From Chondrosia reniformis (lineage: Eukaryota > Porifera > Demospongiae > Chondrillida > Chondrillidae), in NCBI GenBank assembly GCA_947172415.1, contig OX359196.1, forward strand, positions 6,945,901-7,009,900: a DNA stretch of 64,000 bases. Reading direction: 5' to 3'. This document shows positions 1-64,000 of this stretch, in pieces. The position numbers and the translations under genes are program-made. The stretch's first letter is position 1. Every line of letters starts with the position of its first letter. The notes under the pieces were generated by a model. That model was not told where the DNA came from and searched no databases. It saw nothing but the letters and a program-made list of their open reading frames with translations.

Positions 1-2582
1 CAACTGTTGAAGCTTGTTACGCTCACTGATCCCCATCGATACCTTATCAGTCAACTCTGCTACCTGAAGAAATGCATAGACAATAAAGTTATGTACATAT
101 TTATAATGTATTGCTATAGGGACATAATGAGATATGCCATCGTAGACTGATAAAATTTTAAAAAGACAACATTTCATTCATTGACAAGAACATGTAAATG
201 TATGTGCAACAAGTGTCACATTAAGCACCTCTTCTTGAAGCAGCAAAACCTTCTGGTCCAAGGAGAAGGGTTCTGATGGTAGTCCGGTAAGTTGACCCAA
301 CGTGATTGACTTCCACTGCGTCAAGACTTGTCTAATCACTCCACTGTCTAGCCGCACTAAACCTAACTCCTCCTATACATGTCACACACATAACAAGGGT
401 GGATATAGGTAGATATTCATGAATAAGCTAACACACCATTTTTCTTGCATGTTATGTCTACTTTAGAGTAAAGTATACCTAGTGAGAGCTTGGGATGAGG
501 ATACAAGAGTTACTTCTCTTTCTCCTTCCCCTTTTCTTCTCCACTGGGCCAGACAGCTATTTCTGGGAACTCCACCCTTCATCAGTGACCCTGCATTGGA
601 TTCTTGCTTGATCTTTTGTAAATTCTTGGCTCTCTATGCTTACCTAGACAGTGCATGGAAGCAATTATACTTGTAGACTAACTCCCTCCGTCATTGCACA
701 AGCCTCTTGCAGATGATCAATGATTCTGTTAGCAAGTCGGTAGTACCGGAAAGCCTTGGTTTCCTGTTGTCTTGAAGTGTAGCTAAGTTTTTCCATTTCA
801 TCTCTTTATATGTAAAAGTAGGTAAACACATAATAATCTTTCAATCTTTACAACTACATTTACATACTTCAGTTCCAAAACCTCTTTCTCAAACAATCCT
901 TGCTGAACTATCAATTCAGTTTTCTTCTGATCCAACTATATAATTACAGAATTGATTACAGCTATTACTTGTTGGTATCCAGTAGTGAAGAGATGTTGGC
1001 AAGCTAAACACTATCCTTTCAAGCAATCAATCAACTGCACGTATAGCAATGCTACAAACAGACCTCCTTGCAACTTTCCTTTAATGCATCTTCAAGGATC
1101 TGCTTTTCAATTTCCACAAATTCACAAATTTCAGTTGATTCACTAGTCAATTTCTATAAAATAATTTTCACTAAAACAGTATAGAATTACAATTCATTAA
1201 ACATTAAATACTTCAAGAAATCTTTGGGCCTCTTGAAGCTGGCCTTGAAGGTATCCATTTAGCCGCGAAGCAGTCTTTAACCTGACAGATGAAACATTTT
1301 TAGAGTAAATATCATGTTATTGTATATAACCGTATTTCTCTGTCTACCTGGATTTGGTCAATACTAAGTCTTCCTTAATATCTTTGTTCTCCTCTTCGAG
1401 CATCCTTTTCTGAGCTCTGCAAAACACTTCTGCAACTATTAGCTGACTTATCACTTTTTCACTTTGTTTAACAAGAGGTGGTTCCTGAGTCTATACGTAG
1501 CAAGGAATCAAAATTGATAAATAGATGCTCCCCAGACTTTTGGAAGTTATGTAGTAATATACAGCTAATATTATATACCATTGCCCTGAAAATTTTCATT
1601 TTGCCCGCCCCAAGTTCTGCATGCAGCCCTGACAATTGTATTCACCCAGTATTGTACATTAACTAGATTATGTACCTGAACTTCTTTCCAATTCTCTGAT
1701 TTGTGCTGGAAGGTTGATAGCAGATGCTCTAGTTCTTCCAACACCTTCCTTGACTCATGTGCATGAGTATCCTGCCCATCAAAAGAAACAAGCAATATGA
1801 GTCAAGAGATTATTACATCACCAAACCTTTACCTACATGCGGCACAACTCTACATTAGAATTTAACAAACTGCCAGCTCAGCAAAATTAGGAAGGATGTA
1901 GGAACAAACCTTTAGACGATTGAGACTCTTAACTAATTGTCTGTAGTCCTCCAGTTCAATGGCTTGTAAGTGTAGCTTCTGCAGTAATGAGTGATCAAGA
2001 CCTTCATTGGACTCGCCCACTGGGGGAAGGGTAGCAGCGGATGATGACGAATCTTCGCTCTGAAGAGCACTGTGGCCATTGTTGACAGTTTCCTGCTGAA
2101 AACATCTCACGTACTGGTCAGGACTCGTTGTCTGGTTAAACTGTTTCGCAATACAATCCTCTTTAAAGGCGCTTGGCGGTGTTATAACCTCCACATTGAC
2201 ATTACTACTGCACGGGGACGAGCCTCTCTCTTCTGTGGTGACAGATGGAAGGATGAAGCTCAATCCTTTTGGACCTGGTACAGTACTTTGGACAGTATCA
2301 GGAAATATATCATTTTCCTTGTTGGCCTCCAAGTCATCCTCCTTGGTATACTGGGAATTAAGGGGATGAGATATCATTTATATAGTCTATCAATCATTTG
2401 TACGAGGTCAGGTGAAATGACCGACTTAGAATTCCATACTATTATCCTACCTGTAAGCGTTGCTGCTTTTCTGTTAGCAGTAACTTTCTTTGGCTGAAAA
2501 CGTCTTTGTTTAAGATGGATTTGAGTGGGTCTTTCGAGGTACTTAGAGGAACTGATTCTGTTTGGTCTACGATATCATCCAT
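1..2582 (-). CDS. Coiled-coil protein, 5' part (runs off left edge)
   Basis: I do not recognise this protein. The start ATG is at 2582. Exons read on the minus strand: 2451-2582 (44 codons, starts MDDIVDQTES), 1910-2350 (147 codons, Ser/Pro-rich then helical, ends near LHLQAIELEDYRQLVKSLNR), 1676-1771 (32 codons), 1348-1484, about 1206-1281, 1064-1142, 868-926, 671-803, 229-372 and 1-63, where the gene leaves the window. Most exons after the first two are rich in Glu, Lys, Gln and Leu, as expected for a coiled coil. Splice phases agree for nearly all joins, but the join from 1206-1281 to 1064-1142 does not resolve: that exon can also be read to a TAA stop just below 1206, so an alternative end or a missed small exon is possible. 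The Ser/Pro-rich N-terminus followed by long helices recalls centrosome or spindle scaffolds, but that is only an impression. Confidence 0.6.
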
Positions 2583-3213
2583 ACTTTAATACAATAAATC
2601 GAAAATCCCGCCAACGCGTGGGTGAATTGATTTGTGGGTTGCAGCTGTACAATTAAAACACGCGTATACGATTCGTGTTCAATGGTACCATTTGCCAGTG
2701 CAGTATATATATAGTGTATATATCAGACCTGTATCCAAAAAATAAATCTTTCATGATCAGGTAGTCATCTTTTGACTTTTGAGTGTCTAGAAATGCAGTT
2801 GGTAAGTTTTTCATGGTAAGACATTTCAAACCTGTGATCTTCTTCAGTGACTGTTGTTGGTAAGAAGGTTTCAACTTATACATGTATCACCAGGTTTTAT
2901 GGAAATGTCTATAATACGTGGTACAATTAAATAAACGAGGATTCAACATTAAACACTATTTGACAGCAAGTATGGTGGATGTTCATGTATATAATACAAG
3001 GAAATTAAGAAATACTGGAAAATCATGAAAATGTGATTGTACAAGTTAAAATGGCTTCTGCAATTGAAACAAGTCAAACTGGAGTAATCTATAGTATATA
3101 TGTAAAGAAATAAACAATATGGGTAAATGGGTAACCACATGTTGGTCACATGACTGCCATGTGACCGTCACATGACTGCCATGTGACCGTCACATGACTG
3201 CCATGTGACCGTC
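2583..3213. other. Intergenic region between coiled-coil gene start and FERM gene end
   Basis: It holds the presumed promoter of the leftward coiled-coil gene near 2583-2700 (a TATATATATAG-like run at about 2703-2715) and the 3' flank of the tandem-FERM gene. No convincing coding exon was seen; the short ORFs here have no splice or composition support. Confidence 0.5.
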
Positions 3214-3228
3214 TCATGACTGTCTCAC
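3143..3228. repeat. 22-bp tandem repeat at the 3' end of the FERM gene
   Basis: About three and a half copies of a unit like tcacatgactgccatgtgac. The unit contains a near-palindrome of CATG/GTGAC type. The array overlaps the stop codon region (stop at 3214-3216) of the upstream-lying tandem-FERM gene, so the final residues may have been altered by repeat expansion. Confidence 0.7.
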
Positions 3229-6200
3229 CAAGGGTGTCTCATGAGACTGTTGAAATCCGTTTTCAGTTATTTCTCCATATATGGCATTAATGTCTTCCTG
3301 AGTCGGTATATCAATCTTCAAATTAGGTTTCCTGTTGCCCCTAGCAACAGGTGATTCAGACATCCCTCTGACATCATCCCTGGAAGGGTTCCCATTAAAG
3401 AGGTTGTCCTACACAGATTAACATACGCATGTCTTTTATGACCTAACCAAGATGAAGGTGACAGAGAGAGCTGGGACTCTGAGAAGAGTTAAAGATGCTA
3501 GACAAAGTTTGAAGGCAATGCCTTGTGTAACTGTACCTTGTGCACAATCGCATTAATGTGATACTCAACCAAGGCATTGATCCATCTTCCTTGATTAGTT
3601 TGAACAGGGTATTGTTGCTTGTCAAAAGACTATAAAGCACATTAAAGAGGAATACATACATTAAGCTATGTCTTACAGACGAAGCATATACCTACAATAA
3701 ATCCAATTCTTAATGCATGTACTACTACTGTACATACTTTATGCCGTGGAAACTGTAGTACTTACTATCATGAAGGTCTTTGGTGTGTAAGCCCAGTTTT
3801 TTAGTATTCTATACTCCCAGAAGTCCAGCACCTCCTTTGTCTTGGGGTCCACCCTCATGACCCCGTCCTTTGAGATGCCCAGGAGCATAGGTAGTAGTTT
3901 AGTATTTTGTAGGAATTTCTTTCGAGGTTCCTAATACAGGAAATGATAATAACCACATAAAACTTGGCTGTCCTATTCCCACCAATATTTGGTATACAAA
4001 ACTTGATTAATTACATATTATGTAGCTTTCAAATCAATTATTGAAAGGTGTAGTACCTTAACGGGGAAGAATGCTGCTTTGTAGAGTGGCAGCGTGCACA
4101 CTTCGTGAATGTAACTGTCTTGGGCTTGTCTTCTGTTGTAAGACCTAATATGAGTCTGCTCCTTCAGAACTTTGTCTTCAATGTTCCTCACTGAAGCATA
4201 TTCCACAGGAAGAAATTCAGATGCTTTGCAGTGTGCGGTGGTACTGTCACTCCTGATCCTGTCAAGAAAGTAGGTCTGGTACTGCAACGCTGCCAACTGT
4301 CAAGGGAATAGTAGAACAGATATTTTATAACCAGTGCATATAGTACAACATCACACACTGCATACATAGTTGGTTGACAACATTAGAAATACACATGTAA
4401 AGTTAAAAATGTCAAACTTACTCTAACAGCATCCTCCTGTGAACAAGGTTGAATCCCCTGGATGACACTTAACCAACACTACACAAGTAATGAATACAAT
4501 TAAATATTATATGGCCAATCACCCAACCTATAAGACCTTACCTGATGAAACTTGATGTCTGCTGGAACCCTCAATGCATTAAGGGGAAGCGGTTCAGGAG
4601 AGGTTCGGTCGGACTCAAATCTGAAAAGAGGCAGTTGAAATGCAGTTAGGCTTACATACCAATGAAAAGGCATTGACAAGGATTAACCTGTACCTTAAAG
4701 CTAACAGTCTGCTTGTATATATGCTGTGATCTTTGAAACTCTTTTGGCTCTCAAGTTTGATTGGCTGGTCACCTTGGTCTGAACAATGGGATATGCAATG
4801 GGATACATAAGTAGGTAGGCTAAGAAGCCACACTTTAGGAAACTAGGAACATGAGAGAGAAGGAAGGACATACCAGGAAGGAAAGCAAACGCTGCACCTC
4901 TGATACCCAAAGGGTCCAGCATGGCTGATGTTCTTCTCTGCTTTGTTACCTCTTCAGGAATGGCTTCACTGAGACTCTGTACAAAAATGAAGCAATAACC
5001 ACCTGATACGTGAACCTCACTAAGGTAACATCAATAGTGGAGTATGTATGTTGAAAATAGAGAGTCACTTCATCTATGTATATGTATATGCTGAAGTGAT
5101 AGGACTTATTTGTCGCGATCATGATGATATATGAAGTTTATTGAGCAACAGCAACATTATATTGCTGATGAAGACCTACGGGTTGAAACGTTTTAATCCA
5201 AAGATTTAATGTTGCTGTTGCTCAATAAACTTCATATATCATGTATATATGCTGTACATCACAGAGTTAAATAAAATCAGCAAAGAACAAATTAATTGGA
5301 TAAGAGGTTTAAATATGTTACTATATATAGCATGACACCATTGTAGACTTATATGCCGCATCCTTACATTTTCTGATTCCTTCAATGCAGTTAAAATGGA
5401 TCCCTCCAAATACAGTGAGTACAGTTCAGGATGTTCTACAAACACACATACGTATTTCAAATTTGTCTACGTAACTTTCTAGTTCAAATGCAGTTTAAAC
5501 TTACTTGAGCCAATCAAGGCACACACACGGGTAATAATCTTTGTAATTCTCTCATTTAGGTTAACCTGAGTACAGTACAGGATGGTTAGTTACTTTGCAG
5601 AGCAGAGATGTACCTAGGCACATACCAATTCTCTGATAACTTCTCCAACTGGTGTCTTTATTAAGAAAACTCTAAATTCTCTCTTTAATGTATTATAATC
5701 CTGCAACAAATACAATTCATACATATACGTACTAAGTGTCCTTAGGGACATTTAATTGCGCTGTTGAGAGGACCATGTTTCTACTATACTGGTCAGAATC
5801 CTCTACATATATACATCTCAAGTGCCACTGTACTCATTCACTACTAAGGTACACAAACTGAACACACACATATATGTACATACGTACATGTAGGTATATG
5901 TAAGTTCAGAGGATCCACTCCCTTATAATATAGTTCTAGGTCATAGGTCATAGGTCATACGTAGGTACAGGAAAATGGTGATTTATATTACTCTTGTACA
6001 CTTTCAGCTTCAAATACCTTCAGTGGTTCAACTGGTTTGGTAACTGGTGTCAAAGTGGGTCCTTTCTGAGTTTTTGTACTTTTCTGGTTGCCTGTTTTGA
6101 TTATTCTACGTTTACCAATGCCCGGGCTGGGCTGAGCATGAGGATGGAAGGGCTGGTGATGGTGGGAGGGAGAGGTGCTTCTGCCGGAGGCTCTTACATC

Positions 6201-9200
6201 TGGCAATGATACAGCACCCGGCATTCTGTAGATATCTTCTTCTACATCATCCGCTAGCTCTGTAGAAGGGACTTGATAGATGTCATCCTTTTGGTTGGCT
6301 AGCACACCAACTAGGCCGTACAGTCCAGTGTCCATATCTCCTTCGCTGTTCCTGGATCTGGTGCTGGCACTGCTTCCACTCCGAGAGCCCAAATCTATAA
6401 ACCGGCTGTAGATGTCGTCCACCTCTGCCTGTGCCTGCTGTACCTTGTCAACATCATCGATGTATCTCTTGATGGACGGGAGTGCCTTCAAGGCCATGTG
6501 CTTCCCAGGACTTGAGAGCGGCGGTTCAGAACCACTTCTACGCTTTAGCACATTTGGGTCCTCGTAGGTCACATCGGAAGATGTCAGCAAGCTTTCTGCC
6601 TCGGAAGCCGCAGTTATGTCATAGATGGGATTGATTTCCTGTGACCACCTCTGCTTGGAGAGGTCCAGTTCCAGCAGGTCATGAAGGTCCTCCAGAGATC
6701 CACCGTCTGGTTGGGGAGGGAGACTGATGTATTTGGAGACCTCCTTGGCCTTGCGACTAGCTCTCCTCTGCACCTCGCTTGTACCTGAATGTCATATCAT
6801 AGCTCAGTTACATCATTTCCAGAGATTATAATACTAGCATCTAGAATATGTACACATAGGGTACATACATACATACATACAAAATGTTGCACATTGATGT
6901 ACGCTTATTATGAAAATCTACATACGTACTTCAGGCTTTTCAATCTACAAAACTGTCAGAATATGAAACATGGACAGTACACCAAATATGTTTTTACATG
7001 TAGATACCCACATACCTTTTAAACTAACAATGTCATCATCTTTCAAATTCTCATCCTTCTTCTTTTTCAAGGCTTTTAATCTTTCCTTTCGAGCATGAAG
7101 AACCTTACTGTTTCTTGTGAGAGTGTCAAACTTCTTCTCATTCTCAGACCATTTGTCATCTTCACTTTTGGTTGATCCCCTCGAGGTCATGGAGTCGGGA
7201 GATCCCTTTGAAGGTGGCGTACCCACAGTTTCCTCTTCCTCCCTCTGCAGATCACAAGGAGAAACCTCAACAGTTGGTGTCCCAACCTGTTGTGCAATAT
7301 CATCACTCTCTCCCTGTACATGTGATGGCTCCTTTGGGCTGGGTGGCAGGGGAATGGGTTCTGGTGAAGCCTCCTCCCTCTTGGTCACTGCTCCATTAGT
7401 GATGGGTTGGGTAACAGGGTCGGGAGGACTTGCACACTTTTTGACATTTTCATGAGATTCAGGAGTGATATTGTGCAATAGGGCTGGTCGCTCAGCTTTT
7501 ACTGAGGGAGTTTGGACTAATGGAACGGGTGCCACTTCCACTGCATCTTCTACTGTGTGCTCTGAGGAAGGTCTGCTCTTTTCTTCTGTGGCCGCTTCTA
7601 CAGAAGGCTTTGAGGATGTTCTAGGTCCAGTTTCACTTGTAGGTACAGAAGAAGGCTTTACATGCCCCTGCTCTGACGTGACTCTTGGCACTATAGTAGG
7701 CTTGGTCGTTTGGACTGGGGCTGATCGCTTGATTGGATTGGGACCATGTTTCCTCTCGGGACTGTTTCTGACGGGTTCTGGGACTGGTGGCGGCTGCTTA
7801 ATCCTTCTGACCACAACTACTTCTTTGGCTGAAGGCTCATCTCCCTTTTCAGGCTTACTTAGCTTCTTAGGTAGAGATTTACGACTTCTTGATCGCTCAA
7901 TTCTAGCCTCCACCTCCTTGTTTGTCAGCTTGGTCATATATCCTCCCAGAAATGATATAATGCTCTCACTGTCTTCAGCAACAAACTCTACCTTGTCATC
8001 ACCGAATTGCTAAATCAGAGGAACCAAGTTCGTAAATCAAAACCAGAAATATAAATTTATGAGAAACAGAATAAAAGAATTATATATATACAGGTTTTTA
8101 GGGGTTTAAGGAAATGCCCCCCCCCTCCTAAGCTTGCAGCCAAGTACTACAATAATTTATTGTATTTTAGCTCCAACATACCCCCTCCTCTATTTCTCAA
8201 AACATTGGTTTGCCCCCCACACACCAGAAAAGTTTTCCCCTAAATCCCCTGATATATTGTGCATATCAGAGTTCAGGGATATCATTGTAATACGGAACCC
8301 AAATATGTACGTACACACACAAGGTATCAGTTGTAGTGTTTAGTCCAAACGTACCAGACTCACAACATCTCTATTGTGGGAGTATGAAACCAAATCTTCG
8401 GTATACCACTGCTCTAATGGCTGACATATTGCAGAGAAGAAAGAATATGGTAACATTATTAGCAAAAAGCCTATGTACAACATGTCACTTCTGCTTGTAA
8501 CATATAATACATATACAATATACATGCGTACGTATATAAATACATATGAAATAAGTATAAACATAAAGAGTAGATCATATACGTAGCACCCATATTATAT
8601 GTACGTACATATGTACGTAAGTACGTATTTATACGCTGACAGTATTGTATGTCAGTCTACTTGCATATGTATGTAGTTAGTATTGAGTACCTCCTCCAAT
8701 GTATCAACTTCCATCTTGTAGACGTACTGAGGACCAATGCCAAGCAGGCCTGTGTTATGAGTTCTATTATCGGGAGAAGAGCTGGAATCCAACTGGAGAG
8801 GGAGGGAGAGAGCCTGGTGATCACTTGATGTCTAGGCAATCAGGAGTTACACACACTTACAGAGATGGTAAAGAAGGAGACACCAAATGTTTCCAGCTTC
8901 CTAAGTCTGCTAATGAATGCCTTCATTGCTTCCGTTTCTGTCAACTGAACATTCTCCACAGCCTATTAGAGATATCTCAGATGTATATAAAGCATACTAA
9001 ATGTGCTATCTACATCCATCTGGTTACAAACCTTAGCAATATTGTTTTCAATGCCCCTAATGTTCCAATACTTTTCCGGTAATATTCTACGAATAATACC
9101 ACATGTCCTGCACCAAAACAAAACAGTTGTTGTTATTTATATTTACTTCACTAACATGTAAGTGCATATGCATACAATCTATTTCATTAGTTGGTAACAT

Positions 9201-12200
9201 CTGATGTGTAGTATTATGTAGCTAGCAGTTTCACTTCTGGAAATTAAATGAGGGGCACCGGATATGATGAATTGCCTTACGTACGTATGTATGTATGTAT
9301 ATCAAAATACCTTCTTTATTAAGTAAAATAACGTTTATCATATGTACACCAGTACATTTAGAGTTCTGCTGTTCTTACTGCACTCACTTGATGGCTCTTG
9401 CATTCCTGGCAATGGTACCAGAAAACTCTACGATACTGGCCATTCCTGAAATCTGGGCAGCTTGGAAGGTTGTGCAATGATACAGCCCAGCCACAAATGA
9501 CTTCCTCAGCTGCAGTTACAGAATGTATTCCTGTGTACTTAGGTATGTGTGTAATTAGACATGTATGTAGGGGCAGATTTACAAAATATTTGTAATTTGG
9601 CTTCACCAATATTTAGTGTATTACTATGTAGGTTGAAAATACAAAAATATGTTATTGCAATTAGAACTCCTGCAACTGAATTAGTTAACATATACTCAAG
9701 TATGTACGTAGACTAGCAGATTATGAAACAATTAGTTACTGAGTGGTATATGTACGTATGTACGTAGGTAAATTAATAGGAGTGACCGGGGGGACTGGGG
9801 GAATGACAGAGGGAGGGACTGTGGGGACTGGGGGAATGACAGAGGGAGGGACTGTGGGGACTGGGGGAGGGACTGGGGGAATGACAGAGGGAGGGACTGT
9901 GGGGACTGGGGGAGGGACTGGGGGAGGGACTGGGGGAGGGACTGGGGGAATGACAGAGGGAGGGACTGTGGGGACTGGGGGAGGGACTGGGGGAATGACA
10001 GAGGGAGGGACTGTGGGGACTGGGGGAGGGATTGTGGGAGGGACTGGGGGGACAGAGGGAGGGATTGTGGGAGGGACTGTGGGGACTGGGGGAGGGACTG
10101 GGGGAGGGACTGGGGGGACAGAGGGAGGGACTGTGGGGACTGGGGGAGGGACTGGGGGAGGGACTGGGGGAATGACAGAGGGAGGGACTGTGGGGACTGG
10201 GGGAGGGACTGGGGGGACAGAGGGAGGGATTGTGGGAGAGACTGGGGGGTGTCCCTACAGCACCCCACCCCTGCTACAGTACTTCTATGTCAATCTTACC
10301 TGAGCATATATGTTCTCCAATAGTATTGAATTCTTTTCACTTGAAATATCAAGGTCATCATTTTTCAGGAAGTACTTCTTTCTAATATAAAAAGCAGGGA
10401 GACTGGTACTTAAATAGGAGGGGCCATCTAACCTGGCCCACGTAAGTGGGAGGGGCCATCTAACCTGGCCCACTTAAGTGGGAGGGGCCATCTAACCTGG
10501 CCCACTTAAGTGGGAGGGGCCATCTAACCTGGCCCACGTAAGTGGGAGGGGCCGTCTAACCTGGCCCACTTAAGTGGGAGGGGCCGTCTAACCTGGCCCA
10601 CTTAAGTGGGAGGGGCCATCTAAACTTACAGGTCATTGAACTGGTAAATCTTTTGAATTACATACATAATTACACATATGCGTGTGCTCCAGTGGAGAAA
10701 GTAGGAAAAATTGATAAGAAAATTGCATCCTCTTTCAAGTTCCTTAGGCTTCCCCTGTCATGTCTAACAAGTAATGCTTTCTGTCATGTCTACAAGTAAT
10801 GCTTTCTGTCATGTCTACAAGTAATGCTTTAAATTACACATTAATATACATATGCATTACTGCTCACAAACCTCAACAGCACTGTCGCTGAGCTACCAAC
10901 TCCTTGATCTACTAAGGGAACTGCTGGATTCAACCACGTCACTACAGGTTAAGGGTGTCATGTGACAGCTAGTCATGTGACGATCATGTGACTTTTATAA
11001 CCAACCATTGATAAATGTATCTGAGTTTTCATCTTTCCAGGCAAGAGAAAATTCACTTAATTCTTCAGATTTCTTGCAAAGACCTACATCAAGAAGACAT
11101 GAAGCAAGTTAAACCACACACAAGTATGTACCACACATGTACTGTATGCAATGTATATGTATCAATGTTCTGTACATGTAGCTAGGTTCCAGATTTGGTT
11201 AATGAATATACTATCATGTTACAAAACATGACAGGTATACTGACACCCATTCCACCTACTTACTGCCAGACAGATAACCAATCTGAAATGATAACACTCT
11301 ATATTTATTTTTCTGTAGTACTAACACGCCAAAATGTACACATGCAATTGAAGAGCAATTAAGATATCTTCCTAAACCTGCCTTATTATAGACTTGCTGT
11401 CTGCCCATAATCTAGTGCTACTAGAATCATATGACTTTATGAATACATTTGTGTATAAAGTGTGGAATTCCACAATGAATGCTTTCAGAAGACCTTCAAA
11501 TGCAAGAGATAATCATTGCAGGAGATATGCAGACAAGATCAAAGAAGACTCAATGAATACTGCTTGGCACACCTGGACACTTCACTGCCCTCACATCCAA
11601 ACCATTAGGGTTCAGTTGCCAGAAATTGCTTCTCTAGTGTTTTCAGGCATCATGCTGTTTGAGAAGGATTATAATTACTTGTGGTTTGATTATCACTTCG
11701 ATTATCAAGAGCAGAATATATTAGAACAATCACAATAAGATCAAATGGATCAGCTTAATTTAATTACACTAATTGATTAGGTGAAGATACCACACATAGG
11801 TACAGTATCACATCTCCATGCCACACATATTTAATAGATAAGATATACACTAAGGTAGCAGATATGCCAAGGGAAAGGAATCAAATAGTCCACATCTAGT
11901 GGCAAAATGAAGAGGAGATAAGCTGGTGTAATGTGATACCACTTGAGAAACACTTGGTGTAAAGGTGTTGTCAAGCTGAGAACCCTATACCAACCAAACA
12001 CTACCAGAAACACTGAGAACATATCTAGATTATAGATAACATTAAGTCGTACAATATCACAAGAAGGAGGGCAGTACAATGTAGGAAATAATACCAAACC
12101 TAGTCAATATTTTTCTTTGCTATTAAATTTGGCAATTTAACTTTCTTCAATATTTTCACAGTGGAGAAAATGTCTCCCGTAAATAATCCTTGACCCCATA

Positions 12201-15200
12201 CTGACTACATACAGCCCACCCTGCGTATGAGTCATGTCCTCTTAATGTTCAACACTTAATGTTTATAAAAATGGATAGCCTTTACAAGGTGAAAACTGGA
12301 GAGTGCTATAGAGTGAAAGGAGGAGTGAATGACAGACATACGCAGATGAATAGTATCAGACTGTTGGAACATGGAGGAGGATCCAATAATTGTACAGTTA
12401 CCATGGTAACAGTACCCTCTCTCTACATGGGTACAAGCTCTCAAGTATATATGTACACACGTATGTACATACATAGGCAGGATATACAGTAGTCTGCTGG
12501 AGTTACTGTTTGAGAATTAAAAAGTCTGACAGTTCATTTTACAAGTACAATAAGTTGAAGAAAATCCAGTGTTGTCAACTAAAGAGTTCTCAAATTCTAT
12601 ATACGTAAATAATGACTACACAAGTCCGCTGGTACTCACAGGACTACATCTCTGAGATGTACAATAGCTACATACGTGTGTATGTACACAAGTCAAATGT
12701 TTGTCTGAACATAAACAACCAAAGGTTAATTATTCATGACCTTGCCTTGTCAGACAGAGGTATGCAGCACTGTCACAACAGGTACTGGACATTCCCACTC
12801 ATATCAGGGGAATAACAGGAAAGGAATCTGAGGAAGCCATCAATCTCAAGGAATTCCTGCCATGCTTGGTTACAAGTGCATTACAAATGGTATCTCAGTT
12901 GAGATAGGTAAGTTGGGACACCTTAAGAGTTAAAACTGTTGTCAGTGTCCCCATTGACACAGAAAAACCCTTAGTACAAATAGGATAAAGATTACAAACT
13001 TAACAGAAGGTGTTATATAATGCAGTGCATGTAACATATTTAGAAAACTATGATTAATATGCCTATGAAGCCAAGGACATGCAATCAGGGGTTCATATAG
13101 AACCTTGGAAAACAAGGGATTCCCTTCCCCCCTCTTAGAGTTGATTTCCCCCCTAAAATCCCCTTCCCCCAGAGGGATTATCAGGTCATGTCAGTGACCC
13201 TGTAAGTCCCAGAGCTGGTACATTCCTTTCTTGTTAAACAATAACTGTACGTACATACATTGCCCAGTGGAGAAGAAATGGAGTAGTGAGAAATCTCTTG
13301 TAAATCCTCATCCAATGTTGTGTTAGATTGTTCATATATTTATATTCATACCTGTTCTGACTCCAATCAAATTTACAGCTTCTTTGAGTGTACACTTCAC
13401 TGGTACCTAACATGGTAGAGAAATACTTGTGGTTACATACTTCTGATATCAGCAGTCACACCACTGACCACAATCCCCTAACAGGTAATCTTACACATGT
13501 AAACCTTATATGTAAAGTTGTGGTTAGAAGAGGAAGAGGGGACAGATAACAATCAGACACAAGTTAAGTACGTATACAGTAAAACATCCGATCTTATGAA
13601 TTACGTTTAAGCATTTGCAAATACGCAAACACATAATATATATAATATACGTATGTTACATGTATGTATTCAGCTCATATGTAGGTATGACATGTACGTA
13701 TGTGCATATGTATGGTATATACTCTTAGTAGTGTAATTGAAGGGTAACTGAAAGGTTTTGCAATGCTAACACATAATTTCATACTTTGTGATTCAAGTTG
13801 CACAGTAACATGGCAGTGGTAAGCTGTCATATAAAGGCCTCTACACTCCATTGACTAATGGAATTTACCAATTATGATCAGATAAATAGACACAAATATG
13901 TAGGCATATGTATGCATAATAATAAATCATTGATAATTCATGTAGGGTAAATATTTATTGAAAGGCATGTGAAACAATAGAGTAGAGAGAGGCCGTACAG
14001 TAAACCACTTAAACACTAATACATATATTGAAAATTAAACACAGTTACAATATAATGACTGATTGTTCATCTGTAGTGTAAGTATTAGATGCAGTACACA
14101 ATACTGTATATACACAGGTAACAATAGATACTTTATCAACAATACAGAGATGGGCAACAGATTCTGAGGAGGAAATACTTGCTATGAGATAGGTTGCTAT
14201 GTGACCAGTTGCCATGAGATAGGTTGCTATGTGACCAGTTGCCATGAGATAGGTTGCTATGTGACCAGTTGCCATGAGATAGGTTGCTATGTGACCAGTT
14301 GCTGGTTTTATACTACACATGACTTATAATTTCACGTTTATATCAAATTGAAACACACGTGTGATTCCATGTCCACGCAAAGTCTAGGTGGTGGTAGATG
14401 TGTGTTGAGTGATTCATGTACAAAAGACATAATGTGATTTCTATATAATAATAAATAAACTATAAAAAAGAAGTTTTCATTACTACATCTTAATAAATCT
14501 ATAATGAAAGGAAATGAGTTTACAATTGTACATAGATCGCAGACAAGATGGTGAAACCTGATTGAAATGGGATCAACTGGTTCTTGGGGTTGTAATACCA
14601 TTTCTGGTAACTTATCACTTATAAAAATCTCCCTTCTTATGAATAACATGTAACTCATCAAAATGCCATACCATACTGCACAACCAGTCTGTGGTCACTA
14701 AAACATCCATTACATCATCACCCATCGACTTCATTTAGATGAGGGTGCAGAGATAGGCTAGCTTTTGGACAAAATATGGAAATGTTTACCTGCCTCAGTT
14801 GGCACCCACACTTGAATGAAGTGCAGGCGTAGGTTGTCAATTAACACAGCATTAGAGCAGTTTATGGAGTAAGTTCTGTAACTCTATTTAGAAGCAGTAA
14901 TTACTAAAAAAGTGAAAATGACAGACTATTTAATACAGTCAACACATACTTTATTTATCCAAAAACATAAATGTGCACAAATTCTTGCATTTTATACAGT
15001 TAGCAATGTGATGTTGCAATATAATAATGCAGTGTGGGTATACTGATGTTATTCCTAAATTAGACATCCATTGAAGGTGATTGAACAAGGAATTCTATGT
15101 TTCATTTTGCAATACCTTTAATTTCACAGTATACAAATACCTTACAATATTCTGTGGCTTTTCAAAGAGGAACAGGCACCCGCAGATCAGGTGCTATATA

Positions 15201-15757
15201 ACACAACAGTTTATACATCCTGTATTCAATGTATTTGTAGTGCATTCTATCCAAACATACACTAGTCTGTCACTAGATCAACTTCATATGCACAGCAACT
15301 TGTGAAATCATTTGCCATTTCATTATAGTTGCCATGGCTTCTTTAGAATGTCTACTCGATGTGTTGCCCAGTGGTTATGCATGGAACATGTTACATCACA
15401 ACATCCCAGCAGTCAGGATAGGAATCACACTCTCACCACAACCCAAATGAGGTCAAATGAGCCCTTAAAACGGGGATTATTAAAAAGCCTCACTAAATAG
15501 GCTGTATACTCCTATAGGTCAATAAGTTAATTGCATTCTCCTTGAATGTAGCACTATGCATTGGATTGGCAATTGAAAACCCTTACAGGAGCGCTTATAA
15601 GTCTTCCTTTAAGCCCGTTTACACAATCACCGCAAAATATAGTGATAATTAACCAAGACAATAAAGTACCTGACGAATATAGCTGCTAATTCTTTATTCT
15701 AAAACTTACAGGAATAGTCTTTTTTGTTCCATTAGAAAGTTCCACATTCAGATCCAT
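3214..15757 (-). CDS. Tandem talin-head protein: two talin-type FERM domains joined by a disordered tyrosine-motif linker
   Basis: The spliced CDS has 23 exons, every junction keeps phase, total 3783 bases, 1260 aa. Exons: 15710-15757, 13352-13406, 11006-11083, 10872-10941, 10300-10381, 9388-9509, 9032-9107, 8861-8962, 8691-8792, 8355-8420, 7016-8009, 6018-6784, 5636?-5700 read as 5626-5700, 5505-5565, 5368-5435, 4874-4976, 4694-4778, 4542-4620, 4422-4478, 4057-4296, 3766-3930, 3537-3629, 3214-3408. FERM-A (aa 1 to about 292) follows talin F1-F2-F3 order: start [17 protein letters not shown]1/F2 border [12 protein letters not shown]2 [12 protein letters not shown] and [11 protein letters not shown]3 [13 protein letters not shown] and [14 protein letters not shown] (aa about 855-1196) repeats the order: [62 protein letters not shown]. 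The linker (about 293-854) is Pro/Ser/Lys/Glu-rich with NPIY (650-653) and three YxxP sites. Talins carry one FERM head and a rod; no rod or I/LWEQ domain is present here. Likely a cortical adaptor; function is inference. Confidence 0.87.
5124..5242. repeat. Perfect 36-bp inverted repeat with hammerhead-like loop
   Basis: Arms 5124-5159 and 5207-5242 are perfectly complementary. The 47-base loop reads, on the plus strand, CTGATGA, a short GACC/GGTT hairpin, then GAAAC, which is the conserved order of a hammerhead ribozyme core. It sits in an intron of the tandem-FERM gene in antisense orientation. A foldback (MITE-like) transposon end-pair is the alternative. Confidence 0.7.
9779..10250. repeat. 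G-rich minisatellite in FERM gene intron
   Basis: About 470 bases built of gggactggggg, agggactgtg and aatgacagaggg modules in varying order. All G runs lie on the plus strand; the transcript of the host gene carries the C-rich strand. The ORFs through it on both strands are repeat artefacts (Gly-Gly-Thr on one strand, Pro-Gln-Ser-Leu on the other). Dense GGG tracts could form G-quadruplexes on the non-transcribed product. Confidence 0.9.
10415..10625. repeat. 32-bp minisatellite
   Basis: About six copies of a unit containing aagtgggaggggccatct followed by aacctggcccac, with cttaagtg/cacgtaag junction variants. It lies in the intron between FERM-gene exons 10300-10381 and 10872-10941. Confidence 0.9.
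10753..10830. repeat. Short tandem repeat, about 27 bp x 3
   Basis: Three copies of ctgtcatgtctacaagtaat gcttt; the first has a small insertion. It is in the same FERM-gene intron as the 32-bp minisatellite. Confidence 0.8.
11084..13351. other. Large intron of the tandem-FERM gene
   Basis: No supported exon was found. A 114-codon plus-strand ORF at 11394-11738 has no recognisable motif and no matching neighbours, so it is not called. The rest is AT-rich with TACGTA runs. Confidence 0.6.
13407..15709. other. First intron of the tandem-FERM gene
   Basis: The 2.3-kb intron separates the 16-codon first exon from the second. It contains the 30-bp repeat at 14178-14300 and otherwise AT-rich sequence. 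No second gene is supported in it. Confidence 0.6.
14178..14300. repeat. 30-bp tandem repeat, about 4 copies
   Basis: Unit ggttgctatgtgaccagttg ccatgagata, four nearly identical copies, in the first intron of the tandem-FERM gene. A minus-strand ORF reading through it (repeated [10 protein letters not shown]) is a repeat artefact. Confidence 0.9.
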
Positions 15758-18302
15758 TCTTCTAAGCCAGACCAAAAAGGGATGTGACAATCAGTGAAAC
15801 CTTCAAGTGAATATAGCATGGGTAGTCAAGAGGTACTGGACAAACCATACAGCTGCGTGGCTACGTAGATACGTACCACTGAAATGGGCTCTGAAGATTA
15901 TTTACAATCTTCATAATCTACAACCTGTGGCGCTGGGTGGAACAACGAACAATACAAAGACGATCATTTCGATGGCAGACATAAAGTGTGGCACGCAGTG
16001 TAGTGACACTCCTCTGGTCTTTAGCGTGTCCTATGTTGCTTGAATTAGTACGTATAGATATAAATATAAATCGTTTAACGTTGACGCTGTGTCAACTGTT
16101 TACTTATAGTTCAGAAAAGACTTAGACGCCACAGACAAACCACATTTCGAGAGGGAATAAAGACGAATTGTAAGTATTACCAAATGCTACCTAAAATAAA
16201 TTTTAATATTAAACTTACCCTTAATAATATGTCCAATCCAAACTAGTTAGAATGTCAAACACTTTCTTGTTATTTAATATAGTTCGTTGTTATTTTACTA
16301 TCGCCTCACTAAACGGTACACTGCTAGGGAGAGGTGGGCAAAGCAGCGTATCTGAACGGGAACGAACCGAGTGGTGTGTTTCGTAAGTTTGATGACGTCA
16401 CATGTTTCGCTCCCCACCCTCGCACTTCTGAGAATTCGAAAATGGATCCAAAAGCATAGTATGTGTCCTTGCTTGACCTTTGTAACAAAACTGCAATTGT
16501 TAAACACAACTATACATCTGCACTAGAATATTTACAACATAAAAATTCTAACATGGTGTATGGTGAGACATATAGAACGTAAAACATAGAACATATATTC
16601 ACATAGACATAGAACTTTTTCTACAGATATCAAATATGTTTCTCCCGTCTCTCTTAGTGCTATAAGTAGCTCAAATGGAGGGTATAAAGTTGAAACTTGC
16701 CGTCAGCACGGACAGACACGCAAATATAGCTATGAATTTTAGAAAAGTATTGATACTAATTTTGATGATTTTTAAGGTGCATGGATGGCATTAATGCTCA
16801 GATTCTCTAGAAAATGTGACATTATTGATACAACATATATCTCTAGCCGACAATACACTGCTTCAGTGGTCCATCGCACACACTGCAAACTATATCTGGA
16901 CCACTTTGTTACAAAAGGAAAGAGTAGCAATGAATAGGAAACTACAGGTGAATATCCCTAAGATTATCTAGCTTTATAATGAAGAGGGGATCTTGAAGAT
17001 ATTTTCCCTGAGATTTACTGAAAATGAAGAAGATCCAGATCTAATCTGTGTAAAATAAGACTCAGAATGAAAAAGAAAAAAAAGAGTAAAATGCAAGTTT
17101 ATAGAAGAAGCCAGCAATGTGGAATAGGAAACAATGAAAAAAGAGTTCAGAAGAAGCAAAAGTTCTTGGCTGAGTGCAAAGAATAAGAATTGAGAGGAGC
17201 ATGCAAGAAGTGCTCAACAGTAGCAAAACTGTTAAAATGAAGTACAATAATACTAAGAGAAGAGATTGACCTGAACAGGCAGTTTATATGTATTAGGGGA
17301 GCTGGAACTATATGCCAACTGAGAAGAGAAATGGCTAGGACAGTAATACATTCATAAAAGGAAATGATGATAATTGCGATATGAGAGGGAAACATGATTA
17401 GAAAAGCAAAGGCATAACTGTCCATTAAAATGCATGAAATTTTAATTGTACATCAAACACTAGTATAGATATATATAGGACAAAATAAGTCAATAGCAAA
17501 AGTTTCAGGTAAATATCTGTCAATTAATTTGATAGAGTTGCAGTACTAAATGTACTGGTGTCAAACTTAGATGAAGGATTCATAAAAGATCAAGAAAAAG
17601 ACAAAGATTCCCAGGGTGTATTAAATTTTTCATGGTGAGAGAGAAAGCAAAATATTTTTCAACATAAAAATTTGTAGAAGTTGATCGTTGGACATACTTT
17701 ATGGATGTACATGCATGTCTGTAAATGCTGACACCAATTATTAGCTTCGAATTCATATCTGTCCATTTCGTGGTAACTGTCATCCATAATTAATGCAGCT
17801 CTCACACTGAGTATTGTAGGTGCATTGCTTAGGAGGAAAATTCTCATTTCTCCATCTGTAAATTGATGAAACACACAGTGGCTTTTATGATAGTGAATGG
17901 ACCAACGGCAGATCAAAGATAATTTTGAAGAAATGTTTAAAGTGAAACCAATAAGCCTATGTGTGTCTATATGTATGTACATGCACTGAGAAAGATTATC
18001 TTTATCAGTGAAATGAAAAATAATATTAGAAAATTAAATCAGCTTTGTTACACAAATCTGATTATAGCAACACGGTCTTTGGTGTGTTGGTTTTCGATTT
18101 TCAATCATTTGGTGCACATAATACATGTACACATGTCCAGTAAAATAACAGCATATTTGCAAAAGGATCAATTTGTTTTGCCAGCGATTTATCAGAAGCT
18201 GGCCGCGTGACTTCCGCTTAATGAAGCTATATAAAGTACCCAAATCTATAGCTAATTACTGCTCCAGACTGTTAACCGAACGAACAAGGACGAAACCAGA
18301 GA
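15758..18302. other. Divergent promoter region
   Basis: This region lies between the start of the leftward tandem-FERM gene (15757) and the start of the rightward beta-trefoil gene (18303). A perfect TGACGTCA palindrome is at 16393-16400. Several short minus-strand ORFs between 16300 and 18000 have no splice or family support. Nothing else is recognised. Confidence 0.5.
16393..16400. promoter_or_regulatory. CRE/ATF-like palindrome TGACGTCA
   Basis: An exact 8-base palindrome lies about 640 bases upstream of the tandem-FERM start codon. Use as a CREB/ATF site is inference from the motif alone. Confidence 0.35.
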
Positions 18303-20359
18303 ATGATGGCTGTAAGTGTAGTCCCTGCACATTGGGATCTTAGAGACAAAAGTTAACTAATAGACTTTCAATACCTGTTCTAACGTAACTTCTCAGCAGG
18401 ACGTAAAATCGGTTCTTCAGTCGCCAGGAACCACGAATGAAAGCCTTTATTAATTCGTGAGAAAGAAATGGAAAACAACTCTCATATCTAGAGATAATTT
18501 AGCCGTACTCAAGTAACTGTGATTATAGGATACAGCTTAGCAAACATCCTAAAGATTTAGATAAATAGGCCATTGTTTCAATCTATGTATGAATCATAGG
18601 TCACCAACCCTCATCTGTGAACGTACTGTTGTCTCAGCTATACTATGTACATGGCTTCAATTAACCTTACTTGGGGAAGAGTAGGAAAAAGTGGTTCAAC
18701 TGAAACAGAGGTCACACACGTGTACTCTCTGACACATTGGCACTCAACCCTTTGTTTTTATAACTGTGTGTATATAGTACCATGTTCTGACACATCATTT
18801 TCTGATGACACATTTGTATAAACATTATGTGCATAATATGGTGACCTATCTGTATGTAATCACTGTAACAAGACATTTCATTGCTTAGTGCTGATTGATT
18901 CTGATCATGATATTGTGGTGATAGATTAATTAGTTTATCTAACTACCTACCTACTATGGTCATGTGAAAGTGTTTTCTAATACATTATAGTTTTTAGTCT
19001 GACTACTGTATTGCACCTATGTATAATATACCTGCAATTGTTAAACATTCATTCAGTATCTTTTAAATGTAAATAGCCTACCTTTCCTTTGTTACTTTGA
19101 TATACAGTTTTAATCTTTTGAATATTAATAGCATTCAGGTCTCAGCAGTTTCATTAATTACTATAATTTTGGTATACATACATTATACATATATTGTTCT
19201 TCTGAATACTACAAAAGCTGCATTTGAAAATGAAAGGTAGCTTTTGTTTTTGTATTCATTACTCAGGCTCTCCATGGAGAAGGAAACATTGTTAGACTTG
19301 TAAGCTGTGCAAGTGGACAGTCACTTCGTATCAGAAATGGAAACGTTGAAGGAAATGGCGGACAGGGAGACTTTGGTATGGTTGTTATGCTTGAAGGGCA
19401 GCTAACATTGCCTACTTCAATTGCAAGTTGCCAAAGAGCAAAGTCCACTTTGTTTTTCTATCTTCCATAACAATATGCTCTTGTAAATGAACCAGTTTAT
19501 GTCACTGAAGACACTTTATTTTTTATTTCACAACATGGCTGAACGTATACAGTGTTTTCCTTTGTTCCCAAACAGCCAAGTTTATTGTACACAAAAGAGG
19601 AGCCCATGTTATGCTACAGAGCTGGAAGGAATCACACTATGTTGCAATCAGGGAAGGCCGGCTGACAACCGTACGTTATAGCTCTTCCAGAGCATTATAC
19701 ACATGTGACTCCCCAACCCTCGTTCAACTAACCAGCTCTCATTTCTTACCTGGCTACTGTGTAATGAGGACGTTCTGACACATGAACAGGAAGTCATATG
19801 TAGATCTAAGGGTCTTTGGAATCTATAGTTATATATTATGCATTTTGTGAAGTAGTGCATGGTTGGACTGAAAGCTCTTAACATCTGTAGGGAACTGGAG
19901 GCCCATGGTGTGAGTTCAAAGTTCAAAGCTCCAATCATGGTAATTTATTTAAAGGACTTTGCTAATATGCTATGAAGAGTTCTATGCTATATACTGCAGC
20001 TCCAGGAAGTGCAATTTGTTTGGAATCTGTGAAGCTTCCTGGTCAACATGTCGGTGTACTGCCCTCTGGTGACACAAAGGCACCAGGTAACACAGGGAGA
20101 GGTCCACATGGCAGCTTCACTGTGGAGCTCCTGCAAGCAGCTGCAGTAAGCTACTTAATAATATTATATAATTAATACAGTATTCTTTGTTTTATTATAT
20201 TCACATGGTTTATGCATGTGTATTTGTACAATATATATAATATATGGGAACGTGATTGCAAGCTTTAGTTCAAGTTTCTTTTCATTTTAGCCTCGTGCAC
20301 ATCATAGCCATGCCCCTCCACCCGCAGACTACCATGAAGGATGCTGTGTAGTGCTGTAA
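18303..20359 (+). CDS. Single beta-trefoil-like protein with C-terminal CaaX box (paralog A)
   Basis: Six exons, 158 aa: 18303-18311 (MMA), 19267-19375, 19576-19670, 19891-19939, 20000-20145, 20291-20359. All junctions are GT-AG and in phase. Residues 4-136 have the strand pattern of a beta-trefoil: NIVRLVSCASGQSLRIRNG, an AKFIVH block, GPWCEFKVQ, and a conserved GVLPSGDTK...TGRGPHGSFTVEL block. I cannot assign the family; fascin/FGF/IL-1-type trefoils are comparable in pattern only. The tail (137-158) is His/Pro-rich and ends GCCVVL, so Cys-Val-Val-Leu forms a CaaX box of the geranylgeranyl type, with a neighbouring Cys that could be palmitoylated. Membrane attachment is therefore likely. 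Two tandem paralogs follow at 20754 and 23151, so the cluster arose by local duplication. Confidence 0.8.
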
Positions 20360-20753
20360 AGTACTAACTATGCAAACTGTATTACTCTAAAGATTACGTT
20401 TCTCAATTGATTGTATTTTGCTCAATATATGAATAGCATAGTCATCAATATCACGTGCATTATGCATAACCCATGGCATGGGTTAACTATAGTTACAATA
20501 TAAATCTAATTATACATATATAAGCAGGCCTTTGGCCTGTAAAAATCACATATGGTTTCCTCTCTTTGTATACCATTGACACATAAATGATGCATATACA
20601 AATAATATGTAAAATGATTCGCGTTTATATTTACGTTTCATGACTTCCGCTACTTGAGCATATAAATATATATACAATTCCTCCGTCGTAACTATTATTT
20701 GAAGTCTGTTCGCTGTGCTGTAGCTGGTAGTGAAACAGGAGAACCAAATAAGG
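20360..20753. other. Intergenic region before paralog B
   Basis: It holds the 3' flank of paralog A and the presumed promoter of paralog B, with no exon seen. AT-rich, with a TATATATA run near 20669-20676. Confidence 0.5.
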
Positions 20754-22738
20754 ATGGCAGTAAGTTTAGATGGTCCGCACCATGTACCATACCCTACACG
20801 CAGTACTGTGTAGTAGCAGCAGTGACAGCCTGTAGAGTACGCGATTGCTCCAATTTTGTATTTTGTAAAATTAACGTGAACGTTGATTTTCCAGGCGCTG
20901 TGAGCAATGCACACTGACACGATTATTATAGGTCTCGATCGCAAAAGATTTTTCGTCGTGAAAGTAACATCTAAAAGCAATTCACCCTGTAGATCCCTCG
21001 ACTCCTGTATGTGTACGGCAACATAGCTCTTCTATCTATGATAGATCTAGAGCCATAGGCGTAAGGTCGAGGTGGCTATAATAGATAGATCTTTGTAGCT
21101 ATAATTGTATTCATGAGTACACGACCTTTGCTACACGCCTACACTACCTAATTAGTAGGCGTGTTGTGTTAACGATTTCCTTTCTAGAAAGGTCGTGCAT
21201 GTTGACACGACTTCATTCGTTATTTCTAGCGTATGTATTCCTATAGTGAACATTGTTGTTCAGGAATTGTTCAAAGCAGTTGAATGTGAACAATTGTGTT
21301 TCTTTTGATGATGTGATTGTTCTAACTATTGTAACCTACCTTATTGTTCATGTTTTTATTTCTGTTTAGAGCCAGGTCACACCAGTTTCAGTTATAATTG
21401 TAACATACGTATGCACGATGTGTTGCTTTTTGATATGTGTTAGAGAAACATTAAAATTGACATGAGTTGAACATATTAATTGTTAGTCAATCAATGGAGA
21501 AGGAAACATTGTTAGACTTGTAAGCTGTGCTAGTGGAAAGACACTTCGTATCAGAAATGGAAATGTTGAAGGAAATGGTGGACAGGGAGACTTTGGTAAG
21601 TATGGTCTAGCTACTAGGATACTACTAGGATACTACTAGGATACTACTAGGATACTACTAGCATACTATTTGTAGAATGGAAGTTGAATTACCTTTGTTC
21701 CCTTACAGCCAAGTTTCTTGTGCACAAAAAGGGAGCCCATGTTTTGCTACAGGCCTGCAAGGAGTCACATTACGTTGCTATTAGGGACGGACGCTTGACT
21801 ACTGTAAGTTTTAGTCTCTTCAAAAAGAATGAAAATTTTAAATATTTTTTCTAATTTTCTTGATTGTAGGGTACTGGTGGTCCATGGTGTGAATTTATTG
21901 TTCAAGGTTCTAATCATGGTATGCGGATTTTTATTTCTATATAATTTATTATTGCTGCAGAGAGAATGATACTAATATGATAATATTACAAATAATACAA
22001 AGTGTGACTATTATAATAATAATCTGCAGAGAACATGTAGAACAACAATATATATTAGTAGTACCTGAAAAACCTTTTGTTTACATTTGAGCATCAAAAA
22101 TGTTTTTAATAAATGTATCTTAGTTGACAGTGTTCCTTAAATGAAGACACAGGTTTGGTAATTAAATCTAGGACAGCAAGCATAATTACTGCTGAGATCT
22201 TTTGTACTTCTATGATAGCTAGCTACATAGTTACTTTGATTACCAATGGCACTAAGTGTAAATAAAAGTCATTTTTATAGCTTAATAGGTGCTTTCATCA
22301 AAGATGTGTGAAGTATTGTGTATTGTATGTATTATATGTTTCATATTATGAGGGAGCTCTATTCTGTTATATTGCAGATCCAGCAAATGCAATTTGCTTG
22401 GAATCTGTGAAACTTCCTGGTCAACATGTTGGTGTACTGCCCTCTGGTGATACAAAGGCACCAAGTAACACAGGGAGAGGTCCACATGGCAGTTTCACTG
22501 TGGAGCTTGTGCAAGCAGTAAGTTTCTTCCTTTGTAGCCCCTTTCCTGTAAATATATTTGCCTACACTATAAGTGTTGCCAAACCAATTTGAATGAACTT
22601 AGCCTGGTTTAATTAACTGGTCGTGCTTGCTTAACTCCTCTGATGTAATGTGAATTGAGTTATTTATGATATGCTGTCTATATGATAAGTTGTATAATTT
22701 AAAGCATTATTTGTATTTTACCAATCCAGAAACGCTGA
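20754..22738 (+). CDS. Single beta-trefoil-like protein (paralog B)
   Basis: Exons 20754-20759 (MA), 21487-21595, 21709-21803, 21870-21918, 22378-22517 and a probable last exon 22730-22738 (KR then stop), 135 aa. Exon sizes 109, 95 and 49 match paralog A exactly. The domain keeps SCASGKTLRIRNG, AKFLVHKKGAHVLL, GPWCEFIVQ and the GVLPSGDTK...GRGPHG block, but one Trp and several positions differ from A and C. It lacks the His/Pro tail and CaaX box of A. If the exon 5 donor is not used, reading continues to a stop at about 22590. Which C-terminus is real cannot be decided from sequence. Confidence 0.7.
21250..21480 (+). pseudogene. Degenerate copy of the intronic segment found at 29770-30020
   Basis: Intron 1 of paralog B resembles intron 1 of paralog C: both carry caggaattgtt, a ttgtgtttcttttgatg block and the string gagccaggtcacaccagttt. 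The C copy keeps an open Cys-rich reading frame; this copy is interrupted. It shows that the duplication of B and C included intron sequence. Confidence 0.5.
21608..21668. repeat. Short tandem repeat, tactaggatac type
   Basis: About five copies of an 11-base unit (ggatactacta) right after exon 2 of paralog B. The same repeat sits at the same place in paralog C (30165-30250), marking recent duplication. Confidence 0.85.
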
Positions 22739-23150
22739 TTTTGCTACCTGTTGTCAAGATGGCTCCATTAGATTGCTACTACAATGTGTGAATTTAGGTA
22801 GTTCAAAGTTTAGTCAAATTGCAACTTTGTTATATTAGCCAATTAGCTCTTTAGAACTGACTTTAGTTTAGGATGTATGCCGTATGGTTGCTGTTAGCAA
22901 TTGCAAAAATAATTATAAGATTGTGTCTGCAGAACACAATAAGACTTACAGATATTGGTGTACTCTATGCATTTTACATTACATTGTTGATATATAGTCA
23001 TAACAGCGAACATAAGCTGGTACTACAATGAATATAAAAATTTGACAAGCATAAAGGTCTTCATTAATTTTAAAGGCCTTTAACCGTCATGTGACTTCAT
23101 TTCCAACTCAATCGTGAGCTATATTATAGCAAAGAATTTATCCCTGTAAG
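22739..23150. other. Intergenic region between paralogs B and C
   Basis: No exon seen. The end contains gtcatgtgacttcattt shortly before the first exon of paralog C and probably includes its promoter. Confidence 0.5.
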
Positions 23151-26100
23151 ATGGCGGTGAGTTTTCTTTATTGGTAAAACACATGAATAAGTCGGCCGAC
23201 AAGTCTTTAGGAAACTACTGTTAATGAGGAATTAAGCTGGGTCCGTAATTAATGCTAGACACCGGTTCACGTGACCTCATTTCAGGTAGACCAGAGCTCT
23301 ATTTTGTATTGCTGAAGAATTTAGATCCTACAGGATGGTGAGTTTAGTCTAGATCTACCCTCTTGACACACTAGTAAGCATAGAGGTAAGACTAATGGGT
23401 TTCAATGTTTATTTTTGTTTCGAGTTGGCTCCTAATTCGCTAGTAACCGCAATGAGGGATTATCTAAAGAGCACAATATAAGTTATTATACTCCTAAGCT
23501 TGTGGTCGTTTTTTTTAATTTAGCAATTTGGAAATTTTCCAAGTTACTTAAGTTACTTAACCCTTATTGAACCTGAGTGTGAAGAAATACTTAGTCTACA
23601 TCGTTCAACTCCTTAAAGTTGCTTTGAGGATCTCTTTCTGTCATTGTCATATGCTAGAGAGTATATATTTGTATCTATGGTTAGTGTGAGGATTCGTCTA
23701 TAGTGACCTGTAGTCGGATAGGCAGCTTACGTCGGTCCGCTACCACCAGCGAGACAGCCTTCCCTCCTAGGAGTCCGAAAACTCGTCCGAATAGAACCTC
23801 TGTTTGAGCCCGGAATACTGCAATTGTATTCATGGTTATCGTGGATAACCATGAATATAATTCCCGTTCAACTTTCGTTTGCTAAATTGGCAATTTGACT
23901 TTCCCCGCCCCTCCTAAGTGTATGTGTGATGACACTTCATCAACTGGCCTCCTAAGTGTATGTGTGATGACACTTCACCAACTGGCCTCCTAAGTGTATG
24001 TGTGATGGCACTTCATCAACTGGCCTCCTAAGTGTATGTGTGATGACACTTCACCAACTGGCCTCCTAAGTGTATGTGTGATGGCACTTCACCAACTGGC
24101 CTCCTAAGTGTATGTGTGATGGCACTTCACCAACTGGCCTCCTAAGTGTATGTGTGATGGCACTTCACCAACTGGCCTCCTAAGTGTATGTGTGATGGCA
24201 CTTCACCAACTGGCCTCCTAAGTGTATGTGTGATGACACTTCAACAACTGGCCTCCTAAGTGTATGTGTGATGGCACTTCACCAACAACTGGCCTCCTAA
24301 GTGTATGTGTGATGGCACTTCAACAACTGGCCTCCTAAGTGTATGTGTGATGGCACTTCACCAACTGGCCTCCTAAGTGTATGTGTGATGGCACTTCACC
24401 AACTGGCCTCCTAAGTGTATGTGTGATGGCACTTCACCAACTGGCCTCCTAAGTGTATGTGTGATGACACTTCAACAACTGGCCTCCTAAGTGTATGTGT
24501 GATGGCACTTCACCAACAACTGGCCTCCTAAGTGTATGTGTGATGGCACTTCACCAACTGGCCTCCTAAGTGTATGTGTGATGGCACTTCACCAACTGGC
24601 CTCCTAAGTGTATGTGTGATGGCACTGCACCAACTGGCCTCCTAAGTGTATGTGTGATGGCACTTCACCAACTGGCCTCCTAAGTGTATGTGTGATGGCA
24701 CTTCACCAACAACTGGCCTCCTAAGTGTATGTGTGATGGCACTTCACCAACTGGCCTCCTAAGTGTATGTGTGATGGCACTTCACCAACTACTGGCCTCC
24801 TAAGTGTATGTGTCATGGCACTTCACCAACTACTGGCCTCCTAAGTGTATGTGTGATGGCACGTCACCAACTACTGGCCTCCTAAGTGTATGTGTGATGG
24901 CACTTCACCAACTACTGGCCTCCTAAGTGTATGTGTGATGGCACTTCACCAACTGGCCTCCTAAGTGTATGTGTGATGGCACTTCACCAACTGGCCTCCT
25001 AAGTGTATGTGTGATGGCACTGCACCAACTGGCCTCCTAAGTGTATGTGTGATGGCACTTCACCAACTGGCCTCCTAAGTGTATGTGTGATGGCACTTCA
25101 CCAACAACTGGCCTCCTAAGTGTATGTGTGATGGCACTTCACCAACTGGCCTCCTAAGTGTATGTGTGATGGCACTTCACCAACTGGCCTCCTAAGTGTA
25201 TGTGTGATGGCACTTCACCAACTGGCCTCCTAAGTGTATGTGTGATGGCACTTCACCAACTGGCCTCCTAAGTGTATGTGTGATGGCACTTCACCAACTG
25301 GCCTCCTAAGTGTATGTGTGATGGCACTTCACCAACTGGCCTCCTAAGTGTATGTGTGATGGCACTTCACCAACTACTGGCCTCCTAAGTGTATGTGTGA
25401 TGGCACTTCACCAACAACTGGCCTCCTAAGTGTATGTGTGATGGCACTTCACCAACTGGCCTCCTAAGTGTATGTGTGATGGCACTTCACCAACTGGCCT
25501 CCTAAGTGTATGTGTGATGGCACTGCACCAACTGGCCTCCTAAGTGTATGTGTGATGGCACTTCACCAACTGGCCTCCTAAGTGTATGTGTGATGGCACT
25601 TCACCAACTGGCCTCCTAAGTGTATGTGTGATGGCACTTCACCAACTGGCCTCCTAAGTGTATGTGTGATGGCACTTCACCAACTGGCCTCCTAAGTGTA
25701 TGTGTGATGGCACTTCAACAACTGGCCTCCTAAGTGTATGTGTGATGGCACTTCAACAACTGGCCTCCTAAGTGTATGTGTGATGGTACTTCACCAACTG
25801 GCCTCCTAAGTGTATGTGTGATGGCACTTCACCAACTGGCCTCCTAAGTGTATGTGTGATGGCACTTCACCAACTGGCCTCCTAAGTGTATGTGTGATGG
25901 CACTTCACCAACTGGCCTCCTAAGTGTATGTGTGATGGCACTTCACCAACAACTGGCCTCCTAAGTGTATGTGTGATGGCACTTCACCAACTGGCCTCCT
26001 AAGTATATGTGTGATGGCACTTCACCAACTGGCCTCCTAAGTGTATGTGTGATGGCACTTCAACAACTGGCCTCCTAAGTGTATGTGTGATGGCACTTCA

Positions 26101-29100
26101 ACAACTGGCCTCCTAAGTGTATGTGTGATGGCACTTCAACAACAACTGGCCTCCTAAGTGTATGTGTGATGGCACTTCAACAACTGGCCTCCTAAGTGTA
26201 TGTGTGATGGCACTTCACCAACTGGCCTCCTAAGTGTATATGTGATGGTACTTCACCAACTGGCCTCCTAAGTGTATGTGTGATGGCACTTCAACAACTG
26301 GCCTCCTAAGTGTATGTGTGATGGCACTTCACCAACTGGCCTCCTAAGTGTATGTGTGATGACACTTCACCAACTGGCCTCCTAAGTGTATGTGTGATGG
26401 CACTTCACCAACTGGCCTCCTAAGTGTATGTGTGATGGCACTTCAACAACAACTGGCCTCCTAAGTGTATGTGTGATGGCACTTCACCAACTGGCCTCCT
26501 AAGTGTATGTGTGATGGCACTTCAACAACAACTGGCCTCCTAAGTGTATGTGTGATGGCACTTCACCAACTGGCCTCCTAAGTGTATGTGTGATGGCACT
26601 TCATCAACTGGCCTCCTAAGTGTATGTGTGATGGCACTTCATCAACTGGCCTCCTAAGTGTATGTGTGATGGCACTTCAACAACAACTGGCCTCCTAAGT
26701 GTATGTGTGATGGCACTTCACCAACTGGCCTCCTAAGTGTATGTGTGATGGCACTTCAACAACAACTGGCCTCCTAAGTGTATGTGTGATGGCACTTCAC
26801 CAACTGGCCTCCTAAGTGTATGTGTGATGGCACTTCACCAACTGGCCTCCTAAGTGTATGTGTGATGGCACTTCACCAACAACTGGCCTCCTAAGTGTAT
26901 GTGTGATGGCACTTCACCAACTGGCCTCCTAAGTGTATGTGTGATGGCACTTCACCAACTGGCCTCCTAAGTGTATGTGTGATGGCACTTCACCAACTAC
27001 TGGCCTCCTAAGTGTATGTGTGATGGCACTTCACCAACTACTGGCCTCCTAAGTGTATGTGTGATGGCACTTCACCAACTGGCCTCCTAAGTGTATGTGT
27101 GATGGCACTTCACCAACTGGCCTCCTAAGTGTATGTGTGATGGCACTTCACCAACAACTGGCCTCCTAAGTGTATGTGTGATGGCACTTCACCAACAACT
27201 GGCCTCCTAAGTGTATGTGTGATGGCACTTCACCAACTGGCCTCCTAAGTGTATGTGTGATGGCACTTCACCAACAACTGGCCTCCTAAGTGTATGTGTG
27301 ATGGCACTTCACCAACTACTGGCCTCCTAAGTGTATGTGTGATGGCACTTCACCAACTGGCCTCCTAAGTGTATGTGTGATGGTACTTCACCAACTGGCC
27401 TCCTAAGTGTATATGTGTGATGGCACTTCACCAACTACTGGCCTCCTAAGTGTATGTGTGATGGCACTTCACCAACTACTGGCCTCCTAAGTGTATGTGT
27501 GATGGCACTTCACCAACAACTGGCCTCCTAAGTGTATATGTGATGGCACTTCACCAACAACTGGCCTCCTAAGTGTATGTGTGATGGCACTTCACCAACA
27601 ACTGGCCTCCTAAGTGTATGTGTGATGGCACTTCACCAACAACTGGCCTCCTAAGTGTATGTGTGATGGCACTTCACCAACTGGCCTCCTAAGTGTATGT
27701 GTGATGGCACTTCACCAACTGGCCTCCTAAGTGTATGTGTGATGGCACTTCACCAACAACTGGCCTCCTAAGTGTATGTGTGATGGCACTTCACCAACTG
27801 GCCTCCTAAGTGTATGTGTGATGGCACTTCACCAACTGGCCTCCTAAGTGTATGTGTGATGGCACTTCACCAACAACTGGCCTCCTAAGTGTATGTGTGA
27901 TGGCACTTCACCAACAACTGGCCTCCTAAGTGTATGTGTGATGGCACTTCACCAACAACTGGCCTCCTAAGTGTATGTGTGATGACACTTCACCAACTGG
28001 CCTCCTAAGTGTATGTGTGATGGCACTTCACCAACTACTGGCCTCCTAAGTGTATGTGTGATGGCACTTCACCAACTACTGGCCTCCTAAGTGTATGTGT
28101 GATGGCACTTCACCAACAACTGGCCTCCTAAGTGTATATGTGATGGCACTTCACCAACAACTGGCCTCCTAAGTGTATGTGTGATGGCACTTCACCAACA
28201 ACTGGCCTCCTAAGTGTATGTGTGATGGCACTTCACCAACTGGCCTCCTAAGTGTATGTGTGATGGCACTTCACCAACAACTGGCCTCCTAAGTGTATGT
28301 GTGATGGCACTTCACCAACTACTGGCCTCCTAAGTGTATGTGTGATGGCACTTCACCAACAACTGGCCTCCTAAGTGTATGTGTGATGGCACTTCACCAA
28401 CTGGCCTCCTAAGTGTATGTGTGATGGCACTTCACCAACTACTGGCCTCCTAAGTGTATGTGTGATGGCACTTCACCAACTACTGGCCTCCTAAGTGTAT
28501 GTGTGATGGCACTTCACCAACAACTGGCCTCCTAAGTGTATATGTGATGGCACTTCACCAACAACTGGCCTCCTAAGTGTATGTGTGATGGCACTTCACC
28601 AACAACTGGCCTCCTAAGTGTATGTGTGATGGCACTTCACCAACAACTGGCCTCCTAAGTGTATGTGTGATGGCACTTCACCAACTGGCCTCCTAAGTGT
28701 ATGTGTGATGGCACTTCACCAACTGGCCTCCTAAGTGTATGTGTGATGGCACTTCACCAACAACTGGCCTCCTAAGTGTATGTGTGATGGCACTTCACCA
28801 ACTGGCCTCCTAAGTGTATGTGTGATGGCACTTCACCAACTGGCCTCCTAAGTGTATGTGTGATGGCACTTCACCAACTACTGGCCTCCTAAGTGTATGT
28901 GTGATGGCACTTCACCAACAACTGGCCTCCTAAGTGTATGTGTGATGGCACTTCACCAACAACTGGCCTCCTAAGTGTATATGTGATGGCACTTCACCAA
29001 CAACTGGCCTCCTAAGTGTATGTGTGATGACACTTCACCAACTGGCCTCCTAAGTGTATGTGTGATGGCACTTCACCAACTACTGGCCTCCTAAGTGTAT

Positions 29101-32100
29101 GTGTGATGGCACTTCACCAACTACTGGCCTCCTAAGTGTATGTGTGATGGCACTTCACCAACAACTGGCCTCCTAAGTGTATATGTGATGGCACTTCACC
29201 AACAACTGGCCTCCTAAGTGTATGTGTGATGGCACTTCACCAACAACTGGCCTCCTAAGTGTATGTGTGATGGCACTTCACCAACTGGCCTCCTAAGTGT
29301 ATGTGTGATGGCACTTCACCAACAACTGGCCTCCTAAGTGTATGTGTGATGGCACTTCACCAACTACTGGCCTCCTAAGTGTATGTGTGATGGCACTTCA
29401 CCAACAACTGGCCTCCTAAGTGTATGTGTGATGGCACTTCACCAACTGGCCTCCTAAGTGTATGTGTGATGGCACTTCACCAACTACTGGCCTCCTAAGT
29501 GTATGTGTGATGGCACTTCACCAACTGGCCCTGTAATTGTAGATGTACTCCTGACCCAGCCTTGCTAAAAGTACATTAGGGAGTATTTTGTATGGATTCA
29601 TTTGGTGTATATGAAAGGTCGCACATGTGTGCAGTAACTTTATCATGTGTATCTCGTACTTATGAAGATCCACTTATATATATAATATAATTATGCTTCA
29701 TGGAGATTACCACAAGTCGTATCCAATTGCATGTATTCACATTTGTTTCTCTTCGTATATATCTTTGTTTCTCTTGTTTAAATTAACAGCCGTATATATT
29801 CCTATTGTTATTCAGGAATTGTTCCAAGCAGTATGAATGTGGCAATTGTGTTTCTTTTGATGGTGTGATTGTTCTAACTATTGTAACCTGCTTAAATAAC
29901 TTTATTGTTCATGTTTTTTTATTTCAAGAACTTCAATGTTTAGAGCCAGGTCACACCAGTTTCAGTAATGATTGTGAATGTGTTGCACCTTTGATGTGTG
30001 TTAGTGAAACAAGAAAGTAACATGAATTGAATGTATTCATTACTCAGGCTATCCATGGAGAAGGAAACATTGTTAGACTTGTAAGCTGTGCAAGTGGACA
30101 GTCACTTCGTATCAGAAATGGAAATGTTGAAGGAAATGGTGGACAGGGAGACTTTGGTAAGCATGGTCTACTAGGATACTACTAGCATACTACTAGGATA
30201 CTACTAGGATACTACTAGGATACTACTAGGATACTACTAGGATACTACTACTAGTAGAATGGAAGTTGAATTACCTCTGTTCCCTTCCAGCCAAGTTTAT
30301 TGTGCACAAAAAGGGAGCCCATGTTATGCTACAGAGCTGGAAGGAGTCACACTATGTGGCTATCAAGCAGGGTGGTTTAACAACTGTAAGTTACAGGCTT
30401 TCAGAAGAAGTCTGGTCACATTGAAAATTTATATGCATAGGGTTCTGGTGGTCCATGGTGTGAGTTCAAAGTTCAAAGTTCTAACTCCAGTAAGTAGCTG
30501 CTCTCAGTAACAATTGTCACCTGAGGGCGTGTATATCATATTATGAGAGAACTCTATTGTTATATTGCAGATCCAGGAAGTGCAATTTGTTTGGAATCTG
30601 TGAAGCTTCCTGGTCAACATGTTGGTGTACTGCCCTCTGGTGATACAAAGGCACCAAGTAACACAGGGAGAGGTCCACATGGCAGCTTCACTGTGGAGCT
30701 CCTGCAAGCAGCTGCAGTGAGTTATATTTACAAGTAATTCACCCAACTCGTACAAAAGTAAGATTGGTGAGAATTGTTTTTGTTCTTCACTCTTATATAC
30801 AAGCAATCTTGTACATGTCTACAGTGCATATCATAGAAGGCTTCATATCTGAGGATTTCTTTCTCTCTTTCTCTCTCATTTTAACAGAGACAAGGGCATC
30901 ACCATCCACCGCCTGTCCATCACCATCCACCGCCTGTCCATCACCATCCACCACCTGTCCATCGCTATCCACCGCCTGCCCATCAACCACTACCTATTCA
31001 ATATCCTCCACCCAGCCAGCCCCACTATCCTCCACCCAGCCAGCCCCACTATCCTCCACCCAGCCAGCCCTACTATCCTCCACCCAGCCAGCCCCACTAT
31101 CCTCCACCCAGCCAGCCCCACTATCCTTCATCTTATGGAAACCCGAGGGACCTCTTGAAGCATGGCTATGTCATTCGCTTGTTTTGTGCCAGTACCAACA
31201 AGTATCTCCGCATGCACGACAACTGCACCATTAATGGTGAAGGTGGAGAAGGACAGTTGAGTAAGTCCTTTCCCTTTGAATGGTTCTTGCCCATTCAGAT
31301 GGTAAGGCCACTTCCAGTCATGTATATATGTAGGTCGTTTTGTGGTGATTACTAGAGGACCAGAATTAGTGTCTTTCCAGTGGGACAAAAATATGGATCA
31401 TTATCTGGGAATTCAGAATGGTAGATTCTTTGTGGTAAGTGCATTGGAAACTGTATATATATTGTAACAGTTGTGGTTGCTTATCTTAATTTCCTATTGT
31501 GTGCAGGGATGTGGAGGACAGTATTGCATATTTAAGGTGCAGACATCTTCTCACAACCCATCTTACTTGAGTTTTGAATCTCTGTTTCATCCAAACCAAT
31601 TTATGGGTATACTACCTACTGGTGAGCCGAAGCTTGCCTCCCAAACAGGCCGAGGGCCACACGGCTCCTTTAGTCCAGTATTTGTGGAGCAAGTGAGTGC
31701 TACATGCTCAGATAGTATATCTCTTTGTCAAGTAAAGATTAGTGTCATTCAGCTGATGGAGATGAAGCGTCCTGAAATATAGTAATTGTTTCGTACTACT
31801 ATGGAAGCTCATCATCTAGTTTGTCAAGTGAAGATTTTGATAGCATATCTCTGTTTCAATCTGACCATTTAGAAAGTAATGCAACCAAATTATAATCTCA
31901 GATCGTCATCAGCCTATGTGAGTTATGCCACATGCATTCATATCCTTTTAAGTAATAGCTGACTACCTAATGATAATGTATGTCTGTACTGTATGCTCCA
32001 GTGGATGTTGGCTCATGGAAATGTAGTCTTTCTGACTTCTCAATCTTGTGGAAAGAATCTTAGAATCAACCCAAATGGGAATCTGGACTGTCAGGGCGAA

Positions 32101-32740
32101 TGGGGAGATTTTGGTGTGTGATTCTTCAATTTGTTTATTAATGAGCATCTTGTAATTATATGAATATGTTTACAGAGTCTTAAATTTCCTTATTAAATAT
32201 TTAGCTAAATGGATTGTGGAGGTGCGTGGGGAAGGATACATTTGCCTGAAGAGCTTTAAAAATCCTGCCAACTATCTTATGATCCGTAATCAAGCTACTT
32301 GTGTTGGAGTGAGTGTCTTCTGTGGTAGTACATATAAACTATAATAATACAACTGCTCTCATGTGGTCGGTGGTTGCCACCAATCAATGGGTTAAGATGG
32401 TCCATTCCACTGAAGTGGTTTAGGTCTGATTAGCAGCTTGTTCTGATATTAAGAATCACATTGCAATAATCTTAAATGTCATGTGATGGTACGTCAAGAT
32501 TGAGGTTTTGGGTTGTCACTTGCTTAGTCTGGTGGAGATTACTACTGTGAATTCAGACCAGTTGATCCAAGTGATGGTCATCTTCCACCGGATGTGATTT
32601 GCTTTCAAGCTCGCAAGGCTCCTTCACAGCATGTCGGTGTTCTGCCGAGCAGTGCCATCAAGCCACCCAACCAGACCGGAAGAGGACAGCATGGCCAGTT
32701 CACTGTCAGGGTATCAGAGACTATTCCTGCTTATCAGTAA
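23151..32740 (+). CDS. Triple beta-trefoil-like protein with proline-rich linker (paralog C)
   Basis: Eleven exons, 497 aa: 23151-23156 (MA), 30048-30156, 30291-30385, 30441-30489, 30571-30716, 30888-31260, 31334-31434, 31507-31692, 32002-32113, 32205-32308, 32528-32740. All phases agree. Domain 1 is nearly identical to paralog A. Exon 6 opens with His/Pro repeats (HHHPPPV units, then PPPSQPHY units, about five) and leads into domain 2 (KHGYVIRLFCASTNKYLRM, GCGGQYCIFKVQ, MGILPTGEPK...TGRGPHGSF). Domain 3 follows (HGNVVFLTSQSCGKNLRIN, AKWIVEVRGEGYICL, YYCEFRPV, GVLPSSAIK...TGRGQHGQFTV). All three share the GVLPxG...TGRGxHGxF block. A second candidate first exon, ATG then GTGAGT, is at 23335-23337. 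Exons 1 and 2 are separated by a 6.9-kb intron carrying a large satellite. It has no CaaX box. Function unknown; a multivalent actin- or ligand-binding scaffold is one guess. Confidence 0.8.
23335..23337 (+). other. Alternative first exon of paralog C
   Basis: A lone ATG followed directly by the donor GTGAGT, in the same phase as the 23151 exon. The 60-70 bases upstream resemble those upstream of 23151 (gtgac-cattt, gagct-tat, gaattta-cc spacing), which suggests a duplicated promoter and first exon. Confidence 0.45.
23827..23857. other. 14-bp perfect hairpin
   Basis: tattcatggttatc, a 3-base loop gtg, then its exact complement. It lies at the left border of the large satellite array, in a locally GC-richer stretch (about 23690-23830) for which I have no identification. 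Confidence 0.7.
23911..29530. repeat. Large satellite array, 38-41-bp unit, about 145 copies
   Basis: The base unit is ctcctaagtgtatgtgtgat followed by ggcacttcaccaactggc (38 bases). Variants have caac, caacaac or caactac before tgg (41 bases), gatgaca for gatggca, and tatatg for tatgtg. Copies are nearly identical, so the array is young or homogenised. In the right half, blocks with the same variant order recur, which indicates higher-order duplication. Each unit has stops in several frames, so it is not coding. It fills most of the first intron of paralog C. Confidence 0.97.
29930..30019 (+). pseudogene. Cys-rich exon-like remnant
   Basis: After a tttcaag acceptor-like site, an open frame reads a short peptide with the pattern C-x-E-P-G...C-E-C...C-V and ends at a TAA, within the first intron of paralog C. 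The related copy at 21360-21450 is broken. It resembles a small disulfide module but has no clear family or partner exon. Confidence 0.3.
30165..30250. repeat. Short tandem repeat, tactaggatac type
   Basis: About seven copies of ggatactacta just after exon 2 of paralog C, at the same place as the repeat in paralog B (21608-21668). Confidence 0.85.
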
Positions 32741-33589
32741 CTATATAGTAGCATTATTGCTTTAGAAGTTAGACTTAAGTTAGATTTGAAACGTAGATGT
32801 CTGCATTGCTTTTGTAAAATGTTTTTGATTGCTGGATTTTTGAGCGCGTTTACATAGATAAAGCCAGTTATTTTTGTGCCAAGTAACTGTACGTTTAATG
32901 ATATTCATACCACTGAGCATGTGCTAAGTTAAAATATTGTGTCATCATAGACCTGCATATGCATATACAGTACATATACAAGCTATGGTATTATGTTTCC
33001 AAGCTAGTCAGTATAGCAATCAACCTCTTAAAAACACAGATTCTCTCTACTGTTGTCTTCAATGATAAAAACATCATTACTGTCATTAATTATAAATTGT
33101 TTCAGTGCATGGTCATGATCAGTGCAAACAAAACTATTGATAATATGCAATTTGATGTACGTAATTTAATAAGTTGTGCCAAGACATTTTGCAGTCTTTT
33201 TGAAGACTAGCACTTGTTAAATTATCTGGAGTTGGTATATATATATCGAATATTTGAACATCTAAGAGATGTAGTTTGTTTTCTTTGGGGTTCTTCACCA
33301 ACCACTTCAGCTCAAGAATGCAACAATCTCAGTGGCTCATTCATCAACAAGAAATTGTACATGCAGAAAGCTTTGAGCAATGGTTTGTACTAACACTGGA
33401 ACACACCATACCCTGTGACATTGCTTAATCCTAGCTAATAAGGGCTAAAGTTTAAATTGAAAACACACTCTTTCAAACTGAATCTTGAAAGATGGAACCT
33501 TTAATTCAGTCATCCTAAAGTAGAGACATTATAATGGCACACATTATAATATACCGTATATGCACACATATACTTGGAATACACAAATA
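32741..33589. other. Convergent intergenic region
   Basis: This lies between the ends of paralog C and the coronin-7 gene. An exon-like piece at 33312-33383 (after cacttcag, before gtttgt) has an open frame but no partner and is not called. No other feature seen. Confidence 0.5.
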
Positions 33590-36500
33590 CTATATAAATA
33601 TAGTAATGGCTATAGCATTCACCCATTCATCATCGTCGACCCCTTCCATTGTATCTTGAGGAAGGGGATTCCCCTCCTTGTCCTCCAGCTTTGATGACAT
33701 AGCGGCCAACAACTGTGAAATGGGTCGATTATCAGCTGAAACTATTTATAAGACAATTTTATTAGTCTGTTAAGTATACCTCTTCCTTCTTCTGTTCATC
33801 CGTTTTGTAATTGGGATCATAGCTTTGATATTTCTTGGGAGCAGCCTTTGGCTTTGGTGCCTTACTCACTAACCACAATAAAACAAGTCATGTCAAGGTA
33901 TTTGGTTCCTAAACAATATCTTACGTAGTTGCATCTAATATAATAGAATCTATATACATACTTATTCTTGCACTACTCCTTCTGTTACTACACATATACA
34001 TTATAAATGTGCTCTCAGCTAAGATTCAAACCAACAGTCAGTCAACAGTATCAATACTCCTTCACTGTATCAACACTTACAGGCAGTCATTCCTACTGGT
34101 TGTAATGAGACACTTCTCTGAGTTCTGTTGTCTCCTTTGAGCCATTCTTCTGCAGTAAGGGCAGGTTCCCATACAGCTCTGGTGTCGGGAAACACATCAT
34201 CTTGAAAGAATTCAGTCTGTACATTTTTAGAAAACATTTTACAAACAAAACAACCTATTTCACCACAATGGAGGGATTATGACTTTGTATGTATATATAC
34301 CACAAGGTTTAGATGAGGAAAACATTAGAAGCATCTTACTCTGACTCGGGGCACTTTGAAGCAAATTGGTTCCACGTGTGACTTGCACAAGCGAACAGCT
34401 TTGGCTATCTCCACTTTGCGTACATCACACAAGTTCTTTGGCAGGAAGACCACACCTTGTTGAGGGTAGGTGACATTAAGACCAGATATCTGATGGAGAT
34501 ACGGCGCCTCATCTAACACAATGATGGAGAAGAATACATACTTATCACTTAAGCAAGAGGGTAAGGGGCTTTGTTCATGAGATGTTACAAATTTGTACGT
34601 GTCTGTTCCATTACCTGGGATGTATTCATAGGCCAAAATACTGGTTTCTCCTTTGCCATAGAGAAATATGACATTTGTGTCTTGATCAAAGTGAATGTGA
34701 AGAATGGCCGGAGAGACTGACTCCTTAACAGTACTTTTAACCTCCTTCAAGTTCTTAATATCAAACAGCTGCAACTGACGTGCACTTGACCTAAAATATT
34801 GATAGACTAATGATGATCCAATACTAAAATAACACGCACAAATAATTCCTAGCTGCAGTCTATGAAGTGTATACAAGAAACATAAGTATTATGCAACTAT
34901 ACAATACTCCACCATTACGGCGGCTCCTGGCTATTCCTCACCCATCAAAACCAGACACAACAATGCAATCCTGTCCAACCCAAGCCACTCTTGCACCTCG
35001 GGAACCAATGGGACCTTTACCTTCCTAAGAGCAGAGAGAAGACAGAAAGAACTAGTTGATTACTGCAATCTTGACCAGTGTATGAAACTCAGCCAATAAA
35101 GGACTGTACCCTCTCACTAGTGATGCCACAGAGGTAATTAATATATAACCACACAACTAATATTCAAAACTGGAGAAGAGAACAAGGTTCCTAAAATTAT
35201 GAACAAGTATTTCAAAAATTAATATATCGTGACATACTGTACATAATTGCACAACGCCTATATCACAGCCTTGTGAACATAGATAATCTCTGGCATTGTA
35301 TACAGTGCACTGAGTAGAATGAGATAACATAATATACTAATGTATTCATGTCCTCACATAAATAGGTGCTGTGGATTTTCTGGGGTCAAAGATCCTGATC
35401 ACATTATCCTTACAAACGGTAGCCAGAAGGGACCCATCAAGACTCCACGCCATTGCAAAGAGCTATAAAACAAACACACCTCTTGATAACACATACGTAC
35501 ATTACATACTTGCAGCATTCATCCACAAATCTCAGGCACTTGCAATTGAAGTACATTAGGAGACATGTTACAGTCCCAAATCACACACAATGTGCATTGA
35601 GATTACAGTAAAGAAAAGGTGCACTTCCGTTCAAGCTAGACTATGAAGTTGTACACCTACTGGCTCAGGAAGGGGATCCAACATTATTTGTTCTGTTTTC
35701 TGGTCCAAAGACCAAATGATTATCTTGCAGTCATAACCTGCTGTTGTCAGGATGGAGGAGGCTTGAGGATGAAAGAGAACCACGTTACACTTCTCCTCAT
35801 GACCTGGAGCAAGTTGACAGACACAAACACATTTGTTTGAAGGGGCGGAGCTGGGGAAGCCCCACCTCCATTTGGTAAAGGGATACAATTAATGATACCT
35901 GTAAGTTTGAAGTCCGGTTCCGTGAGCATTTCTGTTAAACCATCTTTAGGTAATGTCCACACTCGAATATAGCAGTCATCGCAGGCTGCATATTGCACAG
36001 TACAATTACAACCTGCCATGCAGCAACTACCACTTAACTGACCGACAACTAGTCTTCTGTTGTTGAATGGGTCAAAAGCAAAATCCATAACACTACCCTT
36101 GTTCTGGACAGTAGGCGGGTTGGAGGACATTCTTCCGGGTTTGTTGAGCTACAGGTGGACAAGTTGATCACTGACTGGATTGCAAATTAATTACATTTGG
36201 CCTAAAATGTCCATATGACTGCATGTATCAGTGAGGCCATTGATGAAGTACCTATGTACCTAGACCAATCGGGATTCATTCTCAGATCATTTTGTACAGC
36301 TTGCAGCAGTAGCATTCTAACCTCAAGCACTGCAATCTGACCGCCTGCTTGTTTCAGAGCTGTGGCCATTCTATCAGAATTAGCAGACACAGCATTGCTA
36401 TCTCCGGGCACAGTTCTACACAACTCTGGGATGCTGTCAATATGTGTGCTCTTATGCATAACAATCCCTTCAATGTGACGGAATTTGGAAGTGCGGACAA

Positions 36501-39500
36501 TATTTAGCAATTTAGGATTCCTTGCCACTTCTTGTTCATCAGCAACTTGGGGCTCTTCTAAAGGTTTCTCTGGTGAAGAAGGCTTCTTCTGAGTTGGCTC
36601 ATTGTTCTCTTTTTGTGCTGGCTTACCTAAAACTGAGCCCTATGCAAACACAGCCAACATAACCTTGAGCGTGTGGCTCAAACAGAGTAATTAAAAATCA
36701 GTAATATAGAAGTAGCAGCTGGCAGTGACAAATCAAGCATAAAATCATAGCCAATGTGCAGCAGTACCAGCCGTATTACTAGTGGCAGTTCCTTTAAAGA
36801 CACTTACATCAGTCAAGGTTGTAGCTTTCTCCTCCTTTGATGATTTTGCAGCTGTTACCTTTGGGCTTGGTTTAGGTGCCTTAGAAGGGTCCAAACTGAC
36901 AGTGGAAACTCTTTCATTGGCTCCACCAAGCCACTCTTCAGCTGTCATTGCAGGTATATCAGATTTGGTGTCTGGAAAGAGATCACTATGAAAGTCCCTG
37001 TAGCTCTAAACCATTGAAGATATATACACATACAAACTGTATAAATGCCATATAAAATTAGGTTGCCACAACATACCTTCCTTTGTATATAAAACCCAAT
37101 AGGAACAACAGCATTCTTTGTTAGCTGGTAGAACTTGGCTACCTGGCAACCCATCACGTAGCAGGATCTCTTGGGAGCCAGAGCAAGCCCTTTGTGCTGC
37201 AAAGTACTTCTATAGACATTGCTCCCTAACAAACACAGATACGTGCACATCTGGAGCACATGGAAGATTTGAAAACAAATTCAGTCTTCACTAAACTATC
37301 TATGGGCTTAATTTGAATTTTCTACATGCATGTTGTTGTTAAATGTATATATATGTATATACCTGGTGAGAGATAAGGTGATTTTTCAGTGAGTTCATAG
37401 AAAGAGATTGCAGATTCACCCTTTACAGCAACATACATCATTTTAATGTCTTCATCGTAAAATATCATGGGAGACCTACACAAAATAAGATGGGTAGTCT
37501 TAAAAAAATTATGATGGGTGACTACATAAATTCCCTATACTGTGAAGGACACACTCACCCCACTGTTGTGAAGGACACACACACCCCACTGTTGTGAAGG
37601 ACACACTCACCACACTGTTGTGAAGGACACACTCACCCCACTGTTGTGCCAAAGTTTTGGGAACTGATTGCAGCATTAAAATTCCTCGTATCCCATAGCA
37701 ACACCTGAGCATCCCGAGTCTACAGGTGGTTAAATGAGCAATCATTTAAATGAATAATATAAACATGGTGTACAGGTGTACACAGACTGAAGATCATCAT
37801 GATCGGACCTCGCCACCATATTTAGCTTATAATTAATCTACACATTGAAGTGCTTATACGTACTTCAGGCATTTATGATCATCCATAATTACAGGTTTTT
37901 TTTCCAAATTATAAGAAAATACAATAAATCGAAAACAACACAAAATACAAAGCATAGCAGATGATCAAAGCAAATTAATGATAATACCAGTGCTTAACAA
38001 CTAAATAAATTGTATTGAAAAACAAAATCCACGTACATATGTGAGTTATTTTTATAAAAATATACAAAACCTTGGATGCTCAATAGCTAAAATAATCAAA
38101 GTCTAATGATCTTTGGTTTGCCTGAGTCAGTCACACAGATAAAACCATTGTCGTCAACAGCTACTGCAGAAGGGGCATCTAGGCCAACATTCTTCACCTC
38201 CCAGACGCAGGCACCACCACCAGGGGAAAATATGGATACCTTAAATGAATCATACGAAGCCACTATGATGAACCCATCCTTTGTGACTGCAATACCAGTT
38301 GGCAAACTGAGAACACGATCACCAAAACGGGAGACATAGTCTCCATTCTGAGTAAACACTTGTACTCTATTATTTCTCTTATCTGTTATATACAGAAGGC
38401 TGTCAGGGCCGATGCACACGTGACAGGGGTAGAGGAATTGGCCATTCTGTGACCCTTTGGATCCAAAGCTATGCAGGAATATGCCATCTGATGAGAACAT
38501 TGACACTCTGTGGTTACTCCATTCCACTATGAATATGGTACCTTTTGCATTTACAGCCACACCACACGGATTTCCCAGTTGACCTTCCTTCTGTCCTGTT
38601 GATCCAAATGTACAAATGAGAGTTCCTTCCAAAGTGACTATCTTTACACAATCTTTGGATGAATCCGTAAGAACAACATGACCCAGGGGAGTGAGGGCCA
38701 GGCCGTCCAATCGGTCTCCTACCCCATCAACTGCGAGGCTCCTAATGAAGACACCCTCTTTGTTGAAAATGCGCACGCTCTTACTTCTATCACTACTGGT
38801 TAAGAGATTCCCCTCTGCATCAACGGCTATTGCCCTAAAATATTTTCTCATTTGGTCATCTGTAATTTCTTGCTTGACTGAGGAAGTACTCTTAAAATCT
38901 ACTACATGAACCTTCACTAAGTCTCCTTGTATCTTATTTCCTTTGACAGTCACACTCAGATTACATTTCTCCGATGGAGCATACTTGAATTGCACTTCAT
39001 ATGTGCCGTCTTCCTTATCAGTCACTTCACCAAACACAGGAACACCTGCTGTCACAGGATGAAGGACAGCCAACACCTTCTCGCCTCCTGTGCATGGATT
39101 ACCTTTCATATCCTTTGTTATGACTCTAAATGAGAGTGGAGTGTTGGCCCATGGTCGGTAGCACACTTCTCCTTCATAGGAAGCTGGCCCAAAGTCTAAA
39201 CTACACTTTTCAAGATATGCTTCTCTAGAGATACCACAGACTTTGGGTAATACCAGTGACGCCTCTTTGACCATATTAGGATGCACGGTCACCCTTGGGT
39301 ACTTGACATGACAGCTTGTACTCTGCAGTAGGGTGGCTGTTCTGTTTACTATCAGTTCTGCAAACCACAACTGTTCTTCAGGAGTGGCAAGCCTAGTAAT
39401 CTCATTTGACAAGGAGCAGAAGTCCTTCAATTTCTCAAGATTGCTTCTCAGTTGGGTTTCATGCATATTGAGTTCTTTAATTCCTTCTTCCTCCACAGCC

Positions 39501-42500
39501 TTCACCTCAGCCACAAGACCCTCACATCTGGCACTGATCAGTCCAACCAGTAAATCCTTTGCCCTCTCTATCTTCCCAACAGCATTACCACACTGCTCCT
39601 GGAAGGAGATCTTGCAGACTTGGGTGTGTTGCAGGCTGGCAGTGATTCTCTGCTCTTCCCTTTCCGCTGACGTGATGCACTGAATAACTGTACACATGTT
39701 CAGCTTGCTCAGCTGTTCATTCAGGTAGCCAGCATTATGCTGTCTACAGCTACCAGCAGAATGACACACTACACATATCATCTTTCTGCACTGGTGGCAG
39801 TAGAACCTCAATTTCTCTTTGTGTTCCTTGCAGGTAAGCCAGTTTCCTTCGAGTGATTTGTCTTCTTCTTCCATAGCGCTTAACGGTACAGTTATGTGAG
39901 TCTTTAAGAGCTTTAGATTTCTGTGTACATCTAAGCATTCACTGCACAGCAACACACTGCATTGCGTACAAAAAGCAACGGCACTCGTTAAGGTTTCGTG
40001 ATCCTCGTGACAGTGCATCTCTTCTTTCTGATAGCGACCTTTGAGTGCCTTCCTCAAGGCAAAGGGGTGAGTAGGGAATCCATCAGACGGGACGGAAAAG
40101 GTTTCTTTACAAACCTCACAATAAACCTCACAATTATCAACTGTCGCTTGACACTTTGGATCGCATATGGATACCGAGTGAAGGCAAGGTAGACAACGCA
40201 ACTCCTTCACGTTCTCGCCACACTTAACACACGAAAATAAAGCCGTGGGATTACTCGGTCGCTCCGCCATTTTTAGGCTGCGTGACGTCACTTACCGTAC
40301 TAAATCCAGAGCTGGCTATGTTCTCCTCACTTCCGAGCCACACGACCTGAGATTCTTTGGCGCCCGAGTGAGCTTTGATCTCCTATTAAGTGCAAGGAAG
40401 GCTATTTAGACTTCACCTTACTCGGTGGTTATTGACAGCTACTAACTAATCACCATGGCAACTGATCCAGACCTGGGGTCCCATACTCGCATCTTCTTTG
40501 CATTTCCATTCTACAAGTGTGTAAACAGGCAGCATGTACATCACACCAAACCCACTGAAATGACTAGTATCAACATTCCCATAGTCACACAATGTACCCT
40601 CCCAGTCGCCACACAATGTACCCTCCCAATCACCACACAATGTACCCTCCCAGTCGCCACACAATGTACCCTCCCAGTCGCCACACAATGTACCATCCCA
40701 GTCGCCACACAATGTACCCTCCCAGTCGCCACACAATGTACCCTCCCAGTCGCCACACAATGTACCCTCTCAGTCACCATACAATGTACCCTCCCAGTCG
40801 CCACACAATTCAGGGCTCCAATAACAAACCTTGCAAATTGATGCAACTAGACTTCCGTCTCCTTTCCATGACACGCTCTGTACTACGTCCTCATGTTCTC
40901 CAAACCCTGCAACACAATAGGTAGTAACAGCAATGCATGTTTATAAGCAAAAGGAGCTATTAAATATATTCATGAGCCTTCCTACCAAACTGCCTTTTGG
41001 CATGTACCACATCCCATATTTCCACTGTTGGACCACTAGATGTTAGCAAGATCTGTCATGGAAAGGAGAATAACAGTCTTAAGGACAAGGCTGCACTGTT
41101 GCCTAGCAGCATAACAATTTTAAGGACAAGGCTGCACTGTTGCCTAGCAGCATAACAGTCTTAAGGACAAGGCTGCACTGTTGCCTAGCAGCATAACAAT
41201 TTTAAGGACAAGGCTGCACTGTTGCCTAGCAGCATAACAGTCTTAAGGACAAGGCTGCACTGTTGCCTAGCAGCATAACAGTCTTAAGGACAAGGCTGCA
41301 CTGTTGCCTAGCAGCATAACAGTCTTAAGGACAAGGCTGCACTGTTGCCTAGCAGCAGTCTTAAGGACAAGGCTGCACTGTTGCCTAGCAGTCTAAATGA
41401 GGCCACAACACATGCAATTATCAATCACTCCAATCAATTATCTACTCATGAAATTCATTTCAGTATAAGAAACAACTGAACATTAGAAATAATCTCACCA
41501 GGAATTTATACTCACGTTATCTGCTGCAGAATTAAACTGCACTGATTCAATACGTTTCTGTAGGAGAATACTATACTAAACACTGGTTCAAATAGAAATA
41601 TAAGCATACACTGTCTAGGGTACAAGATGGCATCAGTAACATTACAACTTATGTTAATGGCTACATATCACAAGTAATGACCTCCAATGGACCAAGAGAA
41701 AGTTTGGGTATGGACAAACTGCCTCTTATTCCATCTTCAGGAATTTCCCATAATTTTACCTACACAAAAAATGACAATATCAAGTTTCATAAAAACAAGA
41801 GATGTTATTGTCATCAGCACATAAAGGAAGAAGAGGCAGCTTGCTATACAAGAGAACCTACAGTGCAGTCTTCAGAACCTGTTGATAACATATTGTTGAA
41901 AGGAGAAAAGTCAAAATCAGTGATAAATCCTGCATGACCACTGATGGTTGGAAAAGAGGTGTTCCTGCCACAAGTGCCCAATGGTAGCACAGCAAGGCTT
42001 CCAACAGCTTACATATAACAGCAAAAGAGAAATAAAAGGTAAGGAATGAGAGAACCCATCCAACCAACTACTATAAGGGTGTGATAAGGGTTTCCAGACT
42101 TCACACTAACTCACAGGTAGAGTCATGATGGAAGGCAAGGAACTTGCAGCTGGCTTTGATATGATTACTGAAGGAATTTAAAGATCCCACATTCAAGTCG
42201 TGAATCCAGCCCTGAGGAGATAGGAGGACACAACTTTGTGAAGCAACAAAGTATTTCAAATCAAAGGATCTCTACAATAACTGGACAACTGTGTAGTATT
42301 TAAACTATCTTACACGTACAGTTATTAATTCAATTTATTAGCTATTTTATAGGACTATCTGTCATAATTCTTACGGTATTGCGGCAGAGTAGGGTAATAT
42401 TAGCGCTTCATAGTTGTATACTAATTTGACTAATCATGGAACATTGCGATGATTACCTATTTCTACCAAACCTTCTTGGTAAGAATAATAATTTGTTGGC

Positions 42501-42664
42501 CAATTACACTATATAGCTAGTTGTGAAGGTACGCAGATCTCAAGACGTTGTGATGTGCACGATACTCTATTGATGTGACCATAAATGCGTTTCTAAACCA
42601 TTACCTCTTTCTTTGCTGCAGTAGGAATTGCATTTTTAAACTTGGACACCTTAAAACGACTCAT
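33590..42664 (-). CDS. CORO7: Coronin-7 (tandem coronin with two beta-propellers)
   Basis: Twenty-two exons, 2649 bases, 882 aa, all phases consistent: 42605-42664, 42115-42211, 41862-42007, 41682-41759, 41516-41557, 40986-41052, 40830-40906, 37637-37719, 37363-37475, 37077-37225, 36808-37005, 36322-36639, 36043-36148, 35899-35985, 35661-35803, 35358-35462, 34942-35024, 34615-34790, 34340-34512, 34081-34216, 33780-33868, 33590-33712. It starts MSRFKVSKFK, the coronin signature, with the first propeller at about 20-370. A linker and a second coronin start (VRTSKFRHIEG) open the second propeller at about 400-750. WD motifs include VKLWEI, VEIWDV, VLLWDT, IRVWTL and IIIWSL. Each half has a coronin C-terminal extension with a TAEEWL motif. 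The tail ends with an acidic DDDEWVNAI segment, as in coronin-7. Human CORO7 (about 925 aa) is similar in length. The family acts at the Golgi and in F-actin dynamics. An intronless TRIM-NHL gene sits inside the intron between 40830 and 37719, on the same strand. Confidence 0.93.
37535..37641. repeat. 26-bp repeat that duplicates a coronin-7 splice donor
   Basis: About four copies of ctgttgtgaaggacacactc acccca directly downstream of the coronin-7 exon 37637-37719. Each unit contains the end of the exon and its GTGAGT donor (one copy has GTGTGT), so several competing 5' splice sites lie in a row. Confidence 0.8.
38096..40270 (-). CDS. Intronless TRIM-NHL protein (TRIM2/3/71 type)
   Basis: A single ORF of 724 aa. 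I place the start at the ATG at 40270 (MAERPSNPTALF); the frame is open a few codons further upstream but without an ATG. Order of domains: a RING-like Cys/His cluster (about 10-60: CVKCG, LPCLH, CEVC), B-box 1 (about 85-130: CHEDHETL...CTQC...CSECLDVH), B-box 2 (about 150-185: CKEHKEKL...CHQC...CVVC), a helical coiled-coil region (about 190-300), a filamin-type Ig repeat (about 330-445), then six NHL repeats forming a propeller (about 455-724). TRIM-NHL proteins are E3 ligases and RNA-binding regulators. It lies on the same strand inside a coronin-7 intron and has no introns of its own, which fits origin by retroposition or intron loss. A TGACGTCA motif is 13 bases upstream of the start. Confidence 0.93.
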   Translation of the reverse strand: MAERPSNPTALFSCVKCGENVKELRCLPCLHSVSICDPKCQATVDNCEVYCEVCKETFSVPSDGFPTHPFALRKALKGRYQKEEMHCHEDHETLTSAVAFCTQCSVLLCSECLDVHRNLKLLKTHITVPLSAMEEEDKSLEGNWLTCKEHKEKLRFYCHQCRKMICVVCHSAGSCRQHNAGYLNEQLSKLNMCTVIQCITSAEREEQRITASLQHTQVCKISFQEQCGNAVGKIERAKDLLVGLISARCEGLVAEVKAVEEEGIKELNMHETQLRSNLEKLKDFCSLSNEITRLATPEEQLWFAELIVNRTATLLQSTSCHVKYPRVTVHPNMVKEASLVLPKVCGISREAYLEKCSLDFGPASYEGEVCYRPWANTPLSFRVITKDMKGNPCTGGEKVLAVLHPVTAGVPVFGEVTDKEDGTYEVQFKYAPSEKCNLSVTVKGNKIQGDLVKVHVVDFKSTSSVKQEITDDQMRKYFRAIAVDAEGNLLTSSDRSKSVRIFNKEGVFIRSLAVDGVGDRLDGLALTPLGHVVLTDSSKDCVKIVTLEGTLICTFGSTGQKEGQLGNPCGVAVNAKGTIFIVEWSNHRVSMFSSDGIFLHSFGSKGSQNGQFLYPCHVCIGPDSLLYITDKRNNRVQVFTQNGDYVSRFGDRVLSLPTGIAVTKDGFIIVASYDSFKVSIFSPGGGACVWEVKNVGLDAPSAVAVDDNGFICVTDSGKPKIIRL
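40283..40290. promoter_or_regulatory. CRE/ATF-like palindrome at the TRIM-NHL start
   Basis: An exact TGACGTCA lies 13 bases before the TRIM-NHL ATG, in the expected core promoter or 5' leader. The position next to a start codon makes it a better candidate than a random match, but it is motif evidence only. Confidence 0.45.
40572..40812. repeat. 24-bp minisatellite in coronin-7 intron
   Basis: About ten copies of cacacaatgtaccctcccag tcgc. It lies between the TRIM-NHL promoter and coronin-7 exon 40830-40906. ORFs through it on both strands are repeat artefacts. Confidence 0.9.
41066..41392. repeat. 41-bp minisatellite in coronin-7 intron
   Basis: About eight copies of a unit starting ttaaggacaaggctgcactg and continuing ttgcctagcagcataacag, with tctt/attt variants. 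It fills the intron between exons 40986-41052 and 41516-41557. Confidence 0.9.
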
Positions 42665-42858
42665 TTCTGACTAAAGAGTAACAATTCCTAGCGTCTTCCT
42701 AAATAGGTCATAGAAATCAGTCACGTGACCCCTGGTTTTCCCCTATAAATCGTAGATAAAATCTCTTAATAAATAAATAAATATAAATATATAATTTCAA
42801 AGATGTGCAAAAAATATTACTTGTAGTAGTGCTAAGCAATAAAAATACAGTTTGAATT
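42665..42858. other. Short region between coronin-7 start and first SLC25 gene end
   Basis: It must contain the coronin-7 core promoter and the 3' end of the SLC25 gene within under 200 bases. AT-rich, with an aataaataaataaatataaa run near 42767-42787. Confidence 0.5.
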
Positions 42859-45136
42859 TTAGAGTCTAATGTTAGACCTGCAGGTGTCATATGCAAGCCA
42901 TAGAGCTGCATTGGCTGGTACTGCTCTGACTAGTGTTGGGGAAAGCCCCTTATACAATGCTCTGGTACCTACAGCAATGCAAACAACATAGTATATATCA
43001 CATTACTGTAAATGTAATTTTTAATATGACTAATTATCAGTAACCAATGCAGTTGAGTTTTTCATATATGAAGTTCAACTATTATTTGTTTACGTGATCA
43101 GTCTTCCTTCTGTGACAGCTCACATACACACACAATATTATATATGTAGTTCTCATTCCTATTTATAGCATGTGTACAAAACTATTTAGTTCACATTAAT
43201 CATTGTGTGGTGGACTCAAAACCTCACTGGTGAAACAGCCAATCACATCACAATCTAAAACTTGAAGGTATCCTAATTGGCCAGTGTGCCAAGTTGGTTG
43301 TTAGACATAATAAGGAAGCTAAAATAATATAGCTAAATGCATATATATACGTACCATTGGAAAAATTTCCAAACAGTTTCGAAATCACAACTACACCTAA
43401 CACTATGATTATGAGTGACCATTCACAAACCACAAAATCAATGTATATGGTAAAGTACTGCTGTATATATACCTACCTTCTGTAGTTGTGATGTGATAAA
43501 TAGTCCTAAGTGGTGAGGTACACTTAGATGCCTTCACCTGCAGCAACACAAACCACAACAACAGACAACACTTGTAAACATGCAAAATTGTATTTACAGA
43601 CAACCACAATATAATAAGGCTTCATAAAGAAGCTGTACATTAACATCATTAAATAGGATACCCTAAGAGTTTGATAGCTGTAATGCTAAGGTGATAATGT
43701 TGAATCTATTTTGACTTCATGTAATGTACATACCATTTGTATTAAACATTGTCTACCCTATAAAATCAATTCCATATGTCATATATGTGTAGAATTATAA
43801 TCCATATGTTTACATAATCTTGTCTACTTGCAAGAATGTGCTAATTAAGGATTGGGTGTGGAAAAGGAGATTAAACAAAATCTCCTATACCTCATTCTAT
43901 TATTGTCATACACTATACCAACACGTCTGAGTGCTTAGCACTGACTAACTTGAATTCTTGACTTGACCGTATCTAGAGGAAATGCCACCAGCCACATGGC
44001 ACAGCCACCCAATCCACCAGCTATAATTAGCTTCACAGATTCTATACACAAGAAGAATTTCAACCCACATGCCGATAGCCTTTTTAGCAGTCACAATTTT
44101 ACACACAAGTCATGTCTATATCCAACCTATATATAACATTTGTCCACAGCTATAATGTTTGCCAATTGCTTGAGTGTATTATGAGTGTACATGCGTGATT
44201 GTGAGAGTGTGTAAGTGCGTTGAGTGTGTGTGTGACTATGTGTGTATCATCACTGGCATGTGAGTGGGAGAGAACTAAATTCCATTCATTTAATAGAAAC
44301 ATTGACAGTAATTTGATCAATCAAAACACCCATAAAACAATATCTTACCGTATACTCTTAAGCCATCCAATTGTTTAGTGATGGCCGTCTTCACAGAGAG
44401 GAAAATGAAATAGCCAAGTATGTCTCTAAACCAGGTGGCAGTGAGACCTCTTTGGAACCCCAGTACTCCCTCTGTTTGGTATACCATTTTTATAATATCT
44501 CTACAAAAACATATTACCATGCAAATTATTATGATATGCATGCATGTCACTATGTATAATATAAGCTATACTAGGGGAGCCTGCCATATAATAGAGGTTA
44601 AATTCAAGTTTTTGTAAATGTATATACCTGACTCGTATGCTTGACTTCAATATATTTGGACTTTGGTGTAACAACTGTCTTTGCACTTGCAGTCGACACT
44701 TGAGCAATTCAGCCGGGCACACTACAAGTGCGGTCCAAAAGGCTGACATCGATCCAGCTATACCCACCTGCCATGGTTTGAGGTTCTTAAATTCTTTTAC
44801 TTTGAAGTGTTCCTGGACTAGCTTTGTGTTCCTACTGAAGGCTAGGAAAAAGACAGCATTCTCGCTAGTGGCAGTTAATAAGGCCGGAGAAGCTCCTGCG
44901 TAAAGTCCACGAATTTTATTTTCTTGCCACGTTTTTTTAATACAACTATACACATTCTTGTACACTTTCGGATATGTTTGTAGTTTAGTCTTTACTGTAT
45001 CGAACGGCTGGCCAACGAGAATGGAAGCGCTCCCGCCGGTTGCTCCTGCTGCAATTTCCACAAATCCGTGGACGATAGAGCGACGGTCATTAGCATGCCG
45101 GGTCCCAACACTTTGGTACTCATTCGTCTCTAACAT
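42859..45136 (-). CDS. SLC25A15-like: Mitochondrial carrier, ornithine transporter type (copy 1)
   Basis: Five exons, 307 aa: 44628-45136, 44349-44500, 43950-44041, 43477-43537, 42859-42968. It has the three mitochondrial-carrier modules: PFDTVKTKLQ in repeat 1, CPAELLKCRLQ in repeat 2, FPLDTVKSRIQ in repeat 3. It also has GLTATWFRDILGYF and a C-terminal RAVPANAALWLAYD, all matching the SLC25A15/SLC25A2 pattern. Family role: exchange of ornithine (and citrulline, lysine, arginine) across the inner mitochondrial membrane. The next gene is a tandem paralog with the same length and the same intron phases. Substrate is inferred from family. Confidence 0.88.
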
Positions 45137-46168
45137 TTCTCCTTCATTTGGGTACCATATATATACTAGCTTCTTTCACTCCAAAGTCAACTTCTCACGT
45201 ATATAGCTATATACGAGGTGACCTTTCATGCATTATAGATACTATGCGACAGAACATAATCAACCAATGGAGCGCCAATTTAATTCCATATATATATACA
45301 TCATATAGATTATCTATACTATGTAGTATAGATAATATATGCTTACATAATATATATAGTCATATCCCATAAACCATGTAATTTATCCTGTACATCCACT
45401 TTTGGGCCCTTCGAACTAATCACACGACCATGCATATTTTCAAAACTTAGCTTTGTTCTAACGTATATCTTCAACAATCACCAAATTACAAGTTCTAAAT
45501 TATTCAACTCTTTAATAAATGTATATACATGCATGTATAGCACACACCAGCACATATATAACAAGCAGCTAGCAAAGCAGATTGATATGGTTAATGCTTT
45601 GGTAGCCACAATTCCTTACAAGTCAAGTATAACATTTTGATGTGGAAACATTCTACTGTTTGTGCTATATGGGACATGTGCAGTATTGAGCCTTGCATGA
45701 TGCTTTGGTACTTTTAGCTCCATGGCAGAACACGGGTGATCATAACTAGCTTTCCCATGCAGTAATTGCTTCTTTTGTTTTTCCCTCTTTGATGTTTGCA
45801 AATGATTATGGTTTGAGTCTATAGGCTTTGATTATATATTCAGAGATCTATAACATAGAATCGCCCTGTCATGTCTACTCTGCCTCTCCTGTTGTGTCTA
45901 TACTCTGCCTCTCTAGATTATGCTTGATATATTTGATACTCTCTAGATTATGCTTGATATATTTCTGCATAAACGTACTATTTACTATATCCTGTCCACT
46001 AAATAGCTGAATTGTTATAAATGAGAATATTGATTTAAATAATCACAATAATTATAAATATACAATTGACTATTTGCAAAGTCTGAGATGAAGTGAAGTG
46101 CAATGTGCAATGTGCAATGTGCAATGTGCAACAAATTCATGAAACTCATAATCACAGCCCGTTCCATT
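45137..46168. other. Intergenic region between the two carriers
   Basis: It holds the presumed promoter of carrier copy 1, with a hairpin of gtatagataat type at about 45307-45336, and a duplicated segment ctctagattatgcttgatat attt at about 45912-45964. No exon seen. Confidence 0.5.
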
Positions 46169-48266
46169 CTATGACCATTTGAAAGAAGAAACTAATTGAT
46201 CTAAATATTTCTTACTAGATTCATAAGCCAAGAAAAGGGATGCATTGGCTGGAAAGGAGCGTATCAGGGCTGGTGAAATTCCTTTATAGAATGATAACAT
46301 TCCTACATACAGCAGTACAGAGAAAAATGTAATTTCAATATCGTGGGTTTGTACATATGCAGTGATTTGTAAAGGAAATACATAACATTCTTACTCACCC
46401 TCAGACTTGAACATTTGTAATGCAACACATATTAGGGACGATGATTTAGCTACTTTAACCTAAAAGTGGAGGAGGACATGATATGAACAGACAGTTATGT
46501 ATGACTTTGTAGTCTTAAATTGATATGGGTAAGCATTGCAATAACACTTATCTATACCATATAAAGTACATAGCAAATCAGCTCAAACTATACAAGTACT
46601 GTTTGAAGACATAATGAACCAATTTATATTTAAAACAGTCATAATTTATACATACATGAAGATATTAGGATAAGATATAAGCTAAAATATTACCTAGACG
46701 GCTGTAAACTTGGATGGTAAGACAAGATCTTTCTAACCTGTATTCTTGATTTCACTGAGTCCATTGGATAAGAGACAATCCAAAAGCCACACCCCGCTAG
46801 ACCACCTGCCACAATGACTTTGTAAGACTCTATGTGGACAAACAGGACACATGACACAGAAGACACAAATATTTTCTAAAGACAGCATCAAAACTTTAAC
46901 TGTTGTTATAAATGGCTTACAATATTGCCAATACATTTTACAACTGTTTTGCAAACTGCCACCTTTTGATGTGCACATCAATGACTACAAACAAAGACCT
47001 AATGGCTTTTAGGTATAGTATAGCTTCCATGACTAAACAGGTAAGCAAATTGAAAGCAAAACTGAAATAAATGATGATGTCTTAGATCTATGATGAGGAA
47101 TCTTAATTAATTGGTAGTTAAATAAGCAGTTTTGTCAACTACAAAGTGGTAATTGACCAACTCACTTAGAGGGTCTCCTTGTGAAGTTATATATGGTCAG
47201 CTAATGGGATACTGACCACAATTTTCTTTACTGACTAATGCCCATACAACCATCTCATCTAATTGTGCAATCTAATGGATATATCACAAACCTATTGCTT
47301 CTGGAGCTTGATCTGGTCTTGTTAATGCTCTCTTTGTAAACTCATAAGTCAGGAAGAAGGAAAAATAGCCTGGAATCTCTCGAGCCCACGTACTGGTCAA
47401 CCCTCTGAAGTAGCCACGAATCCCATCCTCCTTGTAAATGTGACTTGTGATCTGCCACAAACTAGACCAATAATGAAATTCATAGTACTCTTAAATTTAT
47501 TCATGAGTCTTCGTAGCCTCTATTCTTACCATACCACATAATACACTAATTAGGCAACATCTTCAATACATACAAAGTTAATGAATTGAAATTGAATGTA
47601 GGTAAATTAAAAGACTAGACCAATATTCAAGAAGGTCTACCATCTCATCTCACGTGATATAAATGTACGTGATTTAAAAGTATTTGATAGCATGTTAGAA
47701 CAGTTGTAGCCCAACTTCAATTCCAAGTACCATTACAAGACGCCTTAGTTATAAGCCAGTAGGTTGGATGGTAAAGGACTCGAATCCAAGGACTCTCACC
47801 TGTTTTTCTGCTTCTGTATTTGGAGTCTGCATTTCAACATTTCAAGAGGACTGATCAGAACGCTAGTGAAAACGGACGATAAAGAGCCCGCCAATCCTCG
47901 CTGGTACAGTGCTAACTCGTTTTCGCTATTGGTACTTGATAGATATTGAATAAATCTCTGACATTGGCCATAGAATAGAAACAGGACGGCATTTTCTGTC
48001 ACATTTGTTATAAAGGCGGGAAATGAACCGAAATAAAACGACCTGAGTCCTCCTTGACGAAATGTAGCTCTGATGCAAGTAGGCACATTCTTGTAAAGGG
48101 CCGGTAGTGCTTGTAATCTTGTCTTTACGGTGTCAAACGGCTGTCCAGCTAGTACACACGCCAGTCCGCCCATACATCCGCTAGCTGTATCGATGAAAGG
48201 TGCGTAACTCATTCTCTTCCTATCTCGACTGATAGCAGGACCTCCACTTTGCTCAGCGAATGACAT
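46169..48266 (-). CDS. SLC25A15-like: Mitochondrial carrier, ornithine transporter type (copy 2)
   Basis: Five exons, 307 aa: 47800-48266, 47292-47461, 46738-46829, 46399-46459, 46169-46302. Carrier signatures are PFDTVKTRLQ, SPLEMLKCRLQIQ and YPMDSVKSRIQ, with RGLTSTWAREIPGYF and RSFPANASLFLAYE near the C-terminus. The third and fourth exons (92 and 61 bases) have exactly the sizes found in copy 1, and all phases match, so the pair is a tandem duplication. The protein sequences have diverged clearly. The C-terminus ends SSFKWS. Which of the two transports ornithine, and whether they differ in substrate, cannot be told from sequence. Confidence 0.88.
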
Positions 48267-48951
48267 CGATCACAAGATCGATTCCTATGTAGCTATCAGT
48301 GAATCAAATTAACATCCATCGATCAAGGCCAGTAGTCTGACCATCGCTGTCTATTGACAGTCATACATGTGACCGCGCGTCCTATCTCACGTGCTTTGCT
48401 ATTGACTTTCATTGCATCATGGTGCACACAGTGTGTATAATGAGGTTACATGATGTCACCTTCACAGTATTATGTCAACCCTAATATAATTATCTGATGA
48501 TATATATATTTAACTTGATGAATATAAGTAATTACATATAAATTGTGATCATATATATGATGAATGGTCACTAAAGTTTAAACCATATAGATTGATGTAT
48601 ACATAGTGGTTAGTCTATGTTTAAACCTACAGCACCATACACGCGTACATCTACATATATATATATCCTATGAATTTTAATCACATGCAAGTACCCTCTC
48701 TCTCACCATATATAGATTAACAATAAATATTTGTAGTGTATCATTCCAGTCAGACCTATATACTTTGGTATAGAAATTTAAATTCAAACTTGGAATCTCA
48801 TCACCTGATCATGCAGTATACAAGAAATACCTTAAGTTTTAATAGGCATATGTACTTTCTACATATGCTTGTAAAGTATATCAGTTTGGAAAACAGCCTT
48901 TTAATTGAATATATCTACCAGTAAATTTGTTATCAGTCTGTAATGGTATCC
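48267..48951. other. Intergenic region
   Basis: It holds the presumed promoter of carrier copy 2 and the 3' flank of the VIT-VWA gene. An E-box-like tcacgtgc is at about 48388. No exon is supported. Confidence 0.5.
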
Positions 48952-51838
48952 TTAAATGAATTCATCAGCTTTCTGAGAGAGGCATTGAACTGTACATCCT
49001 TCAGGCACCTTCTGCTTGCCAAGCCATGTTTCAGCCTTCATTGCCACCAGCTCCCATTCGTCCTTCAGATCCAGCTGCTGCTTCTTCAAGTAGCTCAGGA
49101 CCACAGCAGTGGCCCACACTGACTCCATCTCACCTTCACAAGGAACAGGACAGCTGCTCTTTAGGGCCTCCAACCCCTTGTCCAACAGTGCTACTAACTG
49201 GCTTGTCAGACTCCAAGCACCACTAGCAAGCTGTAGACCTATCAGTGACTGTAGCTTAGCTTCTCTGGATACTGGTTTCACAGCTGCAGTGGAACATATA
49301 TTCATAGGTTCCTCGAAATTTCTGGAAACTAAATGCATTGGCATTGCATTAGAACAACTTTCTGTAAAGGAGTGGGAGAGATGGGCAGGTGGACTGGATC
49401 TGGAGAGAAATCCACTGGTAGGAGGAGGACCACTAGCAGGCAGGGGGCCACCAGGAGGAGGAGGAGGTGGAGGGCCACCACCAAGGGCACCACTCATAGC
49501 AGGAGGAGGTGGAGGGCCACCACCAAAGCCACCACCCATAGCAGGAGGAGGACCACTAGCAGGAATACAACACATAACTTTATTAAGAGGTGAGTAATTC
49601 ATGCCACGACCTCCCTTCCTTCTTAGCCCTGCACCATAGGCAACAGACTGCTGAAACTGAGGAACTGGGTGAGGTGCCTGCACATCCCAGGTCTGCAGGC
49701 TGCCCTTCACTGGCTCCTTCTGCTCCTCATCTATGGCTATGAAAGCTGTGAACTTGGAGATAACACTGGAGTCACAGCTCAACTTGACAATCTCCTCCTC
49801 CTTACCCCTTCCACCATCGTCTGCCTTCATCTCCATCTCCTTGATCAGTCTCTTTCCAGCTAGGTGGTGGATGGTGGATACAGACTGGCAGTCTCCTTGG
49901 ATCTGATTGGGAATTTCAAAATCAACAGTGTGATCAATTCTTCCTCCAAGTAGGTCCCCAGAGAGGCTGACTGATCCCTTATGTCCTGAGATCACCTTTC
50001 CTATCATGCTCTTACCCAGAATACCATACACTATAGTCCTCTCTCCAAGGAATATCGGAGGAACCTGTTCTGGAGCTACTCTTACAGTGTTCCCATAGGG
50101 AAGATTAAACTTGACTTGAGTGTTAGTCACTGCAGGCTGCATTGCTTGCTTCAAGGAGCGAATAACCTATAAAGATAAAAATGAAATCAATTTAAATCTC
50201 TTTCAAAGATCAAAAACTGAAAGATAAAAATGAAATCAAATTTAAATCTCTTTCAAAGATCAAAAACTGACAGATGAATTGTCTCTCTTAATGAAAATTC
50301 TTAACAACACATGGGTTCTTTTGAATGTACTTATTTCATGACGTACACTCTAAAGCCTTGTGAATATAATGTATAGAGCTCCAATTAATGCCTACCTTTG
50401 GCTGCATTCTCTCTCCACTAGTAATGAATTCTGCAGTTCCATTGCCTGCTTGTGCTATTCCCTTGACAAGACTGGTGGAAGCACCAGATCCAATTCCAAA
50501 AGAAAAACATCTACATCCACACACACAACAGAGAAATTAATATTAATCAATCAGCTTATCACAAATTTAAGATTCTAATATTTTATTACTTCAGTGAGTT
50601 ATATGGAAATACAATACAATGCACATGTACCTTGCATTCCTTGCATTCTTTGAAACCAGCTGTATCACTGATTCTGTATTACTCACACCTCCATCTGTCA
50701 GCACCAAAACTTGACGAGTAAGACCCTTAATCAGTGGTTGCTTGAAGATGTACTCCAAAGGCTGATAGATCTCTGTCCCTCCGAGGTTAGCCTGCAGTCC
50801 TTCAGCATGTCTCACCGCTGTATCAAGGTTCTTCTGGTTGTAGGGAATGCTTTCAGGAAACAGCTTCTCGTAGCGACTGCCAAATCCTATGATGTTGAAG
50901 AAACATCCTTCCGGGATGCTTTTAAGGAAGAGAATCAGTGTCTGTGCTGCATCGCGAATATAGGAACCCGACATGCTGCCACTGCGGTCAATCACAAACA
51001 CAAACTCGCAAGCAGCCTGAGTGGCAGATGTGTCTCCTTTGAACTCTGGAAAGAAGCTAACCATGACAGCAGGACTCCTGCGGAAGTCGCTGCTGCCATC
51101 TGACAATCCTGGCTCCACTATCACCATCGGACGATGAGGATCTTTTGGGCGGATCAGGATCACAATGTCACTCTGATTCTCGTCATCAAGGCTAACTTTC
51201 ACCATTCCACCTTCAGTAGAGGTTCTGATCTTGTGGGATGGAGAAGTCACCTCTGCAATGCCATCAGCTCCACTGACGTTGAGATCGAACTTGTAGGAAG
51301 AAGGACCCTTCCCTTGCTTTACCTGATTCGCTGCTCCCTCACTCGTGCTGACTGCTTCCAGTGGGTTGGTATCACCTGAGGGCGTGTAGCGAGGCTTCAG
51401 TACTGTCGGGAGGACGAACCGTACGGACCCGTCTGCCTCGATGCCCAACTCTCCTACCATAGTCAGGTGGATCTCTGCTTCTTTGCCTGGAGGAAGATTA
51501 CCGAGGACTATACTGAAAATGTCTCCTTTCTTCTCTTCAGCGAAAGCAGCAGTGTAGCCGCTGGCTATTGCATCGTCATACATCTCCTTGGCCTTCTGCT
51601 TCTCTTGTATCTCGGCTCGTATCTTCCGTCCATCGATCACTGCCTCCAGACCTACCACAGCAAAGGAGTCATCCACCGGAGTTCGGAACAGCACCTCCAG
51701 GGGATCAGGCGAGTCATTCTTGTAAGTCAACTTTGACTGTAGTCCCAGAAGATAGCCTTGTACGAAAGCAGCTACCGAGATGTCCTTGAGAGGAACAGAC
51801 TCGTCCTTTCCCTTGATGAGCAGACCTGCTAGAACCAT
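48952..51838 (-). CDS. VIT-VWA protein, VWA5A/PARP4-like
   Basis: Three exons, 845 aa: 50631-51838, 50396-50510, 48952-50166. The N-terminal VIT domain (about 10-140) has VPLKDISVAAFVQGYL and the IQEKQKAKEMYDDAIASG block. The VWA domain follows (about 276-430), with the MIDAS motif D284-x-S286-x-S288 and a later LVLTDGGVSNTE. After a beta-rich region comes a Gly/Pro segment (about 590-650) with short polyproline runs, then a helical C-terminal domain (about 720-845) like the vault-interacting region of PARP4 and the VWA5 family. No PARP catalytic domain or BRCT is present, so VWA5A-like is the better name. It may bind vault particles; that is inference. It is head to head with the MALT1-like gene, only 387 bases apart. 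Confidence 0.88.
50168..50272. repeat. About 53-bp tandem duplication in a VWA-gene intron
   Basis: Two adjacent copies of a stretch containing ataaaaatgaaatcaa and tttaaatctctttcaaag, near the acceptor side of the last intron. Confidence 0.85.
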
Positions 51839-52225
51839 GTCAACGATACCCAGATGTTACCTTACGAGTAATATTGCAGCATCACGATATCCGCTAGATA
51901 ATATTCTTCTAAAAATAGTCGATGACTCATTTAAGGATAAGGGAAAGTACCTGCCAGATCAGCGAAACAAGACACAAGTTGCTTCGATCGTTTTTGAGGT
52001 ACGTTCTTACTATTGAGGTCTACCTTTTTAATGAAATATAAGTATATACGAAATGCTTATTAATAGCAAACTTATACTTATATAATACAAGTAAATTTGC
52101 CGTTAATTTACTCAGTTTATTACCGTATTGTGTTTTACCTCTTTCCAATATCATACATTATAACTGCTTCTTACCATAACCTCAATATATGTTATTACGA
52201 CAGGACTACTCTATGAACATGCACT
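51839..52225. promoter_or_regulatory. Shared divergent promoter of VIT-VWA and MALT1-like genes
   Basis: The two start codons (51838 minus, 52226 plus) are 387 bases apart and point away from each other. The region has an open plus-strand frame to 52016 that lacks family features and likely reflects 5' leader sequence. A shared or bidirectional promoter is inferred from the arrangement. Confidence 0.5.
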
Positions 52226-57709
<5,484 letters not shown>

Positions 57710-59276
57710 ACATTCAATTTATAAATGTTCTATGAACTCTATTCTCAATACTCTATTCATAATAACTTTGTTTTTCTCTATATAACAAAAGCTCCTTTGT
57801 AGTCACATTTGCTTTTACAATCATGTGAAATCACACGTGATATTCAATTATGAAAGTTACATAAATAATTGATCCAATATTATTCATGAATAGAGGTTGT
57901 GGTTAAGGACATACACATGAAGTAGCTACCTTTACATACATACACCAAATTAATGTTTGTATATATATATATTCATTATTATAATCTCTCAATCAGGATC
58001 AGCTGACTAACTGAAGACGCACTTGACTACATGTGTAAGTTTGATTAGTGAGAGCCGCATTCACACTCATTGATTCTCATTATACGACCCGTACCTGGAG
58101 GTTGCATGGATCTAGTGCCACTACGTAGTCGGCCAGGAAGCTATTGTAGGCTGCCGCATCAGGTTGGTTTGGAAGCATGTATTTGCATCCATGTATGCAA
58201 TTCTCTGTACATGCTATTCATGTATTTTCATTTTTTTTCTTGCAGTTCATCGATGGGTCCCTACTCTAAAGCAATCTGGTCGATCCCAATGAGTTAAAGT
58301 CTGTGTACAGTGCTCTCAAGCTCCGTTGTGTGCACATGATGATTCTCATTGGTCGGAGTTTGTGGTCCGCCAGGGTCGGGCTTGTTCTGTCCGTAGCGTG
58401 AGGCAGTGCAGGACTAGTAACTGGTCATAGGTCGATCAGGTACGCCGGACCGTTCCCGTGCAGCTTCTCTTCAACGCAAGTAGTGGAAGTGTCAAACAGA
58501 GTTGAAAAACCGGAGGCCATTTGGGGCATGAAGTACTTCTACCTCCTCATGGTGTGCCCTGGGGTCATCTTTCAGATGACGCGAAAAGAAGTGCAGTAAA
58601 GCATTATGACTGAATGGATGGACGAATCCATTCAAAAGAATTGCTAGCTGTTAATGCTGGACTCGTAAACTCTTGTATATTTTACCATTTCAACTTGTAC
58701 ATTTTAAGTAGCTACATGTATATAACATTTTGTTTATGAATTTATTCTTGATTGGAAAAAATAAGTACATGTACATGACTATAATACTAAACAAAAGCAT
58801 GGAAGTTAAAGGGAGAGTCCCTTCACGTGGCCGTCTAGTTAGCTAGATCTCTTCGCTTCGGCATCTAATAAAGGCTTTGGCCAATAAGAGATGCTTTCTA
58901 TAATTTCTCTTAAGGTTATTACGCCTACTTCTTGTTTTTGAAGGTTATTCGAGCCCTGCAGTTGTTTAGACGGTCCACAGTGAAGGTTGTAGAAACTATA
59001 TATGCGTAACATTTTCGTCCATCCAGAGTAGTGAGAATTGAAATGCTTCTATTACATACTATTATTGCCTCAGTGAATATACACTGACTTTGTTATTGAA
59101 TTTGAAGTATCTACATATGTATACATAATATAGGAGTTTGCTGAATGAACATTTAAACCAAAAACCTCAAAGGATTCTTTCTATTGTATAATGTATAAAT
59201 ACAGAATATATATATATAGTATATATACATATATATGACATATCCTTTGAGAAAGTGATTGTGAGTTATAATCTCA
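57710..59276. other. Intergenic region with an unexplained GC-richer block
   Basis: 58060-58620 is clearly richer in CG and GC than its surroundings, has an intron-like middle (ttttttttcttgcag at about 58231-58245) and ends with the hairpin gtcatctttcagatgac at about 58567-58583 followed by gcgaaaagaag. No long ORF. It could be a spliced non-coding RNA or a decayed element. Just before 59277 a tatatatatagtatatatac run may serve the next gene. Confidence 0.4.
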
Positions 59277-62200
59277 ATGTGGTTCTTCTTTGTCTTAGCA
59301 CTAAAATGTCTCACTCCTGCTGTTGGATTCGGAACAGTACATACTGTTGTCCAGAATGAGGAAGAATGTTGTGAAACCAACTGCAACACTTGGGGATACT
59401 ATCAACAAAACCAGACTCTTCTTTCACAATCAAACACTGAGTGGAGATTCATGCCAGGAGTACATTGTTTAACAGAGAATATCACCATTTTCCAGGAGGT
59501 TAACCATGTGAGACTTTTAGGTAGTAAAAATGCTACACTTCACTGTTCTAACACAAACACCTATCTCTGTCAGTTTCTCTTTGTCAACTCATCCAACATT
59601 TTAATTTCAAATTTAAATTTCCGTTTTCCAAAAAAACTTCTTCGAGTAAACATGAGAATCATTTCGGAGCACATAAACCTAATTCCAAAGAATGATATCT
59701 GTTTTGAAAACAAACTGAGATACAATGTGAATGGCTCAAATATCAGCTATTACAAACACTGTTCCTACAACAGAGCACTGGTGTTTTACAATGTAGTAAA
59801 CCTTACTGCTGAGAAGATTAAATTTGCTGGATATAATACTCATTGGGCCATACTTAGACCAAGTGGCTCCTACCAATTTTTTAAACTAAATTTCATAGAA
59901 ATGGTACCACTAGGAGAATTGCTCAATAATGGCGAGTCTACTCATCATATAGTAGTTAATTTAAGAAAAAGCAAGACATCCCAAGAGGAACTCAGATTTT
60001 ATCTTCAGAAATGCTCTTTTATTGGTTCTTACAATGATCCCCAAGACATTTCAAATGTATCATACATAGGAGCAGCTATTCATATAATAGCTGACACACC
60101 CTTGGATGAATGGCAAGCTTACTTTGAACTGAGTGCTTCTTCCTTTAAAAATCTTTCCTTGTTACAAGTGAGCTCACTTGACAACTTAAATCTGACCATA
60201 AACATTTCAAAATTATCAGCTTCTTCTATTTTTAAAGATAAAAAACTCTTTCCAAATGAGACTGTTAGTAAAAAGTTGAATAGTCAATTCTTTGGTTCTG
60301 CTGTGAGAATATTTCTAACTGATAACGTTTACAGTGATAACCCTGAGAGACTGATAGTTTCACCTGATGCAACAGTAAATTTAAAGGGAACACTTGTAAA
60401 CATAGCTGGTATCAAGGTAAGTGGCTATGCCAGCATAGCAGGTGCTGGAATATTGTTCTTGTTGGAAAGTAATTGCTCTTCCAAGGCTTCAGTAATTCTT
60501 AAAAGCAATCAGTTTAAAGAAAATATTGCAGTGAATTCAGGAGGTGTGTTAAGTGCCATACAAAATTGCAATAAAAGAATTAATTTAGGTTGTGAAAATA
60601 GATATCACTTGAAGATGATTGGTAATAGTTTTAGCAAGAGTCGATCTATTCAAATTAATGATATCAATTGCAGAAATTTTAAAGCAACATCTTTGGAAGA
60701 ATTTGCAAAGCTTGCTGAAAGTGACTGTCTCTCCTGGCATGCTTGGTCTTTAAAAAGTCAGCAATTCTGCAGCAGAAATGGCATACTTCAAATCATAGAT
60801 TTTTGTTGTCCAGTCCTGTATCAACATAATATTGTGTCCAATAACTTCGGTCAAGGAATATTTCTGAGTGACACAAGAATGCATATAAATGGATCTAAAT
60901 ATTCAAAGCAACTGACTAATAAAATATCAAAAAACTATGGATCTATCAGTGGAGGTGGTTTATGTTTAAGAGGATTATCTCAACTGTTGCTTGGAACAAA
61001 CACTTATTTACGGTTGCAAGAAAATTCTGTGAAAATTATGGGTGGCGGAATCTTTGTCTCAGATAGAGAGACCTTCAATACAAACCATACTTTGCCATGT
61101 TTCTATCAGTTTGTGAATGAAAATGGATCCATATTAGAAAATGCAAAATGGAAAGATCTAAAAACTCAAATAGCATTAAAAAAGAATTACGGTATGTCAA
61201 ATGGTAGACAGCTCTTTGCACCATTTCCTATCAATTGTGAACTACACACAAACTTTATTGAAGATACAACTCTTGGAACAATTGATGTCTTTGAGAAGGT
61301 TTTCAACTTTAGGCCAGGAAACTGGAAAAACAAAGAAAATGCTTTGTCATTTCCACAACAAATATGTGAATGCTCAAACGAATCCCATAACCAATTGCAA
61401 GATTGTAATTTTGCAGATCTCCTTACAATTAAGGAAAAACTTTATCCCGGGCAAACATTAGTTCTACAGCTTTCTGTGCTGACTGATATTGGAATTAATA
61501 TTTTAACAATACTAGAAGTTCACCTTTTCAAGTATAACAAATCAGAAGAAAATGCATACATTAAATCCTTAACTGAATATTTAGTCTTAAAGTATCTTGA
61601 TAAAACTTGCAACACTGTACTTATTCCATTTGACACTTTTAATTCTGCTCTAGATATTGGTTCCAACTTTATTGTGATGCTTAAAGTTCCTTTCCATCAA
61701 TACAAACCATTAAACTATGATTACAAAAACCTCACATCATTCTTTATACTTCATTTATTGGATGATTGCCCACCAGGATACTCCAAAATTAAGTCCGAGA
61801 AAAGCAAAACAAGTTGCACTCTAAATAAAAAGCTCCAAAGGCTTGGTGTTGCATCTGATATTGGTGGTGTGTCATTTTTGGTGCCCCCAAAAGTATGGAT
61901 TGGAGTGGACAATAGTAGCTTGCTGTATAGCACATACTGTTTGCAGGTATACTGCAAGCATGAACACTTGAATGTAACTTTAAAAGATTTGCAGCACTCT
62001 GCTTCCCAGAAATGCAAACAAGGACGCATGGGTGTGTTGTGCAGTAAATGTCCTGATGGGCAGGGAGAAGTTGTTGGGTCAGTAGCTTGCTCTGAATGTT
62101 CCTATGCTAGTTTGCTGTACTTGCTCATTGTTTTACTTTTAGCCCCTCTTCTTGTATGCTTAATCTGCTGTTTGAACCTGACAATTTCCACACGTTCATT

Positions 62201-63617
62201 CAACGGTTTTTTGTTTTACCTCCATGTTGTTAATATCAATTTAGATAGCATTTCATCTGAGCCAAAACAGCTCACAAGAGTATTAATTGATATTCTTAAT
62301 TTCCAGAACCCGGGATTTCCCCTTTGTCTGTATCCAGGAATGGATAAATTTACAGAGAGCCTGTTATCTTTGATATTACCTCTTTATCTTGTTGGTATTG
62401 TTGGAATGGCATTTCTTCTACCAAAGATGAGGTGCATCAATATTCACAAGGTTCACATGGCTGTTGGTCCTAGAATCACACCCGTTCTGGCTACCATCAT
62501 CGTTTTGGCCTATAACAAGCTTTCTGACTTTGTCATTAATAGCCTAGTCTTCACTAACCTGTGTAGGACAGATAGTGATGAGTGTACCTATGTTTGGCTG
62601 TATGATGGTGGAATGGAATATTTTCAAGAACCAAAACATATAGTGTTAGCAATGCTAGCTATTATTTTAATGTTCATCTTTCTGGTCCCCGTGACTACAA
62701 CGACCATATTTGGGGACCTGTTAAAGAGGTGCATCAGAAAGCAGTGGTACTGGAATTTCATTGATACATTTTACTGTTCCTTTAGGTTCAAACTTGGTTT
62801 TTGGATTGGAATTCGTCTCCTCTTCGTTATTATACTTATGGTTGCTAGGGTATTCTTATATCCCAAGGAATCATTTCTCCTCACCATCTGTATTGCTCAT
62901 TTCATCATTATCTTCCAAACAGTATTTAGACCGTTCAGACATCTCCGCTTTGAAAGGTGCCTGCCAAGGAGACTGAAGGAGAAGTACTTTACTGAAGAGT
63001 TTAGCAAGTTCATAGCCAACATGAATGATAACATCTTCATGATCAACATTGCAATTCTCTTCACATGCCTACTTTACAAAACTAATGACATTGAATGGAT
63101 GGTGATGTTGTCAGAATCAGCCGCTCTCTTACAGTTCAGCATCATCTTGGTGTATCACACCTTTGAGTATTCACCGCTTGGACCAAAGCTAGTTCAGTGT
63201 TTCAAGCACATCTATCATTCACTCAAGGCCCGTCTTGCTCTCAGACTGAAAAGACGTAAAAGGAATATTTATGTGGATGATTCACCTCTGTTGGCTACCA
63301 CTCCTCAGATAAATCTGATTCTTAGACCACTCCACAACCAAAGTGAGTGCAGCAGTGAGTTTAGTGAAGAATCTGAAGTGGAGACCAGAGGAGAATCTAA
63401 AGTGGAGACCAGAGGAGAATCTGAAGTGGAGACCAGAGGAGAATCTGAAGTGGAGACCAGAGGAGAATCTGAAATGGAGACCAGAAGAGAATCTGAAGTG
63501 GAGACCAGAAGAGAATCTGAAATGGAGTCTAGAGGAAGTCAAACAATGGAAGAGGATGGTGGCAGTGAAGGTACAAAACTCAGCACTTTGGCCATGCCTC
63601 TCTTAAAAGACCAGTAG
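59277..63617 (+). CDS. Intronless large multi-pass membrane protein with glycosylated ectodomain
   Basis: A single ORF of 1446 aa. It begins with a signal peptide (MWFFFVLALKCLTPAVGFG) and has a large extracellular part of about 910 residues with many N-x-S/T sites and a pattern like right-handed beta-helix coils (repeated short I/L-x-N-x strands, NNFGQGIFL, GGGLCLRG, MGGGIFV). A Cys-rich EGF-like segment (CKQGRMGVLCSKC...CSEC, about 912-940) precedes about eight hydrophobic segments between about 940 and 1300, including SLLYLLIVLLLAPLLVCLIC and HIVLAMLAIILMFIFLVP. The cytoplasmic tail has a repeated ESEVETRGE unit and ends MPLLKDQ. I cannot name the family. The layout (beta-helix ectodomain, EGF-like stalk, multi-pass region) recalls multigene receptor-like families of sponges, but that is inference. 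No introns, unlike nearly all neighbours. Confidence 0.8.
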   Translation: MWFFFVLALKCLTPAVGFGTVHTVVQNEEECCETNCNTWGYYQQNQTLLSQSNTEWRFMPGVHCLTENITIFQEVNHVRLLGSKNATLHCSNTNTYLCQFLFVNSSNILISNLNFRFPKKLLRVNMRIISEHINLIPKNDICFENKLRYNVNGSNISYYKHCSYNRALVFYNVVNLTAEKIKFAGYNTHWAILRPSGSYQFFKLNFIEMVPLGELLNNGESTHHIVVNLRKSKTSQEELRFYLQKCSFIGSYNDPQDISNVSYIGAAIHIIADTPLDEWQAYFELSASSFKNLSLLQVSSLDNLNLTINISKLSASSIFKDKKLFPNETVSKKLNSQFFGSAVRIFLTDNVYSDNPERLIVSPDATVNLKGTLVNIAGIKVSGYASIAGAGILFLLESNCSSKASVILKSNQFKENIAVNSGGVLSAIQNCNKRINLGCENRYHLKMIGNSFSKSRSIQINDINCRNFKATSLEEFAKLAESDCLSWHAWSLKSQQFCSRNGILQIIDFCCPVLYQHNIVSNNFGQGIFLSDTRMHINGSKYSKQLTNKISKNYGSISGGGLCLRGLSQLLLGTNTYLRLQENSVKIMGGGIFVSDRETFNTNHTLPCFYQFVNENGSILENAKWKDLKTQIALKKNYGMSNGRQLFAPFPINCELHTNFIEDTTLGTIDVFEKVFNFRPGNWKNKENALSFPQQICECSNESHNQLQDCNFADLLTIKEKLYPGQTLVLQLSVLTDIGINILTILEVHLFKYNKSEENAYIKSLTEYLVLKYLDKTCNTVLIPFDTFNSALDIGSNFIVMLKVPFHQYKPLNYDYKNLTSFFILHLLDDCPPGYSKIKSEKSKTSCTLNKKLQRLGVASDIGGVSFLVPPKVWIGVDNSSLLYSTYCLQVYCKHEHLNVTLKDLQHSASQKCKQGRMGVLCSKCPDGQGEVVGSVACSECSYASLLYLLIVLLLAPLLVCLICCLNLTISTRSFNGFLFYLHVVNINLDSISSEPKQLTRVLIDILNFQNPGFPLCLYPGMDKFTESLLSLILPLYLVGIVGMAFLLPKMRCINIHKVHMAVGPRITPVLATIIVLAYNKLSDFVINSLVFTNLCRTDSDECTYVWLYDGGMEYFQEPKHIVLAMLAIILMFIFLVPVTTTTIFGDLLKRCIRKQWYWNFIDTFYCSFRFKLGFWIGIRLLFVIILMVARVFLYPKESFLLTICIAHFIIIFQTVFRPFRHLRFERCLPRRLKEKYFTEEFSKFIANMNDNIFMINIAILFTCLLYKTNDIEWMVMLSESAALLQFSIILVYHTFEYSPLGPKLVQCFKHIYHSLKARLALRLKRRKRNIYVDDSPLLATTPQINLILRPLHNQSECSSEFSEESEVETRGESKVETRGESEVETRGESEVETRGESEMETRRESEVETRRESEMESRGSQTMEEDGGSEGTKLSTLAMPLLKDQ
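63366..63535 (+). repeat. 30-bp coding repeat in the tail of the membrane protein
   Basis: About six copies of gaatctgaagtggagaccag aggagaatct-type units encoding ESEVETRGE with E/K, V/M and G/R changes. The repeat is a multiple of three, so copy number can change without breaking the frame. Confidence 0.9.
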
Positions 63618-64000
63618 ATGCAACTTTATACATTTACATATAGTAGTCTGTGAACAATTAAAGAAATAATGTACGTAAGAGTAATTCATGACAACATTGC
63701 ATAGCATGTGTCACATTTAATGATGTTATATATACATTTAACAATAGTATTTTGGTATTTAACATCAACTTGCATTTTCATATTCTGTAAATTTATATAT
63801 AGATTGTATACGGTCATATGGATATTATATATAAGTGAAACATATGTACGTATATATTATGCTAATGGCATCTTATAATGTATAGAATCCACAAGTGTCA
63901 AATATACAACAAGTAGATTGATAGGGAGACTATCTCCGAGTCCTATGTAACTCTATAAGGGATATCACATTAAATTCAAATACACATGTAGAAGATATGT
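63618..64000. other. 3' flank of the membrane protein gene
   Basis: AT-rich, with aattaaagaaataa soon after the stop. No further gene is visible before the window ends. Confidence 0.5.

Follow-up and report, generated by a model that had tools for sequence, protein, structure and literature searches.

A predicted sponge gene encoding two talin-type FERM heads without a rod

A typical talin combines a single head, sufficient by itself to activate integrins, with a single rod, which carries force. Kindlins likewise bind integrin tails through a FERM domain, with a PH domain that sits inside the F2 lobe, and two FERM domains are found in the MyTH4-FERM myosins (myosin VII). To our knowledge, Dictyostelium has no integrins. 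Its FrmA protein (Patel et al. 2008) reportedly harbors two FERM domains of the talin kind and lacks the talin rod. In a cited reference FrmA is titled "multi-FERM-domain-containing protein", and PMC9197732 reports that frmA-null cells show persistent adhesions and increased attachment, and that FrmA promotes adhesion-focus turnover.

In the window (the whole stretch of 64,000 nucleotides analyzed here), the splicing reconstruction revealed a gene on the minus strand, spanning positions 15757–3214, whose 23 exons join in phase into 1260 codons plus a TGA, as proposed in the initial annotation; all 22 introns of this two-head gene are GT..AG, and the frame contains no internal stops. The features of the gene are the following:

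10872..15757, minus strand: FERM1 lobe F1, exons 1–4 (15757-15710, 13406-13352, 11083-11006, 10941-10872), from splicing and talin alignment
8861..10381, minus strand: FERM1 lobe F2, exons 5–8 (10381-10300, 9509-9388, 9107-9032, 8962-8861), from Pfam and talin alignment
7911..8792, minus strand: FERM1 lobe F3, exons 9–10 and the start of exon 11 (8792-8691, 8420-8355, 8009-about 7911), from talin alignment and residue comparison
6018..7910, minus strand: linker, aa 301-854, made up of exon 12 (6784-6018) and the remainder of exon 11, which ends at 7016
6621..6647, minus strand: W645-S-Q-E-I-N-P-I-Y653 in the linker, from the motif scan
6219..6566, minus strand: linker stretch with three YxxP sites, TYEDP (Y672), DIYQVP (Y768) and DIYRMP (Y784), from the motif scan
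5701..6017, minus strand: intron 12 (317 bases), the critical junction between exons 12 and 13
4694..5700, minus strand: FERM2 lobe F1, exons 13–17 (5700-5626, 5565-5505, 5435-5368, 4976-4874, 4778-4694), from splicing and talin-2 alignment
4057..4620, minus strand: FERM2 lobe F2, exons 18–20 (4620-4542, 4478-4422, 4296-4057), from Pfam and talin alignment
3537..3930, minus strand: FERM2 lobe F3, exons 21–22 (3930-3766, 3629-3537), from Pfam and residue comparison
3214..3408, minus strand: C-terminal tail with INAIYGEI and the stop TGA at 3214, exon 23, from splicing

The F1-F2-F3 order does occur twice: all the motifs quoted for it in the initial annotation were retrieved in the translation, and both halves align to talin heads (for the FERM2 half, the talin-2 alignment begins at position 17 of that half). 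The assignment of both halves to the talin type was borne out as well, talins being at the top of both PDB lists, ahead of kindlin, MyTH4-FERM myosin, KRIT1, and FAK. In the sequence search, the top match of FERM1 was talin (69.6 bits) and its best non-talin match kindlin-3 (29.8 bits); for FERM2, these were talin-2 (103.4 bits) and myosin-VIIb (MYO7B, 41.6 bits). No FAK chain was present among the 43 (FERM1) and 47 (FERM2) PDB matches with E<=1. A profile of five talin heads scored 83.3 bits on FERM1 and 135.3 bits on FERM2; of 400 shuffled controls, 276 were reported, with a top score of 3.1 bits. Moreover, the Pfam FERM_M family was above cut-off in both FERM1 (37.6 bits, aa 101-208) and FERM2 (50.9 bits), as was the IRS-type PTB family in the F3 of FERM2 (51.6 bits). 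PH_SLA1, covering F3, scored 21.3 on FERM1 vs. a cut-off of 27, and KRIT1_FRMD8_FERM_C fell slightly short on the F3 of FERM2 (27.8 vs. 29).

Compared with talin, the sponge protein shares the F1-F2-F3 sequence and, in FERM1, six exact intron positions with the head of TalA, a talin of the same genome (a seventh lies within 4 columns), but it is two-headed and lacks F0, the rod, and the I/LWEQ module. The ATG at 15757 opens directly on F1; no F0 was found upstream of FERM1, where in-frame stops precede the ATG both in the unspliced sequence and with one candidate 5' exon, and none was seen before FERM2. Hence, the description of the two heads as "complete" holds for F1-F2-F3, present twice, and not beyond it, as F0 is absent and the F3 of FERM1 is strongly diverged. 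The absence of the rod was confirmed: neither the linker nor the second half gave any Pfam match to a rod or I/LWEQ family, and the PF01608, PF21896, and PF09141 hits in the genome are all on other contigs, with none on C8. Separate talins are also present in this genome. A third talin-like head, at C9:2.083M, gave no rod Pfam hit, and rod queries retrieved there only repeat- or low-complexity-looking matches; it was rejected as a second rodless protein, since helical-looking reading frames (by eye) follow the head, so that this gene may encode a talin whose rod has diverged.

As for the other families, kindlin is the second-best for FERM1, but no PH domain was found by Pfam inside the F2 of the sponge heads, and the genome carries a separate kindlin candidate (C14:5.034M). 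The best non-talin match of FERM2 is to a myosin with, likewise, two FERM domains; however, Pfam searches on three pieces of the sponge protein retrieved no motor or MyTH4 domains. The claimed uniqueness of the layout was too strong, FrmA being a multi-FERM protein. In its reported layout, FrmA appears to be the closest parallel: given the predicted exon 12-13 junction, the sponge protein would also have two talin-like FERM domains and no rod. It differs in coming from an integrin-bearing animal and in having a W-x4-NPIY and YxxP sites in its linker. Searches of contig collections confirmed none of the pattern hits (12 for exon 23 vs. viral contigs; 70 and 10 for FERM2 vs. genome and viral contigs, respectively); these collections comprise viruses and prokaryotes, so the misses are uninformative on other sponges. 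No paper joining tandem FERM and talin was found in a literature that lacks most subscription papers, so the gene may still have been published; the one paper retrieved on a "talin-like FERM" concerned a plant kinesin.

Concerning the origin of the two heads, three phase-0 introns (alignment columns 178, 279, and 335) are common to FERM1 and FERM2 and absent from the talin heads of the same genome (TalA, TalB, and TalC); they were not observed, by eye, in its kindlin reading frames either. The permutation P is 6e-6 for exact positions, 5.6e-4 within one codon, and 1.3e-4 against any of six FERM1 introns. For this reason, the data favor an old head duplication. The heads might instead have been captured separately from talin-like genes, with no internal duplication, a scenario that we consider rather unlikely given those same introns, even if each head is nearer to talin than to the other head: FERM1 (DF1) and FERM2 (DF2) are barely alike (17–19 bits; 17.4 bits for DF1-DF2 vs. 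67.4 for DF1-TalA), and their sisterhood is not favored by the tree (p-AU 0.105 vs. 0.50 and 0.72 for two rivals). That tree, built on eight heads (DF1, DF2, TalA, TalB, TalC, talin-1, talin-2, and the sponge's own kindlin), left all five inner branches open and grouped DF1 with kindlin, which was flagged as a long-branch placement. None of four constrained topologies was rejected by the AU test (p 0.105, 0.501, 0.722, and 0.092), and the tree was set aside as evidence for the duplication.

The linker consists of about 554 residues with a composition resembling that of a disordered chain, and no Pfam domain matched it. Its single W-x4-N-P-I-Y is the sole W-x4-NPxY of the linker, and W645-Y653 is the sole [WF]-x4-NPxY in the 23,367 residues of the window reading frames of at least 60 aa. 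Such a motif arose in 13 of 200,000 linker shuffles (6.5e-5, a post hoc test) and NPxY alone in 2.1% of them. The spacing is that of talin-binding integrin beta tails; NPxY is also bound by other PTB domains. When integrin tails were sought in the sponge genome, PF08725 gave 13 matches (2 above cut-off), with NPLY/NPIY exons; there, the residue five positions before N, the place of the W or F, lies across an intron, and exon joining yielded no convincing tail. The TYEDP, DIYQVP, and DIYRMP sites presumably resemble those of the p130Cas (BCAR1) substrate region and, with a PPPVP stretch, would fit a positive, Cas-like docking scaffold, recruited through its FERM domains, whose phosphotyrosines drive Crk/Nck-type signaling without any competition with talin. 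This reading seems unlikely, as there are only three YxxP sites, a number close to chance (at least three in 4.7% of 50,000 shuffles, so weak by number alone), neither an SH3 nor any other Cas domain was found by Pfam, and, differently from p130Cas, FERM heads lie on either side.

That both heads belong to one gene depends on intron 12, whose sites are in phase and score 7.76 (donor) and 8.95 bits (acceptor) when left out of the scoring; in the window, 70 of 4182 GT sites reach the former value and 27 of 4524 AG sites the latter. Two neighboring tandem genes would be the alternative, one with FERM1 and the linker, ending at 5988, and the other with FERM2, starting from an in-frame ATG at 5751, upstream of exon 13, or from an unseen exon. 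Reading through exon 12 does add nine codons before a stop, with a coding-like score (+0.43; CDS mean 0.37, intron mean −0.36), and the shared introns could also be explained if a head gene had been duplicated in tandem. Nonetheless, two genes are quite improbable: the junction sites are good, the 17 codons from the ATG to exon 13 are intron-like (−0.42), the would-be stop and start are only about 240 bases apart, and the lone poly(A)-like hexamer between them (ATTAAA, 5756) does not exceed expectation (17 per 12,544 gene bases). Very probably, then, a single gene encodes the two talin-type FERM domains through the predicted exon 12-13 join; the single transcript is what we infer, and the one protein is a prediction. 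The gene structure, talin-type identity, lack of rod and F0, groove residues, and motif spacing are read from the genomic sequence itself.

The two F3 lobes differ in what they keep of the talin groove. FERM2 conserves 13 of the 23 inspected talin F3-region residues, with equivalents of talin L325, W359, A360, Q381, and I396, and is without R358, Y377 (a gap), and S379; R358 and Y377 belong to the talin pocket for the integrin tryptophan. FERM1 keeps 1 of the 23, with W359 changed to Y and L325 to H: from the alignment, its F3 is strongly diverged and its tail-binding positions are lost. A protein that clusters receptors by using each of its heads to bind a membrane or an integrin-like tail, the bridge or dimeric talin-head mimic initially suggested, is consequently doubtful and poorly supported, though the alignments show a full F1-F2-F3 in either head.

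The best explanation, to which we assign a probability of roughly 0.4, is a rodless, phosphorylation-switched two-head scaffold, a competitor of talin at adhesions that is unable to pull actin. FERM2 would be the working head, docking to the membrane as well as to NPxY tails, either of integrin beta chains or of a comparable kind, and FERM1, its tail groove degenerated, would offer a further platform for binding membrane or partners. The linker W-x4-NPIY could mimic an integrin tail and fold back on FERM2, or on talin's own F3, holding that domain closed, which we regard as unlikely; tyrosine phosphorylation of the NPIY and YxxP sites would then release the linker and recruit SH2 adaptors. Taking talin's place uncoupled from actin, the protein might limit adhesions or turn them over, as reported for FrmA; this competitor or turnover role, with its presumed competition with talin, is tentative. 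Some observations count against the explanation as a whole: the loss of R358, S379, and Y377 in FERM2; the post hoc motif test and the near-chance YxxP number; the barely alike heads and a tree that does not favor their sisterhood; the coding-like nine-codon end of the exon 12 read-through; and the near-cut-off KRIT1_FRMD8_FERM_C match. Improbable in its full form is the more specific version, in which the protein's own counterfeit integrin tail occupies the FERM2 F3 groove, phosphorylation opens it into an SH2 platform, and the rodless protein displaces talin, ending adhesions.

If true, this counterfeit-tail version would tie animal integrin adhesions to the FrmA-type adhesion turnover of amoebae, and a pseudo-integrin tail within such a protein would represent a new mode of regulating a talin-type FERM domain. 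A natural animal two-head rodless protein would split the functions of the talin head and rod and provide a testable adhesion brake in sponges. This, in turn, raises the question of whether FrmA-type proteins were already present in the ancestor that amoebae share with animals or had two origins.

Re-splicing of the two-headed FERM gene, by eye and with a script, joined 23 exons, the number proposed in the initial annotation, into 1260 codons running from 15757 to 3214 on the minus strand, with GT-AG at every intron. An in-frame stop is present in the unspliced sequence 5' of the ATG, and also upstream when one candidate 5' exon is joined to the ATG exon; thus, the predicted protein very likely starts at F1. 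The window also harbors the following features:

59265-63617, plus strand: one uninterrupted 1450-aa reading frame, for which Pfam gave no match at E<=0.001
38096-40291, minus strand: TRIM-NHL-like frame of 731 aa (B-box, Filamin, NHL repeats)
50591-51856, minus strand: inter-alpha-trypsin-inhibitor-like frame (VIT and VWA domains)
9732-10323: CCCCAGTCCCTCC-type repeat array within intron 5 of the two-headed gene, which accounts for several long reading frames that arise by chance on either strand
10407-10620: GGCCCCTCCCACTTAAGTGGGCCAGGTTAGA-like unit repeated in tandem, by eye, within intron 4, immediately upstream of exon 5

From the sequence, we estimate a probability of roughly 0.85 that the locus represents one gene. 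Intron 12, where the linker meets FERM2 (6018 to 5700), has strong splice sites, and the 17 codons from the ATG at 5751 to exon 13 have an intron-like codon score of -0.42 (reference means: 0.37 for 74 windows of the CDS that also served to train the codon scores, and -0.36 for 404 overlapping intron windows); both count for one gene. The alternative, in which FERM1-linker and FERM2 would be two genes or a short isoform would be made, draws on the read-through of exon 12, which meets a stop after nine codons with a coding-like score (+0.43, over nine codons only).

As for the single predicted protein, Pfam retrieved FERM_M in its first half (37.6 bits, cut-off 23.8), with a PH_SLA1 match under its cut-off, no match in the linker, and IRS-type PTB (51.6 bits) and FERM_M (50.9 bits) in the second half, where KRIT1_FRMD8_FERM_C fell slightly short (27.8 vs. 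29). Searching PDB sequences at E<=1 gave 43 distinct chains for FERM1, led by talin-1 (69.6 bits; top non-talins kindlin-3, 29.8, and myosin-VIIb, 17.8), and 47 for FERM2, led by talin-2 (103.4 bits; myosin-VIIb, 41.6, kindlin-2, 33.3, and KRIT1, 13.1); FAK was absent from both sets. A talin profile scored FERM1 at 83.3, FERM2 at 135.3 and the sponge's own kindlin at 51.8 bits; 276 of 400 shuffled copies were reported, at 3.1 bits at most.

The gene is distinct, on these searches, from the sponge's talin genes. In the genome (117,379,552 bases, 15 contigs), among the best candidates examined, all 11 FERM1 matches fell in its own gene, as did 10 exon matches of FERM2, whose other matches were only three talin-like heads (C9:2.083M, C9:2.325M and C13:5.192M). 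Two talin homologues are reported for the related sponge Ephydatia muelleri in a passage of PMC6820919. I/LWEQ (PF01608) gave six matches at three loci, C9:2.30M and C13:5.21M adjoining talin heads and the remaining one on C5. The third talin-like head, TalC (C9:2082212-2084623, minus strand), comes in addition to the two heads with I/LWEQ; its locus has no rod Pfam matches, downstream reading frames look helical by eye, and TalC may represent a talin whose rod has diverged.

Intron positions were mapped onto an alignment of FERM1, FERM2, talin-2 and the sponge heads TalA, TalB and TalC. Among the eight TalA introns within the aligned stretch, six are identical in position in FERM1 (27, 45, 120, 143, 244, 313), with FERM1 218 near TalA 222 in the same phase, and two in FERM2 (27, 143), which has three further same-phase introns 2 to 5 columns off. 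Introns 178, 279 and 335, all phase 0, are common to FERM1 and FERM2 and missing from TalA, TalB and TalC; kindlin frames run uninterrupted there, by eye. Placing FERM2's five introns beyond column 143 at random in a million trials matched all three 6 times per million (556 to 557 with one codon of slack), and three matches to any of six FERM1 introns had a chance of 1.3e-4. The common introns and this permutation support duplication of one head; the mutual FERM1-FERM2 score of only 17-19 bits counts against it, as does a tree whose branches lack resolution and which does not favour their sisterhood.

Out of 23 positions around F3, TalA shares 19 with talin-2, TalB 20, TalC 17, FERM2 13 and FERM1 one. 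In talin-1 numbering, placed via the alignment, FERM2 retains K316, K318, K324, L325, W359, A360, F366, Q381 and I396, with R358 changed to N, S379 to P and Y377 to a gap. FERM2 is thus a plausible but altered tail binder, and FERM1, with its single retained position, not a plausible one.

The linker (554 residues by our own boundary, 8 tyrosines, 2 tryptophans) includes WSQEINPIY, whose W-x4-NPIY resembles the W739-x4-NPLY of the integrin beta3 tail. In 200,000 shuffled linkers, a test set up after the motif had been seen, NPxY occurred in 2.1%, [WF]-x4-NPxY in 0.02% and W-x4-NPxY in 0.0065%; the window's reading frames (23,367 residues) hold two NPxY, and [WF]-x4-NPxY only in the linker. Three YxxP sites are also present, as many as in 4.7% of shuffles. 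Elsewhere in the genome, at L051 (C6, near 501 kb), an NPLY-coding exon start adjoining an integrin-tail-like match occurs in six near-identical copies, some at 57-base spacing, which may reflect a short tandem repeat located at a splice acceptor.

The reading to which we commit, based on anatomy and the FrmA parallel, is that the protein, which lacks a rod, would serve as both competitor and scaffold and that tyrosine phosphorylation would open it. Dictyostelium FrmA reportedly has two talin-like FERM domains. In frmA-null cells, according to PMC9197732, adhesion foci persist and are mislocalised and the cells attach more strongly, and a passage of PMC12505270 terms the mechanism unclear. Sponges have integrin-talin-FAK complexes, according to part of PMC6820919, so the setting for such a protein exists. 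The gene is real, well-formed and unusual, its integrin-tail-like linker motif being the most interesting lead; a precedent exists, and it is best filed with the FrmA-like multi-talin-FERM kind, as a new form.
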